From: Amycolatopsis pithecellobii
GTDB taxonomy: Bacteria > Actinomycetota > Actinomycetes > Mycobacteriales > Pseudonocardiaceae
Direction: 5' to 3'
Length of the DNA stretch: 64,000 nucleotides
Assembly (NCBI RefSeq): GCF_009707865.1
Contig: NZ_WMBA01000035.1
Coordinates: forward strand, 1 to 64,000
Shown here: positions 1 through 64,000 of the stretch, one piece after another
Layout: every line of letters begins with the position of its first letter
Position numbering within the stretch: the stretch's first letter is position 1
Translations under genes and position numbers: made by a program
The notes under the pieces: generated by a model
What the model was told of the DNA's origin: nothing
Databases searched by the model: none
The model's input: the letters and a program-made list of their open reading frames with translations, nothing else

Positions 1-72
1 CCGGGGCATCACCACATGGTCGTCGACGAGCACGTACAGTGCCGTCAGGAGGGTGTTCAGATCGTTCGTCAC
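1..72 (-). CDS. transposase, N-terminal end only (cut by window edge)
   Basis: Only the first 24 codons lie in the window. The gene reads from a GTG at position 72 leftwards out of the window. The peptide begins VTNDLNTLLTALYVLVDD, which resembles the conserved N-terminus of a transposase family common in actinomycetes (the pattern 'LxTLLTALYVxIDD'), probably IS982-like. No catalytic residues are inside the window, so activity cannot be judged. Family assignment is from memory of the pattern only. Confidence 0.6.
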   Translation of the reverse strand, partial: MTNDLNTLLTALYVLVDDHVVMPR

Positions 73-285
73 AAAATGATCATGGACACCCTCCACCCAT
101 GCCCAGACCCCGGGCCACTTCACATGATCTTCACGGAATCAGTCATCTAGGCGCCACGGCGGCACGGCACCCGAAGTAGATTGCCGTCCGGCTGTCCATC
201 GAAGTCAACGCCGTCTCGGCCGGATGCGCGCTTTCGATCATTCGCCGCCTGCGTTCGCTCACATCGGTACGGCCATCACGGTGCC

Positions 286-933
286 TCACAGCGTGTCCAA
301 GGCCAGCGATCGGTCAGTGGTCAGGTAGGCCACCGCCATCAGCGCCGTCCGGATACGCCACTGCTCCCAGGTCATCCCGTCCGGAGCCGCCTCGACACTG
401 AGCGCTCGGTGCATTGCCGAGGCGGTGATAGTGCGACCGATGAAGGCAAGCTCGGCGTCGGCGTCTCGAAGCCGGACCGCCCCCCTATGTGGGGTAGCTG
501 CCTCAATGAGCTGCCGCCGCAGGGCAGCCAGGCCCTCGGCGCGCTCCTGCGGGACGGGATGCAGGCCAACCCCGAAGACCTCAGGCAGAAGGCGTCCACT
601 CTCGGCCATCCAATCGACGACCGCCTGGGTGTAGGCGTTGATCACCGACTCCAGGTCGGCCAGCGGGTCCCGAAGTCGAGCGATGAGTCGGTCTCCGAGC
701 CGGGTGAGCATGCGGTCCTTCACCGCGCGCAGGAGCAGCTCTCTGCTCTCGAAGCGGCGGTAAACAGTGCCGACGGCAACCTCGGCACGGGCGGCGACCG
801 CGCCCATCGTGATCGCGTCCGCGCCAACCTCGATGAGTAAGTCCTCGGTTACGGCGAGGAGCTTGGCGCGCGTCTCGCGGCTACGCGCCTGCTGCGGAGC
901 CCGTCCGCCGAGTGTCGTGTCTTCGGCCGTCAT
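286..933 (-). CDS. TetR/AcrR-family transcriptional regulator
   Basis: A one-component repressor of about 215 residues. The N-terminal helix-turn-helix lies at roughly residues 20-70 (RETRAKLLAVTEDLLIEVG followed by TMGAVAARAEVAVGTVYRRF), typical of TetR. The C-terminal half is a diverse ligand pocket that I cannot assign. The frame is open upstream, but the ATG at 933 (MTAEDTTLGG) fits the normal TetR length, and the extra upstream sequence is low-complexity. A perfect palindrome about 80 bp upstream is its likely operator. The sequence on the other side of that palindrome is now decayed, so the regulator may have lost its target. Confidence 0.9.
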   Translation of the reverse strand: MTAEDTTLGGRAPQQARSRETRAKLLAVTEDLLIEVGADAITMGAVAARAEVAVGTVYRRFESRELLLRAVKDRMLTRLGDRLIARLRDPLADLESVINAYTQAVVDWMAESGRLLPEVFGVGLHPVPQERAEGLAALRRQLIEAATPHRGAVRLRDADAELAFIGRTITASAMHRALSVEAAPDGMTWEQWRIRTALMAVAYLTTDRSLALDTL

Positions 934-1013
934 GATCCCCGAGGCTACCGCCGAATCACACGGTAGCGGATGAGAACAACCACAGCCTTGCCCCCGTTCT
1001 TCCCTCGACGGCA

Positions 1014-1044
1014 ATATGTGAATGTGTGATATACATTCACATAT
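1014..1044. promoter_or_regulatory. palindromic operator, probably for the TetR regulator
   Basis: Perfect inverted repeat with two 12-bp arms (ATATGTGAATGT and ACATTCACATAT) around a 7-bp spacer. It is AT-rich in a GC-rich background and sits between the TetR start at 933 and the decayed region to the right, so it could control both directions. The size and symmetry are typical of TetR operators. Binding is inferred. Confidence 0.75.
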
Positions 1045-1099
1045 GCTGCCCGACGACACCCGCACCAGACCGGCTGGCCACCGCCTCACCCGCCCTCAA

Positions 1100-1722
1100 C
1101 TTGGATACCGTGCGATCGCGGGGCGTTCGGCTGGCCGCAACCGAACGTGCCACCGATCGCGGAAGCCGCAGATACGGCAAGGGTTTCGCTCTGCTCCGCG
1201 AGGCCACGGCAGTGCGACTCACGCGATTTGTCCACGGCGTCAAAGCCCTGGCCCGTTTCCAGGTACACGTCGCGCTTGCCGATGAATTGCTCGGCCGCCG
1301 CGAACTCACCCCATCATTCCCCGCCAGCGCACCGCTGCGAACGGAGCAACCGCCACCTCACCGACTGGTTGCCCGCTGGTCGCGACGTGCCCCAGGACAT
1401 CGTCGAGTTCATGGACCCAGTCGGGCTCCGCCATCGTCTGCGCCTCGGCCACGTATCTCGCAGCAGGCCACAGCGCACCGAAATCGCCTGGCCCTCACCC
1501 CAGGTTGATCCCTACGCCGCCTTTCCTGATGGTGCACGGCGACCACGACCACCGCATCGGGCTCGAACACAGCCAACGGCTTCATCGGCCTCGACACGGC
1601 GTGGACGTCCCGGCGCCGCACGTCGTGCTCCCCAAAGCCGATCATCACACCCCGGTGCTGCGACCAGTCGGACTTTCGCAAAGCGCCCGCGGCCTTCCTG
1701 CAACCCTTATCCTCTGCTGAAT
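1100..1722 (+). pseudogene. decayed region with a possible alpha/beta-hydrolase remnant
   Basis: No intact gene fits here. Around 1505-1680 the plus strand reads IPTPPFLMVHGDHDHRIGLE and, shortly after, APHVVLPKADHHTPVL. This order resembles the C-terminal part of an alpha/beta hydrolase (strand, Asp-bearing loop, then catalytic His near 'GADH'). The upstream 400 bases show coding-like composition but only broken frames. It may be the former target of the TetR gene next door. This is tentative. Confidence 0.3.
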
Positions 1723-1923
1723 CGAAGGGGAGCGATCGAGGCTCCTTCCACCCTGCCAGCCGGTCTCCGCTGGTGGTGCGTGCCCCGGGGCAGCATGGCC
1801 GCATCCGCAACGTCGACGCCGACATCTCCCCAAGTTGCTCTGCCCGGCAGTCGGGCTGCGCGGCCAGGCAGCGCATCGTTCGTTCGGACCGAAATACCCA
1901 TTCACAGAATAGGAAGTAGTCCC

Positions 1924-2427
1924 GTGAGCAACATTGCCCTCTACACGTTCGGCGTGCTTGACCCCGCGGCGGATCCCGCCGCGATGGACGACTTCTCCAC
2001 GCGGGGTCCGAAAATCTTCAGCGCCAGCGACGATGCCCCGGGATTCCTTGGTCGAGCCGGTGGAGACGGTGACGGGTATACGGCACATGAACCCGGCGAA
2101 GATTTCGGGCGATGGGGTATTTACCTCCTACCCCTGGGTCTTCCGGACTTCGCAGGTCACGACCCGCATGCCCACATCGCAACATTGAGCCTGTGGCGAG
2201 ACGTCGAGAGCGCACGTTTGTTCGTCTACAACGGCCTGCACCGCGAGAGCCTGAAGCTCAGGTACGACTGGTTCCTCAAGGGGCCCTGGCCGGGTCACGT
2301 TCTCTGGAACATCGAGGACGACGTGGTGCCCAGCTGGTCGGACGGCGTAGCCAGACTTGAGGCGCTCGCCCGGGACGGAGAGTCCGCACAGCACTTCACC
2401 TTTGGCTCGCGATGGGGTCGAGCATGA
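1924..2427 (+). CDS. DUF3291-family protein
   Basis: 167 residues, beginning with GTG at 1924 (MSNIALYTFGVLDP) behind an AGGAAG ribosome site. The pattern (N-terminal 'ALYTFG', central LSLWRDVESARLFVYNGLHR, then WPGHVLWNIEDDVVPSWSDG) matches DUF3291, a small dimeric ferredoxin-like fold related to antibiotic-biosynthesis monooxygenase/Dabb proteins. No function is established for the family. The open frame runs further upstream, but that extension is compositionally odd and has no similarity I recognise. It stands alone between a decayed region and an IS110 remnant. Confidence 0.75.
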   Translation: MSNIALYTFGVLDPAADPAAMDDFSTRGPKIFSASDDAPGFLGRAGGDGDGYTAHEPGEDFGRWGIYLLPLGLPDFAGHDPHAHIATLSLWRDVESARLFVYNGLHRESLKLRYDWFLKGPWPGHVLWNIEDDVVPSWSDGVARLEALARDGESAQHFTFGSRWGRA

Positions 2428-2727
2428 CTGGGCAGCAGGATCATCCCATCGGTGACCGAGTAGCGGCAGGGCCAGCTGCGTTCGAACTGAGCGAGGAAGG
2501 GTGTGGTCAGGTGTGCTCGTGGACTTGCGCGGGCGTGGGGGCGTTGCGCTCAACGGGGCCGGTGTCCCGGCCTGGGGCAGGCGGTAAGCGGCTGCCGGTC
2601 ATCCCTTCGCCGCGGGCTGGGCGCGGCATAACGGGGCGCGCTGTGCTGGGGTCGGCGGGATCCCTCAGACGGGGCGACCGCGCCGGGTGGGGTCATGACA
2701 CCCCCTGTGTCAACCTGTAGATCGAAA

Positions 2728-3810
2728 TCAGGCCGCGACCTGCGTTTTGATGCGCTGACGGGCGCTGCGGTGCAGAGCGGGATCGTAGGGTGTGCCGTTT
2801 TGCCAGCAGCGCCATCCGTCCAGGCGCTGGAGAAGCGGCTGTTGGCGGCGAATGTGGTGATGGCCAGGCGCAGGCGCTTGTTGCAGGCCCAGCGAAACGA
2901 CACGCCGCGTTGTAGCTCGGCGATCGCGTCGGGGTGGTTGAACGCCTCGCGGGCGTCGCCCCACTCGGCCAGAATCTGGGCGGCGTTGATGGTGCCCGCA
3001 CGGGGAAAGGACCGGAAGACCTCGCCGTCGGGATGGGTGTTCATCTTCTCGGCAATGGAGCGGTCCAGGGCCTTGATCGCGGTGTTGAGCGCGGTAAGCA
3101 TGCCGGCCTGGGCGAGCACGGCGTCCTGGATTCCTTTAGACACAACGGGATCGAGCGTGCCGACCGGGCCGAGCGCAGCCGGGCCAGCACGACGGCGGCG
3201 GGTTTCCACCCGCTTCTCGGTCAACGAGGCCGCCGAGGCGGCAGTGGGATAGCGGGTCAGGAACGCCAAGGCGATCGCGGACTCGATGTTGGCGAAGATG
3301 GCCTTGGCGCCAGGCCAGTGCGCGTCCAGCAAAGCGGCGAGCTGGTTGGTCGCCGCTATACGAGCCTCGACAAGATCACTACGGGTACGCACGACAGCGC
3401 GCAACGCCTTGGTATGACTGGACAACGGCGCGGCGGGACGCCGCCGATGAAAGCGCACTCGCAGGTAGTCGGCGATCACGTGCGCGTCGCCGGGGTCGGA
3501 CTTCGCGCCGGAGAGCACTTCGGCCTCGCGCCAGGCCTTGATCGCGTTCGGCTTGACCGGCAGCACCGGATACCCGGCCTCCAGCAGCGCGTCGACGAGC
3601 CGGCCCGTCCGGGCGCTCGATCGCCGCCGGAATCTGCCCGGGCCGGGCGACCTTGCCCAGCCGGGCGGCCAGCCGCTGGAATCCAGCGGCGGTGTGCTCG
3701 ATGGTGAACGCGGCGACTTTCCGGCCGGTTTGATCGAGCACGCACACGGCGTGTGTGGTGGCGGCCCAGTCGATCCAGACGAAGAACAGTGGCCCATCTT
3801 GCTGCGACAA
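2728..3810 (-). pseudogene. IS110-family transposase, frameshifted
   Basis: DEDD-type transposase of the IS110 group. The N-terminal part starts at 3810 (MSQQDGPLFFVWIDWAATTH, with the first catalytic Asp in DWA) and keeps frame to about 3610, ending in AAIERPDG. A frameshift then moves the reading to LVDALLEAGYPVLPVKPNAI and SDPGDAHVIADYLR, the motifs carrying further acidic residues. The C-terminal Transposase_20-type region (FRSFPRAGTINAAQILAEWG) is followed by a small deletion before SFRWACNKRLRLA. A second shift puts the last part (WRCWQNGTPYDPALH) in another frame ending at 2728. At least two frameshifts and a deletion mean it is inactive. Confidence 0.85.
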
Positions 3811-4005
3811 CCGTGTCGCCTTCCTGCGTGTGATTCAGGGCAGAAGCCAGGCGGAGGCGAGGGAACCGACAGCAGAGTGGTCACTAACCGGCGCTCAATG
3901 GCGCGTCCCCTTGTCATCGCTTCGCGGTTCCGGGGAAACCGGGGGCGGCAGTGTCATGAGAGCCCTCGAAGGGCGACCAACACAGGCCCTCACCCCGGCT
4001 TCCGC
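3811..4005 (-). other. non-coding flank of IS110 remnants
   Basis: No gene is visible here. The stretch lies immediately upstream of one IS110 transposase remnant and downstream of another. In intact IS110 elements such non-coding ends are known to give rise to the bridge RNA that specifies target and donor. I cannot fold or match it here, so this is position-based inference only. Confidence 0.25.
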
Positions 4006-4390
4006 CTAGTTCCTACCACAAGCCCCATCGGGGGACCTGCACGACCCTCGCCGACCTGCTTGCGGGCGGCGGGCACCACTCCGATGTTGCGGCCCCGCTT
4101 CGCCCCGATCCGGTCTCGGAACGCGCCGATGGTGGTGGTCCTCGGCAAGATTTGCACCGATTCCACCGCCGTCCAGCGCACCAGTCGTGAGCCCTGCTTG
4201 GTGATCGCTCCGCGGCGCACGTGGGTGTCGGACTCGTGGGGTTTCGGGGTCAGCCCGCACCAGCACGCAAGCTTGTCCGGGCCGGTGAAACGGCGTTCGT
4301 CCCCGATCTCGGCGACCAACACCGCCGCCAGCGTCGACCCCATTCCGGGAATGGTTTGGACCGCGACGTAACCGGGATCGGAAAGACGGA
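4006..4390 (-). pseudogene. IS110-family transposase, C-terminal fragment
   Basis: The reading frame contains IPGMGSTLAAVLVAEIGDE, then FTGPDKLACWCGLTPKPHES and the RRGAITKQGSRLVRWTAVES segment. This is the C-terminal catalytic-site domain of IS110 transposases, whose conserved Ser lies in this region. The N-terminal DEDD half is absent, and upstream sequence (4400-4590) does not resume it. The fragment differs in sequence from the neighbouring copy at 2728-3810, so it comes from a separate insertion. Confidence 0.8.
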
Positions 4391-4589
4391 TGTAGCACTC
4401 CACCATTTTCGGCGTTCGAAGACGCGTGGCTGGTCATGCACGCCCAGCTCAACCCCGGCAGCGGTCCCGGGTGTCGCGTGGTACACCGTCGAGGAGCGAG
4501 CGGAGATCAGTCTCATCGCCAGCGAAGCCGGAACAGTGATCACCGCGGCCGAGGCGGACGTAGTGATTGCAGGACAACCGATCACGACG

Positions 4590-4850
4590 ACAGTTGTGCG
4601 GCCCGGAGGGTTTGACCATGAGCATGACGATCGTCATGCGGCCGACGCCTTCTGGCACCGGCGCCACACGTCGCGATCCCGTCGATTTCCGCGGTCCGGA
4701 CATCGCGGGCCAAGCCGGTCGCAGTCCGGTGGAGACCCACGTCGATGACTGTGGCGCCCCGCAACAGCACACGATGTCTTCAACGAATCCCGGGGTGGCC
4801 AGGTAGTTGTGATGGTCATCGTGCGGGAGGTGATGCTGACGAGCCAACAG
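4590..4850 (-). pseudogene. folD: folD remnant (C-terminal part)
   Basis: The minus strand shows, in two alternating frames, ATPGFVEDIV, then GATVIDVGLHRTATGLARDV, then VAPVPEGVGRMTIVMLM. These match the last third of FolD (5,10-methylene-THF dehydrogenase/cyclohydrolase), where intact proteins read roughly 'GAVVIDVGINR...DV...ITPVPGGVGPMTVAMLM'. A frameshift separates the two halves and no N-terminal domain precedes them here. An N-terminal folD remnant lies at 11162-11615 on the same strand. Confidence 0.65.
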
Positions 4851-4859
4851 GGCAAAGGA

Positions 4860-5115
4860 TCCGCCGAGCCGGTCCGAGCATTCGTTTTGAGCCGATATAG
4901 CGAATCGCTGTGCCCTCCTCCACCTGCTTCGATGTCGGCCCGAAACTGACGCCAGTCTGCTTCGGCGGCCGGGATGTGCAGCGACGTCCGTAGTGTGCCG
5001 ATGACCTGGCCAAGTGGCCGGATGCCCAGTTGACCAGGTCTTCCTTGGCGGACCAGCGCTCAACTCGCCGCTCTTTCTCAGGAAGCGAAAGAGGCAACTC
5101 CCTGACCGTGCATGT
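4860..5115 (-). other. no recognised gene; coding-like remnant
   Basis: The minus strand has one frame reading LHIPAAEADWRQFRADIEAG and SLYRLKTNARTGSADP, which looks like former protein-coding sequence but has no start and no family I recognise. It sits between the epoxide hydrolase stop and the folD remnant. Confidence 0.3.
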
Positions 5116-6285
5116 TTAGTGATGTTCGCGTATGCGGCGGATAGCAGTGCGCACTTCTTGTGTAAAGATAGTGGGTTGTTCCCAGGCAGCGAAGTGACCG
5201 CCCTTTTCCACTTCGGTGAAATGGAGCAGGTTGGGATAGCGGTTTTCAACCCAGCGGCGCGCCGGGCGGACGGGCTCGTATGGCGAGATGCTGAATGCAG
5301 CGGGCACCGTGATCGGATCATCAAGGCGTGCCGGGGACGTCCACTGTCCGCGGGCTATTTCCCAATAGAGGCGGGCGGAGGTGACTCCTGCATTGGGCAG
5401 CCAGTACAGCATGATGTTGTCGATGATCTCGTCGAGCGGCAGTGATGCTTCGGCGTCACCGGGAGTGCCCGTGGTGGCTTCGAACAGGGTGTAGATCCAT
5501 GCGGCGAGCCCTACCGGGGAGTCCGCGAGTGAGTAGCCGATGGTCTGCGGTTTGGACATCTGCTGCTGGGCATAGGCAGACCCGGCTCGCCAGAACGCGT
5601 CGGCCTGCGCCAGCAAGGCCGTCTCTTCGGCCGTGGCGGCAGCCCGTTCCTCCGGGGTGGGCTGGAACGGCGCAAAGTTCAGGTGAATACCCTGCAAGCC
5701 CGCGGGTTGCAGGTTGGCGATCTCCTCCGTGACGGCCGCGCCGAGATCACCACCCTGCGCATACCACTCGCGATAGCCCAGCCGATCCATGAGCGTGATC
5801 CAGGCCCGGGCGATCCGCGTGAAGTCCCAACCGGACTCAGTGGGTGCCTCGGAAAACCCGAAGCCCGGCATACTCGGAATAACCAGATGAAACGCGTCCC
5901 GCGCGTCCCCGCCGTGGGCCTCGGGGTTGGTGAGCGGGTCGATGACGTGCCGAAATTCCAGGATCGAGCCCGGCCAGCCATGCGTCATGAGCAGAGGGAC
6001 AGCGTCCCCGTGCGGTGAGCGGATATGTAGGAAGGCGATGTCCAGGCCGTCGATTTCGGCCTTGGAGTGGTTGTGGGAATTGAGGAGTTTCTCCACCCGC
6101 CGCCAGTCATAGCGAGTCTGCCAATGCTCCACAAGGTGCTGAAGCGTGGCCAACCTCGGGCCCTGACTGTGGTCCGGTGTGGTTTCCTGAGCAGGCCAAC
6201 GCGTGTTATCCAGACGGCGCCGCAAATCCTGCAGATCCGCCTCGGGAATGGCAATGGGATACGAGTTAACGGGGCTGGGCATCAC
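5116..6285 (-). CDS. epoxide hydrolase (EHN-type alpha/beta hydrolase)
   Basis: 389 residues, the usual length for microsomal-type epoxide hydrolases. It would hydrolyse an epoxide to a diol. The N-terminal EHN domain (about residues 1-110, IPEADLQDLRRRLDNTRWP) is followed by the alpha/beta-hydrolase core: oxyanion-hole HGWPGS (near 120), nucleophilic Asp in YAQGGDLGAAV (near 185) and catalytic His in KGGHFAAWEQP (near 365). Start is GTG 6285 or the adjacent ATG 6282, both behind GAGGAG. It appears intact and monocistronic. Arene or alkene epoxides would fit the aromatic-catabolic context, but the substrate is not visible. Confidence 0.9.
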   Translation of the reverse strand: MMPSPVNSYPIAIPEADLQDLRRRLDNTRWPAQETTPDHSQGPRLATLQHLVEHWQTRYDWRRVEKLLNSHNHSKAEIDGLDIAFLHIRSPHGDAVPLLMTHGWPGSILEFRHVIDPLTNPEAHGGDARDAFHLVIPSMPGFGFSEAPTESGWDFTRIARAWITLMDRLGYREWYAQGGDLGAAVTEEIANLQPAGLQGIHLNFAPFQPTPEERAAATAEETALLAQADAFWRAGSAYAQQQMSKPQTIGYSLADSPVGLAAWIYTLFEATTGTPGDAEASLPLDEIIDNIMLYWLPNAGVTSARLYWEIARGQWTSPARLDDPITVPAAFSISPYEPVRPARRWVENRYPNLLHFTEVEKGGHFAAWEQPTIFTQEVRTAIRRIREHH

Positions 6286-7069
6286 GCACTCCTCGAAGGA
6301 CGAGCTTTTTTTGGACGGTTCGGCTAGTAGATCTCTGTGGCCGACCAGCGGTCGGCGGAGGGTATGGCGAATGAGTTGAGGGCGGGCTTCGACCGTTCAG
6401 CCCACCTTCGAGCCGGAGGTGGCCGCTGCACCGGAAGTGCCGGCCTGGACCGTTCCTGGATTCAACTGAGGTGGCTAGCGTGGCCGCCGGATAGTCGACA
6501 CGGAGAACCAGGCCACCCAGGTCGAAGTGGTCCAGAAGGATGCGAAGCAACGTCGTTCCTTTACTCTCCGCTTCCGACGTGTCATCCCGTCGGCCAGCAT
6601 CCTGTACATCTGTACCTGATACAACGGTATCAGGTACAGATGTACAGTTTCCGTGGCATTGGTCACTGGCGGCGAGGAGTGTTCTCAGGGTGAGTGCCGC
6701 CCATTCCGAGTTTGAAGGGCCGCTGAGGGGAGGCGAGCGCAGAGGCCCAACTGGGCCGCAAAGGTGGGCGAATCAGATGGCGAACCGCGCCAAGGCAGCT
6801 ACCGGCTACTCGAGCTGGTCAACACACAAACGGTTGAACACCCGAGAACAGACGCGTGAAGGCACACGGTGGACAGATGTGGGTAAGAGAGGTCCGTGAG
6901 AATCAGCTTCCTGAAGGGCGACCGCTACGGCGCGACCAGCAGCCTGCCCGCCAACGCACGGGCCAACAGGGTTGTGATAACCGTAAAACGTCGGCTAAAG
7001 GGCGATTCGTACGTCGCCACGATGATCATCTCCTGCATCGCCATGACGGAGCTTCCTTGCCGCATGAGC
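6286..7069. other. about 780 bp without a recognisable gene
   Basis: Only short, broken frames are present. Minus-strand 6266-6666 has a coding-like run (LLDHFDLGGLVLRVDYPAAT) in one frame and an N-terminal-like piece in another, which I cannot assign. The notable item is the long perfect palindrome at 6602-6647. The right half (6700-7069) holds nothing I can identify. Confidence 0.5.
6602..6647. promoter_or_regulatory. 46-bp perfect palindrome
   Basis: Two 21-bp arms with perfect complementarity flank a 4-base centre (AACG). The left arm starts CTGTACATCTGTACC at 6602 and the right arm ends GGTACAGATGTACAG at 6647. Within each arm TGTACATCTGTAC is nearly self-repeating. No T-run follows on either strand, so a terminator is unlikely. 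A large operator, or the end of a small mobile element, fits better. It lies about 315 bp upstream of the epoxide hydrolase start. Confidence 0.6.
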
Positions 7070-7610
7070 AGACGATGACAGCGTTCAAGTGGCGCTCCCG
7101 GTTCGCTGTCGATCGGGTGGCCGGTTCGGATGATCAGCCACGGTCGGGCTGACGCAAAGCGGATTTGGCGCTCGATGACTTCGACCTCGGATCACCCGTG
7201 CAGGACTCGTTCACACTGTCCACCGACCCGCAGTTCGTGGACAAGGTTGTATCACGATCCGACCGACAAGGCGGTGGTGCTGTGTGTGGACAAGAAGGCT
7301 CAGATTCCGGCCCCTGGACCGGTCTCAGCCGATGTTCCCGATGGTGCCGGGCACACTCGAACGCCGGTCACGATTGACAAAGCGGTGCCCCTGACGTTGA
7401 CGTGCACTTCATGTGTGCAGCTACGGCACGTACACCACCCCGCAGCTCAAGAACGCAGTAGGCACACACCGCGAAAGCGTTGGAGAAAGACATCACCGTC
7501 TGGATCGAAGACTGGAATCAGAACCCCAACCCTTCACCTGAACCAAGACCGCCGACGAGATCCTCGACTCCCCCGCCGACTACCTGACCAAGATCACAAC
7601 AACTGACCCT
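7070..7610 (+). pseudogene. IS630-family transposase remnant
   Basis: Fragments of one transposase occur in order but in different frames: KWRSRFAVDRVAGSDDQPR (DNA-binding region), then VQDSFTLSTDPQFVDKVV, LYHDPTDKAVVLCVDKKAQI (containing a catalytic-region Asp of the DDE core), TIDKAVP, and LEKDITVWIEDWNQNP near the C-terminus. Compared with intact IS630 proteins there are several frameshifts, and the middle part between the first and second catalytic acid is deleted. It is a dead element. Confidence 0.75.
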
Positions 7611-7890
7611 GTTACGAATTTCTTTCTCCGGCGTGGCAAAGCCTGCGCGGACTCCGCGGCGAGCAAGCTGGTCAGTAACCTCTTGTTGATCTTGATCACA
7701 ATAGGCAGACAAGAAGATCACCAGCGTCGCGAGACACACTCCGGCCTAGCGATGCTTTCGCGGTTGGGCAGAGCATCCACCACATCCCTGCTCCGATTGG
7801 CGGCGCCGGACGTTCAACCCTGAAGCCACCGCAATCACACCCGAACCCTCGCCATATTCGACGCCAAACGTCAACAGATTGGCCACGGCC

Positions 7891-8958
7891 TTACGCGGTG
7901 GATCTGACGCTCTCGCGGAGTCCGAACACTCGCTCGGCGGTGGCATGACTGAGGTTGCTGCGTTGGGCGGCACTCAGGGGTGTGTCGCGGAGGAAGTTGA
8001 TCGTTTCTTCGGGGTCCTCGTACGGGGCGTCGATGGCGAACATGATTCTGTCCTCACCGATCGCGTCGAAAGCCAACTCGAGTACTCGTGGGTCGGTCAT
8101 CCCGCTGGTCGTGATGACGAAGTTTCTTCGGAAGTACTCGCTGGGTGTGAGCTCCAGGGGACGGATGCTGCCTGCGGTACCGGCTGTGCGCGCCATGAAC
8201 GCGTGTCGGTTGTTTATGCGTTTCAGCCAGTAGGGGATTCCTTCTCCCAGGTGGCCCAGGACGATCGTGAGGTCGGGGTTGCGATCGAGGACGCCGCTGA
8301 GGATGAGTCGCATGGCATGGAGGCCGGCCTCGGCCTGGTATCCCCAGATGGGGCCTTGGAGCCCGTAGCGCTCGTACTGACGCAACATGCTGGGAAATCG
8401 GGGATGCAGGTAGAGGGGCGCGTGAGCCGATTCGGCGGCGTCGAGGAGTGGCGCGAACTGGGGCTCGTCGAGGTAGTGTCCAGCGGTATGTGAGTTGATC
8501 ATCAGTCCGCTCAGCCGGAGCTGACTCATGATCCGTTCGACCTCTGCGGCTGCCGCGGTGGGATCTTGTGGTGCCACGGTGCCGAGCGCACCGAAGCGGG
8601 TGGGGTGCCGGCGAACGATTTCGGCGAGGGAGTCGTTGACGGTGCGAGCCAATGGCACGGCGTCCCTCGCAGGGTAGGGCTGAACGCCTGGGGCGTTGAG
8701 ACTGAGCAGCGCCATGTCCTGACCGATGGCGTCCATGGTGGCCAGGCGCGCCTCGAGATCCGTGAGCGCTGATCGCATCGGTTCTGTCGTTTCGACGACC
8801 CGCATCAAGTCGATCTCGTCACGGTCACCGGGGACGACTTCGAAAGTGTGTGCGGCGGCGAGGAACCCCTCGGTGGCGATGTGCTCTTCGACGGCGATGA
8901 CACGATCACCCGGCGCGTGGTTTCCTCCGTCCTGAACACCAGTGTTCGCCGTGGTCAT
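7891..8958 (-). CDS. amidohydrolase_2 family, resorcylate/dihydroxybenzoate decarboxylase-like
   Basis: 355 residues from ATG 8958, which follows GGAGG and overlaps the upstream SDR stop (ATGA). The start motif VIAVEEHIAT is characteristic of the ACMSD-type branch that non-oxidatively decarboxylates hydroxybenzoates (gamma-resorcylate or 2,3-dihydroxybenzoate decarboxylases begin with a similar 'EEH'). Other expected elements are LYLHPRFP (metal-site His), VLGHLGEGIPY (His) and IMFAIDAPYE (Asp). Reversible (de)carboxylation of a phenolic acid is therefore likely. Substrate identity is inferred only from family. The last gene of a three-gene operon. Confidence 0.85.
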   Translation of the reverse strand: MTTANTGVQDGGNHAPGDRVIAVEEHIATEGFLAAAHTFEVVPGDRDEIDLMRVVETTEPMRSALTDLEARLATMDAIGQDMALLSLNAPGVQPYPARDAVPLARTVNDSLAEIVRRHPTRFGALGTVAPQDPTAAAAEVERIMSQLRLSGLMINSHTAGHYLDEPQFAPLLDAAESAHAPLYLHPRFPSMLRQYERYGLQGPIWGYQAEAGLHAMRLILSGVLDRNPDLTIVLGHLGEGIPYWLKRINNRHAFMARTAGTAGSIRPLELTPSEYFRRNFVITTSGMTDPRVLELAFDAIGEDRIMFAIDAPYEDPEETINFLRDTPLSAAQRSNLSHATAERVFGLRESVRSTA

Positions 8959-9707
8959 GCGCGCCTCCCCCCATCGACCGAAAGGGCGACTCCTGTCACG
9001 TACGACGACTCTTCCGAACACAGCCACACGGCGGCTGCGGCGATTTCCTCAGGTGCCGCGAGACGACCCAAAGGGGTAATCGACTCCTGCCGCGCGAGCA
9101 TGTCGGTATCGCCGGCGACACGACTGAGCCCTGGCGTGTGAGTAAGGGACGGAGCCACCGCGTTGACCCTGATGCCGTCGGCCGCGTAATCGACGGCCGC
9201 GGTCTTGGTCAGCCCGACGACCCCGTGCTTGCTCGCCACGTAGGCCGGGGCGTGCGGGATGGAGTAAAGGCCGCCGTTGGAGGCCATGTTGACGATGGCC
9301 CCGCCGCCGGCGCGCACCATCTCGGGGATCTCATGTTTCATCGCCACGAACACACCTGTCAGATTGATCCGCAGGACGCGTTCCCAGGTCGTGACGTCGA
9401 TCTGCGTCAAGTCCTGGTTGTGCGCCTGGACGCCCGCATTGTTGACCGCAAGATGCAGACCCCCGAACGCTCCGACCGTGCTCGCGATCGCGTCGCGCAC
9501 CGAATCTTCGTCGGCGACATCAACACGCAGTGCGAGGGCGGTTCCGCCCTCTTCCCGGATGCTCACCGCAGTCTTCTGAGCCGATTCCTCGTCCAGATCA
9601 AGCACCGCGACCGAAACGCCACGACGCGCCAGCTGTCGCGCGGTGGCTTGGCCGATCCCACTACCGGCGCCCGTCACGAGCCCACTCCTGCCGCTCAAGC
9701 CGGTCAT
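8955..9707 (-). CDS. short-chain dehydrogenase/reductase (SDR)
   Basis: 250 residues from ATG 9707. Classical SDR: cofactor motif TGAGSGIG (about residue 10), NNAG (near 90), active-site Ser in NMASNGGLYS and the YVASK Tyr/Lys pair (near 155-160). The C-terminus ends YVTGVALSVDGG as usual. Both ends overlap neighbours by ATGA, so it is translationally coupled to the Dabb-like gene upstream and the decarboxylase downstream. It probably oxidises an alcohol or cis-diol, or reduces a keto intermediate, in the same pathway. Cofactor preference is not certain. Confidence 0.9.
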   Translation of the reverse strand: MTGLSGRSGLVTGAGSGIGQATARQLARRGVSVAVLDLDEESAQKTAVSIREEGGTALALRVDVADEDSVRDAIASTVGAFGGLHLAVNNAGVQAHNQDLTQIDVTTWERVLRINLTGVFVAMKHEIPEMVRAGGGAIVNMASNGGLYSIPHAPAYVASKHGVVGLTKTAAVDYAADGIRVNAVAPSLTHTPGLSRVAGDTDMLARQESITPLGRLAAPEEIAAAAVWLCSEESSYVTGVALSVDGGRRA

Positions 9708-10021
9708 GACAGCGGCTTGTGGTTCGCCCACGCAACCCGATAGGGGTGCCGCGCCTGCCACTTCTGGATCACTTCGCCGGCCCCAGGTGCGGCGAAAAGG
9801 GTTCGTAACGCCGCTTCATCGGCAACGGTGAATTGGACGATCGCGGTCGCGATCATGGCGGGGATCTCGTCCTCGCCCTCCACTGCATGGTGTCGGCGCG
9901 CGGAGTAGGACTCGACAACGCCACTGTCCTGCACCGATTCACCGATATCGGTGAGGAACTGGTCGAGTTCGTCGGCGGGGATGGCGTCCGCGAACGCAAC
10001 AATCATCGTGTGGTTCAACAT
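9704..10021 (-). CDS. small stress-responsive A/B-barrel (Dabb)-like protein
   Basis: 105 residues from ATG 10021 (MLNHTMIVAFADAIP). The layout (N-terminal 'NHxMIVxF', a central SYSARRHHAVE segment, C-terminal EVIQKWQARHPYRVAW) suggests the Dabb/dimeric alpha-beta barrel fold, which includes small catabolic accessory enzymes. I do not recognise a specific function. First gene of the operon, coupled to the SDR by an ATGA overlap and divergent from the LysR gene 69 bp away. The frame runs upstream through the LysR gene, which rules out the longer version. Confidence 0.6.
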   Translation of the reverse strand: MLNHTMIVAFADAIPADELDQFLTDIGESVQDSGVVESYSARRHHAVEGEDEIPAMIATAIVQFTVADEAALRTLFAAPGAGEVIQKWQARHPYRVAWANHKPLS

Positions 10022-10090
10022 GCGCCCATCTAATCGCCCTGGGTTCAGCCCGTCCAATACAAACCCGGCCTCGCACGATAACTTGAAGGA

Positions 10091-10942
10091 ATGGATCTGA
10101 TTGAGCTTCGCGAGCTGCGCTACTTCGTCGCCGTCGCGGAAGAGCTGCACTTCGGTCGAGCGGCGCAGCGATTGTCGGTCGCCCAGCCGGCGGTGTCGAA
10201 AACGATCCGACACATTGAGGCACGCCTTGGCACACAGGTGTTCTCCCGCACCAGCCGTAAGGTCGAGCTCACCCCCGCAGGTGCTGCACTGCTCGAGCAC
10301 GGCCGGCTCGCGCTGCAGGCGGTCGACATCGCGGTGCAGAGCGCCCAGCGCGCGGGCACTCGCGAGAATCTCAGGCTCGTCCTCAAACCGGGCGGTGATG
10401 CGAATCTGCTCTCCAGCATCCTCGCCTGCTACGCGTCAGACCCCGACGCTTGCCAGGTTGAGATCATCTTCGACAGCGGTACGGAGCGGGCCGACTTTAT
10501 CCGCGATGGACGTGCCGATGTGGCGCTGCTCTACGCGCCGTTCGATGACCTGACCGGGCTCGACTGCCAGACCCTCCATACCGAGGATCGGGTCGCTGTG
10601 CTACCGGCATCGCACCGGCTTGCCAACCGTCGTTCCATCCGACTCGCCGAGCTGGAGACAGATCCGTTTCCCCACTGGAAGGGCATCAAGAATCCCGGCG
10701 CCACCGGACCTGCCGTCACAAACGTTGCGGAACTGATCCCCCTTGTCGCCATCGGGCGGGTCGTCGCGGTCCTTCCCCGTTCCCTGATCTCCCCGACGCC
10801 GTCAGGATTGGCCTGTATCCCGGTGGAGGATACCGAGCCAAGCCTGATCGTCGTTGCCCGCGCAGACGGTGACGACCGGCCGACCACAACCGCGTTCGTC
10901 CGCGCCGCGCTTCGCGCTGCCACAACGGTCGACCGCACTTGA
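10091..10942 (+). CDS. LysR-family regulator
   Basis: 283 residues, ATG at 10091 behind AAGGA. N-terminal winged helix (LRELRYFVAVAEELHFGRAA, then QPAVSKTIRHIEARLG) and a C-terminal periplasmic-binding-type effector domain. It is divergently arranged with the Dabb/SDR/decarboxylase operon, with 69 bp between starts. This is the classical layout for a LysR activator of an adjacent aromatic-catabolic operon. The effector is unknown. The effector domain is a little shorter than average but shows no lesion. Confidence 0.9.
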   Translation: MDLIELRELRYFVAVAEELHFGRAAQRLSVAQPAVSKTIRHIEARLGTQVFSRTSRKVELTPAGAALLEHGRLALQAVDIAVQSAQRAGTRENLRLVLKPGGDANLLSSILACYASDPDACQVEIIFDSGTERADFIRDGRADVALLYAPFDDLTGLDCQTLHTEDRVAVLPASHRLANRRSIRLAELETDPFPHWKGIKNPGATGPAVTNVAELIPLVAIGRVVAVLPRSLISPTPSGLACIPVEDTEPSLIVVARADGDDRPTTTAFVRAALRAATTVDRT

Positions 10943-11161
10943 GGGAAGGCAGGCAAGTGGCCGGCGTTGCGTTCGTGACGCCGGACTCGGCACCGGTATC
11001 CGGTGAGCTACGCGATCCTCCGTTTGATCACCGGTAGTCGCCCTTGGCGCCGCAAGCGGCACCCCAGCCCGTCCCTTGGTCGAGCGATCGAAGCGCCGCT
11101 GCGCGATGTCCGTTCTCACCCATCGTGTCGTTGTGACGCGACAAGCCGGAGGGGGTGGCGG

Positions 11162-11615
11162 TCAGGAGTCGGCGTTCGTGGCATTCGTGGTGATGCGATC
11201 GAGCATATTCTCAAGGTGATTGATGACGGCCGCCGCAAGACCGTTGCCGAGTTGGCCGTCGAGCTCCGCAACCTTCGCGTCGGCACGCTTGAACACGGCG
11301 CTGTCGAGCCCGTCGGGCAGCGGCAGCTGGAGAAGGATCCCGGAGACGCTTCGGTCCGCCGCGAGCTCGTCGATGACCGCCGCGATCGTGCGTACTCCCG
11401 CACGGCAGGGACCTGTGTTGGTCGACCATGCCGGCTTCGCGCACGGCTCGGCGCTTACTGGCCACATATACACCGCTGGCGGGGTCGTCGCCGACCAGGA
11501 TCGTCGCGAGCCCCGGTTGCGGTGCGCCCGCGGCGACCCGCCGCGCCACGTCCTCCCGGACGCGCTCGCGAACACGCACGGCCAGTGCCTTGCCATCGAT
11601 CCGGATCGTGTTCAT
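11162..11615 (-). pseudogene. folD: folD, truncated and frameshifted
   Basis: The start (MNTIRIDGKALAVRVRERV), then GLATILVGDDPASGVYVASK, matches the N-terminus of FolD (methylene-THF dehydrogenase/methenyl-THF cyclohydrolase), including the YVASK motif whose Lys is catalytic. After REAGMV the frame shifts, and homology continues as VIDELAADRSVSGILLQLPL and PDGLD. Beyond that the sequence no longer resembles FolD, and the NAD(P)-binding domain is missing. The ATG at 11615 overlaps the stop of the LigM-like gene, so this was the last gene of the operon. Its loss removes the step between methylene-THF and formyl-THF, unless a genomic copy supplies it. Confidence 0.85.
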
Positions 11616-13039
11616 TGCGGTGGCTCGGCCTGCGCGGTGAGGGTCGAGCGTTTCAGCTCCTGCGCGAATTTCCCGTACGGTGCGGCGCAGACGGTCGCGC
11701 GGATCGTGGTCTGCACATGGTGTTCCACATGCGGCTTGCGTGAACCCCCATCCGGTTCACCCCAGGTGACGAGCACCTGCGACCCGATCTCGGCGTGGTC
11801 CTCATCGAGGGAACTCACTGACATGAGGTCCCGGTCGTTGATGGTGTAAGCGCAGTACTGCGACATCCCGATCAGTTCGCCGTTCGGCGACCGGACCTCG
11901 TCGGCCTGCGGCCACCCGAAGATCGGAGTCGGCAGCTCGATGCTCTTGTACACCGGACCGTCGTCGAACTGCGATGCGTGGACCTTGACGATGTCGTCCT
12001 TGTGCCGCTTGAGGATTCGCCGCACCCGGCGCGGCACGGACCGGGCGGCCTCGAGTACCTTTCGACCGATGAAGTCGTGGTCGAACTTGACGAACCTGTC
12101 GTAGCCCAGGGCGGACGGGGTCCAGTAGTAGTCCTCGATGTTGTCGCTGCGCAGGCTTCCGCCGAGCTGCATGCGGGCCTCCCAGCTGTCGGCCGGAAGC
12201 CATTCCCGGTACGGCCGGAGCTCTTCGCCGGTGTAGATCCCGGGGAGCGGGTACGGGACCCACCCGCTCACGATCCCACTGCTGAAGTAGGTCTTCGTGC
12301 CGCCTTCGCGAAGGCCGTGCTGCGCACCGGCCTCCAGGATCGCCTGCCGGACGACCTCCAGATCCGCGTAGTCGCCGGAAATCTCGGCGCCGCCGACGCT
12401 GCCCATGCCGTGCCGGAGCACCGTTACGTCCCGGTCGGCCATGCGCACCCGCGCGGTGCGGAAGAACTTCAGCTCCGGCCAGCCGCCGTCGGTGATCTGG
12501 TCGAGAACCGCCTGCGCGGTCGGTCCTTCGAGCTGGAACCGGAACTTCGTCCGTCCGCCTGTCGGGTTGAACGGTGTGGTCGGGTCGAACGTCATCTCGA
12601 CATCGAAATCCCCCGACTCGCCGTGGAAACGCACCCAGTTCAACAACGGCATCCCGCTGACGAGCTCGAACCCGGCTTCCTCGCCGTAGTAGTACAGCAC
12701 GCAGTCGCCGATGTGGTGCCCTCGTGGCGTGCAGGCGAAGTACTGCTTGGCGCGGTCCGTGGCCAGATTCGAGAATGTGCACGGCGAGAGGTACTGGAGC
12801 ATCCGTTTCGCATCGGGGCCGGCGATATACAGGACCGGCATGTGATGGGACTGGTTCAGCAGCAGACAGGTCTCGCGAATGGCCTGTTGCTCGTCGCGCC
12901 AGTTGGTGTATTCCGGCTGAATCAGGTTCTTGGCGGCGAAGAGATCCGTCCGCGACTGGTGAAACTGCGAGACGGTGTCGTGATAGAAGTGGTCGACCAG
13001 GTTCTCGTGGGCGTCGATCAGGTCCTGCAGGCTTTTCAT
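11612..13039 (-). CDS. LigM/GcvT-family tetrahydrofolate-dependent O-demethylase
   Basis: 475 residues from ATG 13039, preceded by AGAGGAATC. The protein has the GcvT (aminomethyltransferase, T-protein) fold, but its length and N-terminal extension (MKSLQDLIDAHENLVDHF) match the LigM/DesA/Dmt branch (about 470 residues). That branch transfers the methyl of a methoxy-aromatic acid (vanillate, syringate, 3-O-methylgallate, dicamba) to tetrahydrofolate. Landmarks include DSWEARMQLGGSLRSDN, the YDRFVKFDHDFIGRKVLEAA segment typical of T-protein C-domains, and ISQY-like GMSQYCAYTIND. The adjacent metF, purU and folD remnant strongly support THF-dependent demethylation over a glycine-cleavage role. 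The particular methoxy substrate is not readable. Confidence 0.85.
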   Translation of the reverse strand: MKSLQDLIDAHENLVDHFYHDTVSQFHQSRTDLFAAKNLIQPEYTNWRDEQQAIRETCLLLNQSHHMPVLYIAGPDAKRMLQYLSPCTFSNLATDRAKQYFACTPRGHHIGDCVLYYYGEEAGFELVSGMPLLNWVRFHGESGDFDVEMTFDPTTPFNPTGGRTKFRFQLEGPTAQAVLDQITDGGWPELKFFRTARVRMADRDVTVLRHGMGSVGGAEISGDYADLEVVRQAILEAGAQHGLREGGTKTYFSSGIVSGWVPYPLPGIYTGEELRPYREWLPADSWEARMQLGGSLRSDNIEDYYWTPSALGYDRFVKFDHDFIGRKVLEAARSVPRRVRRILKRHKDDIVKVHASQFDDGPVYKSIELPTPIFGWPQADEVRSPNGELIGMSQYCAYTINDRDLMSVSSLDEDHAEIGSQVLVTWGEPDGGSRKPHVEHHVQTTIRATVCAAPYGKFAQELKRSTLTAQAEPPQ

Positions 13040-13067
13040 GATTCCTCTTCGCACGAGTCGAGACGGG

Positions 13068-14042
13068 TTACCGGCCGAGAAGGCGGGCCGCAGTGCGACC
13101 CAGAACCAGGTTCTCCTGTTCGGTGGGCAGGTTCGCGTGGCGGACGAAACCGACCGGATCGTTCTCCCCAACCGGGTAGTCGGCGCCCATGACGAGGTGG
13201 TCGGCGCCGAACCGGGAAACGAGCGCTGCCAATACCGCCGGATCGTAGACACAGGTGTCGAAGTAGAGCTGTGCCAGGTACTCGCCGGGGTTCTTGCTGA
13301 GATTGCGCGCGCTGTGCGGCATGTTGTGCACGTTGCGGTCGAGACGCCCGAAGTAGTGCGGCAGGAAGCCGCCGCCGTGGGCGATGACGATCACCAGTTC
13401 CGGCATGGCTTCGAGCAGGCCGTCGTAGATCATGGACGAAAGGGCCTTCGCCTCTTCGATCGGTTGTCCGACCGAGTTCCACAAGGCGTAGTCCTGGAAC
13501 CAGGGATCCGCGATGCCTTCCGGGTGCAGCAGGGCGACGATCCCCAGGTCCCGCACGGCTTCCCAGAACGGGCGCAGCGAGGCATGTCCGAGGTAGCGTC
13601 CCCCGACGTGGGAGGGCACCTGCACGACTCGTGCACCGAGGCCGCGGACACATCGCTCGAGTTCCGGGATCGCCAGTGCGAGGTCCTGCAACGGCACGGT
13701 GCAACTGCCGACGAAACGCTCCGGGTCGCGGTCCACCCAGCCGGCGATCTCGTCGTTGACACAGGCGTTCAAGGCGAGGTCCCGCTCCGGTGGCGCCCAG
13801 CTCGACCCCTGGATCACCGTGGTGGACAGTAGAACCTCGGCGTCCACGCCTGCCTTGTCCATGTCGGGCAAGTGGAGCGCGGGGTCGAGCATGCGCTTGA
13901 AGACCTCGTCGAAGCGGGAGCCGGCCGGCGGTTGCACGGTGCGCGCTCCGAAGCCGGTGTAGACGTTGTGCGCGGCTGTCTCCTCGACCACGTCCGCCAC
14001 GAGGATGTGCGAATGGAAGTCGATGACGGGGTTGCTGTTCAT
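13068..14042 (-). CDS. amidohydrolase_2 family, carboxyvanillate/ACMSD-type decarboxylase-like
   Basis: 324 residues from ATG 14042 (MNSNPVIDFHSHILV). The HxH metal-ligand motif is in DFHSH at the N-terminus. Further ligands are likely in LLHPEGI, IVIAHGGGFLPHYFGRLD and GADYPVGE. This layout is the metal-dependent (de)carboxylase branch that includes ACMSD and 5-carboxyvanillate decarboxylase (LigW). Its place between LigM-like and MetF genes suggests it works on the same aromatic acid or a ring-cleavage product. Start overlaps the metF stop (ATGA), and a 28-bp gap separates it from the demethylase gene. Hydrolysis of a lactone (LigI-like) is an alternative. Confidence 0.8.
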   Translation of the reverse strand: MNSNPVIDFHSHILVADVVEETAAHNVYTGFGARTVQPPAGSRFDEVFKRMLDPALHLPDMDKAGVDAEVLLSTTVIQGSSWAPPERDLALNACVNDEIAGWVDRDPERFVGSCTVPLQDLALAIPELERCVRGLGARVVQVPSHVGGRYLGHASLRPFWEAVRDLGIVALLHPEGIADPWFQDYALWNSVGQPIEEAKALSSMIYDGLLEAMPELVIVIAHGGGFLPHYFGRLDRNVHNMPHSARNLSKNPGEYLAQLYFDTCVYDPAVLAALVSRFGADHLVMGADYPVGENDPVGFVRHANLPTEQENLVLGRTAARLLGR

Positions 14043-14881
14043 TGCCCCTCCGATGCTTCGTCGTCGAACACGGCACCGAGTTCGCTTTTCTCCAGCCGGA
14101 TCGTCTGGGCGAGCCGGTTGAACGTGTACCAATGCAGGCCGGCGAGACCGAGGGCCGGATCGCCGAGCCACGGCGCGATGGCCCGGTGCAGCCGATGAGC
14201 TGCCTGCAGCGGACTGCTCAACAGTCTTCGTAGCCCCTTTTGTTTGCGCAGGAAGGAGATCGAGGGGCCGACCCCGACCCGCATCGAGATCTCGAGCAGG
14301 CGTTTGCGGTCGACCGCGCCCGGGACGCCGGCGAACAAGGGTACGGAGATCCCCGATGTCCGCAGCTCGGAAATCCAGGCCAGGAGATGGTTCGGGTCGA
14401 AACAGATTTGCGTGACGGCGTAGTCCGCCAGCTTCGCCTTCTCGGCCAGGGCGTGGCGCAGTGTGGGAGGACTGATCAGGGGGTGGCCCTCCGGATACGC
14501 CCCGATTCCGAGACGCGCGGGCCGACGGCGGTGGTCGTTCAGCATTTCGAGAACCGGCAGCGCAGAGTCGTAGGGGCCCGCAGGCTCGGTGACGTCGCCG
14601 CCGATCACGAAGACGTCCCGGATACCGGCTTCGCCCATCTGCTCGGCCAGCTCATCGAGATGTCCGGGCCCGAGCACCTGCCGCGCCGCGAGGTGCACCA
14701 CGGCGTCGTGTCCGTGCGCGGCCAGCCGGGCAGCGATCTCGACGGTCCGGTCGATGCCGTGGCGTGGCGAGCAGGTGACCGTGATCGTGACCGGTTCCGC
14801 GAGTTCGAGCGCCGCAGCGGTGGCGCCGCCGAACGGGAGGATCTCGAACCGAGACGCGCGCGGCGCGAACCTGGCGTCCAT
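14039..14881 (-). CDS. metF: MetF-like methylenetetrahydrofolate reductase
   Basis: 280 residues, slightly shorter than housekeeping MetF. It would oxidise methyl-THF (product of the demethylase) to methylene-THF, or work in reverse. The TIM-barrel signature is recognisable: EPVTITVTCSPRHGIDRTVE at the N-terminus, DAVVHLAARQVLGPGHLDEL, DVFVIGGDVTEPAGPYD (flavin site region), LADYAVTQICFDPNHLLAWI (the 'TQ..FD' motif) and VGVGPSISFLRKQKG. The ATG at 14881 overlaps the purU stop by one base (TGATG). The longer open frame upstream is a shadow of purU. Relatives linked to LigM-type demethylases show the same divergent N-terminus; that comparison is from general knowledge. Confidence 0.85.
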   Translation of the reverse strand: MDARFAPRASRFEILPFGGATAAALELAEPVTITVTCSPRHGIDRTVEIAARLAAHGHDAVVHLAARQVLGPGHLDELAEQMGEAGIRDVFVIGGDVTEPAGPYDSALPVLEMLNDHRRRPARLGIGAYPEGHPLISPPTLRHALAEKAKLADYAVTQICFDPNHLLAWISELRTSGISVPLFAGVPGAVDRKRLLEISMRVGVGPSISFLRKQKGLRRLLSSPLQAAHRLHRAIAPWLGDPALGLAGLHWYTFNRLAQTIRLEKSELGAVFDDEASEGQ

Positions 14882-15789
14882 CAGAACACCACCGTCGTGT
14901 TGCCGTGCAGGAGAACCCGATCCTCGCAGTGCCAGCGCACCGCGCGCTGAAGGACGCTGCGTTCGACATCCGCGCCCGCGCGCACCAGATCGCGCGTCGT
15001 CGCCCGATGGCTGACGCGGGTGACGTCCTGTTCGATGATCGGCCCCTCGTCGAGGTCGGCCGTTGCGTAGTGCGCAGTCGCGCCGATCAGTTTCACGCCG
15101 CGTTCCTTCGCTCGCTCGTACGGACCCGCGCCGGCGAAGGCCGGGAGAAACGAATGGTGGATGTTGATCACCGGGCAGCCCACGCGCCGGAGGAAATCGT
15201 CGGAGAGAATCTGCATGTAGCGGGCCAGGATGACGAGGTCGTACCGGCCGCCGCCGAGCACGTCGAGCTGAGCCGATTCCGATGTCGCCTTCGTCGCGCG
15301 TGTCACCGGAATCTCGTGGTACGGCACGCCGAATCGGGTCACCTCGTCGCGCAGATCGCCCCAGTTGCTGACTACGGCGCCGATTTCCATCGGCAGCTCG
15401 CCGCGCGACGTGCGCCACAGCAGGTCGAGCAGGCAGTGGTCGTAACGCGAGACCATGATCGCGACCCGTTTGGGCCTTGCGGCGTCGTGGAACTCGAAGT
15501 CCGACCCGAACCGTTGCGCCACTTCGACGGCGAACTGCTCGCTCAGCTCGTCCAGCCGCGCCGACACGCCCGGAAGGTGGAAGACCACGCGGAGAAAGAA
15601 CGATCCGCTTTCCGGGTTGGTGGAGTACTGATCCGACTGGACGATGTTCGCGCCGCGCTCGACGAGGAACCGCGAAACCCCGGCGACGATGCCGGGCCGG
15701 TCGGCGCATGACACGAGCAGGCGCGCGGTGTCCGTGACACCGCTGCTCGACTCCTGCGCCCTGAGGGCGGAGAGCACCGCGCCGGTCAT
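14881..15789 (-). CDS. purU: formyltetrahydrofolate deformylase
   Basis: 302 residues from ATG 15789 with GGAGGGCGAC upstream. It hydrolyses 10-formyl-THF to formate and THF, so recycling the cofactor for the demethylase. An N-terminal ACT domain (about residues 15-95, LLVSCADRPGIVAGVSRFLV) is followed by the formyltransferase-fold catalytic domain (VAIMVSRYDHCLLDLLWR, VINIHHSFLPAFAGAGPYE with the catalytic His, and HYATADLDEGPIIEQDV with the catalytic Asp). All key residues are present. A 31-bp gap separates it from BKACE upstream, and it overlaps metF downstream. Confidence 0.93.
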   Translation of the reverse strand: MTGAVLSALRAQESSSGVTDTARLLVSCADRPGIVAGVSRFLVERGANIVQSDQYSTNPESGSFFLRVVFHLPGVSARLDELSEQFAVEVAQRFGSDFEFHDAARPKRVAIMVSRYDHCLLDLLWRTSRGELPMEIGAVVSNWGDLRDEVTRFGVPYHEIPVTRATKATSESAQLDVLGGGRYDLVILARYMQILSDDFLRRVGCPVINIHHSFLPAFAGAGPYERAKERGVKLIGATAHYATADLDEGPIIEQDVTRVSHRATTRDLVRAGADVERSVLQRAVRWHCEDRVLLHGNTTVVF

Positions 15790-15820
15790 GTCGCCCTCCG
15801 GCCAGGTTCCATTGTGGACC

Positions 15821-16696
15821 TCATGTCGTTTTCTCCGTTTTCCTGTCCGGAATTCCCAGAATTTCCCGGGCCTGGTCCGGGGTGGCGATCTCGCGCTGCA
15901 GGAGACCCGCGAAAGCCGCTGCCCGCTCGACCAGCTGCGCGTTGTCACGCAGGAGTTCGCCGCGCGCCCAGAACACGTTGTCCTCCATCCCGACGCGCAC
16001 GTTGCAACCCATCGCCATCGCAATGGTGGTGATCGGCAGTTGCGTGCGGCCCATGGACGACACGTTGATCCGGATGTCGCGTGGATCGGCAGGCAGATCG
16101 TGGCAGCGGGACACCATGTCCTGCAGGTTGGCGGGAGTGCCGCGCATGCCACCCTGCGTCGGCGTGTTGAGCACGAGGTTCACGACGTAGGGCGGGGTCA
16201 GGATGCCTTGCTCGATGAGATGAGCGACCTCCTCGAGCATCGCGCTGTTGTAGACCTCCAGCTCGGGCCGGATGCCGCGTTCGGCCATCTCGGTGGCGAA
16301 CCAGGTGATGTCGGACCGGTGGTTGGGGAAGAACACCTGCTCGCCGCGGATGAAGAAGTTGAGCAGGCCCATGTTGAGTGAGCACATCTCCGGGCCGAGC
16401 TTGACGGGCTGGATCCGTTCGGCGACGGGAAGCAGCGGACTTCCTCCCGTCGTCAGCTGCAGCACCGCGTCGGTCTCCGCGCGCAGGCGGTCGTGCACCT
16501 CGCGGAAGATCTCGACGTCCATCGTGTTCGTCCCGTCGGGATTGCGCACGTGGATGTGCAGGATCGCCGCGCCGGCAGCAGCCGCCGCGACGCCGTGGCG
16601 AACGATCTCGTCCGGCTGCTCGGGCAGGTTGGGGTTGGCCTCCTTCCCGTGGATTCCGCCGGTCAGCGCGCAGGTGATGATCACTGGTGGGTTCAT
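15821..16696 (-). CDS. BKACE (beta-keto acid cleavage enzyme, DUF849)
   Basis: 291 residues, ATG 16696 overlapping the stop of the FAD monooxygenase. The family condenses a beta-keto acid with acetyl-CoA to give acetoacetate and a new CoA ester; the founding member is Kce of lysine fermentation. Visible landmarks: the Zn-ligand HxH in AAILHIHVRNPDG (about residue 45), LQLTTGG, the EVYNSAMLEEV segment carrying an active-site Glu, and NVRVGMEDNVFWARGELLRD. Full length with no lesions. In this operon it may release a CoA ester from a beta-keto acid formed after ring opening. The exact substrate is unknown. Confidence 0.88.
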   Translation of the reverse strand: MNPPVIITCALTGGIHGKEANPNLPEQPDEIVRHGVAAAAAGAAILHIHVRNPDGTNTMDVEIFREVHDRLRAETDAVLQLTTGGSPLLPVAERIQPVKLGPEMCSLNMGLLNFFIRGEQVFFPNHRSDITWFATEMAERGIRPELEVYNSAMLEEVAHLIEQGILTPPYVVNLVLNTPTQGGMRGTPANLQDMVSRCHDLPADPRDIRINVSSMGRTQLPITTIAMAMGCNVRVGMEDNVFWARGELLRDNAQLVERAAAFAGLLQREIATPDQAREILGIPDRKTEKTT

Positions 16697-18270
16697 CCGA
16701 GGCCTCCCGTGACGGTGGTCATGCGTAGTTGCGCCGCGAGGTCGTCCACCAGCCGCGGCAGTCCGGCCTGCGTGGTCGCGGCACCGAAGATGTAGAAGTC
16801 CGGGCGCGCGATCGTCACCTCGACAGCGCGTTCCTTGGCGTAGGTCCGGTAGGTGCCGTCGACATCGCGGGCGTCGGCGCCCACATCGGACCCGATGTGG
16901 GCGAACACGGTGCCGAGCCGCTCCAACAACGCCAGCTGCGCAGCGTCCAGCTCAGCGCGGGGGTCGCCGGCCGTGCTGACGACCTGCCACCGCCCGGCCG
17001 CGTCGAAGGCCCGGTCGAACAACTCCGTGCGGCCGTCCCGCTCGACGCGCGCCTGCAGCGACAGCTCGCCGGCGGGCGCGATGGGAGCGCCTCCCGGGTC
17101 GCGGTGGATGAGGCCGTGCCGAATCTGCGGGAAGTCCGGCATCGGCGGTAGCCAGCCTGCGCGGAACCGGGCGTCGCGCTCGCGTGCCTCGTCAGGATCC
17201 GTCGTGCACGGGACTTTCCCGGATTCCAGGGAGATCGTCGTCCAGTCGCGCACGTAGGGACGCAGCTCGGTTTCGAAGGTGTCCAGCAACCCGTCGGGAG
17301 CGAGGCCCCGCAACACGAGGTCGAGCTTCCAGCCAAGGTTCTTCGCGTCGCGCATCCCGGAGCACATGCCCTGCCCCATGAACGGCGGCATGGTGTGGGC
17401 GGCGTCGCCGATGAGAAAGGCGCGGCCGCGGCGGAAGGCACGCGCCGTGCGGGCCTCGAAGGTGTAGACGATCTGGCGGACGATCTCGATGTCGTCCGGT
17501 CCCACACCGAGTTCACCCAGCAGCCGCCACGCCATGTCCGGCTTCTCGAACTCGCCGGTCACCTCACCCGGCAGCAGCGCCCATTCCCAGCGGCGGTGGC
17601 GTTTGCCGAGCGGCAGGATCGTCACCGGGCGGCGCGGATCGCAGATCTGGCCGCAGTCGAAGTCGAATCGCAGTTCGCGCTTTTTGCGAGCGTCGACGTC
17701 GAGCCACCGCTCGTTGAACCCGAGGTCCTCGCGTTCGATGCCCAGCGCCTTGCGGACGAAACTCCCCGCACCGTCCGCACCCACGAGATACCGTCCGCGC
17801 AGCACTCGCACTTCGTCGTCGCCGTCGCGACGGGCGGTCACCGCGACGTGGTCCTCGTGCTCGACGAGCCCGACGGCCTCCCACCCCTGCAGCAGGGCCA
17901 GGGCGGGATCGGCCCGTACACGATCCGCGAGGGCGGCCTCCAGCACGGGCTGGTACTGCATGTAGTGCGAGTGATAGCCGGAGAGGCCCGCCGAACCCCA
18001 GTCGAACTCGAGCAACGTCTCGCCCGTCGCGTTCACCCACCGGTACTCGACGGTCGGGTACGAGTCGGCCAGCAACGGTCCTTCGGCGTCGAGTGATTGG
18101 AGAATGCGCACGATCTCGTGATCGACGTGACCCGCGCGGGGCAGCCCGTAGAACTGGGGGTGCCGTTCGATCGCGGTGACTCTGTGCCCGCGCTGACCGA
18201 GCACCGCGGCCATCGTCAAACCGACCGGACCGAGCCCGACCAGGATCACATCCTCGATGCCGTCGCTCAT
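16693..18270 (-). CDS. FAD-dependent aromatic hydroxylase (MhpA-like)
   Basis: 525 residues from ATG 18270. Group A flavoprotein monooxygenase: dinucleotide motif GLGPVGLT near residue 12, the 'DG' motif in LVGADGAGSFVRKALGIERE near 170, and the FAD ribityl-binding GDAAHTMPPFMGQG followed by RDAKNLGWKLDLVLRG near 285-310. The C-terminal thioredoxin-like domain (to residue 525) is typical of the PheA/MhpA branch, which ortho-hydroxylates phenols such as 3-hydroxyphenylpropionate or resorcinol. It would supply the catechol for the extradiol dioxygenase upstream. Overlaps both neighbours by ATGA. Confidence 0.9.
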   Translation of the reverse strand: MSDGIEDVILVGLGPVGLTMAAVLGQRGHRVTAIERHPQFYGLPRAGHVDHEIVRILQSLDAEGPLLADSYPTVEYRWVNATGETLLEFDWGSAGLSGYHSHYMQYQPVLEAALADRVRADPALALLQGWEAVGLVEHEDHVAVTARRDGDDEVRVLRGRYLVGADGAGSFVRKALGIEREDLGFNERWLDVDARKKRELRFDFDCGQICDPRRPVTILPLGKRHRRWEWALLPGEVTGEFEKPDMAWRLLGELGVGPDDIEIVRQIVYTFEARTARAFRRGRAFLIGDAAHTMPPFMGQGMCSGMRDAKNLGWKLDLVLRGLAPDGLLDTFETELRPYVRDWTTISLESGKVPCTTDPDEARERDARFRAGWLPPMPDFPQIRHGLIHRDPGGAPIAPAGELSLQARVERDGRTELFDRAFDAAGRWQVVSTAGDPRAELDAAQLALLERLGTVFAHIGSDVGADARDVDGTYRTYAKERAVEVTIARPDFYIFGAATTQAGLPRLVDDLAAQLRMTTVTGGLG

Positions 18271-18971
18271 GACCGGCTCCACCCCGAGTCCAGCCGTCGG
18301 CGCAGCAGGTCGACGGCCGCCGACCACACCCGCTCGGTGTCCTCCTCCGGACGCTGATACGGACCACCGCCGGGGCCGTCCTCGAGGAGCGCACGGACGC
18401 CTGCCGGATCGGCCTCACGGAGGGCGCCCGCATCGACCAACGGTTTCCGCCCCGCGGGAATCGACACGCCGGGCAGCCGTACGAGCGGGAAGTTCTCCAC
18501 CCACGAGGCGTGACTGACCTCGTCGATTCCCTTGGCCAACTCCCAGATCTCCGAGGCAATGAGCCACCCGTGGAACTGGACGTCGCAGTCCGGGTGTTCC
18601 GCCGCCCAGGCTTGGGCCTCGGCCTCGGCCGGTGCGTTGCCGCCGTGCCCGTTGACGAGCAGGATCCGACGGAACCCTTGGTTACGCAGGCTGTCGAGAA
18701 TGTCGCGTACCAGGGCGAGGAACGTCGACTCGCGGAGGTCGATCGCGCCGGGGAACGCCGTGAATGTGGGGGTGGGGCCGAAGGGCACCGTGGGCAGCAC
18801 CGGCACCCCCGCGGGCTCTGCCGCCTCCAACGCCGCCGCCTCGCACAGGATCGCGTCGACGCCGACCGAGAGGTAACCGTGTTGTTCGGTCGAGCCGAGC
18901 GGAACAAGCACACGGTCGTCCGTTTCCAGATAGGTCTCCAACTTCATCCAGTTGTAATCCCAGAATTTCAT
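18267..18971 (-). CDS. creatininase-family hydrolase
   Basis: 234 residues, ATG 18971 (MKFWDYNWMKLETYLE). Creatininase-fold metal hydrolases (creatinine amidohydrolase, ArfB, MftE, inosose hydrolases) share the motifs seen here: VPLGSTEQHGYLSVGVDAIL (metal-binding Glu/His and Asp), FTAFPGAIDLRESTF, ILLVNGHGGN (the family signature) and ASWVENFPLVRLP near the C-terminal metal ligand. It should hydrolyse a cyclic amide, lactone or amide, possibly a ring-cleavage product or lactam. Coupled to the amidohydrolase upstream and the FAD hydroxylase downstream by 4-bp overlaps. It is not a clear MftE, because no other mycofactocin biosynthesis gene is nearby. Confidence 0.85.
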   Translation of the reverse strand: MKFWDYNWMKLETYLETDDRVLVPLGSTEQHGYLSVGVDAILCEAAALEAAEPAGVPVLPTVPFGPTPTFTAFPGAIDLRESTFLALVRDILDSLRNQGFRRILLVNGHGGNAPAEAEAQAWAAEHPDCDVQFHGWLIASEIWELAKGIDEVSHASWVENFPLVRLPGVSIPAGRKPLVDAGALREADPAGVRALLEDGPGGGPYQRPEEDTERVWSAAVDLLRRRLDSGWSRS

Positions 18972-19828
18972 TGTTCGACCTCCGTGAGTCGGGGGGACGA
19001 AAGCGATTCCATCGAACCGTCGGTCCAGGCGAAAACGGTGCGGGCGCTGCGCCCGAGAACCCATTGCTTGTTGTCGTCGGACAGCGCCGGGTTGTCGTGG
19101 ACGAAGCCGAGCAGTTCGGCCCAGTCGACGCCGGAATCCTCCATCGTGATGTCGCTCGCCCACATCACGCGTTCCGCGCCGAAGGCTTCGACCGCACGCA
19201 GGAATTCGCGCTGCATGCGTGCACCATCGTGGCCGAACACGCGATGCGGATGGCACCATTTCAGGTAGACACCGGGAAACGTGGCGGCGCCGAGGACTGA
19301 CTCCCAGTCCTCAGGCCCGCGGGCCCCACCGCAGTGATCGAGGACGATGCGAAGCCCAGGAAAGCGCTCCTTCGTCGACCGCAGCACCTGTGGGTCCGCT
19401 CCGAACAGACACAACGGCATCGATCGTCCCTGTGCTACAGCGAGAACTCCGTCGTAGTCCCCTTTGGTGAACTGCCGCCGGTCCTCAGCGGTGAACAGCA
19501 TCACCCGGACTGCGCGGCAGCCCGGGTGGTCCGCAAGCAGCGCGGCGACGGATTGTCGGCGCGGGTCGGCCATTTCGACGCGCTGCAGGAAACGGAACCG
19601 GTCGGGGTTGCGCACCACGGCCGCTTGCACGTACGGACTCAACGGCCGGAATGCGCCGCCCGGCAGCGGCACGCACGGCATGAATTGCGCCGTGTCGGTG
19701 CGGTACCAGAACTCGTCGAGGACCGCGCCGCGAATCCCGAGCCGGTCCATCGAGGCCAGCAGGCGGTGCTCGTCCATCTCGAGGGTGAGGTGAAGTTGGG
19801 CGTCGACGATGTCGGTCGGCGTGGTCAT
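18968..19828 (-). CDS. amidohydrolase_2 family protein, PDC-hydrolase-like
   Basis: 286 residues, ATG 19828 overlapping the aldo/keto-reductase stop. TIM-barrel amidohydrolase: N-terminal IVDAQLHLTLEMDEHRLLAS (the HxH is changed to QLHL, which retains only one His), RIVLDHCGGARGPEDWESVL (metal/substrate His) and VMWASDITMEDSGVDWAELL (catalytic Asp). This is the layout of the branch containing 2-pyrone-4,6-dicarboxylate lactonase and other metal-light members. Hydrolysis of a lactone formed from the ring-cleavage product is plausible. Substrate unknown. Confidence 0.8.
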   Translation of the reverse strand: MTTPTDIVDAQLHLTLEMDEHRLLASMDRLGIRGAVLDEFWYRTDTAQFMPCVPLPGGAFRPLSPYVQAAVVRNPDRFRFLQRVEMADPRRQSVAALLADHPGCRAVRVMLFTAEDRRQFTKGDYDGVLAVAQGRSMPLCLFGADPQVLRSTKERFPGLRIVLDHCGGARGPEDWESVLGAATFPGVYLKWCHPHRVFGHDGARMQREFLRAVEAFGAERVMWASDITMEDSGVDWAELLGFVHDNPALSDDNKQWVLGRSARTVFAWTDGSMESLSSPRLTEVEQ

Positions 19829-20826
19829 GCGCGAACCGGGGCAGGAGCGACGGTGTGGCCGACGACCGGATGCGCCTGGTACGCCTCCTCGAGGAGGGCG
19901 ATTTCCTCAGCGCTCAGGTCGAGTTGCTCGGCGGCCAGCGAATCGTGCAGGTGCCCGGGTTTCGTGGCGCCGACGATCGGCGCGGTGACGCCAGGCCGGT
20001 GCAGCAGCCAGGCAAGCGCCACCTGCGCCGGCGGTACGGCCCGCTGGTCTGCCGCCGCGTTGAGCCGGTCGATCACCGGCCGGTCGAGTTCGAGCCGGTA
20101 GAACTCGTCGGCGACGGTGTCGGAACGGGCACGGGCGGAGCTGTCGCGGGCCCCGGCGAGCAGGCCGCGGGCAAGCGGGCTGAACGGAAGCACGCCGACC
20201 CCCATGTCGAGGCATTGGGGGATCATTTCCCGTTCCTCCTCCCGGTAGATGAGGTTGTAATGGTTCTGCATCGAGATCATCCGGGTTCGCGCCACCGACT
20301 GCGCTTTCGCAAACTGCCAGGCGAACAGGTTGCTTGCCCCGAGGTAGCGCGCCTTACCGGCCCGCACCACGTCGTGCAGTGCCTCCATCGTTTCCTCGAT
20401 CGGGGTGTCGGGATCCCACCGGTGAATCTGATAGAGATCGACGTAGTCGGTGCCCAGGCGCGTCAGTGACGCGTCGATCGCCGCCATGATGTGCTTGCGT
20501 GAGAGACCCCACCCGTTTTCGCCGGGCATGCTCGGCATCCGCACCTTCGTGGCGAGGACGTACTCCTCCCGCATGGCGAAGAACTTCCGCAGGAGCCGTC
20601 CGGTCACGATTTCGCTCTGGCCACCGTTGTAGACATCGGCGGTGTCGAAGAAGGTGATCCCGCCGTCCACCGCGGACCGGACGATCGGTTCCGCTTCCCG
20701 CTCGTCAAGGGTCCATGGCCAGCGATCGACGGTCCAGGACTGGCCGACGTTCCTGCCGTAGCTCAACATTCCGAGGCAGATCCGGGAAACCCGGAGGCCG
20801 GAACCACCGATCTTCACGTACTCCAT
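19825..20826 (-). CDS. aldo/keto reductase
   Basis: 333 residues, ATG 20826 behind AGGAG. NADPH-dependent carbonyl reductase fold with the catalytic tetrad visible: Asp and Tyr in FFDTADVYNGGQSE (about residues 55-60), Lys in YVLATKVRMP and His in DLYQIHRWDPDTP. The C-terminal cofactor loop (VTAPIVGATKPGHLHDSLAA) is also typical. It probably reduces or oxidises an aldehyde or keto intermediate of the pathway. 27 bp downstream of the MFS gene and overlapping the amidohydrolase. Confidence 0.9.
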   Translation of the reverse strand: MEYVKIGGSGLRVSRICLGMLSYGRNVGQSWTVDRWPWTLDEREAEPIVRSAVDGGITFFDTADVYNGGQSEIVTGRLLRKFFAMREEYVLATKVRMPSMPGENGWGLSRKHIMAAIDASLTRLGTDYVDLYQIHRWDPDTPIEETMEALHDVVRAGKARYLGASNLFAWQFAKAQSVARTRMISMQNHYNLIYREEEREMIPQCLDMGVGVLPFSPLARGLLAGARDSSARARSDTVADEFYRLELDRPVIDRLNAAADQRAVPPAQVALAWLLHRPGVTAPIVGATKPGHLHDSLAAEQLDLSAEEIALLEEAYQAHPVVGHTVAPAPVRA

Positions 20827-20853
20827 GGACGGCTCCTGTTTCAGTCGGCACGG

Positions 20854-22212
20854 TCATTGGCCAGACGCGGGTGCCGCGGCCTGATCTGCCGTCTCTGCCG
20901 GACGTGGATGCCGCAACGCGGCCACCGCAGCGCGGGCGGCAGGTGTAAGAGGCAGCGCCGTCGCCAGCACAGCGGCCGCCGCGGACACGGCCCCGAGGAT
21001 GTAGAACGAGGTGACCGCCCCGCCGTGCCTGGCCAGCAATGCGCCGAACACGAGCGGACCGACGATCGCGCCGACGCGACCGATGGCCAGCGCCCAACCG
21101 AGGCCGCTGCCGCGCGACGTGACCGGATACAGCGAGGCCGCGAGGGTGTTCAGCAGCATCTGGGCGCCGAGCGTGCCGACCCCGGCCAAGGCGATCAGCA
21201 GGAACGCCGCCCAGCCCGGAGGCCGCAGCGGCACCAGGACCAGCCCGACCGTCCCCACCGCGAACAGAACCGTGACCGAGGTCTTCGGACCGCGACGGTC
21301 GGCATGGCGAGCGCCGGCCAGCGCACCGATGCCGGCGCCGAGGTTGAGCACGAGCGAGAAGGTCAACGCTGCTCCCAGCGAATACCCGACCGCCTTCATC
21401 ATCGCGGGCAACCAGGTCACGATGCCGAAGACCAGGAAGTAGCCGCAGATTTCGACGAGCCACAGCACGAACGTGGACACCAGGTAGTGCCGTGCGAAGG
21501 CGCCGCGCCACGAGCCGGCCGTGCCCGAAGCCGACTTCGCAGGCTCGTCACGCAGGCCGAGGACAATCCCGAACCTGTCGGCGATGGCGCGTGCGTCCGC
21601 GATCCGCCCCCGAGCGTTCAGCCAGGTCGGTGACTCGGGCAGGTAACGCAGCATCACGGGCAGCAGGAGCAGGGGCAGCGCCCCGATCCCGAACATGACC
21701 CGCCAGCCGGCCGACCGGATGAGCAGAATGCCAAGACCGGCGGCGACGATTCCGCCGATCAGATAACCGAAGAAGGCCAACGAGTAGGTTAGGGCTTGCT
21801 TGCCGGGCCTCGCGAACTCGACGATCAGGGCGATCGCCGACGGAAACAGCGCGCCGAGGCCGACGCCGCCGAGGGCGCGGGCGATCTCGAACTGACCGGC
21901 CCCCGGGACCAGGGCGCAGGCCACCATCGACACCGAGAACAGCACCATGCTGACAAGGATGATCGCCCGTCGGCCGACCCGGTCGGCCAGCGGTCCCGAG
22001 ACCAGTGCGCCGACGCCCATTCCGGTCGTGGTAAGCGATGCGATACGGCCGATGTCCACGGAGGACAGTCCCCACCCGGGCTCGGCGAGCAGAGACGGCA
22101 CGACGTTTCCGTAGACCACGAGGTCGTACCCGTCGAAAAAAATGAGGAGTCCACAAAGGACTATGATCAGCGAGCTAGCCGAGCGTGCACCGCGCGTCAT
22201 TGCTACGGTCAT
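20854..22212 (-). CDS. MFS transporter, aromatic acid:H+ symporter type
   Basis: 452 residues, ATG 22212 behind GGAAGGAG. Twelve hydrophobic segments are apparent. TM1 carries LLIFFDGYDLVVYGNVVP, the 'DGYD' signature of the AAHS family (PcaK, BenK, MhpT), whose Asp is needed for aromatic-acid uptake. The loop 2-3 MFS motif is present (GPLADRVGRR), as is the middle-loop RYLPESPTWL. It should import the aromatic substrate of the operon. Located between the extradiol dioxygenase and the aldo/keto reductase. Confidence 0.92.
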   Translation of the reverse strand: MTVAMTRGARSASSLIIVLCGLLIFFDGYDLVVYGNVVPSLLAEPGWGLSSVDIGRIASLTTTGMGVGALVSGPLADRVGRRAIILVSMVLFSVSMVACALVPGAGQFEIARALGGVGLGALFPSAIALIVEFARPGKQALTYSLAFFGYLIGGIVAAGLGILLIRSAGWRVMFGIGALPLLLLPVMLRYLPESPTWLNARGRIADARAIADRFGIVLGLRDEPAKSASGTAGSWRGAFARHYLVSTFVLWLVEICGYFLVFGIVTWLPAMMKAVGYSLGAALTFSLVLNLGAGIGALAGARHADRRGPKTSVTVLFAVGTVGLVLVPLRPPGWAAFLLIALAGVGTLGAQMLLNTLAASLYPVTSRGSGLGWALAIGRVGAIVGPLVFGALLARHGGAVTSFYILGAVSAAAAVLATALPLTPAARAAVAALRHPRPAETADQAAAPASGQ

Positions 22213-22282
22213 CACGGCTCCTTCCAATCGGTGAAGGATTGCGGGCCCTTTGTGGGTCCGCGGGAAAGACGAACGACGTGGC

Positions 22283-23215
22283 TCATGCCCCGTCGTGGGA
22301 ATCGGCCATCAGGTCGGCGAGGTCTTCGGGCGCGAGGAACGACGGTGGTGGCGGCGGGCCCCATGCGTACAGACTCTTCTCGCCGGCGACCACTGCGGGC
22401 TCCCATAGCTGGTCGTCGAGAATGCAGTCGATGTCGGAGTAGTACTCGGAGAAGTTGCCTGCCGGATCGCGCAGGTACCAAAAGAAGTTCGAGCCGATGT
22501 AGTGCCTGCCCAGGCCCCAGGTGTGCCGTTCCGGATGCCCTTCGAGCATGGCGGTCGCTCCCCTGCCGATCTCGTCGACGTCGTCGACCTCCCACGACGT
22601 GTGGTGCAGGAAGCTCACCGGAGCCTGTTGCACGAGGACGTTGTGGTGTTCGGTCGAGCACCGAAGGAAGGACGCGAGGCCGGGGGCCTCGTCGCTGACC
22701 TTGAAGCCCAGTCCCTGGGTGAAGAATCGTTGCGTCGCGGCCTGATCGACGGAGCCGAAGACGACGTGGCCGAGTTTGCGCGGCCGCACCCGATCCTGCC
22801 GCTCGATCGCCGGTGCCCGGCGGTTGGGGCGAACCAGGTTTCCCGGTGAGTTGACGGGCTCCGCGTGAGTCACTTCCTGTCGCAACCGCGGGGCCACCGA
22901 AACGGTCACCACCAGACCGGTCACCGGGTCGGCGGTCCGTAGGGTGTCGCGCTCGCGGCGGCAGGAGACCTCGAGACCGCCCAGCGAGGCGGCGATCCGG
23001 GCGAGGTCGTCCGCGTCATCGACGCCGATCCCCAGCGAGAGCAGCCGGCGTCGGGGATGGGGCCGGAGCCGCAACTGCTCGCCCCCGTCAGCGGTGGCGA
23101 ATCTGTGCTCAGCGCCGCGGGCGGTCGGGCGAAGCCCGAACTCCGTGTAGTAGGCGGCAGTCTCCTCGACGTTCGGCACGCCGATGGTGACGTCCGTAAG
23201 GCTGTGCAGAGCCAT
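22283..23215 (-). CDS. two-domain VOC extradiol ring-cleavage dioxygenase
   Basis: 310 residues, ATG 23215. Two vicinal-oxygen-chelate domains (about 1-110 and 145-270). The Fe(II) ligands of type I extradiol enzymes are visible in the C-terminal domain: His in RKLGHVVFGS, His in VSFLHHTSWEVDD and Glu in GNFSEYYSDIDC. This fits cleavage of a catechol-type ring next to the hydroxyls, with the catechol supplied by the FAD hydroxylase or by O-demethylation. The C-terminal 30 residues are proline-rich (GPPPPPSF). In the present DNA it is the first intact gene of the operon, just downstream of an IS110 insertion, so its promoter may be disturbed. Confidence 0.88.
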   Translation of the reverse strand: MALHSLTDVTIGVPNVEETAAYYTEFGLRPTARGAEHRFATADGGEQLRLRPHPRRRLLSLGIGVDDADDLARIAASLGGLEVSCRRERDTLRTADPVTGLVVTVSVAPRLRQEVTHAEPVNSPGNLVRPNRRAPAIERQDRVRPRKLGHVVFGSVDQAATQRFFTQGLGFKVSDEAPGLASFLRCSTEHHNVLVQQAPVSFLHHTSWEVDDVDEIGRGATAMLEGHPERHTWGLGRHYIGSNFFWYLRDPAGNFSEYYSDIDCILDDQLWEPAVVAGEKSLYAWGPPPPPSFLAPEDLADLMADSHDGA

Positions 23216-23388
23216 CAGTCGTCCCTAAGGTTGATGTTGTTCGGGGTTGGTGCCCCGGATGCCCAGGGCGATGGGGTGTGGCTGATCAGTGGTTGCCGCA
23301 CGGTGGCTCGAGGAGAATGGCCGCCCCGTCGTTCCGGACGCCCTGGCTGAATTAGATCTCATGCGGGCCGTCGCTGTTCAGGGACCTG

Positions 23389-24393
23389 TTGGCGGGGTTG
23401 TCCACGGGGTTGACCTGCGACAACAGGAGAACGAGCGGGACGGATCGACCGCTGGGGTGGGTCGGTATCGACGTCGGCAAGGCCACCCATCACGCGTGCG
23501 TGATGGACCCGGCCGGCACAGTGGTGTTCTCGCAGAAACTCGCCAACGACCAGGCCGCGATCGAGCAGCAGGTGGTCTATGTGCCCGGCCGGGTCGTCAA
23601 CCGGATGACCGGGGTGTTCCGTGGTGAGGCGAAGTCCGACGCCAAAGACGCCCGGGTGATCGCCGAAACCGCCCGCATGCGCACCGACCTCACCCCGGTC
23701 ACCGCCACCGACGACCTCGTCGTCGAGCTGACCCGGCTGACCGCGCACCGCGAGGACCTGATGGCCGACTGGGTGCGTGGGGTCAACCGGTTGCGCGAGA
23801 TGTTGACCGGGATCTTCCCCGCGCTGGAACGCGCCTTCGACTACTCCACCCGCAGCGCTCTCATACTGGTCACCGGTTTCCAGACACCACAAGCGATCCG
23901 CGACGCCGGAAAGTCCGGTGTGGACACTTATCTGCCTGAACACGGCGCCTGGGCCAAGGGCATCCCACGCATGGCCGCCGACGCGCTGGCCACCGCTGGG
24001 GCTCAGACACTGCGACTGCCTGGCGAGCAGACCACCGCCGCGCTGATCGCCCGCCTGGCCCAGCAGCTGCTCGATCTGGACCGGCAGACCAAGGACACCG
24101 ACAAGCTGATCACCAGCCGGTTCCGGGAACACCCGCAGGCCGAGATCATCGAGTCGCTGCCCGGTCTCGGACCGATCCTGGGGGCGGAATTCCTGGTGGC
24201 CACCGGCGGTGACCTCGCTGCTTTCGCCACCTCCGGTCGACTGGCCTCCTACGCCGGGCTGGCGCCCGTGCCGCAGGACTCCGGCCGGGTCACCGGCAAC
24301 CTGCGCCGGCCGAAACGCTACAACCGCAGGCTGCTGCGCGACCGCCGGAAGTTCACACCGACCGCGCCACAACCCGCTACCGCAGCGGCTTGA
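23389..24393 (+). pseudogene. IS110-family transposase with internal deletions
   Basis: Reads in frame for about 334 codons, but comparison with the family shows losses. The N-terminus is good (WVGIDVGKATHHACVMDPAG, first catalytic Asp). It then jumps from NDQAAIEQQ directly to VVYVPGRVVNRMTGVFRGE, omitting the strand that normally carries the catalytic Glu. The KSDAKDARVIAETARM segment (Asp pair) and the C-terminal ESLPGLGPILGAEFLVATGG domain are present. The C-terminus switches abruptly from RYNRRLLR to DRRKFTPTAP, lacking the last domain. It is therefore likely inactive. It is inserted on the opposite strand between the FAH-like gene and the dioxygenase of the main operon. The true start is uncertain. 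Confidence 0.8.
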
Positions 24394-24398
24394 CACGA

Positions 24399-25016
24399 TC
24401 ATGCAGATTCTCCTTGCTGTGCCGCGACCAGCCGGTGGCGCATCTCGCCGATCCCTTCGATCCGGCTCACCAGCTCGTCCCCTGGGGTCAGAAACCGTTG
24501 TGGACTCCGGGCGATGAGTTCGGGAACCGGGAAGACGAGTTCCGCGGTGCGTCCTGTTTGGACGGTCTCGCCGTTGACGGTGCAGCCCAGTTCGAGGTCG
24601 TTCCGGTCCGGCAGTGCGTCAGGCGTCACCAGCCACGGGCCGGTGGGGCCGTCCCAGTCCACGGAGTCCCCGCTCAGGACGACCTCGCCGAACGGCCCCG
24701 TCAGCGACGTGGCGAACTTGGTGAAGACCGCCGGGGACTCCGGCAGGTCGAGGCTGGCCTCCGCCGCGTGATTCTTGTAGTTGAGGCCGACCGCGAAAAG
24801 TTGCGTGGGAGCGGGAGCGGGTGGGCGGAGATCGGCCTCGTTGTAGTTGGCGGCGCCAGCTGTCGGCGCATCCGTCGCCCAGCCGGCGAACTCGTCCCAG
24901 CGCGCGTAGATGGCCTGCGAGTCGGAACCGAAGCGCTTGTCGCTCGCCTCCTCGACGCCGACCGCTCGGGAACCAGTCAGCAGAACAAGACGGCCGGCGA
25001 GATCGGCTATTCGCAT
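24399..25016 (-). pseudogene. FAH-family hydrolase/isomerase with two in-frame deletions
   Basis: 205 residues in an open frame from ATG 25016 (AAAGG upstream), against about 280 for the family. Two blocks are missing. VVLSGDSVDW joins directly to DGPTGPWLVTPD, losing the segment with the ExE metal ligands and the following 'DxSxR' region. FPVPELIARS joins PQRFLTPGDELV, losing the 'LxPGDLIxTGTPxGVG' loop. The remaining parts (LFAVGLNYKNHAAEA, CTVNGETVQ) are well kept. Without metal ligands it cannot catalyse fumarylpyruvate- or oxalocatechol-type hydrolysis. It would have been the first gene of the operon, divergent from GntR. Confidence 0.8.
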
Positions 25017-25114
25017 GAGGGGACCTTTCGAGTGGAGTGCCGTCGATCGAACATCCTCGGCGGCACCGACTACCTAAGAGCGAACTGACGAAACAATCTC
25101 AGACCAATATTCGC

Positions 25115-25126
25115 TAGTCAATACTA
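25115..25126. promoter_or_regulatory. possible GntR operator in divergent promoter region
   Basis: TAGTCAATACTA is a short hyphenated palindrome in an AT-rich patch (25095-25140) between the divergent FAH-like and GntR starts. It resembles the T-N-GT...AC-N-A half-site style of FadR/FCD-type GntR operators, though the spacer is one base longer than usual. It would control both genes. Weak evidence. Confidence 0.35.
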
Positions 25127-25165
25127 AAAAATTTTCTTTGCCGGAGAGTGTGCTATCGTCGGCCT

Positions 25166-25873
25166 ATGGCGAAGCGAGGGGGCGGCGAAAGCCTTGGTGT
25201 GCTCGTGTACGAGCGGTTACGTTCAGCGATCCTGAACGGAAGTGAGCTTCTGCCTGGGCAGCGGCTCAAACCCGCCGAAATCGGGGCACGCTACGACGTA
25301 AGTGTGAGCGTCGTCAGGGAGGCGCTCGGCATCCTTGCTGCCAAGGGTCTGGTGCGTATCGACCGTAACCGCGGCTTTCATGTGGTGCCGTTGTCGCTGG
25401 ATGTGCTCGAGCAGCTGACCGAAGCCCGGTTGGTGACCGAGGGAGGCGCGCTCCGGCTCTCGGTCGAGCGGGGCGATGTGGCCTGGGAGTCCGCGGTCCT
25501 GGCCGCTCATCACCGACTTGCCAGCGAGCCGATCTTCCACGACGGCGATCCGCCGGTGCGCAACGAGGACTGGGCTCGCGCGCATCTGGACTTCCACCGC
25601 ACGCTGATCGAAGGGTGCGACAACGCGGTCCTGCTCGATCTGGCGCTGCGATTGTCTGACACAGCCGAGCTCTACCGCGCTTGGGCGGCGGCCGGCGGCC
25701 GCGAGACGGACCGCGACGTCGAAGGCGAACACCGGGCACTGCTCGACGCGGCGCTGGCCCACGACGCCGACAAGGCGGTCAAGCTCTTCGACGACCACAT
25801 CACCCGCACATGCCAGATCCTGACTGATTACGCGTCCACATTCGGCCTTGCCGACCGCAAGGCCGAGGACTGA
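25166..25873 (+). CDS. GntR-family regulator (FCD subgroup)
   Basis: 235 residues from ATG 25166 (MAKRGGGESLGVLVYERLR); a GTG at 25148 is possible. The winged helix occupies about residues 10-75 (PAEIGARYDVSVSVVREALG). The C-terminal all-helical FCD domain is recognisable by ARAHLDFHRTLIEGCDN, EGEHRALLDAALAHDADKAV and the FDDHITRTCQ metal/ligand-binding His. Such regulators commonly sense organic acids and repress catabolic operons. It is divergent from the long minus-strand operon and is its likely repressor. Confidence 0.9.
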   Translation: MAKRGGGESLGVLVYERLRSAILNGSELLPGQRLKPAEIGARYDVSVSVVREALGILAAKGLVRIDRNRGFHVVPLSLDVLEQLTEARLVTEGGALRLSVERGDVAWESAVLAAHHRLASEPIFHDGDPPVRNEDWARAHLDFHRTLIEGCDNAVLLDLALRLSDTAELYRAWAAAGGRETDRDVEGEHRALLDAALAHDADKAVKLFDDHITRTCQILTDYASTFGLADRKAED

Positions 25874-25978
25874 ACTCGCGAGATCGCGCAGACTGCGGTT
25901 CCCGGCGCAGGTCACGGTGGTCGCGCCTGCCGTCTTCGGCTCCCCACCCCCATCGTGGGCACAGGAATGGAGTTTCAG

Positions 25979-26743
25979 ATGAGTCTCGAGGGAAAGACCG
26001 CAGTGGTCACCGGAGCCGCCCGGGGTATCGGGTACGCCTACTGCCGCCGACTGGCGGCCGAGGGCGCGAACGTCGTGGCTGTCGACGTGATCGACGCGAC
26101 CGGAAGTCTCGACGAGTTGCCGGGTGCGGCCGAGAAACTTGCCGTGTGCTGCGACGTCAGCCAACCCGACCAGGTCGCCGACGTGGAGAAAGCTGTGACC
26201 GCCCGGTTCGGCCGATGCGACATTCTGGTCAACAACGCCGCCGTGTTCCTGCGAGCCGCCCTGGCAGACCTCACGCTGTCCGACTGGCGGCGCATCCAGA
26301 CGACCAACGTCGACTCGATGTTTCTGTTCGCCAAGGCATTCGCTCCTGGCATGCGAGCCGCGGGCTGGGGACGCATCGTCAACACCGGCTCGACGATGAC
26401 CCTGTCCCAGGTGCGCGGCCAACTCGCTTACATGACAAGCAAAGGCGCAGTGCACACGCTCACCAGGGCGCTGGCCAACGAATTGGGGGACGACGGCGTG
26501 ACCGTTAACGCGATCGCGCCGAGCGTGGTGCCGACCGAGGGGTTCTACGCCCGGCCGCCCGGCCCGGCGGGGCTCACCAACGACGAAGAAATGGACCTCA
26601 TCGTGGCCACACAGACGATCAAACGCTGGTCGACGACCGAGGACCTGGCCAACGTGCTCGCTTTCCTGGTATCTGAGAACGCCAGCTTCATGACCGGCCA
26701 GATCCTGCACGTCGACGGTGGACGCGTGCGCAGCGGCGCGTAG
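25979..26743 (+). CDS. short-chain dehydrogenase/reductase
   Basis: 254 residues from ATG 25979 with AGGAATGGAG upstream; an in-frame ATG at 25967 is an alternative. TGAARGIGYAY cofactor motif, NNAAVFLRAALADL, catalytic Ser in VNTGSTMTLSQVRG, YMTSK Tyr/Lys pair, and FMTGQILHVDGGR at the end. Probably a dehydrogenase for a pathway alcohol or diol. Same direction as GntR (105 bp gap) and perhaps co-transcribed with it. Convergent with the alpha/beta hydrolase to the right. Confidence 0.9.
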   Translation: MSLEGKTAVVTGAARGIGYAYCRRLAAEGANVVAVDVIDATGSLDELPGAAEKLAVCCDVSQPDQVADVEKAVTARFGRCDILVNNAAVFLRAALADLTLSDWRRIQTTNVDSMFLFAKAFAPGMRAAGWGRIVNTGSTMTLSQVRGQLAYMTSKGAVHTLTRALANELGDDGVTVNAIAPSVVPTEGFYARPPGPAGLTNDEEMDLIVATQTIKRWSTTEDLANVLAFLVSENASFMTGQILHVDGGRVRSGA

Positions 26744-26751
26744 CTGGCCCA

Positions 26752-26791
26752 GGCCACGGGCCGCCACCTGGTTCGCGGCGGCGGCCCGGCC
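26752..26791. terminator. GC-rich hairpin between convergent genes
   Basis: Stem GGGCCGCC / GGCGGCCC (26758-26765 with 26780-26787), extended outward by GGCC/GGCC after a 2-base bulge. It lies between the stops of two convergent genes (26743 and 26830). No T-run, as is common in actinomycete terminators. Candidate bidirectional terminator. Confidence 0.45.
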
Positions 26792-26829
26792 TTGACACTG
26801 CGGGGGCGGTCGTAGAACCTCGGGAGACA

Positions 26830-27747
26830 TCAGCGCATGTGGGTGTCGAACCAGGCCAGCATCCGCTCGGGGTGCCGCTGGAAGTAGGCGTAGCCATCCC
26901 AGCGCCGCGTGGTGCCCTCGATCCAGAAGAGTTCCTTCGCGGCGGGGATGTTGTCGTACATGGCCTGGATGTCGTCCGGCCGGGTGTACACGTCGTCACG
27001 GACCTGGTACAGGAAGGTTGGGACAGTAACGCTCTTGGCCCACGGCACGGGCGAGAACTCATCGATGTGGAAGCTGGTCCGCCGGTAGATCAGCTCGTCC
27101 AAGTCGGCCAGGTGGCCAACCGGGATCTCCAGCCGCTCCAGCGCCCGCTCGAGCGCGACCCCGCTGGACAGCGGCTGCGGGGCAACCATGCAACGGACGC
27201 CCTCGAAGCTGGCCGGGTCGCGCTGCATCGCGTACATCGTGGAGTTCGCGCCGACACAGCGGCTGAACAGACCGATGGTCAGAGCGGCGGTGTCGGGCCG
27301 GCTGCGAACGTACTTCAGCGAGCCGAGCACGTCGCGGTATTCGTAACGACCGACCGTGAAAATCCCGCCGTTGGCGCTACCGCTGTGACCGTGGTTGCGC
27401 AAGTCGTAGGCCAGCACGTGATAGCCAGCGTCGTGCAGAATCCTGTAGTCCGGCACGAAATTGATCTCGAAATCGTTGCCGGTCGCTCCGGCGAAGGACT
27501 TCCAGGGCTCGAGGTGCGAGGTTAGACCGGAACGGTTGAACCAGCGCGGATGGTTGCAGATGATCAGCTTGCCGGAGCCCTCCGCGGGGATGTACCAGGC
27601 TTCGAGCGGAACACCGTCCACGGAAGGGAAAGTAACGTCCTCGTAGGCCAGTCCCGCCTCGTCGGGACGGTGGTAGATCGGCGAACGCGGCTGAATGAAC
27701 CCGTCCGCCAAGGTGGTGAGGGTCTTTTCGATCTGGTCGGGGGTCAT
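26830..27747 (-). CDS. alpha/beta hydrolase with a predicted cysteine nucleophile
   Basis: 305 residues, ATG 27747. Alpha/beta-hydrolase fold with long N-terminal cap. LIICNHPRWFNRSGL lies after strand 3, HVLAYDLRNHGHSG is the strand-4/helix motif, and the nucleophile elbow reads GLFSRCVGANS. Aligning this with the usual small-x-Nu-x-small elbow places Cys rather than Ser at the nucleophile, as in dienelactone hydrolase. FLYQVRDDVYTRPDDIQAMY probably carries the acid. The catalytic His is not obvious in the normal place (FWIEGTTRRWDGYAYFQRHP). Divergent from a LysR gene, so probably part of an inducible catabolic step. Confidence 0.75.
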   Translation of the reverse strand: MTPDQIEKTLTTLADGFIQPRSPIYHRPDEAGLAYEDVTFPSVDGVPLEAWYIPAEGSGKLIICNHPRWFNRSGLTSHLEPWKSFAGATGNDFEINFVPDYRILHDAGYHVLAYDLRNHGHSGSANGGIFTVGRYEYRDVLGSLKYVRSRPDTAALTIGLFSRCVGANSTMYAMQRDPASFEGVRCMVAPQPLSSGVALERALERLEIPVGHLADLDELIYRRTSFHIDEFSPVPWAKSVTVPTFLYQVRDDVYTRPDDIQAMYDNIPAAKELFWIEGTTRRWDGYAYFQRHPERMLAWFDTHMR

Positions 27748-27806
27748 CGGCCTGTTCTCCTGACGACGAAACGGATGCTCTGCACGCCAGATTGCCTCCG
27801 CAGAAG

Positions 27807-27823
27807 CATCGAGTCCAACGATG
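27807..27823. promoter_or_regulatory. LysR-type binding box
   Basis: CATCG-N7-CGATG contains the ATC-N9-GAT form of the LysR T-N11-A box (27808-27822). It lies between the divergent hydrolase (start 27747) and LysR (start 27870) genes, about 60 bp upstream of the hydrolase start, the usual activator position. Confidence 0.55.
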
Positions 27824-27869
27824 TTTTCCGATAAGTTCGTTCGGTACAGGCGAATGATGGGGAGGCGCT

Positions 27870-28775
27870 GTGGACCTGCGTCAGCTCGAACTGTTCGTTG
27901 CCGTAGCGGAAGAGGAACATGTCACCAACGGGGCGCGGCGGGCCCACGTGACGCAATCGACCGCATCGGCAGCGGTGCACCGCCTCGAAGAGGAACTCGG
28001 CGTAAAGCTGTTCCACCGGGTCGGCCGCCGGGTCGGGTTGACCTATGCTGGCAACCTGCTTCTCGAGCGAGCCCGCGTGATGCTCGGCGAGGCCCGCCAG
28101 ACTCGCGAGCAGTTCGCGCTGCTGAAAGGCCCGCTGCGCGGCCACGTTCGACTCGCGGTGCCGGTCTCGTGCGGAGACTTCGACCTGCCCGCGGCGCTGG
28201 CAGCCTTCCGGGCAGAATCCCCGCAGGTCACAATAGGCATCACGCTGGCGATGGGCCCCGTCGACGGCCGCACTGATGTGCTGCTGCACGACGAGGTCGA
28301 CCTCGCCGTGATCCCCGTCAGCGGCAGGGAACCGCCACAGATCCGAATCGATCATCTGTCCCGTATGCAGGCCACACTCGCCTGCCGAGACGACGACGAA
28401 TTGGCACACCGGAAAGGGGTACGACTGGCCGACGTGGCCGACCGGCCGTTCGTGGATTTTCCGCGAGACTGGGGCAACCGCCGGACAATGGACCGACTGT
28501 TCGCCAAGGCGAGGGTGCGGCGCGAGGTCGCGATCGAAGTGGCCGACACGCGCAGCGCGCAATCCCTCATCGCGGCTGGCGTCGGCATCGGGTTCCTGCC
28601 GGCGGAATGTCTAGTCGAACGACCCCGGCTCGCACCGGTGGATTTGGTGGAAAAGCCGCCATCCTTCGACGTCGGCCTTGCCTCCCGAAGCGACCGGGCA
28701 CTTTCCCAAACCGCCGCGGCCCTACGGGAAGTGCTCCGCTCGTTCGCGGAGGCCCCGCCCGGTGGAGACCAGTAA
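27870..28775 (+). CDS. LysR-family regulator
   Basis: 301 residues, GTG start at 27870 preceded by GGGGAGG. N-terminal HTH (MDLRQLELFVAVAEEEHVTN, then TQSTASAAVHRLEEELGVKL) and an effector domain with the typical VGIGFLPAECL segment near the C-terminus. Divergent from the Cys-nucleophile hydrolase, with a LysR box in the intergenic region. The inducer is not inferable. Confidence 0.92.
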   Translation: MDLRQLELFVAVAEEEHVTNGARRAHVTQSTASAAVHRLEEELGVKLFHRVGRRVGLTYAGNLLLERARVMLGEARQTREQFALLKGPLRGHVRLAVPVSCGDFDLPAALAAFRAESPQVTIGITLAMGPVDGRTDVLLHDEVDLAVIPVSGREPPQIRIDHLSRMQATLACRDDDELAHRKGVRLADVADRPFVDFPRDWGNRRTMDRLFAKARVRREVAIEVADTRSAQSLIAAGVGIGFLPAECLVERPRLAPVDLVEKPPSFDVGLASRSDRALSQTAAALREVLRSFAEAPPGGDQ

Positions 28776-28983
28776 GGAATATGGTCGTAACCCCGGATTC
28801 GGCACGCCCGCATGGCCAGCCGCTCGTTCAAGGGCAAGCCCGAGGGCGTTCCGCAAAATCTTTCCACCACCGTGGCGTACGCAAACAGGTTCGCCACGGC
28901 CATGCCCGCGACCGTGATCACGGGCTGCAGCGAGTTCCTGGCCGCGTGCACGGCAAACATTCCCTAGGGCCTCAGGGGAACTG

Positions 28984-30032
28984 TTGTGGTACGTCGTGGT
29001 CTGGCGGTCAGTAGTTGTGGCTCCAGGGCAACGCGGCCGGCAAGTCGTTCTCGATGATGCTCAACGCGCCGATCAGGACGCGGCCTGGGCCGGGAACCGG
29101 GCGGTGCTGGATTACCTGTCCGAGCACGCCGGCTACTCCCGAGTGGGCCACCACGGCGGCGCCGCGGGCCGGTTCATCGACGCGCACGACCTGGTGGTCG
29201 CGAGCTTCTTTCAGCACGACTCGCGCAATCACGACCCGCAGCTGCACATGCACAACGCGATCCTCAACCGCGTCGAGGGCAGCGACGGGCTGTGGCGCAC
29301 CCTGCACGGCCGCGCCCTGTACCTGCATCGCGGTGCTGCCGCCGCAGTCGGGGAGCGCACCACGCAGGAACACCTCGTCCGGGCCCTGGGGGTGCGGTTC
29401 GCGTCACACCCGGATGGCAAGGCCCGCGAGGTGGTGGGGATTTCGCCGCAGGTTATGAAGGCTGTTCACCCGCAAGGCGCCGAGCGATCACCCGCAAGAC
29501 CGCGCCGCTGGTCGAGGCGTTCGAGGCGAAGTGCGGCCGCCAGCCGAATTCGCTGGAGCTGGACCGGTTGCAACGGCAGGCCACCTTCGCCACCCGCAAG
29601 GCCAGGACCCACGACGGTGAAACCGCCGAGGCCCGGCTCGAGCGCTGGGACCGGGAGCTGCGTGCGGAGGTCGCCGACGGACTCGCCGGCGTGGCCCGCG
29701 ACGTTCCGGCCCTCTCGCACGAGCAGCCCGAAGCGCCCGAATGGTCACGGGAGGTAGTGCTGAACACGGCCTTGGCCGATGTACAGTCCACCAAAGCTGG
29801 GTGGACGGCGCCGGATCTCACCCGCGCAATCAGCGACGCCCTGCCCGACCACCTCGGCGACCTCGACGGCGCCCGGCTCACACAACTACTGGATGGCCTG
29901 ACCGCCGAGAGCGTGAAGCTCGCGACCCCGCTAAAACACCGACCGGCCCGGGGTCGCTGGCGCAGGACAACAGCCGCTCACAGCTCCGCAACTTTGCGCG
30001 ACGAGTTGGAGTTAAGGCGTAGGCGGGGTTGA
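28984..30032 (+). pseudogene. MobF-type (TrwC/TraA-like) relaxase remnant
   Basis: Conjugative relaxase domain in two frames. The first part reads HAGYSRVGHHGGAAGRFIDA, then VVASFFQHDSRNHDPQLHMH (the HUH metal-binding histidines), NAILNRV and LYLHRGAAAAVGERT. Near 29455 the frame shifts, and RRAITRKTAPLVEAFEAKCG, PNSLELDRLQRQATFATRKA and LERWDRELRAEVADGLAGVA follow in the next frame. The N-terminal catalytic Tyr region and the C-terminal helicase domain are missing. It marks a former conjugative or integrative element in the island and cannot be functional. Confidence 0.8.
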
Positions 30033-30113
30033 GCACTTCTCCTCCCGCAGTGAACCCCCGATCAATGTCGCTGGTTCAGCCTTCCAAAAGGGCGAGAGCG
30101 GAGGCATGGACAA

Positions 30114-30257
30114 ATGACCGAGGACGTTGTGGATGAGACCGATGCGGTTGTCCGCGCGATCCGGGCCGTCAACATCGGTCTGCCGGCGTCGATGGTCGAA
30201 ATTGCGACGGAAACGGCGGTCGAGCGCCAGAACGAACTTGGGGGAAATCCTGATTAG
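30114..30257 (+). CDS. small hypothetical protein beside the relaxase remnant
   Basis: 47 codons: MTEDVVDETDAVVRAIRAVN, then GLPASMVEIATETAVERQNE. ATG 30114 follows GGAGG at nine bases. Upstream, a frame ending EPPINVAGSAFQKGESGGMD overlaps its start, suggesting it was coupled to the C-terminus of the relaxase gene. Short, acidic and helical. I recognise no function and list it because the codon pattern and ribosome site look real. Confidence 0.35.
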   Translation: MTEDVVDETDAVVRAIRAVNIGLPASMVEIATETAVERQNELGGNPD

Positions 30258-30322
30258 TCTCGGCGCGCTTCTCAAAAGCACGCCACCCAAGTAGGGCGAA
30301 AGCCTCGGCTTGTCACGCCTGC

Positions 30323-31440
30323 TCACACAGCAGGCGTCCAGGACCCCGTGTCGGGTGCGGCGCCGATCGACAGTCCGAGCGAGGCGGCGTCGAGGTGAGT
30401 GGGGGTCCACTGCGTTCGCGCCAGGGGCCATTCGTGTTCGTGTCGCTGCTCCGTGTCGTTGGTGAACGGCCGGCGCAGGCGAAGCAGGACTGGGGGTTCG
30501 CGGTCGATGCCGTTGTCCTCGCCTTTGAGGTAGTGGTCGAGGAATCGCTTCGGGGTTTCGATGCCTTCTTTCAGGTAGAACCATTCCTCGTGGCGATCCG
30601 GGTGGATCTCGAGGTGCTTGGGGCGAGGCGGCGTTCATGAACGCCTCGAAGTTGCCACGCTGGTGCAGCCCGAAGCCGGCCAGGCTCGCGGCGGACAGGA
30701 ACGGTACGACGACCTTCGATCAGTCACCGACCGCTCCCGGTGATACGGCCCGTCCAAGGGCCGGGCAAGGATCTCCTCGACCGGTTCGCTGCGCGACGCG
30801 GCGCATTGCGCAGCATCCAGGACATCAGGCCCGGTCGCGAGCCCGTCCAACCATGGGTCGGGTGGAGGCGTCTGCGTTGCCGTGCCGGACCGACGCCACC
30901 CGCCGGTTGAACCATTCGGTGAAGACGTTGCTGGCGATACCGCCATGACGGGAAACGTCACGGTAGTAGTCCCCGGCCCCTTCCCACGGGATGATGGCCG
31001 CGAGGTGAGGCGGCTGCAGGACGGCTACCTGCCATTGGGTGATGGCGTAGTAGGAGATGTCGTTGAGGCCGGCCTTGGCGGTGCTCCATGACCGGGTGCC
31101 GGCCCACTCGATAGCCTCGGCGAAGTCGGCGATCTCGCCTGGGGAGAACACGTCCCGGCGGCCAGGTGAGCGGCCTGCGCCGCGCGAGTCCACGCGGATC
31201 ACCGCGTACCCCCAAGGGCACCCAGAGTTCGGGGTCGACCGTCTCCCACGTCAAGTAGGAGCGGGTGGAGCTGGCGAGCAGGTCGGGGTAGGTCTGTTCG
31301 AGCCATTCCCACTGCGTTCGGTACGCTTCCTGGAACGGCACGCCCTTGCCGTAGGGGCCTTGGGTCATGACTACCGGTACCGGTGCAGCATCCGAGACGG
31401 CCGGCCGGAACATCGCGGTTATGCTGACTGTGTGGCTCAC
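30323..31440 (-). pseudogene. CocE/NonD-family hydrolase, multiply frameshifted
   Basis: Pieces of an X-Pro dipeptidyl-peptidase/cocaine-esterase-type hydrolase run from about 31440 leftwards. They read AAPVPVVMTQGPYGKGVPFQ, then after a shift VIRVDSRGAGRSPGRRDVFS and LNDISYYAITQWQVAVLQPP (catalytic Ser in 'ISYYA'), then IIPWEGAGDYYRDVSRHGG. After another shift, DPWLDGLATGPDVLDA and EEILARPLDGPYHRERS follow. The C-terminal part (KHLEIHPDRHEEWFYLKEG, IETPKRFLDHYLKGEDNGID) is open again to a TGA at 30325. The N-terminal start is not preserved. At least three frameshifts, so inactive. Confidence 0.75.
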
Positions 31441-32412
31441 ATCGAAGTCAGGCCGAAGGCAGCCGGGCTTGCCGCGCAGGTCAGGCGCATCGCGGCTGGA
31501 GAGCGGCGGGACAAAGCGGGTCCACTGGCCGATCTTATACTTCGTCGCGCCGACGTCCAGCATGTGACCCTTGCCGCTGTCGATACGCGTGCGAGTGAAG
31601 GTCGCGTGCTCGCCGTCACCGGCATGGACCTCATCCGAGTCGGAGCCGTCGCATTTACGCAACAGTCGACCCGCCTTGAGGCCGTTGCCGCCGGACGGAT
31701 TTGGGCCTCGAGCGACCTTGGCCACGAGCCAGACTTCGACCGGCTTCTTGACAGGATATCCATGGTCGCGGGCCACCGCGCCGGATGTGCCGTGCCGATC
31801 GCCGTTGAGGGCAAGACGTGCGGCGCCGTGCTGCTGTCCTCCTCCGATTACCGCACGTCCTGGGATGCCGTCGCCCGCGTCATCACAGCAGCCGCGCCCA
31901 CCATCGCTACAACGCTGGGGCTCGGTCCGGCTCCCACCCTGCGCGTGCTCGTACTGCATCAGGACATGCTCGCCGCCGAAGGCCTGGCCCGCATACTCGA
32001 GCAAGGCCTCGACGCCGAAGTCCGGCTGGTTCACGGCCCGTACGCGCCGGAGTTGCCCGAATCCTTGAACTGGGCTGACGTCGTCGTGACCGACCGCGAA
32101 TCCCCGATCGTCACTAGCTCCGCCGTGGTCATCGCTCGGCACTGGTCCAAGAAACGAATCCTGGCGGCCATCGCACAAGCGAACACGAAGCCAGTGGGTA
32201 GCGCATCGGCTCCGGGCGTGGCGGCCTTGACGCCACGTGAACTCGACTTGGTGCGCGAACTGGACTCGGGGTTGTCGTACCACGAAATCGCCGATCAGCT
32301 CGGACTGACAACCGAGACGGTGCGGACCTACTCCAAGTCCCTCTATGCCAAGTTGGACGCGCACTCGCGCGGCCAAGCCGTCGTCCAAGCACGTCGCCAG
32401 GGACTGCTGTAA
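31432..32412 (+). CDS. LuxR-type regulator with GAF-like sensor domain
   Basis: About 326 residues if it starts at GTG 31432 (VAHIEVRPKAAGLAAQVRRI); no clear ribosome site decides the start. The N-terminal half (roughly residues 20-170, including GCAVPIAVEGKTCGAVLLSS) resembles a GAF small-molecule sensor. The C-terminal 60 residues are a clear LuxR HTH (LTPRELDLVRELDSGLSYHE, IADQLGLTTETVRTYSKSLY). It lies upstream of, and parallel to, the FAH/deacetylase/GMC operon and is its most likely regulator. Divergent from the CocE remnant. Confidence 0.8.
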   Translation: MAHIEVRPKAAGLAAQVRRIAAGERRDKAGPLADLILRRADVQHVTLAAVDTRASEGRVLAVTGMDLIRVGAVAFTQQSTRLEAVAAGRIWASSDLGHEPDFDRLLDRISMVAGHRAGCAVPIAVEGKTCGAVLLSSSDYRTSWDAVARVITAAAPTIATTLGLGPAPTLRVLVLHQDMLAAEGLARILEQGLDAEVRLVHGPYAPELPESLNWADVVVTDRESPIVTSSAVVIARHWSKKRILAAIAQANTKPVGSASAPGVAALTPRELDLVRELDSGLSYHEIADQLGLTTETVRTYSKSLYAKLDAHSRGQAVVQARRQGLL

Positions 32413-32912
32413 AGACCCCCACAAATGTGGCTGTCGGCCACCGCGGGTAAGGCCCATTCTGGAGCGATATCGCATCAGCGCGAAGATCGACTCAAAGGGG
32501 TGTCGTTCGTCTTGCCAGTCTCCAACCATCAGATCGAAAACCCGGTCATCACGTTCGATGACCGGGCTCTCGATGTGGGTTGCGCTCCCACACGCGCCAG
32601 GTACCGCGCCGCCGACACGCTGACCGACCGTCCTCGCGGCCGGCCCGCTCGCCAACGCCACGGCATCGACACCGAGAGCAACGTGAAGGCCGCGGGCTCT
32701 GGGGACGCCTGCGCCTCCGGCGCTCAGCTACAGCCCGCATCGTCATCCGACAAGCGGGTGCGCCGGGAGCTACGCGCAGTTGACAGCGTCGCGACGGCAA
32801 CCCGGACTTTCATCGACCTTCGTTGATCGAAGCCATCAGCAGCCCTGCGGGTCCTGCGACGGGTGTTGTGTCCGGAGGCTGCAGCTCTCGAACGACCATG
32901 AAAGGCAGCAGA
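32413..32912. other. 500-bp intergenic region
   Basis: No gene recognised on either strand. It contains a 10-bp stem-loop at 32541-32566 and should hold the promoter of the downstream operon. The stretch 32580-32800 is coding-like in composition, but no frame resembles a family I know. Confidence 0.5.
32541..32566 (+). terminator. stem-loop downstream of the LuxR gene
   Basis: CCCGGTCATC / GATGACCGGG form a perfect 10-bp stem with a 6-base loop (ACGTTC), preceded by AAAA. It is about 130 bp past the LuxR stop and before the next operon. Likely terminator, although an operator is possible since it precedes the FAH gene. Confidence 0.45.
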
Positions 32913-33830
32913 GTGAAACTCGTAAGTTACGGCAAACCAGGCGCCTACCGCGCCGGCATCTGGCTCGACAACGGCATCGCCGACCTGGAGCAGGGAATGC
33001 GACTGGCCAACCTCGAGGATCCCGTGTCCGATCTACGGCTCCTTCTGAGCCAGCAGAACTGGCGCGACAAGCTGGAGCGCGTGGCGAAAGCGGTCGACAG
33101 CATGGAGCTTCTCGACCCCACCTCCACCCGTCTCGGCGCCCCAATACCCCAACCGGGAAATGTCCTGCTTGCCGGCGCCAACACTTATTCGCACCTGCGA
33201 GAGGCCGAACCGCTCGTCGGCAAAATCAATCCGCCCAACCGGCCCATGCTTATCGGCAGATCCACCTCATCCGTATGCGGGCCACACGACGACATCGTTT
33301 TGCCCCCAGAGACCAAGAAGCTCGATTATGAGGTCGAGATTGCCGCCATCATCGGCAAACCGTGCCGGCGCATCACAGAAGACCAGGCGAACAATCATAT
33401 TGCCGGTTTCTGCGTCGCCAACGACCTGTCGGCGCGCGACATACAGATCGCCGAGCACGAGGAAGTGCCACTCTTCAAATTGACCCATTATTTGGGAAAG
33501 AGCTTCGACACATTCTGTCCAATGGGTCCCGCGCTCGTTACCGGCGATGAGATCGATTGGGCGCAGCCGCTGCGAATGTGCACGACCGTCAACGACGGCG
33601 TTCGCCAAGACAGCGACACCTCCGACCTCATCTACAGCATCAGCATCCTGGTGTCCTATGCCAGCAGCATCATGACACTCAACCCAGGCGACGTGCTGTT
33701 GACCGGATCACCCGCGGGCGTCGCCAATTTCATGGAGCCACCGCAATTTCTCCAGGACGGCGACCTGGTCCGCTGCCAGATCGAGCAGATCGGGGCAATC
33801 GAGAACCGGGTTCGGCGGGAGATCATCTGA
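32913..33830 (+). CDS. FAH-family hydrolase (2-keto-4-pentenoate hydratase/fumarylpyruvate hydrolase-like)
   Basis: 305 residues from GTG 32913 (VKLVSYGKPGAYRAGIW) behind AAAGG; an ATG at 32898 is possible. Intact FAH fold: NVLLAGANTYSHLREAEPL, metal ligands in KKLDYEVEIAAIIGKPCRRI (ExE) and FCVANDLSARDIQI (Asp), the TFCPMGPALVTGDEI loop, and MTLNPGDVLLTGSPAGVANF. It cleaves a C-C bond in an acylpyruvate or hydrates/isomerises a ring-opened dienoate. First gene of an operon with a deacetylase-fold hydrolase, a GMC oxidoreductase and an unknown protein. Confidence 0.9.
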   Translation: MKLVSYGKPGAYRAGIWLDNGIADLEQGMRLANLEDPVSDLRLLLSQQNWRDKLERVAKAVDSMELLDPTSTRLGAPIPQPGNVLLAGANTYSHLREAEPLVGKINPPNRPMLIGRSTSSVCGPHDDIVLPPETKKLDYEVEIAAIIGKPCRRITEDQANNHIAGFCVANDLSARDIQIAEHEEVPLFKLTHYLGKSFDTFCPMGPALVTGDEIDWAQPLRMCTTVNDGVRQDSDTSDLIYSISILVSYASSIMTLNPGDVLLTGSPAGVANFMEPPQFLQDGDLVRCQIEQIGAIENRVRREII

Positions 33831-33989
33831 CACCACGCCTGAAGGACGGTGACCGCCGACGGGAACCGCAGCTCAGATCGCCCTGCGTCTTTCCGTTTCG
33901 TTCCTCCATCCTGAAACAACCTCATATGGTCGCTCAATGAGCGGCTGCAAGACAGCGACAAGAGCAGAACAACTAGGAGGCCGAATTCC

Positions 33990-34892
33990 ATGGCCAGTGA
34001 TCAGCCGCACCCTCAAGGCGACCGCGGCACAGTGAGGTTCAACAGCATCGAATGGCCCAATAATGCGCGCGTTGCGGTTGTCTTGTCTTTCGCGCTCGAA
34101 CTATGGGAGGGCGGGTCAGTCGAGACCGGTTATCACGACGGTGCCCCTGTCGAGATTTCGCAGGAGTTGCTCTCGCATGGCTATCGCGATCCCGGCGCCG
34201 CTTCATGGCAGGACTACGGCCCGCGTCGCGGCATGCCACGACTGCTCGAGATCGCCAACAGAAACAACATTCCGGTAACGGCCGTTGTGTCCGGACTGGC
34301 GGCGCACAAGTGGCCGGACCTGATGAAAGCAGTACATGCCGGCGGCCATGAGCTGTGTGCACACTCCTACGCCCAAGAGGTTCGCGCTTGGAAGCTCGAT
34401 CAAGCCGGAGAACGAGACAATATCCGTCGGTGCTCCGAAGCCATCGAAGCTGCTACAGGCATCGCTCCCGTGGGCTGGATCAGCCCCAGTGCGCAGCCGA
34501 GCGTCCACACGCCTGACCTGCTCAAAGAGCAAGGTTACCAGTGGCACGGAGACTATTTGGACGATGACAGTCCCTATTTCGTCGAGACCAAGTCCGGCCC
34601 ACTGGTTGCCATCCCCTATCAACTCGATCTGAACGACATCAAGGTCTACATCGGTGGCAAGCACCACCCGAGCGTTTATGTCGACTGGTTCAAGAGCAAA
34701 TTTGATGCCATCTACCGAGAGAGTGCGAAGTCCGGCGGCATGGTCGGCGCCACCGCGCACGCAGCCATCTACGGTCGCCCGTTCGGTTCCTGGGCCGTCG
34801 AAGAATGCATCCAATACGCCCAAAAATACGACGACGTCTGGTTCGCCTCACGAAGGCAAATCGCTGAGTGGATCGTGGAACGCTACGGATAG
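33990..34892 (+). CDS. polysaccharide-deacetylase-fold hydrolase (PuuE/cyclic imide hydrolase-like)
   Basis: 300 residues, ATG 33990 behind a consensus AGGAGG. NodB-type barrel: RVAVVLSFALELWEGGS (the usual 'D-x-E' near the start is replaced by L-E-L), YGPRRGMPRLLEIANRNNIP, GGHELCAHSYAQEVRAW (the HSxxQ/H metal motif), APVGWISPSAQPSVHTPDLL, and the C-terminal MVGATAHAAIYGRPFG. This arrangement belongs to the branch acting on cyclic imides, ureides or formamides rather than chitin. It would open a ring C-N bond or deacylate in this pathway. 17 bp separate it from the GMC gene. Confidence 0.82.
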   Translation: MASDQPHPQGDRGTVRFNSIEWPNNARVAVVLSFALELWEGGSVETGYHDGAPVEISQELLSHGYRDPGAASWQDYGPRRGMPRLLEIANRNNIPVTAVVSGLAAHKWPDLMKAVHAGGHELCAHSYAQEVRAWKLDQAGERDNIRRCSEAIEAATGIAPVGWISPSAQPSVHTPDLLKEQGYQWHGDYLDDDSPYFVETKSGPLVAIPYQLDLNDIKVYIGGKHHPSVYVDWFKSKFDAIYRESAKSGGMVGATAHAAIYGRPFGSWAVEECIQYAQKYDDVWFASRRQIAEWIVERYG

Positions 34893-34909
34893 AAGGGGAA
34901 CGAATAGAT

Positions 34910-36499
34910 ATGCATGACGTCATAGTAGTTGGAGCAGGCTCGGCCGGTTCGGTACTTGCAATGCGTTTGTCGGAAGACCCGAACTGTCGTGTCCTCGTCA
35001 TTGAGGCCGGCGACGTTCCGACAAGCGAAGATCTATTCCCGACGGCGGCGCGGTTCTCGGCCAATCGCGAGGCGACTACGGTCCCGAACCATCCAAACAC
35101 CTGGTCATACGAACTGAGCATCACGTCGGACCGGCGCTGGAAGACGCCGCGCGGCAAGATCCTCGGCGGGTCGTCAGCGATCAACGGCAGCTACTTTGTC
35201 CGTGGGGTACCAGCGGATTTCGATGAATGGGCCGCATTGGGCCTCGACGGCTGGTCCTACGAAGATGTGTTGCCGTCGTTCCGCGCAATCGAGACCGATC
35301 AAGACTTCGACACTCACGCACATGGGACAGCAGGGCCCATCGAAGTACGCCGCGCCGCCAACGAGTTGCTCTCACCGCTGTCTGTCGGGTTCCTGGAAGC
35401 ATGTGAGCGATCAGGATTCCCAGTGGAACCCGACAAGAATGCTGGATCGGCACCGGGGGCAGGTCTGCTTCCCGGAAATGTCACCCTAGAGGGGTTCCGC
35501 TCCCAACCAGGCGTGCGCTGCATCGTGCCACACCTGGGAAGATCCAACCTGACAGTCATGGGCAACACGCAGGTCCAGCGCATTCTCTTTGATGGACAGC
35601 GTGCTGTTGGCGTCGAAGCCGTCGGCCCTGCCGGCGACCGAACAAATTTCATGGCCGACGAAGTCGTCCTGTCCGCAGGCCCGTTCAATTCCCCGCACCT
35701 GCTGATGGTGTCCGGCGTCGGGCCAGCCGACATGCTGCGGCGAGCCGGCATTGAGATAGTTCAAGATATGCCTGGCGTTGGGCGTGATTGGTTCGACGAT
35801 CCGTGCATCTGGGTGCCATACCGGCCCACCCCTGAACTGGCCATTCACCGCCAGGAGATGTTCGCACCACAAGCCGCGCTGAATTTCGACTCCGGAAATG
35901 CGCCGGCGGGTGACCTCGAAGTGATCCTCTTCGCGCAACCCATGGGCGCTCTCGGGCACGCGATGTGCGTTATTCTTCATCGCGAAGACAGTCGAGGATC
36001 GATGGAAATCGTTTCGCCCGATCCCGGAGTGCCGCTACGTCTCGCTTACAACTTTGGATCTGCCGGGCGCGATATCGAGCGACTTGCATCGGCCGTCGCA
36101 ACCTGTCTGGACATCATGCACCAGTCGCCTTTCCACGACCAGATTGAAGAGATCGCGCCTCACATATCACAGTTTTACAAGGATGACACCGGACTCACAA
36201 CCTGGGTACGGGACGTTTTCGGCGCGACGGCCCACACGGCCGGGTCCCTGTCGATGGGCAAGTCAACTTCGGAGTCTACGGTCGTCGACCGGAATCTTCG
36301 CGTTCATGGACTCGAGAATCTGCGGGTTGCGGACGCGTCTGTATTCCCAACACCTCTGCACCGGGGGCCATTCGCCACGACAATGATGATTGGCCAAAAA
36401 GCAGCCGGTCTCATATGTGATGGCGACGAGAAGTCGTCCCGACAATCCGCGGAAGGCTACCTTCTAGCCAGTAATGGGGGTGTGGCCGACGGGAGGTGA
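34910..36499 (+). CDS. GMC-family oxidoreductase, MftG-like
   Basis: 529 residues from ATG 34910 behind AAGGGGA. FAD-binding GAGSAGSVLAMRLSEDP at the N-terminus, GMC signature 1 in RGKILGGSSAINGSYFVRG (about residue 90), signature 2 in LSAGPFNSPHLLMVSGVGP (about 260), and catalytic His residues in TAHTAGSLSMGK and TPLHRGPFATTMMIGQ. The stretch GWSYEDVLPSFRAIETDQDF, then HGTAGPIEVRR, closely resembles the mycofactocin-associated MftG subfamily, which passes electrons from reduced mycofactocin or oxidises alcohols. No mycofactocin biosynthesis genes occur here. An alcohol oxidase/dehydrogenase role is the safe statement. Confidence 0.88.
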   Translation: MHDVIVVGAGSAGSVLAMRLSEDPNCRVLVIEAGDVPTSEDLFPTAARFSANREATTVPNHPNTWSYELSITSDRRWKTPRGKILGGSSAINGSYFVRGVPADFDEWAALGLDGWSYEDVLPSFRAIETDQDFDTHAHGTAGPIEVRRAANELLSPLSVGFLEACERSGFPVEPDKNAGSAPGAGLLPGNVTLEGFRSQPGVRCIVPHLGRSNLTVMGNTQVQRILFDGQRAVGVEAVGPAGDRTNFMADEVVLSAGPFNSPHLLMVSGVGPADMLRRAGIEIVQDMPGVGRDWFDDPCIWVPYRPTPELAIHRQEMFAPQAALNFDSGNAPAGDLEVILFAQPMGALGHAMCVILHREDSRGSMEIVSPDPGVPLRLAYNFGSAGRDIERLASAVATCLDIMHQSPFHDQIEEIAPHISQFYKDDTGLTTWVRDVFGATAHTAGSLSMGKSTSESTVVDRNLRVHGLENLRVADASVFPTPLHRGPFATTMMIGQKAAGLICDGDEKSSRQSAEGYLLASNGGVADGR

Positions 36500-36561
36500 C
36501 ACTACTGGGTGGTCGATTATGTAGATCTGAGGCACGTCACGCGACGAGGAGCGCATCGCAC

Positions 36562-37152
36562 ATGAGCAAGTACATGCAGCTATGTAAAGACTGGCACGAA
36601 CATCTTCAGGCAACTATCGAGAAGACAACCAACCCGCATCATCAAGCAATCTTGCGCAATTTACAGCACCATGCAGCGCTAGAGCAGCTTGGCCACAATG
36701 AGGAGCTTTTCAGTGGGCGATTCATTGTCGAGCGCCCCACCTATCACTTCAGAGGCCTCGGCTTCGACGCCCTCACGACCATGCAAGGTGACGAGGTGCG
36801 GCGCTTTTATGAACACACCATAAGCGCGGGCGTCATCGCCTTCGCGTGCGCCTACGGACCACCGCAGTGCACCTTCTTGGTCGCCGACTGGGGTCTGATG
36901 GCATTCTTTCGGGCTGCCTTCATCATGGACGGCGCACATTTCCTGGCTCAGGGGTTTGAAGTAGACGACCCTGCTGCGCGTTATATCGCGATGACGCCGG
37001 TCGCGAACCGATGGTGGTACACGCCGGAAGCGCTGCTCATCGGCGAGGATGTCTACGCCATCGACGAGATGGTGGTTACGAAGCTGTCCCCGGAGGAGGA
37101 CATCACGATGGAGGAGTTTCGCGACGCGATAAGTCCATACCTGCCGGCTTAG
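36562..37152 (+). CDS. uncharacterised protein (possibly SnoaL/NTF2-like fold)
   Basis: 196 residues from ATG 36562 (MSKYMQLCKDWHEHLQATIE), GAGGAG upstream. An N-terminal helix rich in His (NPHHQAILRNLQHHAALEQL) is followed by FRGLGFDALTTMQGDEVRRF and a C-terminal YTPEALLIGEDVYAIDEMV. The alternation of aromatic residues and the presence in a catabolic operon suggest an NTF2/SnoaL-like protein, but I do not recognise the family. Codon use fits the operon. Last gene, 62 bp after the GMC oxidoreductase, so probably co-transcribed. Confidence 0.6.
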   Translation: MSKYMQLCKDWHEHLQATIEKTTNPHHQAILRNLQHHAALEQLGHNEELFSGRFIVERPTYHFRGLGFDALTTMQGDEVRRFYEHTISAGVIAFACAYGPPQCTFLVADWGLMAFFRAAFIMDGAHFLAQGFEVDDPAARYIAMTPVANRWWYTPEALLIGEDVYAIDEMVVTKLSPEEDITMEEFRDAISPYLPA

Positions 37153-37264
37153 GGAAGAGCGCAGTCGTTCGGCGTCCCGTGATGCCACGCCGAACGTCGC
37201 GCGGCGGGCAAGCGCAACTCCGTCTCATTCACCGCTCGACCGGCCGAGCGGCGTTCACAGCCGA

Positions 37265-37540
37265 CATACTCGTTCAGGCTCATCGAGATGGTGCGAGATC
37301 TCGCGTCGAACAAACTTGCCGCCCGCCCGGCGACGCCGAGCGCGAGGAGGCGTTTCCTCGCGAGGTGCCGGCCGAACTTGGCAGCTACGGGCTGCTGAGC
37401 CTGCCCTATTCCCGGGGAGTACGGAGGCGGCGGCCAGGAATACGAGGTCTATCTGCAGGTGCTCGAGGAGATCGGAACCACGTGGGCCAGCGTGGGTGTG
37501 GGCGTGTGAGTTCACGTCGTGGACGGCGGCCGGACTAGCT
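37265..37540 (+). pseudogene. acyl-CoA dehydrogenase, N-terminal remnant
   Basis: Three frames carry consecutive pieces of the acyl-CoA dehydrogenase N-domain: FRLIEMVRDLASNKLA, then GDAEREEAFPREVPAELGSY with GLLSLPY, then PGEYGGGGQEYEVYLQVLEE and IGTTWASVGVGV. Two frameshifts lie within 250 bases, and the rest of the gene is gone. A relic of a degraded beta-oxidation-type step. Confidence 0.7.
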
Positions 37541-37986
37541 GCTCCACCTCCACCACCCTCGGCGACCACTGATGCTCGAACCGCCCGGCCTCGTGCTTTC
37601 GCGCGGGCCCGAACGCACGATGACCGTCGAGCAGGCCAACCCGTTCATGGTCGGCGTCCAGGCGAACCTGGTCCTGGTCATCCTCGGCGTCGTCGGCGTC
37701 ACCCTCGACCTCAGCTGTGGCAGGCGACCCTGGCCGCGCTGATCGGCAGCGGCTCTACGCCTACATCGCCTACGCCTGCCTTGGCGCTCACGCGAGATCC
37801 CTCCCCCGCCCGTTCTTGGCACCTGGCGGCGGCCGGAGCGGAAGTCGTCGAGGTGGCGAACCTGCAGGACGCGCTGACGGCACGTCTGGGTTTCACTCAG
37901 GAGAGTTTCGCGATTCGGCTTGGAGCGGAGTTGTCCGCGGTTGGCCGCAGGGAACGTGGTGAGTTGAGACCGCAGACTTGACACCA
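37541..37986. other. no recognised gene
   Basis: Broken frames only. Plus strand 37620-37715 reads TVEQANPFMVGVQANLVLVI, a hydrophobic segment that could be a membrane-protein relic. 37825-37960 reads AGAEVVEVANLQDALTARLG and FTQESFAIRLGAELSAVGRR, which looks protein-derived but is unassigned. Confidence 0.4.
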
Positions 37987-38634
37987 TCAGGATAACTCTG
38001 AGGTGAGCAGCCGCAGGCCCTGTTCGAAGAGTTCGGTCAGATCCATTCCTGTCAGGTGATCTTGGGCTTGGGCAAGATGCGGATAGTCGCCCTTCCGGAT
38101 CGCCTGGCGCAGGTTGTCGATGTCGGCGGGTAGTTCAGGGCCAGACTGGATCGCCGCCTGTTCCTCGAGGACATGGCCGGTCGCGAAGTGCAGGATCAAG
38201 AGCGCGGACTTCATCGCCGCCGGGGCGTCAAGTCCGGCCTCACGTAAGGCGCCGTTGAGAGCGTCGGCGAAGCCCAGGGTGTTCGGTCCGGTGGCGTGCG
38301 TCCCCGCGTATACCCGCGCTCCGTCGCGATAAGACAAGAGCGCTGTGCGCAGGCTTTTCGCGAGGGCCCATACCCGTTCACGCGGCTGGGGGACTCCTTC
38401 AGCCGCGTCACGGCAGCCGTTCAACATCGCCTCGGCCATGGCGGTCAGCAATGCCCGCTTGGTCGGGAAGTAGCCGTAGAGCGTGCCCACTTGGACGCCG
38501 ACCGCGGTGGCCAGTTTCCGCATCGTGAGCGCGTCAAGGCCCGCTTCGTCGAGCAGCCGGAGTGCGGCTGCGGTGACGTTGGCTCGGTCGGCGGCCGGTG
38601 GTCGCCCTCGTGTGCGGGGCTGGTGCGCGGTCAT
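37987..38634 (-). CDS. TetR-family regulator with tetracycline-repressor-type C-domain
   Basis: 215 residues from ATG 38634 (MTAHQPRTRGRPPAADRANV). HTH at about residues 15-65 (DALTMRKLATAVGVQVGTLY then YFPTKRALL). The C-terminal half (LRTALLSYRDGARVYAGTHA, LILHFATGHVLEEQAA) fits the TetR_C class found in tetracycline repressors and relatives. Upstream open frame to 38964 overlaps the divergent monooxygenase gene and is rejected as the start. It is divergent from the FAD hydroxylase operon (109 bp), so probable repressor of it. Confidence 0.9.
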   Translation of the reverse strand: MTAHQPRTRGRPPAADRANVTAAALRLLDEAGLDALTMRKLATAVGVQVGTLYGYFPTKRALLTAMAEAMLNGCRDAAEGVPQPRERVWALAKSLRTALLSYRDGARVYAGTHATGPNTLGFADALNGALREAGLDAPAAMKSALLILHFATGHVLEEQAAIQSGPELPADIDNLRQAIRKGDYPHLAQAQDHLTGMDLTELFEQGLRLLTSELS

Positions 38635-38698
38635 GTCCCGATAGAGCCTAGCAACGCGTTTGACAGCTTCACGCTTCGCCAGGATACTGGCCGAGGTA

Positions 38699-38724
38699 TT
38701 AAATGAACGTTGTTCGTAAATTAA
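38699..38724. promoter_or_regulatory. AT-rich imperfect dyad in the TetR/monooxygenase intergenic region
   Basis: TTAAATGAAC, GTT, GTTCGTAAATTAA form an imperfect inverted repeat centred on GAAC-GTT-GTTC, the only AT-rich part of the divergent intergenic region. Position fits an operator overlapping the hydroxylase promoter, about 20 bp before its start. Moderate-to-weak evidence. Confidence 0.4.
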
Positions 38725-38742
38725 AATCAAGGAGACGACCTG

Positions 38743-40233
38743 GTGGACACCGATGTAGTGATCAGCGGAGCTGGCCCCACGGGCCTGCTGCTCGGCACCG
38801 AACTGGCACTGGCCGGAGTGCGGGTCCGGATACTCGAACGACAGAGGACGCGGCACGGGCAGTCCCGCGCCCTCACACTGCATCCCCGCAGCATCGAGAT
38901 CCTCGAACTGCGCGGCATCGCCGATCGTTTTCTCGCCCTGGGCCACACCGTCCCGAGCTGGCATTTCGCGGGCCTGTCACGGGAACTCGACTTCTCCGGA
39001 CTGGACACTCGCCACGGCTACACCCTGTTCCTGGAACAGGCACGCACCGAGCAACTGCTGGAAGAACGCGCACGGGAACTCGGCGTCGAAATCTCCTACG
39101 GGCACGAAGTCGTGTCGCAGACTCAGAACGACGACGGGGTCGACGTCGCGGGCGTGGGGCCAGACGGGGACTTCCGTCTACGCGCGGCCTATCTCGTTGG
39201 CTGTGACGGGGGCCGGAGCAAGGTCCGGGAGTCCGCCGGCATCGGTTTTCCAGGATCGGACAGCACGATGAGCGCCATGCTCGGCGACTTCGCCGTCACC
39301 GACAAGGAGGAGATTGCCGCGGCCGGGCAGGTCCCCGTGCTGATCGCCCCACTGGCCGGCGGCCTGACCCGCTTCGTGCTCACCGACCCGGAGCGCATGC
39401 GCATCCCGGCGACGGAACCGGTGACCCTCAAGGAGTTCCGCGAAGCGCTGGTGGAACTGGCGGGCACGTCCTTCGGGATCGCGGAGCCACACTGGCTGTC
39501 ACGTTTCGGAAACGCCACACGGCTGGCGGAGACCTACCGGGCCGGCCGGGTCTTCCTCGCCGGCGACGCGGCACACATCCACTTCCCTGCGGCGGGCCAG
39601 GGCCTCAACACAGGCCTGCAGGACGCGATGAACCTCGGATGGAAACTCGCCGGCGAGATCAACGGCTGGGCACCGCCGGGCCTGCTCGACACTTACCACG
39701 CCGAGCGGTTTCCGGTGGGAGAACTGGTCACCGACAATACCCAGGCCCAGACGCTGCTGCTAGAACTCACCCTGGTACCCGACTACCAGCGTCCAGTGAT
39801 CGCGCTGCGCGGGCTGCTGGACTCCCTTCTTGATATCCCCGAGGTCAACGCCCGGCTGGCCGGTCTCGTGTCCGCGCTGGCGACGTCCTACCCGGCACCG
39901 GCCGACGACCCGCTCGTCGGTACCCGCATGCCCGACCTGTCGCTTGGTTCACCGGGCACGAGAGTCTCGGAGCTGGTGCACAGCGGCAAATTCGGCTACG
40001 TCGACTTCACCGGTGACTGCACAGCACAGGTCACCGACGGCTGGAAGAACCGGATCACAGTGGCCACGGGTGGCGATCGGCTCTGGGCCGAGGACGTCAG
40101 CGAAGTGCTTGTCCGACCGGACGGCCATATCGCGTGGGTTCGCCGCGAAAACGACCCGCCGGACGCCGCGGTCCGGGAAGCCGGGATCACGGCCTGGGCC
40201 GGTACTCCCGAGCGTGTGGCGGTGTGGCGATGA
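38743..40233 (+). CDS. FAD-dependent aromatic hydroxylase (PgaE/rifampicin-monooxygenase-like)
   Basis: 496 residues, GTG 38743 behind AAGGAGACGACCTG. Group A flavoprotein monooxygenase: GAGPTGLLLGTELALAGVRV at the N-terminus, HGQSRALTLHPRSIEILELR (substrate-side motif of this branch), VGCDGGRSKVRESAGI (DG motif) and LAGDAAHIHFPAAGQGLNTG. LQDAMNLGWKLAGEINGWAP follows, and a C-terminal thioredoxin-like domain extends to the end. Members hydroxylate polyketide aromatics or inactivate antibiotics (rifampicin, tetracyclines). With a TetR_C repressor divergent, either catabolism or self-protection is possible. Overlaps the RidA gene by ATGA. Confidence 0.9.
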   Translation: MDTDVVISGAGPTGLLLGTELALAGVRVRILERQRTRHGQSRALTLHPRSIEILELRGIADRFLALGHTVPSWHFAGLSRELDFSGLDTRHGYTLFLEQARTEQLLEERARELGVEISYGHEVVSQTQNDDGVDVAGVGPDGDFRLRAAYLVGCDGGRSKVRESAGIGFPGSDSTMSAMLGDFAVTDKEEIAAAGQVPVLIAPLAGGLTRFVLTDPERMRIPATEPVTLKEFREALVELAGTSFGIAEPHWLSRFGNATRLAETYRAGRVFLAGDAAHIHFPAAGQGLNTGLQDAMNLGWKLAGEINGWAPPGLLDTYHAERFPVGELVTDNTQAQTLLLELTLVPDYQRPVIALRGLLDSLLDIPEVNARLAGLVSALATSYPAPADDPLVGTRMPDLSLGSPGTRVSELVHSGKFGYVDFTGDCTAQVTDGWKNRITVATGGDRLWAEDVSEVLVRPDGHIAWVRRENDPPDAAVREAGITAWAGTPERVAVWR

Positions 40234-40631
40234 CCAATCCCGAGTACCTGACGCCCGCCGGTCTTCACCATGTTCCCGGGGCCTTCACCCCCGCCGTGCT
40301 CGTCCCCGGCGCCGACCTCGTCTTCCTTTCCGGACAGGTCGCCTGGGACGAACACGGGAACCTGTCCGGAAGGGACCATCTGGCCCAGATGCGGCGGATC
40401 GCTCAGAACCTCGACACCGCTCTCGCAGCCGCCGGCTGCGGACGCGAACACATCATCAAGGAAACCGTGTACATCGTGGACTACCACCCCGAACTGCTCC
40501 CCGAACTCTTCACGGCACTGCGCCAAGGAGTGCCCGCGGCTCCGGCGAGCACCCTGGTCGGAGTCTCCGCGCTGTTCGCCCCCGGCGTGCTCGTCGAAGT
40601 CGACGTCGTCGCGAAGGTACCCGCCCGATGA
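40230..40631 (+). CDS. RidA/YjgF-family protein
   Basis: 133 residues from ATG 40230 (MTNPEYLTPAGLHHVPGAFT). Rid fold: LVPGADLVFLSGQVAWDEHG (characteristic), LAQMRRIAQNLDTALAAAGC, IIKETVYIVDYHPELLPELF and a C-terminal PASTLVGVSALFAPGVLVEV. The 'E-x-D' end typical of RidA (ALVEIE) is present as VLVEVDVVAK. True RidA deaminates reactive enamines. The Arg that marks that activity ('xxRxAV') is replaced (PASTLVGV has no Arg), so it may be a Rid2/3-type relative with another hydrolytic role. Coupled to the hydroxylase and to the next hydrolase by 4-bp overlaps. Confidence 0.88.
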   Translation: MTNPEYLTPAGLHHVPGAFTPAVLVPGADLVFLSGQVAWDEHGNLSGRDHLAQMRRIAQNLDTALAAAGCGREHIIKETVYIVDYHPELLPELFTALRQGVPAAPASTLVGVSALFAPGVLVEVDVVAKVPAR

Positions 40632-41169
40632 GCGACTACGTCCTGGTGCACGGACCGTGGTGCGACGGCTGGGTGTGGGACCGGATCGCGGCGCGGTTGT
40701 CCGACCAAGGACACACAGTTGTCGCCCCACCCTCACCGACCCCGGCGCAGCCACCGAACACGGCTATCTCGACGCCTACCTTCCCTCACCCGGCGAATCC
40801 GCATTCGACCTGATGCCGATGCGCCGGCAGCCATTCACCGAAGCGGCTGCGTCCCACGATCCGGCCGGCCGGACGGTGCCTCCGTTCGGGCTCGACACCC
40901 TCGGCTTCACCGACCCCGACGTGGTTTCCCGGCTGCGGCCGATCGGCCTGGCCACCCACGAAGAACCCTTGCCGCCGGCCGCGGACGGCAAGCGACCACC
41001 AAGCCGCTACATCCTCTTCGGCGACCGCTCCCCCTTCACCCCCATGGCCGCCCGTGCCCTGGAACAGGGCGCAGAGTGCCTGACGGTCGCAACTGGCCAC
41101 TTAGGACTGTGGACTGCGGCCACCCCGGTTTGTGCGGCCATCACCGGAAACGAAAGGCGGACGACATGA
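40628..41169 (+). pseudogene. alpha/beta hydrolase with internal deletion and frameshift
   Basis: Starts well (MSDYVLVHGPWCDGWVWDRI, with the HG oxyanion motif), but after HTVVAP the frame shifts. Sequence resumes as TLTDPGAATEHGYLDAYLPS, then ESAFDLMPMRRQPFTEAA, SRYILFGDRSPFTPMAARAL and C-terminal VATGHLGLWTAATP (catalytic His region). Roughly 70 codons expected around the GHSYGG nucleophile elbow are missing. ATG 40628 overlaps the RidA stop, so the operon originally encoded hydroxylase-Rid-esterase. The product cannot be an active serine hydrolase. Confidence 0.75.
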
Positions 41170-41504
41170 CCGTCGAACTCGAACGAGCCATCACCGAGCG
41201 AGCGTGGACCGACGGCCGGTTCCGGGATCTCCTGCGCACCGACCCGAAGAAGGCGCTCGCCGAACTCGGCGTCGAGGTACCGGAGGGGGTCGAGCTGGAC
41301 GTCCGCATCCAGCGGCGCGACACCCTCTACTACCTGGTTCCCCCGCTCCGAAACGAGGCACCCGCACAACCTCGCATCAACCAGATCGACCTGTGGCGAA
41401 GCGCGGACATGTTCTGCTGGATCCTGCCGGAAGAAATGAAGGTGTCCCTGCTCGCCATGCGCCGCTCGTTCCGTGAAAACACCGAGGTTCGCGATGACTC
41501 CTGA
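41166..41504 (+). CDS. NHLP (nitrile-hydratase-leader-like) small protein
   Basis: 112 residues, ATG 41166 overlapping the previous stop. The first 60 residues (ERAITERAWTDGRFRDLLRT, DPKKALAELGVEVPEGVELD, then DTLYYLVPP) match the NHLP/nitrile-hydratase-alpha-leader pattern known from RiPP precursors and from nitrile hydratase alpha subunits. The remaining 52 residues (RINQIDLWRSADMFCWILPE) hold one Cys and do not look like a Cys/Ser-rich core, nor do they carry the nitrile hydratase metal site. No RiPP maturase is in the window. Function unknown; perhaps a partner of the hydroxylase/Rid proteins. Confidence 0.75.
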   Translation: MTVELERAITERAWTDGRFRDLLRTDPKKALAELGVEVPEGVELDVRIQRRDTLYYLVPPLRNEAPAQPRINQIDLWRSADMFCWILPEEMKVSLLAMRRSFRENTEVRDDS

Positions 41505-41868
41505 CGAACTGGCCGACGAGCATTTCCGCCTGCTCACCACGGACAGTCGGGTCCGCGGCGAGTTCGTGACCGACCCCGAGTCGGCGCTCAAGCGACATTT
41601 CGGCTACCTGCCGGACGGCGACCACCACGTCGAGAGCATCGACGAACGGCCCGGCCTGATCACCATCCTCATCCCGCCGCTGCCGGCGGACCCCGGCGAA
41701 ACGGACGTGGTAGTGAGCGAGGTCAGCGAACGCATCTTCGACCTCCTCCATACCGACATCGGAATCGGCGGGTATCTCATCCCCGACGTCCGCCTGACGT
41801 GGGTACTCCGGGACATGCGCTCGAACTGGCTCCGTCTGGCCGCGGAACGAGCCGGTGCTGACCAGTGA
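41494..41868 (+). CDS. second NHLP-like small protein
   Basis: 124 residues from ATG 41494, overlapping the preceding gene by 11 bases. Divergent relative of its neighbour: HFRLLTTDSRVRGEFVTDPE, SALKRHFGYLPDGDHHVESI, then GLITILIPPLP mirrors the leader pattern ('DPxxALxxxxxxxPxGxxxxV...xxxxLxPP'). The C-terminal half (SEVSERIFDLLHTDIGIGGY, DVRLTWVLRDMRSNWLRLAA) echoes the W-x-L...W spacing of the first protein. No cysteine. The paired, unequal copies suggest a heterodimer. Last gene of the operon, followed by a strong stem-loop. Confidence 0.65.
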   Translation: MTPDELADEHFRLLTTDSRVRGEFVTDPESALKRHFGYLPDGDHHVESIDERPGLITILIPPLPADPGETDVVVSEVSERIFDLLHTDIGIGGYLIPDVRLTWVLRDMRSNWLRLAAERAGADQ

Positions 41869-41873
41869 CCTTC

Positions 41874-41904
41874 GGCGGCCCGGTGGTGATCAACCCGGGC
41901 CGCC
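41874..41904 (+). terminator. stem-loop after the NHLP operon
   Basis: GGCGGCCCGG / CCGGGCCGCC, a perfect 10-bp GC stem with an 11-base loop, beginning 6 bases after the stop of the second NHLP-like gene and before the convergent alcohol dehydrogenase gene. Likely terminator for the plus strand, perhaps both strands. Confidence 0.6.
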
Positions 41905-42017
41905 ACGCGCATGGACGTGGCCGATTCCGACGACCTGGAAGAATTCGAACACACAGATCCGCCGCATGCCACCGCCGGCTCGCCCACACCGGGGTAGCTG
42001 AAACCTCAGCCAGGTCT

Positions 42018-43106
42018 CTACGGCAGTAGGAGCACCTTTCCGATCGGGCCCTGGCTTTCCAGATATGCGTGCGCCTCCGCAGCCTGAGACAGCGGGAAAG
42101 TCCGGTCGATGACCGGGCTGATCTTCCTGTCGGCGAGAAGTTCCAGGCAGATTTCGTTGTCCCGGCGCCTGGCGCCACGAACACCGTGGACGTTCATTTC
42201 CTTGGCAATGAAAGTCATGATGCTCATGTCCAGGTTCCGTCCCGCGTCGAGAGGCGCGCCGAGGACGAGAACCGTACCGCCGACACGGACACAGAGCACC
42301 GAGAGCTGAAAGAAGTCGTCGCCCCCGACGCAGTCCCATACGGCGTCCACACCGAGCCCGCGGGTGAGGTCCCGGACGTGGTCGGTCATCCGCGGATCGG
42401 TCGAGTGCACGATGTGGTCGTAGCCGGCGGCCTTGAGCCGGTCATCGCGATCGGTCTTGGTGGTCGTTCCGATGACGATCGCGCCGTTGAGCTTGGCAAC
42501 CTGAGCGCAGGCCGTCGCCATCGACCCGCTGGCGCCGGTGATCAGCACCGTGTCGCCCGGCCCGACCGGAGCCCGTCGCGCGCAGTTCAGTGGCGTGCTG
42601 TACGACCACATGGTCGCCGCGGCCACTTCGAAGCCGACGCCGTCGGGAATGGTCAGCACGGCGTCTTGGTGGCGCACGATGTACTCGGCGTTCCCACCGA
42701 AGATCTGATGGCCGGGGACTTCGACGTCGAGGCACAGATTGTCGTTGCCGCGCAGGCACATGGCACAGCGCCCACAGGCCGGGTGTGCCATCTGTACCAC
42801 GCGATCGCCGACGTGCCACCGGTTGACGTCCGCCCCGACGGCCACGATTTCCCCCGCCGCGTCACGGCCGAGTTGGAACGGCAGCGGAAACGCGCCTCGC
42901 CCCGGAAGACTGGCCGGCAGGTGGCCGGCCCGATAACGAAGATCCCAGGCATTGGCCGACGTGGCACGAACGCGGATCAACACCTCATCCACCCCCACCA
43001 CCGGCACCGGCACATCCACGTAGACCAGCACGTCAGGACCGCCGTATTCGAACAAACGCACCGCCTTCATGTTTTCTTCGACGTCTGCATCGTTTGCGGT
43101 CACCAT
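42018..43106 (-). CDS. zinc-type alcohol dehydrogenase/quinone reductase (MDR family)
   Basis: About 362 residues from ATG 43106 (GTG 43103 is better spaced from AAGGAG; ATG 43070 has no ribosome site). MDR fold: KAVRLFEYGGPDVLVYVDVP at the N-terminus, structural-zinc cluster with four Cys in MAHPACGRCAMCLRGNDNLC, and nucleotide-binding GDTVLITGASGSMATACAQV. The usual catalytic-zinc Cys near residue 40 is replaced (ATSANAWDLRYRAGHLPA), so an NADPH-dependent reductase acting without catalytic zinc is possible. Divergent from the MarR gene with a long palindrome between them. Confidence 0.85.
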   Translation of the reverse strand: MVTANDADVEENMKAVRLFEYGGPDVLVYVDVPVPVVGVDEVLIRVRATSANAWDLRYRAGHLPASLPGRGAFPLPFQLGRDAAGEIVAVGADVNRWHVGDRVVQMAHPACGRCAMCLRGNDNLCLDVEVPGHQIFGGNAEYIVRHQDAVLTIPDGVGFEVAAATMWSYSTPLNCARRAPVGPGDTVLITGASGSMATACAQVAKLNGAIVIGTTTKTDRDDRLKAAGYDHIVHSTDPRMTDHVRDLTRGLGVDAVWDCVGGDDFFQLSVLCVRVGGTVLVLGAPLDAGRNLDMSIMTFIAKEMNVHGVRGARRRDNEICLELLADRKISPVIDRTFPLSQAAEAHAYLESQGPIGKVLLLP

Positions 43107-43128
43107 TCACTCCTTACCGCCCGGCCCG

Positions 43129-43167
43129 CCTATGCTCAGTGTCAGCATTGCTGACACTGAGCATAGG
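43129..43167. promoter_or_regulatory. 39-bp perfect palindrome, probable MarR operator
   Basis: Arms of 18 bp (left arm CCTATGCTCAGTGTCAGC, right arm its exact complement) around ATT. Located between the divergent alcohol dehydrogenase (start 43106) and MarR (start 43207) genes, where a MarR dimer would repress both. Confidence 0.75.
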
Positions 43168-43206
43168 CATAATGATGGCCCGGTGCAAGCGCTTCGAAAG
43201 GACCTC

Positions 43207-43653
43207 ATGCCCCCGCGCAACCACACACCACCGGCCGAACTGCTGGTCAGCCTGCTGCGTCAGGGGGAGCGCTGGTTCACCGACCAGCTCACGGCCCGCA
43301 TGGAGGATGCCGGTATCACGCCGATGACCGTGGCGCATACGCTGGTCCTGGCCCACCTGGACGAAGCCGGCGCCAGCACAGCCGAACTGGCCCGCCGCGC
43401 GGGGGTCACTCGCCAGACCATGCACCGAGCCATCCGGCAACTCACCGCCGAAGGACTGGTGTATCTCGAACCGGGCACGGGTTTTCCGCGTACCGGGCTG
43501 GTGCGTGTCACCCAAACCGGGACCGAGAGACGCCGTAAAGCCCAAGATATCCTCGCGGACCTGGAAGACGAACTCGGCGACCATCTCGGCTCGGAAACCG
43601 TCGCGATCCTCCGAAGCATCCTGAAAATGCCTTGGCCGAAGGACGCGCGGTGA
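43207..43653 (+). CDS. MarR-family regulator
   Basis: 148 residues from ATG 43207 with AAGGACCTC upstream. Winged-helix MarR: PMTVAHTLVLAHLDEAGAST, AELARRAGVTRQTMHRAIRQ (recognition helix), LTAEGLVYLEPGTGFPRTGL (wing) and RVTQTGTERRRKAQDILADL. MarR proteins commonly bind phenolic ligands. The divergent alcohol dehydrogenase and the perfect palindrome in between make it the likely repressor of that gene and of itself. Confidence 0.9.
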   Translation: MPPRNHTPPAELLVSLLRQGERWFTDQLTARMEDAGITPMTVAHTLVLAHLDEAGASTAELARRAGVTRQTMHRAIRQLTAEGLVYLEPGTGFPRTGLVRVTQTGTERRRKAQDILADLEDELGDHLGSETVAILRSILKMPWPKDAR

Positions 43654-43699
43654 TCACACCACTGACCGCCTGCGCGGCTGGATCAAGCCAGCCCACTAA

Positions 43700-44060
43700 G
43701 AACGAGTGGTCCAATGCTTCTGGTGCGTTGCGGGATCAACCGGCTCGCCGCGACCGACCGTGTCACCAGCGAGCCGGTGCGCCGCTACGAATATGACCAT
43801 CCAGGTTCGCTGATCCATGTCGATATCATTAAGTTCGGCAACATCCCCGGCGGCGGCTGGCGCTACGTCGGCAAGCAGCCGGGCTATCGCAACCGATCGG
43901 CGACGGCAGCCCGTACCGGCGAACCGCGGAGCAAGTGGCGCAATCCGATCGTCGGACGCGCCTACGTGCACACCGTTGTCGATGATCACTCACGCATCGC
44001 TTATGCCGAGATCTGCGGCGACGAGAAAACCGAGACAGCGGTTAGCGATCCCCGTCGCGG
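43700..44060 (+). pseudogene. IS481-family transposase fragment
   Basis: A middle fragment of an IS481/IS3-like transposase: VRCGINRLAATDRVTSEPVR, YEYDHPGSLIHVDIIKFGNI (first catalytic Asp) and VGRAYVHTVVDDHSRIAYAE (second Asp). It is followed by a switch to unrelated sequence after GDEKTETAV. N-terminal HTH and the C-terminal Glu are absent. Dead remnant. Confidence 0.8.
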
Positions 44061-44300
44061 GCGCCGGCGAGCGGGTTGATCGCGTAGACCTTGCGGCCGG
44101 TGGCGCGCAGGCATTGCGGCAGCAGGCCCCGTGGGGTTTCCATGGCGACCGGGATCGGGTGTTCGGTGCTGTCGCTTTGCTGGGCCAGCAGATCGAGCAG
44201 CGCACCGAATCCGGGCTGTCATCGCTGATGCGCCGCTTGGCCACCTGGTCGCCCTTGGCATCGATCAGTGCCACGTCGTGGTGGTGTTGCTGTATGCCGG
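44060..44300 (-). pseudogene. IS110-family transposase N-terminal fragment
   Basis: The minus strand reads HHHDVALIDAKGDQVAKRRI, then after a frameshift PIPVAMETPRGLLPQCLRAT and GRKVYAINPLAGARDGDR. This is the first third of an IS110 transposase, with the acidic residue of the VAMETPRG strand. The rest is missing. It abuts the IS481 fragment, implying nested insertions. Confidence 0.6.
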
Positions 44301-44429
44301 CGTCGCGATCGTCGCAGTGGTGTTCTTCGTCCTCCTTGGAGTCTCCGTGGTCCCGAGGAAGCTCGAGGACCGGCTCCAAGTGAAGGCCGGTTTCGGGCAT
44401 CGCAGTCGCCAGCGCGGCGGCGACCACTG

Positions 44430-44580
44430 CGGCCGGTTCCACCCGAAGCCCATTCCCGAAGCACCACGCCGCCGTCTTGGATGCCGCGTATACCGTCGCA
44501 CCGGGAGGTGCGAACCACGAGACCGTGGAAAGCGCCCTCGGGATGGCTCGCGCGTGACCGGCTTACCGCCCAAGGCGTCT
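44430..44580 (-). pseudogene. SDR fragment
   Basis: In one minus-strand frame the sequence reads GALSTVSWFAPPGATVYAAS, KTAAWCFGNGLRVE, matching the catalytic-site stretch of a short-chain dehydrogenase (Ser, then Y-x-x-x-K). Nothing N-terminal or C-terminal remains. Confidence 0.5.
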
Positions 44581-45641
44581 CAGCCGGCCAGGACCGCACC
44601 GAGGCGTTCCACCGCGAGATATCCGTTGAACTGCGGATGACGGCTCGCGACGGCGATGTCGCGCCAGTACCGCTGGAGTGGGTTGGCGGTGCTGAAACCA
44701 CTGACACCGTGCAGGTCGAGCATCCGTTCGATGGCGGACCGGCAGTCGCTCACTGCCTCGGCCAGCATCATCGACAGGCGAGCGCTGTCGAGTTCCGCCG
44801 GGGCGTCGCCACGCTCATCGGCCTGAGCGACCGTCATCATCGCCCGGTCCGCGCGGTCCACGAGGTGGGTGGCCTCGGCCAGCCACTGACGAGCGCCGGC
44901 CGACTCGGCCATGCTGGAATAGCTGGACATGGATGGCGCTCGCCCAGACGCGAACATCGCATCGATCACCTCGAGCGCGCCGTATGCCGCACCCACGATG
45001 GGCGCCAGCACCGCGATCGCGTAGAACGGCCGGTCCGCAGGGCTGGGCAACGACCCCGCGGTCACCCACTGGGCCGGCACGAGCACATCGTCCGCCACCA
45101 GGGTGTGACTGCCGGTGCCGCGCATACCGGGCACCTGCCAGGTCCGATCGAGGACCAGCCGGTTGGTCGGGACGTAGGCCCAGCTGTAGCTGCCGTCGAT
45201 GGTCAGCGCCAGCGCGGCCCAGTCCGAGTCCTCACAGCCGGAAAGGGCCGACCACCGGCCGGTGATGCGGACACCCTCCGCCGTGCGTTGTCCTTGCGCC
45301 GTCGGGTGGCCCGATCCGCACGCGAGCGTGTCCGGCTCGGCGAAGATCTCGCCAAGCACCTCCTCATCATCGAAGTTCCTGGCCAGCAAGGTCTTCGCGG
45401 TCGCACAGGTGCCGGCGACCCACGCGGCGGACGGGCAGGCCCGGCCGAATTCGGCCAAAGAACGGGCAACCGCGGTCGTACTCGCCCAAGGACCACCGAA
45501 GGCAGCGGGTGTCCGCCAGGCGAAGACCCCGCTTCGCCTCAGCGTTTCGATGCTTTCCGGGGCCAGCCGGTCCCGCAGCTCGGTTTTTTCCGCATTCGCG
45601 CGCAGAATCCCGGTTTGCTCGGTGTTCACGGAGTTGATCAC
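44580..45641 (-). CDS. acyl-CoA-dehydrogenase-fold flavoprotein (possible flavin monooxygenase)
   Basis: About 353 residues, GTG start at 45641 (a second GTG four codons on is possible; no strong ribosome site). Fold landmarks: FAWRTPAAFGGPWASTTAVA, ACPSAAWVAGTCATAKTL, VRITGRWSALSGCEDSDWAA (middle domain), TWQVPGMRGTGSHTLVADDV and a C-terminal helical domain ending VASRHPQFNGYLAVERLG. The 'W.LSGC..SDW' and 'GMRGTGS' patterns are those of the HsaA/HpaB-like group D flavin monooxygenase branch rather than true acyl-CoA dehydrogenases, whose catalytic Glu is not evident. Divergent from an AraC regulator. Confidence 0.78.
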   Translation of the reverse strand: MINSVNTEQTGILRANAEKTELRDRLAPESIETLRRSGVFAWRTPAAFGGPWASTTAVARSLAEFGRACPSAAWVAGTCATAKTLLARNFDDEEVLGEIFAEPDTLACGSGHPTAQGQRTAEGVRITGRWSALSGCEDSDWAALALTIDGSYSWAYVPTNRLVLDRTWQVPGMRGTGSHTLVADDVLVPAQWVTAGSLPSPADRPFYAIAVLAPIVGAAYGALEVIDAMFASGRAPSMSSYSSMAESAGARQWLAEATHLVDRADRAMMTVAQADERGDAPAELDSARLSMMLAEAVSDCRSAIERMLDLHGVSGFSTANPLQRYWRDIAVASRHPQFNGYLAVERLGAVLAG

Positions 45642-45658
45642 ATCAGCGACTTAACCAC

Positions 45659-45699
45659 TCCCTCGGTCCCACCGGCCATACGCCGGTGGGACCGAGGGA
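45659..45699. promoter_or_regulatory. 41-bp perfect palindrome between divergent genes
   Basis: 18-bp arms (outer part TCCCTCGGTCCCACCGGC) with a 5-base centre CATAC. It lies between the start of the flavoprotein gene (45641, minus) and the AraC gene (45726, plus). GC-rich, it could act as an operator overlapping both promoters or as an RNA hairpin in a leader. AraC proteins usually prefer direct repeats, so another factor may bind. Confidence 0.6.
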
Positions 45700-45725
45700 T
45701 ACGAGTTCGTGCGGGCTAGCATCTG

Positions 45726-46622
45726 ATGGTGGACGTAATCGGCGAAGCGATGGGCACTTTGCGGGTGGGAAATCCGTATGCCCGGAAGGTCAAGGAATCC
45801 GGCTCCTGGGGTCTGCGATACGCCGCGTTCGCCGGTAGCGGGTTCCACATCGTGTCGCGTGGTCGTGGCTGGCTCATCACGCCCAGTGGCAGTCCTCGCG
45901 CCCTGAAACCGGGTGATGTGGTGCTCGTCCTTTCCGGTGCCGAGCACGGGCTCAGTCACGCGCCCAGTGCACTCGGCGACCTGCCGTGGGCGAAGTTCAG
46001 TGCCGAACCGGCCGCACCGGGGCCCGCGGATTTCGAAGCTCTCTGCGGCGCCTACCGGCTCGACCGCGGACAGGTGCACCACTACTTCACCGCGCTGCCC
46101 GAAATCATCGCCGTGTCGCCCGACTACGAGCACGACCCGCAACTGCGGGTGCTGGCTGAGCTGCTACATGCGGACACCGCCGACTCCAGGCCAGGTACCT
46201 CAGTGACCCGTCCGGCGCTGCTCGACCTGCTGGTGGTGCATGTCCTGCGCCGGTGGCTGGAGCAGAACGGCACGCCCGAGTGGCCGCAAGTCAGCGACCC
46301 GGCCGTTGTCACCGCGCTCCGCTGCATCCATGGTGACCCGCGGAAGGCGTGGACCGTCCAGCAGCTCAGCGAAACCGCCGGGCTGTCCCGGACCGTGTTC
46401 ACCAGGCGCTTCATCTCCGTGCTGGGCACGTCGCCGCGCGCCTACCTGACCACCGTGCGCCTGACTCGGGGCGCCCGGCTGCTGCGCGAAACCGCAGCGC
46501 CGTTGGCGACGATCGCCCGCCAGGTCGGTTATTCCACGGAATACGCGTTCGGCGGCGCCTTCCGCCGCGTGTACGGCGTGTCTCCGGGACGTTTCCGGAA
46601 GGCCGGTCAGCAGCAGGACTGA
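45726..46622 (+). CDS. AraC-family regulator with cupin sensor domain
   Basis: 298 residues, ATG 45726. The N-terminal cupin_6-type sensor (about residues 25-170: GFHIVSRGRGWLITPSGSPR, LKPGDVVLVLSGAEHGLSHA) is followed by the C-terminal double HTH (WTVQQLSETAGLSRTVFTRR, then ATIARQVGYSTEYAFGGAFR and VYGVSPGRFRK). Regulator of the divergent flavoprotein gene by position. Intact. Confidence 0.92.
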   Translation: MVDVIGEAMGTLRVGNPYARKVKESGSWGLRYAAFAGSGFHIVSRGRGWLITPSGSPRALKPGDVVLVLSGAEHGLSHAPSALGDLPWAKFSAEPAAPGPADFEALCGAYRLDRGQVHHYFTALPEIIAVSPDYEHDPQLRVLAELLHADTADSRPGTSVTRPALLDLLVVHVLRRWLEQNGTPEWPQVSDPAVVTALRCIHGDPRKAWTVQQLSETAGLSRTVFTRRFISVLGTSPRAYLTTVRLTRGARLLRETAAPLATIARQVGYSTEYAFGGAFRRVYGVSPGRFRKAGQQQD

Positions 46623-46791
46623 CGGCGGCTCGTCAGCCGGTGGCTCGAACACGAAGCCCGCCTCCCAACAGCCGCAAACGCCAACCGCAGCCAACGGTTC
46701 GGCATGGGCCCCGCCTGAGGCCGAGAATTCAGTCAGAACGGGACGGACACAATTGTCGGATTGGAACGGCTCTCCGGCTAGGAAACGGTCC

Positions 46792-46826
46792 AGTGGTCGC
46801 GCCTGTTAGTTCGTCGGGGGTTGTCA
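46792..46826. repeat. left terminal inverted repeat of the IS630-like element
   Basis: Pairs with 48248-48282. The outer 14 bases are identical in the two ends and the inner block AGTTCGTCGGG is also identical. The stop codon of the passenger gene (46824) falls inside it. Confidence 0.8.
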
Positions 46827-47150
46827 GGCTGTGGTGTCGTTGAGGTAGAGCCCGCAGGCGCAGTCGAGTGCTTCTTGTGGTGTGCCGGAGGGGTAGCCGC
46901 TGGGCAGGATCGAGTTTTCGTAGTCCTCGTGGCTGGCGCGGTAGATGGCGAACCCCCAGCTGCTGGCGGATCCGTTGTAGCGCAACCGGAACAGCGGCAG
47001 AGTGGTGCCGTCGGTGAGTTCGCCGGTGACGTAGGCGAACGCGCCGTGGTGCCGCACTTGGACTGTGGCCAGTTGGGGCCAGCGGTCCCGAGCGCGGGCC
47101 AGCAGGCGCTGACGCAGCGAGGTCTTGGTCGACTCGGGTGGGGAAGCCAT
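46824..47150 (-). CDS. conserved small protein carried inside the IS630-like element
   Basis: 108 residues from ATG 47150 (MASPPESTKTSLRQRLLARA). It reads WPQLATVQVRHHGAFAYVTG, TTLPLFRLRYNGSASSWGFA, YRASHEDYENSILPSGYPSG and ends PQEALDCACGLYLND. I recall closely similar hypothetical proteins in many actinomycetes, often near transposases. No catalytic motif is evident. It may be a passenger or accessory protein of the element. The long upstream frame is the antisense of the transposase and is not part of it. Confidence 0.75.
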   Translation of the reverse strand: MASPPESTKTSLRQRLLARARDRWPQLATVQVRHHGAFAYVTGELTDGTTLPLFRLRYNGSASSWGFAIYRASHEDYENSILPSGYPSGTPQEALDCACGLYLNDTTA

Positions 47151-47198
47151 GGGCACGATCCTGCCCGATACCGTCTCACTCCCATAGCCGATCTTGGA

Positions 47199-48250
47199 AT
47201 GAGTGGGTTGGTGGCCGCGCGTAGCCCGTATGTGATCACGCTGGACCCGGCGGACCGGCAGACGCTGGAGGCACTGTCGCGCCGTGGTCGCGCCGAGCAT
47301 CGCCAGGTGTTGCGGGCGCGGATCGTGCTGTTCGCCGCTGACAGGCAATGCAATGCCGATATCGCTCGCGCGCTCGGGGTTACGGTGGACACGGTTCGCA
47401 AGTGGCGCAAGCGGTTCTGCCGTGAAGGGCTGCCAGGATTGGTCGACCGGCCGCGTGATGGGCGGCCCCGGGTCTTCCCGGCCGCGGTCGTGGCCGAGGT
47501 GAAGGCGCTGGCCTGCGAGCTGCCCGCCCAGGCAGAGGCGCCGTTGGCGCGGTGGAGCTGCCCGGAGCTGGCCCGTGAAGCGGTGACTCGCGGTGTCTGC
47601 GAGCGGGTATCGGCCTCCACGGTGCGCCGGTGGCTGGCCGCGGACGCGATCAAGCCCTGGCAGCATCGCTCGTGGATCTTTCCCCGCGACCCACCGCGGT
47701 CAAGGCAGCCCGGGTGCTCGACTTGTATGCCCGCGTCTGGGAAGGCGAACCGCTGGGCGAGAACGACTTCGTCCTGAGCGCCGATGAGAAACCCGGCGTC
47801 CAAGCCCGCTACCGAAAACACCACCCCCTGCCGGCTGGTCCGCGCATCGTCCCGTTCTCCCGCCTGGTCGATCAGGTCATGACCAGCGAACCCTATGCCA
47901 GTGCCCGCCGCGTGTTCTGGATCGTGGACAACGGTGCCTCGCATCGCAACTGGCCCGCCGCAGCCCGCCTCAACGACGCGTTTTCCCATGCCCACATGAT
48001 CCACTTACCAGTACACGCCTCGTGGTTGAACCAAGTGGAGATCTACTTCTCAGCTGTCCAACGAAAAGCACTCACCCCGGACGACTTCTACGACCTCAAC
48101 GAGGTCGAACAACGGCTGCTGTCCTTCCACAGCCGCTACAACACCACCGCCCGCCCCTTCGGCTGGACCTTCACCCGCCACGACCTCAACCAGCTACTTA
48201 CCCGGATCGGCAGGCATGACCGCCACGCACCCCAACCACTGGCAGCATGA
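47199..48250 (+). pseudogene. IS630-family transposase, frameshifted with deletion
   Basis: ATG 47199. The N-terminal HTH region is intact (LSRRGRAEHRQVLRARIVLF, ALGVTVDTVRKWRKRFCREG, LARWSCPELAREAVTRGVCE). Near 47680 the frame changes, and the DDE core continues as VLDLYARVWEGEPLGENDFV, LSADEKPGVQAR (first Asp), VFWIVDNGASHRNWPAAARL (second Asp) and HASWLNQVEIYFSAVQRKAL (Glu). A block between KHHPLPAGP and PFSRLVDQVMTSEPYASARR is missing relative to relatives. Inactive unless supplied in trans. Confidence 0.85.
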
Positions 48251-48282
48251 CCACACCCGACGAACTTCCAGGCGCGACCACT
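48248..48282. repeat. right terminal inverted repeat of the IS630-like element
   Basis: Complement of 46792-46826. Begins immediately at the transposase stop and ends ...GGCGCGACCACT, followed by A, giving a TA at the junction. Confidence 0.8.
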
Positions 48283-49188
48283 AGATGTTCGACCGCGAGA
48301 CGCACCTGGTCCCCCGCCTGCAGCCAGCGATCGAATTTTTCCGTGCCCATCGCGAAGTGTTCGTAGAGGCAGCCGGTCGGGACGGTGCCGGAACCGAGCA
48401 CATCGCCGGGACGGAGTTCTGCTCCGCGAGATGCGTAGGCGACCATCTCGGCGAACGACCAGTCCATCTGATCGAGCCAACCTTCGCTGATCAGCTTGCC
48501 GTTGACGCACGCGTTCATCCGCAGGTGAAATCCGTTTCCGGTGCGGTGCACGGCGATCTCGTCGGCTGTCACGAACAGTGGGCCGATCGTGTTGGCGCCG
48601 TCTTTGCCCTTGGCCGGTCCGAGACTCAGGCGCATCTCGTGGCGTTGCAAGCCACGAGCGCTCCAGTCGCCGTAGATGGTGTAGCCGGCGATGTGGTCCC
48701 AACCGTGGTTTGGGTTGATGTCGTGGCCGGCGCGGCCGATGACCGCTCCCACTTCGAGCTCGAAGTCGAACTGCTCTGATCCGGGGAAGATGGGCACCGG
48801 GTCGGACGGGCCCAGCACGGCTGTCGGGTTCGTGAAGGAGAAGGCAGGGATGTCGTCCATGCGGTGTGGAGCGCGATCTCGGCGGCGGCAGCCGTGTTGC
48901 GCAGATGCTGAAGGAAACAGAGAAAGTCGCGGATGGTCCGAGGCTCCAGTGGTGCGACGAGACGGGCAGCCCCCGCCGGCACCACTGCGGCCGGCGCCCG
49001 GCGTGCCGATTGCGCCGCCTCCTGCATCGCCGCTGGTCCATCGGCGATCAGTTCGAGCAACGTCGTCGTGCCGTCCAGGAGCCGGAACTCGTCGTCAACG
49101 AGCAACGCGGCGTTGGTTCGGCTGTTGTTGCCCCCGCAGAGTTGCCCACTTCACGTGCTTCCTCGCCTTCGGTGATTATCTGAGCCAT
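48283..49188 (-). pseudogene. FAH-family hydrolase, frameshifted and 3'-truncated by the IS
   Basis: N-terminal part (LVDDEFRLLDGTTTLLELIA, VPAGAARLVAPLEPRTIRDF, LCFLQHLRNT) is in one frame. A shift near 48855 leads to DIPAFSFTNPTAVLGPSDPV, FDFELEVGAVIGRAGHDINP (ExE ligands), YTIYGDWSARGLQRHEMRLS (Asp) and AELRPGDVLGSGTVPTGCLY. A probable start at 49188 would need another shift. The C-terminal dozen residues are replaced by IS630 sequence. Family role: hydrolysis or isomerisation of ring-cleavage products. An intact homologue follows directly upstream, so function may be covered. Confidence 0.8.
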
Positions 49189-49220
49189 GTTCGCTTGCTT
49201 GTTCCTCGGGCATAGTCTTC

Positions 49221-50168
49221 TCACGGCATGGCCATGCAGGTGTTGCGCTGCTCGCCGAGGCCGGTGATGGCCGCGGTGAGGACGTCACCGGGCTTGAGGT
49301 AGCGACCGTGGTGGGCGCCGTTGCCCGCAGGGGAACCGGTGAGCAGCAAATCGCCCGGGCGCAGCGCGGTGATAGAGGAAACATGCTCGATCAGCCCCGC
49401 GATGTCGAAGATCATGTCCGCGGTGGATTCGTCCTGCATGGTCTCGCCGTTGAGTCGCAACGTGAGGCGCAGGTCCATCGGATCGGCCACAAACCCAGCC
49501 GGCACTACCCACGGTCCGAGTGGCGAGAAAGTGGGCGAGTTCTTGCCGGCAAGCCAGTCCGTCCCGATCGATGGGAGGTCGGGGCGGAATACCCGGTCCC
49601 GTGTGGTCAGGTCGTTGGCGATGACGTATGCGGCCACGTGCGCCATCGCGTCCTCGCGCCGAACGTTGCGGGCCTCGTGGCCGATCACGACGCCGAGTTC
49701 GAGCTCCCAGTCGTGCCGCACGCCGATGGGCGGCAGCACGATGTCGTCGTAGGGTCCGCAGATCGCGGAAGGCAGGCCGATGAAGACGTAGGGTGTGCCG
49801 TTTTCCACCTGCTCGTCCATCATCGCCTTCGCGCGGGCGCGCGCCTCGGCTTCGGGCCGCCCAGCCTCGATCGCCGCCGCGACGGTGAGGTCGACGACAT
49901 GCTTGTGGTAGTTCGCGCCGCTCTGGAAGAGCTGGCCCGGCGTGAATGGGGCGAGTACCGTCAAGTCGCCGAGCGCACGGCCAGGTCGGGCGCCGGGCAG
50001 GGCCGCGGCGAGTGTGGCCGACGCCACCGGCCACTCGGCGAGGACCGCGTCGACGGTCGGCGTGGCGGGAGTGAGGTCGGCGAGCCGGAGGACGCGGTCG
50101 TCGACGATCGCTGCGCCGAAGACAATGCCGTCAGTATCACGGAACGTGCCGAGGCCGTATTGGGTCAT
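49221..50168 (-). CDS. FAH-family hydrolase/isomerase
   Basis: 315 residues, ATG 50168. Intact: TPGQLFQSGANYHKHVVDLT (the family's 'GxNYxxH'), GVRHDWELELGVVIGHEARN (ExE metal ligands), YVIANDLTTRDRVFRPDLPS (Asp), SPTFSPLGPWVVPAGFV and ITALRPGDLLLTGSPAGNG. The insertion LTVAAAIEAGRPEAEARARA after the NYxKH motif is longer than average. It would process the product of the extradiol dioxygenase in the neighbouring plus-strand operon. 78 bp from the LysR gene, same strand. Confidence 0.92.
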   Translation of the reverse strand: MTQYGLGTFRDTDGIVFGAAIVDDRVLRLADLTPATPTVDAVLAEWPVASATLAAALPGARPGRALGDLTVLAPFTPGQLFQSGANYHKHVVDLTVAAAIEAGRPEAEARARAKAMMDEQVENGTPYVFIGLPSAICGPYDDIVLPPIGVRHDWELELGVVIGHEARNVRREDAMAHVAAYVIANDLTTRDRVFRPDLPSIGTDWLAGKNSPTFSPLGPWVVPAGFVADPMDLRLTLRLNGETMQDESTADMIFDIAGLIEHVSSITALRPGDLLLTGSPAGNGAHHGRYLKPGDVLTAAITGLGEQRNTCMAMP

Positions 50169-50246
50169 GGTCGCGACCCTACGGATGAGCAGAGCCGACT
50201 GGAATCAGCTGTCGCCGATGACGATCATCGATGCCGTCGATGTTGG

Positions 50247-51173
50247 TCAGAGGTTCGCGGCCAGCGTCGCTATGCGTTCGCGCAGCCAGTGGTGCGCAGG
50301 ATCGTTATGGAATACCGGGTGCCAGTACATCGTCTCGACGAGTGGTTGCAGCGGCACCGGGGGTTCGAGGATTTTCAGTTCGCGCCGCAGTGGCGACGTG
50401 CGCACCAGGCGTTCGTGGACGAAGGCGAACAGCGAGGTGCCCGGCAGCAGGAACGGGACGAGGACAAAGCTCAACGTCGAGAGCGCGACGTTCGGCCGGA
50501 TGCCCAGCCGGTCGAGCTGGATGTCGACGAAGGCCGCGCCGCCCGGCGCGGCGTTGTAGCGCACGTAGCGCAGCCGCTCGAGCTGATCGCGGTCCAGCAC
50601 CTCGCCGGTGACCTCGCGGTGCTGGTTCCAGACGGCAGCGATGTAGCGGTCGGTGAACAGTGCCCGCTGCGGGAACCGCCGCAGGTCCGGGGTAGCCAAT
50701 TCGCCAGGCATGATCACCAGGTCGACCTGCGCGTGGTCAAGCTCGGCCGCGGTCGCTCCACTGACCGGGGCCACGTTGACGGCGACGTGCGGCGCCTCGG
50801 CGTAAAGCCGCTCGAGTAGCGGCCGGAGCAGGATCACCGTCACATAGTCGCTGGCGACGACGGTGAAGGTGTGGGTGTCCACCGCCGCGTCGAAGTGCGG
50901 CTTCGTGACGAGCAACTGCTCGAGGCCGGTGAGCGCGACATGGACCGGTTCGACCAGCGACTGCGCCACCGGGGTCAGCTCGTGGACGCGGCCGTTGCGG
51001 ACGAGCAGCGGATCGTCGAACATCCGGCGGAGCCGGGCCAAAGCCGCGCTCATCGCCGGCTGTCCGATGCCGATTGACTCGGCAGCGCGCGTGACGTGGC
51101 GGTGTTCGAGCAGCGCGTTGAGCGGCACCACCAGGTTGAGGTCCGCGCGTCGTAGGGTGGCCGAGACATCCAT
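50247..51173 (-). CDS. LysR-family regulator (NodD/LinR-like branch)
   Basis: 308 residues from ATG 51173 (MDVSATLRRADLNLVVPLNA). HTH: LEHRHVTRAAESIGIGQPAM, SAALARLRRMFDDPLLVRNG, the 'DPLLVR' being typical of NodD/NahR/LinR-type LysR regulators. Effector domain to the end. Divergent from the monooxygenase/dioxygenase operon with a near-perfect LysR operator between, so it most likely activates that operon and the FAH gene behind it. Confidence 0.9.
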   Translation of the reverse strand: MDVSATLRRADLNLVVPLNALLEHRHVTRAAESIGIGQPAMSAALARLRRMFDDPLLVRNGRVHELTPVAQSLVEPVHVALTGLEQLLVTKPHFDAAVDTHTFTVVASDYVTVILLRPLLERLYAEAPHVAVNVAPVSGATAAELDHAQVDLVIMPGELATPDLRRFPQRALFTDRYIAAVWNQHREVTGEVLDRDQLERLRYVRYNAAPGGAAFVDIQLDRLGIRPNVALSTLSFVLVPFLLPGTSLFAFVHERLVRTSPLRRELKILEPPVPLQPLVETMYWHPVFHNDPAHHWLRERIATLAANL

Positions 51174-51196
51174 GCGCGCATCCTGCCAGAACACCG

Positions 51197-51225
51197 GCTC
51201 GTTATCGACACCGTCGATAACGAGC
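51197..51225. promoter_or_regulatory. LysR operator palindrome
   Basis: Perfect inverted repeat with 13-bp arms (GCTCGTTATCGAC and its complement) around ACC. Contains the ATC-N9-GAT LysR box. It is placed 24 bp upstream of the LysR start and about 90 bp upstream of the monooxygenase start. Confidence 0.75.
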
Positions 51226-51312
51226 ATCGCCAAGATTGGCTGGTTCAGGCTGTGCGACCCGTCCTAGCGTAATTCCGATGGCACCACTCCGTAACGGTGC
51301 GAGGAGGCAGCG

Positions 51313-52458
51313 GTGAAGGTTCTCGTAGTGGGTGGCGGCATCGGTGGCCTGGGAGCCGCGATTGCATTGGCCGACCGCGGTGTCGAAGTCGATGTCGTCG
51401 AAAAAAAGGCGAGTTTCTCCGTCTACGGCGTGGGCATCAACGTGCCCGCGAACGGCCTGCGTGCGCTGCGTTCGCTGGGGCTGCTGGATGAGGTGCTCTC
51501 GGCCGGCTTCCAGTTCGGCCATGCCGACTTCTACGACGGCGACGGCGAGTTCATCGTGCATGTGCCGAGCGCACCCGACCCAGATGTCCCGGCCAACAAC
51601 GCGCTCTCGCGGGTCGACCTGCACCGCGCGCTGATCGGTGCGACGGAGCGGCGTCGCGTGAAGATCCACTACGGCACCACGGTCCAGTCCTTCAACGACC
51701 GGGGCGACCTCGTCGATGTACGACTCAGCGACGGCCGCAGCGAGCGCTACGACCTGGTCGCCGCGTTTGACGGCATCCATTCGCCCACACGGCGCCGGCT
51801 ATTCGGGCCGAAGTACGACGCGACCTACACCGGGTTCGGTGTCTTCCGGATCACCCTGCCACGCCCGGCCGACATCATCGGGATCCGCGTGTACCAAGCG
51901 CCCGGAGCCAAAGCCGGTTTCTGCCCACTCAGCGCCGAGACGATGTACATGTTCCTCGTGACCGGCGATCCCGCGGGCACTGTCCACAACCCCGCGCGGT
52001 TCCAGGAGATCTTGCGCGAGCGGATGACCCGATTCGCTGACGACTCGCTGCCCGGGCAGGTCCGCGACGGCCTCGGCGCCGGCTCGGCCGCCATAGTGTG
52101 GAGCCCGATCTCCGACATCACGCTCCCACTGCCGTGGTTCCGTGGCCGGGTCGGCGTGCTCGGCGACGCCGCCCACGCCTGCGCACCGCACACGTCGCAG
52201 GGCGCAGCGATGGCGCTCGAGGACGCCGTCGTGCTGGCTGAGGAACTGACCGGGCAGGAAAGCGTCGAGGAGCGGCTCGAGCGCTTCCAGCAGCGCCGGT
52301 ACCCGCGCGTGAAGCTGGTGCAGGACCTTTCCTACGCGATTCTCGCCGCCGAGATGAGTATCGACGAGACCAATCGCCGTGACGCGTACGCGGGGATGCG
52401 CAAGCACCTGCCTGCACAGTCCCAGCAGACCGACCGGATGCTCAACGCGCCGGCCTGA
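51313..52458 (+). CDS. FAD-dependent monooxygenase (salicylate hydroxylase-like)
   Basis: 381 residues, GTG 51313 behind GAGGAGG. Group A flavoprotein: VVGGGIGGLGAAIALADRGV at the N-terminus, NALSRVDLHRALIGA, DLVAAFDGIHSPTRRRLFGP (DG motif near 155) and VGVLGDAAHACAPHTSQGAA (FAD/ribityl motif near 280). The short form lacking a C-terminal thioredoxin domain is that of salicylate/6-hydroxynicotinate hydroxylases. Followed after 22 bp by the extradiol dioxygenase, so it likely generates the catechol substrate, perhaps with decarboxylation. Confidence 0.92.
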   Translation: MKVLVVGGGIGGLGAAIALADRGVEVDVVEKKASFSVYGVGINVPANGLRALRSLGLLDEVLSAGFQFGHADFYDGDGEFIVHVPSAPDPDVPANNALSRVDLHRALIGATERRRVKIHYGTTVQSFNDRGDLVDVRLSDGRSERYDLVAAFDGIHSPTRRRLFGPKYDATYTGFGVFRITLPRPADIIGIRVYQAPGAKAGFCPLSAETMYMFLVTGDPAGTVHNPARFQEILRERMTRFADDSLPGQVRDGLGAGSAAIVWSPISDITLPLPWFRGRVGVLGDAAHACAPHTSQGAAMALEDAVVLAEELTGQESVEERLERFQQRRYPRVKLVQDLSYAILAAEMSIDETNRRDAYAGMRKHLPAQSQQTDRMLNAPA

Positions 52459-52480
52459 CCCCACCCAATCGGAGGCCCTC

Positions 52481-53512
52481 ATGACAGTCACGTCCGGCGC
52501 ACCAGTCGACGTCGCCGTTCCGTCGCCGCTGGCCGAACCGCCGCTCCCGCCGCCCGCCCCCCAAAGCGGCGAAGCGCCGTCCGTACGCGCCGCCCGTTCG
52601 CCGATCACCCACCTGCGCTACGTCGCGCTCGCCACCGAGAACCTGCGTTCGACGGTCGCCTTCTACGAGGGCATCTGGGGACTTTACCCGGTCGCGAGCG
52701 ACGGTGACGTCGTTTTCCTCGGTGCGGTCGGCAGCCCCGAGCCCTTCGTGATCCGGGTCCGGGCCGCGACCGAGCGGCGGACGGACATCATTGGTTTCGG
52801 GGCGCGGTCGCTCGCGGCCGTGGACGAGCTGGCCGCCACGCTCGCGCGTGACGGTGTGCGCCTGGCGTCAGAGCCAGGCGTGCTCGTCACGCCAGGCGGC
52901 GGTTACGGGTTCCGGTTCTTCGACCCGGAGGGTCGGCTGATCGAGGTGTCGGCGGAGGTCGCCGACAAGCCCTACCGCGAACTCGAGGAGCGCGAGTCTG
53001 TGCCGCAGCGGCTCAGCCACGTCGTGCTCAACAGCACCAACGTCGCCGGGGCGATGGCCTTCTACGAGAGCTACCTCGGATTACGGCTGTCGGACTGGCT
53101 CGAGGACCGAATGTGCTTCCTGCGCTGCTCGGAAAACCACCACAGCCTGGCGATCACGCATGCGCCGCACATCGGTCTGAACCACGTGTCCTTCGAGATG
53201 CGCGGGCTCGACGAGTACATGCGCGGCACCGGCCGGATGATGCGCCACGGGCACGAGCCGCTGTGGGGACCGGGCCGGCACAGCTCGGGCGACAACGTCT
53301 ATTCCTACTTCGCCGCCCCGGATGACGTCGTGGTCGAGTACACGACCGCGCTGGAGCAAATCCCGGATGAGGACAGCTGGGTGCCGCGCGTGTGGCCGGC
53401 GACGCCCGACTACGCCGACCGGTGGGGCACGGCCGGTCCGGGCGAGGACCTGTTCGCCCTCTGGCACCGGACCCCGCCAGATGCCGGACTGTGGACGCCG
53501 ACCCCGATCTGA
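52481..53512 (+). CDS. two-domain VOC extradiol dioxygenase
   Basis: 343 residues from ATG 52481 with GGAGG upstream. A disordered N-terminal extension rich in Pro and Ala (SPLAEPPLPPPAPQ) precedes two VOC domains (about 45-150 and 170-300). Iron ligands: His in PQRLSHVVLNSTNV, His in IGLNHVSFEMRG and Glu in DDVVVEYTTALE. The second domain is the catalytic one. It cleaves the catechol made by the upstream monooxygenase. Only distantly similar to the other extradiol enzyme at 22283-23215 by eye, so a different substrate is likely. Confidence 0.88.
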   Translation: MTVTSGAPVDVAVPSPLAEPPLPPPAPQSGEAPSVRAARSPITHLRYVALATENLRSTVAFYEGIWGLYPVASDGDVVFLGAVGSPEPFVIRVRAATERRTDIIGFGARSLAAVDELAATLARDGVRLASEPGVLVTPGGGYGFRFFDPEGRLIEVSAEVADKPYRELEERESVPQRLSHVVLNSTNVAGAMAFYESYLGLRLSDWLEDRMCFLRCSENHHSLAITHAPHIGLNHVSFEMRGLDEYMRGTGRMMRHGHEPLWGPGRHSSGDNVYSYFAAPDDVVVEYTTALEQIPDEDSWVPRVWPATPDYADRWGTAGPGEDLFALWHRTPPDAGLWTPTPI

Positions 53513-53559
53513 CCGATCACGTCCCAAGCAGCAACCCATCTTCGCTGGCCGGTCATACG

Positions 53560-54147
53560 AACCAATCTCGAACCGGATCGCATCGGTGACACGATCTTGG
53601 AGCTGACTCCAGCGGTGATCGTTCCGGCGCCTCGCGGCTCTGATGGCGGCCCGTCGGGCCGCGGTCGCGGACTCGTCGGACTCGTCGACGTGCCCGTCCT
53701 GGTCGATCACCACGCCGTACAGATCGCTGGCAGCGGCAGAGCCGACCAGACCATCACGCACGTCGACCAAGACGCTCGACACTGCCAGAACATGGAGAAC
53801 ACCTCGCCGGGGGCGACATACGTCTGCCCGTAACAGGGCTGCACTTCCGGGTTCCCGTCGAACTCGTCGAGCGAGACCGGCATGACCCCGTTTGCGAGCA
53901 TCGTCGTGACGTCCGCGTCGCGGGTGATGACTTCGCGACCGCTGTTGCCCGGATATCCGCCCGCCAGGCCGTTGTTCTGGCTGATGGCTTTGCCGGCGGA
54001 CGCGAGGACGAGACCGACGGGCAGCGAGGGGCCGTGCGGCGTGATCCCCACGGAAGCGCTCACGCCACCCCGGTGCCGTCCCGGACCACCGGAATCGATC
54101 TGCTTCCCAAAGCACGCCGGACACCACCCACCCGCCACCCGACTCAC
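53560..54147 (-). pseudogene. hydantoinase B/oxoprolinase family, C-terminal remnant
   Basis: The minus strand reads GGPGRHRGGVSASVGITPHG, then NNGLAGGYPGNSGREVITRD and EFDGNPEVQPCYGQTYVAPG (with EVFSMFWQ), the C-terminal glycine-rich segment of HyuB/acetone-carboxylase-type subunits. After WQ the frame shifts and continues DVRDGLVGSAAASDLYGVVI and ATAARRAAIRAAR. About four fifths of the gene is missing upstream. Relic of an ATP-dependent hydantoin/lactam hydrolase or carboxylase. Confidence 0.75.
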
Positions 54148-54171
54148 ACAGGCGTCACCAACTTTACGGCC

Positions 54172-55713
54172 TCATACGTTCAGCTCTTCGCGCAAAGCAC
54201 GCTTGTCGATCTTTCCGAGCGCGGTGCGCGGGAGATGGTCGCGAACCACGACCTGTTTGGGGGCCTGCACGCTGCCCAAGAGGGACTTGCACATCTGGAT
54301 GATGCCGTCGCTGTCTGCCGCCTCGCCGGCGCGCATCACCACGACCGCGGTGACGCGCTCCCCCCAGTAGTCATCACGGAGGCCGACCACGGCGCATTCG
54401 AGCACGTCCGGCCGGGACAGGATCGCGGCCTCCACCTCGGCGGAGTAGACGTTGAAGCCGCCGCTGATGATCACGTCCTTCTTGCGGTCGACGATGTAGA
54501 AGTACCCGTCGTCGTCGACGTAACCGATGTCACCGGTGTGATGCCACTGGTGCTCGTGAGCCTCGGTCGTCGCGACGGTGTTGTCGAAGTAGCCTGGCGA
54601 GACGAGCCTGCCGCGCGCGACGAGTTCTCCCCGCTCACCGGTGCCGAGTAGTCGTCCGTCGTCGGCCATCACCGCGACGTGCGACTGCATAGTGGCGACG
54701 CCACAGCTGCCCAGCCGCTCAGGATGGACGCCGGCCGCGGCCTCCGCGATCACCTCCGGCGCAAGCCAGGTGAGGAGATTCGGTGCCTCGGTCTGCCCCC
54801 AACAGGACGCCAGGCACGGTCCAATACGCTTCACGCCCTCACGGAGTTTCTCCGGTGCGACCGGTGCGGCGGAGACGAGCAGCATCTGCAGGCTGCTGAG
54901 ATCACGACGATCGAGGTCCGGGTGGTCCAGCATCGCGTAGTACGCGGTGGGCGGGAGGAACATGTGCGTCACGTGCTCACGCTCGATGGCGGCCAAGGTC
55001 TCCCCCGCGTCGAAGCGCTCGTGGACGACGATTGTCGCTCCGAGGGCCGACAGCATCGCCGCGGTCATTCCGGCACCATGCGTCAACGGCGCGACCGCCA
55101 AGTTCACGAGTTTCCCGCGCTGCGGAAAGCATTGCGCGCCAGCCTCGAACGCCGTCGCGAACACCTGGTTCGTGAGGACAACGGCCTTCGAACGCCCGGT
55201 CGTTCCCCCCGTCCCCACGATGGCCGCCACCGCGTTCGGGGCGCCGAATGGATCGCCCAGATCGGGCGCGGGCTCGTCGTGTCCGAGGGCCAGGAACTGC
55301 TCGAGCGAGAGGTCGCCGGCGTTCTCCCGATCGAAGCACACGAACCGCCGCACAGGTGAGACGCGACGGATCTGCTCCACCGTCGCCGTCATCGACGAAT
55401 GGTAGAAGATCCACCTCGTCCCCACGTGCCCCACCAGGTCGACGTGCGCCGCCGCCTTCTTCGTTGTGGTGAGCGGCGTCCACACGCCGCCGGCGCGCCA
55501 GAGACCGAGCATAGCGAGGAACACCAACGGATGATTCGGTGCCAGAAGACCGACGCCGTCTCCCGGGCCCATACCGTCGGCGTGCAGCGCCGCCGCGAAG
55601 CGCTCGGAGAAGGCCTTACCCTCGGCGTAGGTGTACCGAACGTCGTGTCCGGCGACGAGGTCCGCGGACGGAGACCTCAGAACGCACTTGTCGAAGTACT
55701 CGATGACCCTCAT
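54172..55713 (-). CDS. acyl-CoA synthetase (AMP-forming)
   Basis: 513 residues, ATG 55713. ANL superfamily: A3 motif VGTGGTTGRSKAVVLTNQV (about residue 170), SCWGQTEAPNLL (A5), the HHTGDIGYVDDDGYFYIVDR hinge, KKDVIISGGFNVYSAEVEAA (A8) and LPRTALGKIDKRALREE (A10 catalytic Lys). Activates a carboxylic (probably aromatic or ring-opened) acid to its CoA ester. The thiolase-like protein and SDR upstream suggest beta-oxidation-style processing. Last gene of the long minus-strand run. Confidence 0.92.
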   Translation of the reverse strand: MRVIEYFDKCVLRSPSADLVAGHDVRYTYAEGKAFSERFAAALHADGMGPGDGVGLLAPNHPLVFLAMLGLWRAGGVWTPLTTTKKAAAHVDLVGHVGTRWIFYHSSMTATVEQIRRVSPVRRFVCFDRENAGDLSLEQFLALGHDEPAPDLGDPFGAPNAVAAIVGTGGTTGRSKAVVLTNQVFATAFEAGAQCFPQRGKLVNLAVAPLTHGAGMTAAMLSALGATIVVHERFDAGETLAAIEREHVTHMFLPPTAYYAMLDHPDLDRRDLSSLQMLLVSAAPVAPEKLREGVKRIGPCLASCWGQTEAPNLLTWLAPEVIAEAAAGVHPERLGSCGVATMQSHVAVMADDGRLLGTGERGELVARGRLVSPGYFDNTVATTEAHEHQWHHTGDIGYVDDDGYFYIVDRKKDVIISGGFNVYSAEVEAAILSRPDVLECAVVGLRDDYWGERVTAVVVMRAGEAADSDGIIQMCKSLLGSVQAPKQVVVRDHLPRTALGKIDKRALREELNV

Positions 55714-55836
55714 TGGCCATACCTTTCTCGTCGGCTGCGGTCCTCGCCTGCGGATTGCAGGCCCGCGACGGAGATCAGTGGCGTATGCCGCGCGATCAAC
55801 GCGAAGATCTTCACGGGATTGGGACCGGCATTCATG

Positions 55837-57093
55837 TCACGCGGTCGACAGGATCGTCACGCAACACGCGGCTTCCTCGAGACCCATGATCCCGCCGCCG
55901 TTCTCGATCAAGCCGGTGCGCGCGCCGGTGACCTGGCGGGGCCCGGCCTCACCGCGGAGCTGCACGACGATCTCGTGCGTCATCGACACGCCTGTCGCGC
56001 CGATGGGGTGTCCTTTGGACACCAGCCCTCCGGACGTGTTGATCGGGATCGAGCCACCGAGCGCCGTCTCCTGCGCCTCTGCGAAGGCTCCACCATCGCC
56101 GACGTCGCAGAAGCGCATCATCTCGCATTGGTAGATCTCGCCGAAGGACGTCGCGTCGTGCAACTCGGCGACATCGATGTCGGCCGGAACGATCCCCGCC
56201 CGTGCGTAAGCACGATCAGCAGCCATCCGGCTGAGACCGAGATCCTCGGGACGGCGGTGAATGCCGCTCGTCATCGCCGTGCCGGCCACGCGTACCGCGC
56301 GCGCCCGGACCTGCGGCGCGCAGCCGTCGAGGAAGTCGGCCGAGCACACGAGAATCGCGGCCGCGCCGTCACCGATCGGGGCGCACATCGCGCGTGTCAA
56401 CGGCGGCGACACGAGCCGGTCTTCAAGCACGTCGTCCACGGTCATCGCGAAGCGGTACTGCGCACGCTCGTTGTCGATCGCGAAGTTGTGGTTCTTGGCG
56501 GCGACCACCGCCAGTTGCCGCTCCGTCATGCCGAACCGATGCGTGTACGCGAGAGCCTGTGCGGCGTAGGTGTCCATGAACATTGACCGATCAGCCCCGG
56601 TCTGGAGGCGTCGCCCCAACGGCCGCAGCAGGTCGTTGTAGCACGCGATCGTCCGCTCCGGCGCGAAGCTGTTCTCGCCTGCTCTGAACATCTGGAACGT
56701 CTCGGCGGACGAGGCATGGGGCAAGAACGTCTTCTCCACCCCGATGGCCAGCGACAGCTCGCATTCCCCGCTACGGATGTCCTTGATCGCTCCGTGTAGG
56801 GCCATGGACCCGGTGGCACAGCCACCCTCCACGTTGACGATCGGCAATCGCCGGGCGAGCACGCCCTCCTCCTCGAGGGGCACCAAGCAGAAGTGCCCAC
56901 GCGTGCTGTGCTGCCCCCAGAAGTCCATCAGCACGTTTCCGAACCACGCCGACCCGATCTCCTGCCCGATGTCCGGGACTCCCGCGTCCTCGATCGCGCC
57001 GACGACGGCGGCACGGGTGAGGTCGAGGAACGAGTCGGCCGGCTTGCGGCCGATGGTCGTTGACCAACTTCCGATGATGAAGACTTCATCCAT
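55837..57093 (-). CDS. thiolase-like/lipid-transfer (SCP2-type) acetyltransferase
   Basis: 418 residues from ATG 57093 (MDEVFIIGSWSTTIGRKPAD). Thiolase fold: IVNVEGGCATGSMALHGAIK with the candidate nucleophilic Cys (about residue 90), VAELHDATSFGEIYQCEMMR, and NTSGGLVSKGHPIGATGVSM with the catalytic His (about 365). The GHPIGATG motif and C-terminal IENGGGIMG are typical of SCP-x/steroid-side-chain thiolases and aldolase partners. It may act in CoA-dependent chain cleavage with the ligase downstream. 10 bp after the SDR stop. Confidence 0.87.
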   Translation of the reverse strand: MDEVFIIGSWSTTIGRKPADSFLDLTRAAVVGAIEDAGVPDIGQEIGSAWFGNVLMDFWGQHSTRGHFCLVPLEEEGVLARRLPIVNVEGGCATGSMALHGAIKDIRSGECELSLAIGVEKTFLPHASSAETFQMFRAGENSFAPERTIACYNDLLRPLGRRLQTGADRSMFMDTYAAQALAYTHRFGMTERQLAVVAAKNHNFAIDNERAQYRFAMTVDDVLEDRLVSPPLTRAMCAPIGDGAAAILVCSADFLDGCAPQVRARAVRVAGTAMTSGIHRRPEDLGLSRMAADRAYARAGIVPADIDVAELHDATSFGEIYQCEMMRFCDVGDGGAFAEAQETALGGSIPINTSGGLVSKGHPIGATGVSMTHEIVVQLRGEAGPRQVTGARTGLIENGGGIMGLEEAACCVTILSTA

Positions 57094-57103
57094 CAGCCGC
57101 CCC

Positions 57104-57937
57104 CTAGACGAACAGCATGCCGTCGTCGACACTCAGCGACTGACCGGTCATGTGGGCCGATTCCGGCGACGCCAGATAGACCGCGAGATGCCCGATCTGC
57201 TCGACCGGGGTCAACCGGCGGCTCGGGACGCGGGCCATGATGCCGGCGCGAATCTCGTCCTCGGACACGCCGCGAAGCGCGGCCTGGTCGCGGAAGAGCT
57301 GGTCGACCAACTCGGTGTCGACAAGACCGGGGCAGATCGCGTTGACCGTAACCCCGGAACCTGCCCATTCGAGCGCGGTGCATCGCGTCATGCCGACGAG
57401 CCCGTGCTTGGACATGTTGTACGCGCACTGGTTGAACGACGCCCACTTGCCGGCCGTCGAGGCCACGTTGATGATGCGGCCGTAGCCGCGGTCGAGCATG
57501 CCCGGAGCGGTGGCCTGGGTCAGGTGGAGCGCGCCGTACAGGTTGACCTCCATCGTCCGGCGCACGTCCTCGATCTCGTAGTCGAGGAATCTCTTGGGGA
57601 TATAGGTCGCGGCGTTGTTGACCAGGACATCGATCGGGCCGAGGGCCTCGGCGATCGACACGGCCGCCGCGAAGCACGCGTCCCGGTCGCTCACGTCCAG
57701 TACCACTGTGTGGACCTTTTGACCGTGGGCCGCGATCTGCATCGACGCCGACTCCAACGTTTCTGCCCGGGTCGCCACCACACCGACAGCGGCGCCTTCC
57801 CGGGCGAATGCGTCGGCGATACCGAGGCCAATGCCTCGGCTCCCACCCGTGACGACGGTGGTAAGGCCTGCCAGGCGCCCTCTCTGAGCTTCTCGAGGCC
57901 CGCGCATTGCGGTCGTTGGATCGGAGATCACAAGCAT
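57104..57937 (-). CDS. short-chain dehydrogenase/reductase
   Basis: 277 residues, ATG 57937. TGGSRGIGLGIADAFAREGA (cofactor), DVLVNNAATYIPKRFLDYEI, catalytic Ser in RIINVASTAGKWASFNQ, YNMSK Tyr/Lys pair and HMTGQSLSVDDGMLFV at the C-terminus. The pattern with 'CPGLVDTELVD' resembles hydroxyacyl-CoA or diol dehydrogenases. Operon partner of the thiolase-like gene (10 bp). Confidence 0.92.
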   Translation of the reverse strand: MLVISDPTTAMRGPREAQRGRLAGLTTVVTGGSRGIGLGIADAFAREGAAVGVVATRAETLESASMQIAAHGQKVHTVVLDVSDRDACFAAAVSIAEALGPIDVLVNNAATYIPKRFLDYEIEDVRRTMEVNLYGALHLTQATAPGMLDRGYGRIINVASTAGKWASFNQCAYNMSKHGLVGMTRCTALEWAGSGVTVNAICPGLVDTELVDQLFRDQAALRGVSEDEIRAGIMARVPSRRLTPVEQIGHLAVYLASPESAHMTGQSLSVDDGMLFV

Positions 57938-58009
57938 TGTCCCTTCAGTTGAACGCGGTCGTCGTCGGCGGCGGCCGCCTCGCCATCGCCGTACGGATCA
58001 TTAACGGGC

Positions 58010-59392
58010 TCACCCGCCCAGCAACTCGCCGAACGCCGAGAGCACCGCCACGGCCTGTGCGTCGGCGGCTGCGGACACGCCGAGCATGGCGAACCAGCCA
58101 TGGATCAGGCCGGGCCCTGGCAGGTGGCGCACCGGCACCCCGGCGACGGCGAGCCGTGCGGCGTAGGCGTCGCCCTCGTCGCGCAGCGGGTCGAACTGCG
58201 CCGTCGCGACGACGGCGGGCGGCGCGCCGGCCACGTCGGTGTCCAGCAGCGCCAGCGACGCGTCGGCCGATGTGCCCGAGCGGTACCAGCCGTTGAAAGC
58301 CTCCAGTTCAGTCCGGGTCAGGAGGTAGCCCTCGCCGTTGGCCTGCACGGACGGCTGCGATAGCGTCGGATCGGTCTGGGGGTAGAGCAACAGCTGGGCG
58401 GCCGGCGCATCGGGGGTGCCACGCACGGCCAGTGCGGCGATGGCGGCCAGGGTCGCGCCCGCGCTGTCGCCCGCGATCCCGGGCACGCGCTGAGGAAACG
58501 TGCGCGCTGACCACGCCAGTCCGGCCAGGGCGTCGTCGACGGCGGCAGGGTGGCGGTGCTCGGGCGCAAGCCGGTAGTCGACCGAGACCACGACCGCGCC
58601 GACCGCGTTGGCCACCCGCCTGCACACCGGGTCGTGCGTATCGAGGTCGCCCACGACGAACCCGCCACCGTGCAGGTAGGTGACGACCCGCCCGCGGTCG
58701 TGCGCCGGGACGTACACGCGCACCGGCAGCTCACCGGCACCGCCCGGGATCCGCTCGTCGCGCACCTCGGCGACGGTCTCCGGGACGAACTCGGGACCGC
58801 GCCGGGCCATCGTCAGCGCGCGGTGTCGCTCCCGCGTCTCCTGCGCCGTCCCGCGCACCAGCGGCATCACGCCCGCCGCGGCGACCCGCGCGAGCACCTC
58901 GGCGAACTGCGGGTCGAGCTGCGGGGCCAGCTGTGGTCCGCGCTGCGCGTCGGGCGCTGCCGCGGTGGTCAGCTGGGCGCAGAGGGCGTCGACCATGTTC
59001 GTGGCACGAGCCAGCCCGAGGTGGTCGATGTAGTCCCGCGACTCGACGATCAGCCCATCGCGGATCCGGAAGACGATGATGTTCGGCGCGGACCAGCCTC
59101 CGTCGCCGCGGTAGATGAACTCGCCGATGACGACCTCGGGGTCGGCAGTGTGGTGGACACGTATGTCCTCGATGCGAAGGCCCGGCAACCCGGCCTGCCC
59201 TGCTGCGGCGAAGTGCTGGCGAAGTGCTTCGCGGCTGAGCAACGGGGTGTCGCCGAGCGGGGCCAGCGGGTGTCGCACGTTGGTTTCTTCGGCGTAGAAC
59301 CCGGCCAGTTCGTCGACCTGACTTTGGTCACCGTTCTGCAGCCGGACAGCGGCGTCGAGCATGGCACGGAATGTCTCTTCGGGGGTATGCAT
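58010..59392 (-). CDS. SnoaL-like domain fused to an HSL-family alpha/beta hydrolase
   Basis: 460 residues from ATG 59392 behind AGAAGGACAACC. Residues about 1-130 are an NTF2/SnoaL-like domain (ETFRAMLDAAVRLQNGDQSQ, VIGEFIYRGDGGWSAPNIIV, FRIRDGLIVESRDYIDH). After a linker rich in Ala/Pro/Gln (QRGPQLAPQLDPQ), residues about 165-460 are a hormone-sensitive-lipase-type hydrolase: oxyanion HGGGFVVGDLDTHD, nucleophile in PGIAGDSAGATLAAIAAL, acid in ATAQFDPLRDEGDAYA and His in LPGPGLIHGWFAMLG. Both domains look complete. The fusion is unusual. The SnoaL part may be a substrate-preparing isomerase/hydratase. Confidence 0.85.
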   Translation of the reverse strand: MHTPEETFRAMLDAAVRLQNGDQSQVDELAGFYAEETNVRHPLAPLGDTPLLSREALRQHFAAAGQAGLPGLRIEDIRVHHTADPEVVIGEFIYRGDGGWSAPNIIVFRIRDGLIVESRDYIDHLGLARATNMVDALCAQLTTAAAPDAQRGPQLAPQLDPQFAEVLARVAAAGVMPLVRGTAQETRERHRALTMARRGPEFVPETVAEVRDERIPGGAGELPVRVYVPAHDRGRVVTYLHGGGFVVGDLDTHDPVCRRVANAVGAVVVSVDYRLAPEHRHPAAVDDALAGLAWSARTFPQRVPGIAGDSAGATLAAIAALAVRGTPDAPAAQLLLYPQTDPTLSQPSVQANGEGYLLTRTELEAFNGWYRSGTSADASLALLDTDVAGAPPAVVATAQFDPLRDEGDAYAARLAVAGVPVRHLPGPGLIHGWFAMLGVSAAADAQAVAVLSAFGELLGG

Positions 59393-59630
59393 GATGGTTG
59401 TCCTTCTAGCCAAAGCGGATTGTTTGCACGGGATCGCCGGAGCGATCACCGGGCACCGCATAGAGGATGATGAAGGTCACCGTGAAGGTTGCCCAGATGA
59501 CCATGAGGGCCAACGCCAGGCGCCGAGCGGCATATAGCCGGCTCGCGGCGAAGCGGGACGTAGTCGATCAAGTGGATCGGGGAAGAAGCTCCGCATCGGT
59601 GACAGCGGCGGTGCGCCGAGCGACAGGCGT

Positions 59631-60128
59631 CTACTTACGGTCCACGCTGTACCACTGGCCGTCGTCGGAGACGTTCCGGATGCCGTGCCGTCCCTGGATC
59701 TCGATAAGCGCCTCAGCGGTCAGCTCGTTGCCGGCCTTGGTGAAGGCGAGCAACTCCTCCATGCAAGCCTGAAAGTAGGTACCGGGCGAGCACACCGACA
59801 GGCCCTTGAAGGTCGGGGTGTGCGGTTTGATCGCATGCGGGACGCCCTTCGGCAGGAAGATGAACGACCCGGGCGTCAGGTCGTAGGACTTATCCCCCAC
59901 GGACACGGTGATCTCGCCCTCCGTCAGGTAGAGCGACTCGTCCTCGTTTTCGTGGACGTGGCGATAAACCTCGTCGACGGCGATGGTTTGCCGGACCAGG
60001 GCGAAGCGGCCCTCGGTGTGGTCAGCGCCGGCCAGCAGTTGCATGTCGACGCCGCCGGGCAGCGGGCTATCCGAGCCCCACAGGCTGTCCTCCGGGCCGA
60101 CCACAAAATCGCGGGCGGTGAAGCTCAT
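59631..60128 (-). CDS. cupin-domain protein
   Basis: 165 residues from ATG 60128 (MSFTARDFVVGPEDSLWGSD). Conserved cupin barrel: motif 1 in DEVYRHVHENEDESLYLTEG (His-x-His...Glu metal ligands) and motif 2 in TPGSFIFLPKGVPHAIKPHT (His). The C-terminal helical tail ends WYSVDRK. Layout resembles quercetinase-like and other ring-cleaving or isomerase cupins. A metal-dependent dioxygenase or isomerase role is possible but not proven. 53 bp after the VOC gene. Confidence 0.85.
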   Translation of the reverse strand: MSFTARDFVVGPEDSLWGSDSPLPGGVDMQLLAGADHTEGRFALVRQTIAVDEVYRHVHENEDESLYLTEGEITVSVGDKSYDLTPGSFIFLPKGVPHAIKPHTPTFKGLSVCSPGTYFQACMEELLAFTKAGNELTAEALIEIQGRHGIRNVSDDGQWYSVDRK

Positions 60129-60181
60129 GGTGCGACTCTCCTCGTGAGGTTTGGCGGGATTACTGATATTCTTCCGGGCCC

Positions 60182-60700
60182 TTAACCAGGCAACATGCGG
60201 ATAGGATCGGAGCCGTCCCACTCTGCGCCGACCCGGGCAACGAGCCCGAAAAGTTCCTCTACAGCTGGACTGTGTTCCATTATCTCGGTCATGAAGCCGA
60301 GCGAAGACCTGGTGTCGAAAAAGGCGAAACGCGCGTCACCAACGAGGCCCGTGAATACAGCCTCGACTCCCTGACTGGCGTAGTGTTCGATGTCCGCATC
60401 GAGATCATCGGTCGTAGCGGCGATATGATGATGTAGGCCCATACTCGGTAGTTCGACAGTGAAGGGCGACGGCTCCTTGTCATGTTGCTCGATGAGTTCA
60501 ACTTGCATCGGTCCGACCTGCGCGACGGCCACACTGATATCGGGCGTCACGGGAGATCCGCGATAAACGGCATCATCAATCCGCGAGTGCGGGAGCACGA
60601 AGAATGGGCCCACGAGGGCTTGCTCAAGCCATCTGGGGATGGCTGTCGCCAAGTCCTGAACGACCCATGCAGTCTGAAAATAGCTCCGCCGAACTGCCAT
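60182..60700 (-). CDS. VOC/glyoxalase-like protein
   Basis: 172 residues, ATG 60700. One VOC-type domain: YFQTAWVVQDLATAIPRWLE, MQVELIEQHDKEPSPFTVEL, GLHHHIAATTDDLDADIEHY (His ligand candidates) and RSSLGFMTEIMEHSPAVEEL (Glu). This spacing fits glyoxalase_4-like single-polypeptide VOC enzymes found in aromatic and steroid operons. Reaction unknown. Part of the minus-strand operon. Confidence 0.8.
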   Translation of the reverse strand: MAVRRSYFQTAWVVQDLATAIPRWLEQALVGPFFVLPHSRIDDAVYRGSPVTPDISVAVAQVGPMQVELIEQHDKEPSPFTVELPSMGLHHHIAATTDDLDADIEHYASQGVEAVFTGLVGDARFAFFDTRSSLGFMTEIMEHSPAVEELFGLVARVGAEWDGSDPIRMLPG

Positions 60701-60939
60701 TCTTGTGCCTCTGTTCTTGCTGGTCTCGAGTTGCCGTAGCGACCCCTATGTCGCGGAACGGCACACCTCGTATACGCCAACTATTCCGTGGCAGCCGGCC
60801 CGGGTCACTGGAGCAAAGCGGCCGTCTTGCCCCCCGAAACTCACGCTTTCTGTCATTGCGGGGCCGGGTGGTTTCCTCGACACGACGAAGGACCGCCAAG
60901 CGCAGTGACGGAGCGGTAGGGGCGCGCCGGGATCTGTTG

Positions 60940-61700
60940 CATCGGCACGGAATCTCAAGTGGTTGCCTGTGCCTGTCACGAGCCCTGGTGGACTGTTGTG
61001 AGCGCACCCGTTGCCGCTGCTTCGCAAATAGATCAACACGCCGGTTCCGGCCGCGGAGACGGCATCCACGTGCCTGTGCAGGAGTTCCTGGCAGTCGCAT
61101 TCAGCGCCGAAGGTATCGCCGCGCGGGCATTCATGGTGCACCCGCACGAGCGCAGGTCTTCCCGGGATGTCGCCCAGGACGAGCGCGAGGATCTCGCGGC
61201 CGGTCATGGCGTTCGCCAAGCGCCAGTCCTTGCCGGTCGGCGAACTCGCGCAGGCGCGGGCATCCACCGTCGTCGGCGACACGGCACAGCACCGCGGCGT
61301 CGCCGACGCCCGCCAGCCGGGCCAGCTCAAGGGCGGCCTCGACATGGCATGGCCTCGCCAGCACGCCGGCGTCGTGTGCGCGGAGCGCGAACACACTGCC
61401 CGGCTGGGCGAGGTCCGCCGCGCCGGTAATGGGATCGGCGAGGACGCGGATGGTCCGCGCTCGTTCTGCGCACCAGCCCGAGCCTGGCACACGCCGAGGC
61501 AGGCATGGCAACACCGACCATCCCGGCGGATCGCCGTAGCGACCGTACCAGCGCCGTCGTGGCGAGCGCCGCTGCGAACACGAGCTCGCCCTGTCCATGA
61601 CGATCCACAATGACGATGGCCTTCCCCGCAGCCAGATCGGTGCTCGCGCTCGATCGGGTCGAAGGTGCCGGCAGAATCCACACCGGTCGAAAGGCGCTCG
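60940..61700 (-). pseudogene. ribA: ribAB (DHBP synthase/GTP cyclohydrolase II) remnant
   Basis: Riboflavin-pathway bifunctional gene in several frames: DLAAGKAIVIVDRHGQGELV and MVGVAMPASACARLGL (DHBP synthase), then RTIRVLADPITGAADLAQPG, SVFALRAHDAGVLARPCHVE and LARLAGVGDAAVLC. GTP cyclohydrolase II follows as ILALVLGDIPGRPALVRVHH and ECPRGDTFGAECDCQELLHR (zinc Cys ligands still present), ending at VLIYLRSSGNG. At least three frameshifts and loss of the C-terminus. Once provided extra flavin for the flavoenzymes around it. Confidence 0.75.
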
Positions 61701-61701
61701 G

Positions 61702-62220
61702 TCACGCCGGTTCCCACGTCGGCGACAGGTGGTGGAAACGACCCCTGAAGTACAAAAGCGGTTCTCCGGTATGCCATTCACGGGGGCTCATCTGCACCAC
61801 GCGCCCGACCACCATGAAATGATCACCCGCCGGGTGCTCGGCGTGGAGGTCGCAGTCGAGCCACATCAGGCTTCCGGCAATGATGGGGCTACCGTTCGTG
61901 CTGCGCGACCACTCGACGCCTTCCCATTTGTCGGCGCCACTGCGGGCGAACTGGCTCGCCAGCTCATGTTGATCACCGGCGAGCACATTCACCGCAAACC
62001 GGCCAATGTCGCGAAGCAGCGGGTAGGACGTGGAACCGACGCCGACGCTGAACGACACCAGCGGCGGCGTGATCGACACGCTGTAGAACGACTGACACGT
62101 GAACCCTGTCGGCGTCCCGGCGGCAGTCAGTCCGGAAATCACGGTGATACCGGAGGCGTAGTGTCCCAGCGCGTCCCGGAAGGTCCGGTCGTCGAACACC
62201 GGCCTGGGCAACTCAGTCAT
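61702..62220 (-). CDS. flavin reductase (HpaC/HsaB-like)
   Basis: 172 residues, ATG 62220 overlapping the preceding stop (ATGA). Flavin_Reduct domain: FRDALGHYASGITVISGLTA, GFTCQSFYSVSITPPLVSFS (FMN-binding), IGRFAVNVLAGDQHELASQF and a C-terminal HFMVVGRVVQMSPREWHTGE. Supplies reduced FMN/FAD to a two-component monooxygenase, very likely the acyl-CoA-dehydrogenase-fold flavoprotein at 63230-64000. Confidence 0.9.
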   Translation of the reverse strand: MTELPRPVFDDRTFRDALGHYASGITVISGLTAAGTPTGFTCQSFYSVSITPPLVSFSVGVGSTSYPLLRDIGRFAVNVLAGDQHELASQFARSGADKWEGVEWSRSTNGSPIIAGSLMWLDCDLHAEHPAGDHFMVVGRVVQMSPREWHTGEPLLYFRGRFHHLSPTWEPA

Positions 62221-62665
62221 ACCGATCGCACCCCCTCGGCGAGCCGCGCGTAACGGGTGATCGTTTCCGCGTAACGAATCGCGGCCTCATCGGCAAGCTT
62301 GTCCAGCTGGTCCATTGCGGACATCATGAAGTACCAGCCCCGCCCCGGGACCTGTGCGCCCAGCTCGACCAACAACGGCGCGAGGTGCACCTCGGCGCCC
62401 ATCGAGTGCGTCGCATCCGCCCGGTCAGAGCCGGGATCGCGGTCACTCCCGTCAGCCCGGCCGCAGGGTAACGGTCCAGAAAGCCCTTCAGGATGCCGGT
62501 GAACGTCGCCTTGTAGGTCGGGTTCGCGAAAACGGCCAGATGATCGGCGAGGTCGATGACCCGTACGTCAGATGACGGCCTGACAAGCTTGTTCGTCAAC
62601 GCCTCTGCCACCTGCCGGGTACGCGATCGTGGTTTGGGGTTGCCGACTACGACGGTTACCTTCAT
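62217..62665 (-). pseudogene. NADPH-dependent FMN reductase (SsuE-like), frameshifted
   Basis: ATG 62665. MKVTVVVGNPKPRSRTRQVA is the flavodoxin-like start. AVFANPTYKATFTGILKGFL (loop typical of MsuE/SsuE) follows too soon, indicating a small deletion. Near 62400 the frame shifts, and the C-terminus continues as EVHLAPLLVELGAQVPGRGW, YFMMSAMDQLDKLADEAA in another frame to the TGA at 62217. The stop overlaps the flavin reductase start, so the original operon carried both reductases. Probably inactive. Confidence 0.75.
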
Positions 62666-63229
62666 CGCTCTCACTTCCGCTCTCCGTCATTGAACGAAGG
62701 AGGCGCAGTGCTGCCGCGGGGAGAGCCACGCAGACGACGTGAACCAACCAGGCGGGTTCGGCACTCGCTCCTGCTGCACCAGGATGTTGTGGCCCGGGCA
62801 GCCCGCAACGGCTCACGTTACGGCTCCATGACACGACCACGGAGTGTCCATGACATACCCGCTCCGGCACTCTCCGGTCAAGGCGGTGCCCGCCGGCAAC
62901 CCGAACGCTCCGCTGCCCGGACGCCTTTCATACGAAGGGCGCGCAGAACCCGAACGAACACGGCGACATGTCCGCCTCGAACGGCTCGCCGGACACCTCG
63001 TCAAGGCTCGACAGTGGCATGACTGGCCACTGTGTACACTCACAAGCCCTTCCGAGGACTCCGCCGCGTATCGGGCACGGAAGGTATCGCCGGTGGCGGC
63101 GGGTACTGGAGACTTTCGTACTGCGGACTGCATCATCGCTTCCCTTCACATGGCTTCGACGCTCGGCTCCACACAGGAGGTTTTCCTCCGACGCGTCGCG
63201 TCGGCCGAGGAGCTCGGCCAGCTCCTTGT
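62666..63229. other. 560 bp without a recognisable gene
   Basis: Broken frames on both strands and nothing I can assign. A short GGAGG-TTTT-CCTCC hairpin at 63176-63189 lies just after the monooxygenase stop (63230, minus strand). The rest looks like decayed coding sequence. Confidence 0.45.
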
Positions 63230-64000
63230 TCAGTCCTCCAGGTAGGTGGCGAGGATCGGCCCGGCCGCCTCGACCATGGTCATCGGCTCGACCATCATGT
63301 GCGTGGCGCCGACGGAGATGTCCCGCAGGCAGCGACCGAGCACGCTGGGATTACGGATCGAGGCGCTACCACCCCAATTGAAGGCCCAGTTCACGATGTC
63401 TCGCGCGACACCGACTACCCATGTGACAGCCTGACGCAACCGGGCGCGCTGTACATCGGATACCCCACCGGCAGCCGCCTGGGCTTCTGCCTCAGCGCAT
63501 ACTTCGTAGACGTAGCGGCGGGCGGCCTGCAGTAGCGCCTCGTGGGTGGCGAACTCGCGGCGGAACATGTCGTTGTCGCCGATCACCGACGGGTAGCCCG
63601 GCCGGGTCTTGACCGCTGCGATATGGGCGACCTCCTCCAGCGCGCGCCGAGCGATGCCGAGCGCCACTGGCCCGTGCCCGCCCACGGCCATGGCGACCAG
63701 CCCAAGCGAGTACACCGCTTCGCTGCGCACCGGAGTGGTGGAAAAGGTATCCATTGTGCGGGCCTCGGGCACGAACACCTCGGTCACCGAGTAATCGTCG
63801 CTGCCGGTGGCCACCATGCCCATGACGTTCCAACCGCCGAGGAACTTCACCTCGTCGCGGGGCACGAACCCCAGCCTGTGGACCGGCGAGCCGTCGACGG
63901 AAGTCTCCGGGTTGCCGTCCTCGTCATACACCGCGAAACCGGCGCCCATCCAGGACGCATGGCCGGAGCCGCTGGCGAAGCCGTACTTGCCGGTCACCCG
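63230..64000 (-). CDS. flavin-dependent monooxygenase/acyl-CoA-dehydrogenase-fold protein, C-terminal part (cut by window edge)
   Basis: The frame is open to the right edge. 256 residues are visible: VTGKYGFASGSGHASWMGAG (the 'W..SG...A' middle-domain motif of HsaA/HpaB-type group D monooxygenases), VKFLGGWNVMGMVATGSDDY, then VFVPEARTMDTFS, and a long helical C-terminal domain ending GATHMMVEPMTMVEAAGPIL. The 'GMVATGSDDY' and 'RDISVGATHMMV' patterns match flavin-dependent hydroxylases rather than acyl-CoA dehydrogenases. Works with the flavin reductase downstream in the same operon. Confidence 0.82.
   Translation of the reverse strand, partial: RVTGKYGFASGSGHASWMGAGFAVYDEDGNPETSVDGSPVHRLGFVPRDEVKFLGGWNVMGMVATGSDDYSVTEVFVPEARTMDTFSTTPVRSEAVYSLGLVAMAVGGHGPVALGIARRALEEVAHIAAVKTRPGYPSVIGDNDMFRREFATHEALLQAARRYVYEVCAEAEAQAAAGGVSDVQRARLRQAVTWVVGVARDIVNWAFNWGGSASIRNPSVLGRCLRDISVGATHMMVEPMTMVEAAGPILATYLED

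Follow-up and report, generated by a model that had tools for sequence, protein, structure and literature searches.

A predicted tetrahydrofolate-dependent demethylation and ring-cleavage operon of Amycolatopsis pithecellobii with a LigM/DesA-type protein from a third clade lacking Arg122

Our analysis points to a compact operon in Amycolatopsis pithecellobii that probably carries out tetrahydrofolate (THF)-dependent demethylation together with ring cleavage, as judged from the protein families it encodes, and whose predicted demethylase falls in a third clade, apart from LigM and DesA. We propose, with a probability of roughly one in five, that this clade comprises THF-dependent O-demethylases of non-carboxylated methoxyphenols, which would serve here in the breakdown of O-methylated 5-substituted resorcinols. 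The abstract of PMC6021390 names aryl-O-demethylation as a key bottleneck for the bioconversion of lignin, and the substrates described for THF-dependent enzymes of the LigM kind in the available sections of PMC9404685, PMC8091115 and PMC5547118 are vanillate, syringate, 3-O-methylgallate, dicamba or methylenedioxy rings.

Within the window, i.e., the whole stretch of 64,000 nucleotides analysed, twelve minus-strand genes (11162-23215) form a single closely packed run. These genes likely share one transcript, because neighbouring genes overlap by 1-4 bases at 7 of the 11 junctions and are separated by 27-70 bases at the remaining four; a search for promoter- or terminator-like sites at 23000-25300 returned none. 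Profile scores and coordinates confirm the reading of the initial annotation that a LigM-type methyltransferase, MetF, PurU and a FolD remnant lie on one strand with a transporter, an FAD hydroxylase and an extradiol-type protein. Beyond that gene list, the run also contains a beta-keto acid cleavage enzyme (BKACE), a creatininase-like protein, two amidohydrolases and an aldo/keto reductase (19825-20826), and upstream of it lie a decayed FAA-hydrolase (FAAH) gene, an IS110 element and a divergent GntR gene.

The predicted demethylase (475 aa; 11612-13039) scores 362 bits against LigM crystal sequences and 41.5 bits against the best aminomethyltransferase. Its best NCBIfam model is DesA (NF047633; 463 bits, below the cut-off of 800), LigM (NF047885) reaches 420 bits (cut-off 580), and the best GcvT model stays at 55 bits, with TIGR00528 gcvT at 37.7 bits against a cut-off of 235.9. 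These scores (362-463 versus 41-55 bits) rule out a GcvT or other aminomethyltransferase identity, and the grouping with GcvT that the initial annotation had named as speaking against its own reading did not appear. The protein is a member of the LigM/DesA-type superfamily of THF-dependent aryl-O-demethylases, with methyl transfer as its predicted activity. It retains Q57, H60, E215, Y247 and W256 (LigM numbering), and of these we take Tyr247 and His60 to be conserved functional residues of LigM-type enzymes.

A further possibility is that the enzyme opens a methylenedioxy ring and yields methylene-THF, as BrdA and SesA do. Both of these are THF-dependent, GcvT-like enzymes of actinomycetes (BrdA of Rhodococcus and Arthrobacter, SesA of Sinomonas), according to the available part of PMC5547118. 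However, the same part of that source puts the identity of BrdA of BD7100 at 26.7% with LigM/DesA and at 44-50% with GcvT proteins. The window protein, set beside BrdA through these published values, shows the opposite pattern, being 43-44% identical to sphingomonad DesA-equivalog rows and 26% to the GcvT of this genome. Since the neighbouring MetF also suits methyl-THF better, demethylenation seems highly improbable.

In a tree of 61 rows, from which L045 (a DesA equivalog) and L010 (a stop within the match) were left out, the 475-aa protein falls in a third clade of 23 rows (support 95/92), apart from LigM and DesA rows. Constraining it with the LigM rows was rejected (p-AU 1e-48), as was constraining it with the DesA rows (p-AU 3e-6), the groups of both tests having been named post hoc, after the tree was viewed. 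The affinity with LigM and DesA stands at the level of the superfamily, and the protein groups with neither enzyme.

At LigM position 122, Gly occupies 19 rows of the third clade and Ser the other 4, so that Arg is absent from 23 of 23, and residue 121 is Ser in all 23; the reference rows for LigM and DesA carry Arg122. In LigM, Arg122 presumably binds the substrate carboxylate. Its loss may be read as a pointer to a non-carboxylated substrate, not as proof, because further branches have lost Arg122 as well, in 11 of the 37 ingroup rows that do not belong to the third clade. Two gains of positive charge, at LigM 311 and 434, accompany the loss, and another anion site formed through them is conceivable. 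A clade without this presumed carboxylate-binding arginine would be a place to seek demethylases of guaiacol-like or resorcinol-like ethers.

Gene neighbourhoods bear on the same question. Maleylacetate reductase and an intradiol-type dioxygenase lie within 10 kb of the clade-three gene in two of the three rhizobial/Agrobacterium regions viewed and also in Geodermatophilus. Together with Gly or Ser at position 122, these three cases weaken the earlier proposal that the demethylated compound is a methoxylated aromatic acid; what endures of that proposal is the presence in the run of families for THF-dependent demethylation and ring cleavage. A non-carboxylated methoxyphenol appears somewhat more likely as the substrate than vanillate or syringate. 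For a non-carboxylated compound of any kind the chances would be slightly short of even, and its more specific identification as a 5-substituted resorcinol is tentative and, taken by itself, unlikely. Candidates would be an ether of a 5-substituted resorcinol, or an acid after its decarboxylation by the amidohydrolase-2 protein encoded at 13068-14042, which resembles ACMSD and 5-carboxyvanillate decarboxylase and is a probable decarboxylase or hydrolase; an acid could thus be imported and decarboxylated before demethylation.

The opposing view is that the substrate is a methoxylated acid of the benzoate type (vanillate, syringate, methylgallate or a dicamba-like compound), whose carboxylate the enzyme reads via another residue. 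An AAHS-type transporter in the run accords with it, as do the two amidohydrolases, weakly similar to gallate/protocatechuate-pathway enzymes (59 and 63 bits). In Nocardia arthritidis a clade-three gene directly adjoins a LigM-equivalog gene; on a Bosea plasmid a 47% relative has a gene annotated as 4-hydroxybenzoate 3-monooxygenase nearby, and in Methylocella a broken 43% relative adjoins pca genes, both relatives lying outside the tree. In the same direction, the available part of PMC9404685 reports 100% identity between an actinomycete protein and the dicamba demethylase Dmt06, which has no activity on vanillate or syringate. Against an acid substrate stand the absence of R122 from all 23 clade rows, along with the other changes, the position of the 475-aa protein under both the LigM and the DesA equivalog cut-offs, and the fact that Pfam and NCBIfam scans recognised no LigAB-type dioxygenase, LigC or LigK in the run. 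We consider this alternative rather unlikely.

MetF (14039-14881) is a divergent 5,10-methylene-THF reductase of a kind that occurs near LigM-type genes, scoring over the cut-off of Pfam MTHFR (51 bits; cut-off 24) and far under that of NCBIfam MetF TIGR00676 (61.8 bits; cut-off 293.7). PurU, the formyl-THF deformylase (14881-15789), exceeds its cut-off (TIGR00655; 374 bits, cut-off 286). FolD is represented by a remnant (11162-11615) that holds only part of the N-terminal catalytic domain, in pieces split across two frames; a search of this contig for its NAD-binding domain gave no match, nor any frame uniting both domains. The claim that the whole THF cycle is packaged here is therefore weakened, FolD being broken. 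Other parts of the genome hold four FolD matches over the cut-off, with open frames of about 300 aa, and a full-length FolD adjoins other third-clade members.

MetF, PurU and FolD are recurrently found near LigM-type genes. Among 11 actinomycete loci with a length of 18 kb or more, the examined flanks of the LigM-type gene contain MetF and PurU in 7 and all three in 5, and both MetF and PurU occur near a LigM-type gene in 10 of 19 same-genus genomes. VOC and FAAH genes likewise recur together, either with an FAD hydroxylase and/or an acetoacetate-CoA ligase (Streptomyces, Rhodococcus, Pseudonocardia and this genome) or alongside LigM-type genes (Streptomyces, Pseudonocardia and C85 of this genome). 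These counts do not sustain the earlier view that joining the THF cycle to ring cleavage is uncommon in actinomycetes. Such gene sets appear not to be rare, and the distinctive part would be a demethylase of a separate branch without Arg122.

Regarding uptake and ring cleavage, the AAHS-family MFS transporter (20854-22212) scores 272 bits with TIGR00895, under its cut-off of 418.6, and the FAD-dependent hydroxylase (16693-18270) 514 bits with the MhpA-subfamily model, over its cut-off of 390; relatives of the latter adjoin VOC and FAAH genes. For the type I extradiol dioxygenase-like VOC protein (22283-23215), the best named extradiol model is catechol 2,3-dioxygenase (64.6 bits, under the cut-off of 320.2). 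Its second VOC domain has a conserved 2-His-1-Glu set: H150, H204, H205 and E257 are invariant in 7 of 7 aligned sequences, and we read H150, H204/H205 and E257 as candidate metal ligands.

BKACE (15821-16696) reaches 317 bits with PF05853, over the cut-off of 24.8, and lies below the four listed NCBIfam equivalog or exception cut-offs. It suggests a beta-keto-acid intermediate, perhaps derived from a 5-substituted resorcinol ether, and makes a prediction about the downstream chemistry that can be checked. The adjacent creatininase-family protein (18267-18971) weakly resembles creatininase, MftE and IolN. For the LigI-like amidohydrolase-2 protein (18968-19828), a single-sequence PDB search gave designed proteins only; a profile search fared better, its nearest solved relative being a putative 2-pyrone-4,6-dicarboxylate hydrolase (59 bits), while the ACMSD-like protein gave 63 bits to 4-oxalomesaconate hydratase. 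A protocatechuate/gallate 4,5-cleavage route was rejected on the scans of the run for LigAB-type dioxygenase, LigC and LigK. The two amidohydrolases nonetheless weakly resemble LigI and LigJ.

The LigI-like gene occurs at E<=1e-55 in 1 of 397 genomes of the order, the window's own. The creatininase gene occurs in 2 of 396 genomes of the phylum, own genome included. No LigM-, VOC-, BKACE- or creatininase-like match lies in the regions around the two plasmid-borne relatives nearest to the LigI-like protein, and the neighbours of a creatininase relative in Sagittula are GntR, 2-dehydropantoate reductase and asparaginase-like genes. This single operon is the basis for linking the BKACE, creatininase and LigI-like block to the demethylase, because none of the 48 LigM-type loci has any of these genes and the four VOC-cluster plasmids viewed have no annotated BKACE.

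In the pathway we propose, the AAHS-type transporter would import a phenolic substrate and the clade-three enzyme would transfer its aryl-O-methyl group to THF; MetF would oxidise the 5-methyl-THF, a FolD encoded elsewhere in the genome would make formyl-THF, and PurU would release formate and THF. The MhpA-like hydroxylase would add a hydroxyl to the ring, which the VOC dioxygenase would open adjacent to it, and the acylpyruvate-type product could be split by FAAH, now from another locus, or by the LigI-like or creatininase-like protein, leaving a beta-keto acid on which BKACE would act with acetyl-CoA. For a resorcinol, demethylation, hydroxylation and extradiol opening would give a triketo acid, hydrolysis would yield a beta-keto acid along with pyruvate, and BKACE would cleave the keto acid to an acyl-CoA and acetoacetate. 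If so, BKACE would mark non-methyl substituents, and the related clusters with acetoacetate-CoA ligase would handle the methyl case.

The region also bears marks of decay. An IS110-family transposase copy (23389-24393, plus strand) separates the dioxygenase gene from an FAAH remnant (24399-25016, minus strand) with two internal blocks missing, beyond which a GntR/FCD regulator (25148-25873, plus strand) is divergent from FAAH, an arrangement shared with related clusters. We regard the short FAAH as a decayed gene and not a conserved short form, because the other short FAAH, encoded in a further LigM-VOC operon of this genome (on C85), has lost different parts. With FolD and FAAH broken and IS110 lying ahead of the first intact gene, expression and flux become less certain, which we counted against the main reading. 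These remnants and the broken FAAH of C85 would also fit a relic whose pathway no longer runs. On the other hand, 11 genes of the run stay open and closely packed, and full-length copies exist elsewhere in the genome of FolD and of FAAH (nine near-full-length matches, eight without a stop), which leaves the relic explanation doubtful.

The operon is best explained as a mosaic in which some genes have decayed and part is of horizontal origin. Horizontal acquisition of the demethylase is suggested because its nearest relatives found are alphaproteobacterial (best match 67%). Among the best matches found for the other genes, that of VOC is actinomycete (66%), that of the hydroxylase lies on a Rhizobium plasmid (56%), and those of the LigI-like protein lie on a Cupriavidus plasmid (45%) and on plasmid pAKD34 (47%); PurU is 47-59% identical in actinomycete and 43-50% in proteobacterial loci, and all BKACE and ACMSD-like plasmid matches are below 60%. 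A single-source transfer of the operon as a whole is not supported, since best matches differ in taxon from gene to gene and none of the 25 plasmid records with a match holds most of 7000-30000.

Compared with LigM, the vanillate/3-O-methylgallate O-demethylase of Sphingobium SYK-6, to which it aligns over residues 26-461 of 475, the window protein has Gly for R122, Tyr for S259, Trp for Y282 and probably Ala for Y31, where the alignment has an insertion. The same Gly sets it apart from the tree rows of the syringate O-demethylase DesA, which keep R122, at the 43-44% identity to sphingomonad DesA-equivalog rows given above. With the dicamba demethylases Dmt, Dmt50 and Dmt06, compared by description, its predicted role shares THF-dependent aryl-O-demethylation. 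The MetF-PurU-LigM-FolD cassettes of C132 of this genome, Amycolatopsis L020 and Streptomyces L027 likewise have the four functions contiguous; the window operon differs in gene order, in the inserted ACMSD-like gene and in its broken FolD. Finally, actinomycete plasmids carry clusters of FAAH, VOC, FAD hydroxylase and acetoacetate-CoA ligase whose VOC is 59-66% identical to that of the window. Of the four viewed, all have acetoacetate-CoA ligase and none an annotated BKACE, three have the FAD hydroxylase, and in two GntR is divergent from FAAH; relative to them, the window operon has BKACE in place of acetoacetate-CoA ligase, the addition of LigM, MetF and PurU, and a broken FAAH.

A run of twelve genes occupies the minus strand of the window from 23215 to 11162. 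According to Pfam and NCBIfam family scans, it begins at 23215 with a VOC gene (type I extradiol dioxygenase-like), followed by genes for an AAHS-type MFS transporter, an aldo/keto reductase, an Amidohydro_2 protein, a creatininase-family protein, an MhpA-subfamily FAD hydroxylase, a beta-keto acid cleavage enzyme (BKACE), PurU, MetF, a second Amidohydro_2 protein, the 475-aa LigM/DesA-type demethylase (11612-13039, minus strand) and a FolD remnant. Of the eleven junctions, seven are overlaps of 1-4 bases and the remaining four are gaps of 27-70. The outline drawn by the initial annotation, a candidate aromatic O-demethylation and ring-cleavage operon with tetrahydrofolate (THF) recycling, is real and correct. 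The PurU it named is borne out (a 302-aa protein scoring 374 bits, where the cut-off is 286) and has an open frame, as has MetF; the FolD remnant is equally confirmed, being split over two frames and devoid of the NAD-binding domain. The operon is partly decayed, and it is more unusual than that annotation held in its demethylase clade and BKACE block.

The packaging of THF recycling, in turn, is less unusual in actinomycetes than was claimed. Among 80 LigM-type loci picked by likeness to the window protein, 48 span at least 18 kb and 11 of those are actinomycete; with flank genes called at bit-score limits of 60, 100 and 120, the available flanks of these 11 contain MetF in nine, PurU in seven, both in seven, FolD in six and all three in five. 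Within the genus, LigM-type matches reaching 250 bits or more occur in 14 of 19 genomes, and MetF and PurU lie inside the short extracted loci of 10 of 19. Actinomycete cases in the literature include BrdA and SesA (PMC5547118), Dmt06, which was obtained from a consortium and has the same sequence as a protein of Actinomadura (PMC9404685), and DesA-like genes in Solirubrobacterales, Thermoleophilaceae and Rubrobacter (PMC9296663); by contrast, PMC9867520 reports Rhodococcus ruber R1 to be without such genes for vanillate.

The LigM PDB entries match the demethylase with 362 bits, the best aminomethyltransferase with 41.5, and NCBIfam scores it at 463 for DesA (cut-off 800), 420 for LigM (cut-off 580) and 55 or lower for the GcvT models; by these scores, the predicted protein is a member of the LigM/DesA superfamily and neither equivalog. 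Ten relatives were scanned in the same library. The DesA cut-off is passed by L036, L040, L045, L086 and the actinomycete L030, which also pass that of LigM at lower scores, and a second Nocardia gene (L018:11580) exceeds the LigM cut-off only (693 vs 580). Neither is passed by L008, L018:10001, L020 and a second copy on contig C132 of the same genome, all of which group with the window protein.

In a maximum-likelihood tree of 61 rows, rooted on the GcvT of the same genome and built without Dmt-type enzymes and the Bosea and Methylocella relatives, the demethylase falls in a 23-row clade (clade three; support 95/92), apart from the LigM and DesA rows that the suggested phylogeny was to compare, and it is far from GcvT by score. 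An inner 10-row clade (100/100) unites it with nine proteobacterial rows, eight with Alphaproteobacteria names and one titled only Proteobacteria. Forcing the window protein with the LigM rows (p-AU 1e-48), the DesA rows (p-AU 3e-6) or the 11 rows from actinomycetes within clade three (p-AU 1e-5) was rejected, in tests weakened by the groups having been named after the tree was seen. Searches of 200 family genomes at E<=1e-130 and of 394 class genomes at E<=1e-125, limits loose enough for the window gene and also the copy on C132, matched in the window's own genome only, the former limit just missing a 45% clade member in a same-genus genome (G007; E 1.2e-129). Horizontal acquisition of the gene is the simplest reading. 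A 257-aa ORF matching TrwC relaxase (28984-29757) and a second IS110-type transposase match (2550-3917) hint that the region came from a plasmid or an integrative element. Close relatives of the demethylase (53-54%) lie on Rhizobium, Agrobacterium and Mesorhizobium plasmids of plant-associated bacteria (L133, L134, L135), each with an ABC transporter, an FAD oxidoreductase and a MarR gene, and two of the three with hydroxyquinol-pathway-like genes.

With LigM numbering inferred to be that of the 5tl4 chain shifted by four, Q57, H60, E215, Y247 and W256 are retained. Arg122, which we take from LigM structures to bind the vanillate carboxylate, as we take Tyr247 to be catalytic, is replaced in all 23 clade rows (Gly 19, Ser 4). 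Position 121 is Ser in 23/23, 259 Tyr in 20/23 and 282 Trp in 23/23; at residue 31, a point where the alignment has an insertion, 14 rows have Ala and 7 have Pro. By the limits applied, only positions 311 and 434 gain a positive charge. Because the 80 rows used for comparison were picked for having R122, their 80/80 holds by construction; another 19 rows were excluded, as was the outgroup row. Loss of R122 marks clade three and is not unique to it, since among the 37 ingroup tree rows outside the clade only 26 retain R122; the remaining 11 carry His (6), Gly, Ala, Pro or Thr, and include the second copies of L024 and L025 and two genes on contig C85 (Pro and Thr). A separate LigM-type group with His at 122 (same-genus L092, L093, L095, L098, L108 and L113-L117, and L002 of the same genome) mostly adjoins MetF and PurU. 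The passage in PMC9296663 says no more than that a methyl-transferring tyrosine and aromatic-binding residues were adopted from LigM.

Regarding the substrate, the clade members of Rhizobium NZLR1 and Mesorhizobium amorphae have maleylacetate reductase and a dioxygenase interpreted as intradiol no more than 10 kb away; both are absent from the annotated stretch of Agrobacterium fabrum, and both have relatives near the Geodermatophilus gene L021. The setting of these other clade members suggests a hydroxyquinol-type route, which likewise fits a non-carboxylated substrate. Two further contexts would suit an acid substrate: in Bosea, a 47% relative lies near a gene annotated as 4-hydroxybenzoate 3-monooxygenase, and in Methylocella a 43% relative, itself broken, adjoins pca genes.

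In the orcinol route, a 5-substituted resorcinol is hydroxylated and opened by extradiol cleavage to a 2,4,6-triketo acid, and FAA hydrolase (FAAH) relatives of the present kind hydrolyse acylpyruvates. The window enzymes could likewise take a 5-substituted resorcinol through hydroxylation and extradiol opening to a triketo acid, whose hydrolysis would yield pyruvate and a beta-keto acid. With a methyl substituent the latter would be acetoacetate, which would explain the acetoacetate-CoA ligase of relatives; a larger substituent, if present, would account for BKACE in the window. A pyrone form could be the substrate of the LigI-like amidohydrolase, whose profile match to a putative 2-pyrone-4,6-dicarboxylate hydrolase scores 59 bits. 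The creatininase-like protein, at 53 bits to IolN (cut-off 245), could be a further hydrolase. The ACMSD-like protein scores 145 bits against ACMSD, 86 against 5-carboxyvanillate decarboxylase and 63 against 4-oxalomesaconate hydratase, and could remove a carboxylate ahead of demethylation. As a point against this scheme, none of the 48 LigM-type loci of at least 18 kb carries BKACE, creatininase or LigI-like genes, so that their tie to the demethylase is that of one operon.

Six actinomycete relatives share 60-68% identity with the window VOC protein, and H150, H204, H205 and E257 are unchanged across all seven sequences. Four further VOC genes of the same genome (60-66%) lie at C72:55170, C91:57017 and C55:32032, each with a full-length FAAH, and at C85:13194, with a broken one; the five paralogs, that at 22283-23215 included, each have FAAH within about 4 kb, two of these being broken. 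A further catabolic set (FAAH, LysR, FAD hydroxylase and VOC genes) occupies 49221-53512. The FAAH query matched 54 stretches of the genome, several of them fragments of a single gene; near-full-length matches number nine (48-63%), one of which contains a stop. Four full FolD matches also lie elsewhere, one of them adjoining the second clade-three gene in a MetF-PurU-LigM-FolD cassette on C132. Because of these copies, the losses of FolD and FAAH may be covered in trans.

The C85 operon (L168, 5746-15996), comprising GntR, broken FAAH, VOC, a 288-aa protein, FAD hydroxylase, two LigM-type genes, PurU and MetF, follows the same plan as that of the window, where GntR (25148-25873, plus strand) diverges from FAAH, followed by VOC. 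The window FAAH lacks two blocks common to four full copies and is separated from VOC by an IS110 copy, whereas the C85 FAAH is broken differently. Beyond this genome, FAAH and acetoacetate-CoA ligase lie near VOC relatives on Rhodococcus koreensis, R. qingshengii, Streptomyces and Pseudonocardia plasmids, with an FAD hydroxylase in the first three, and in Rhodococcus USK13 a related hydroxylase adjoins FAAH and a distant VOC gene. VOC and FAAH accompany two LigM-type genes both in Streptomyces L024, together with FolD, MetF and PurU, and in Pseudonocardia L025, together with FolD and the acetoacetate-CoA ligase.
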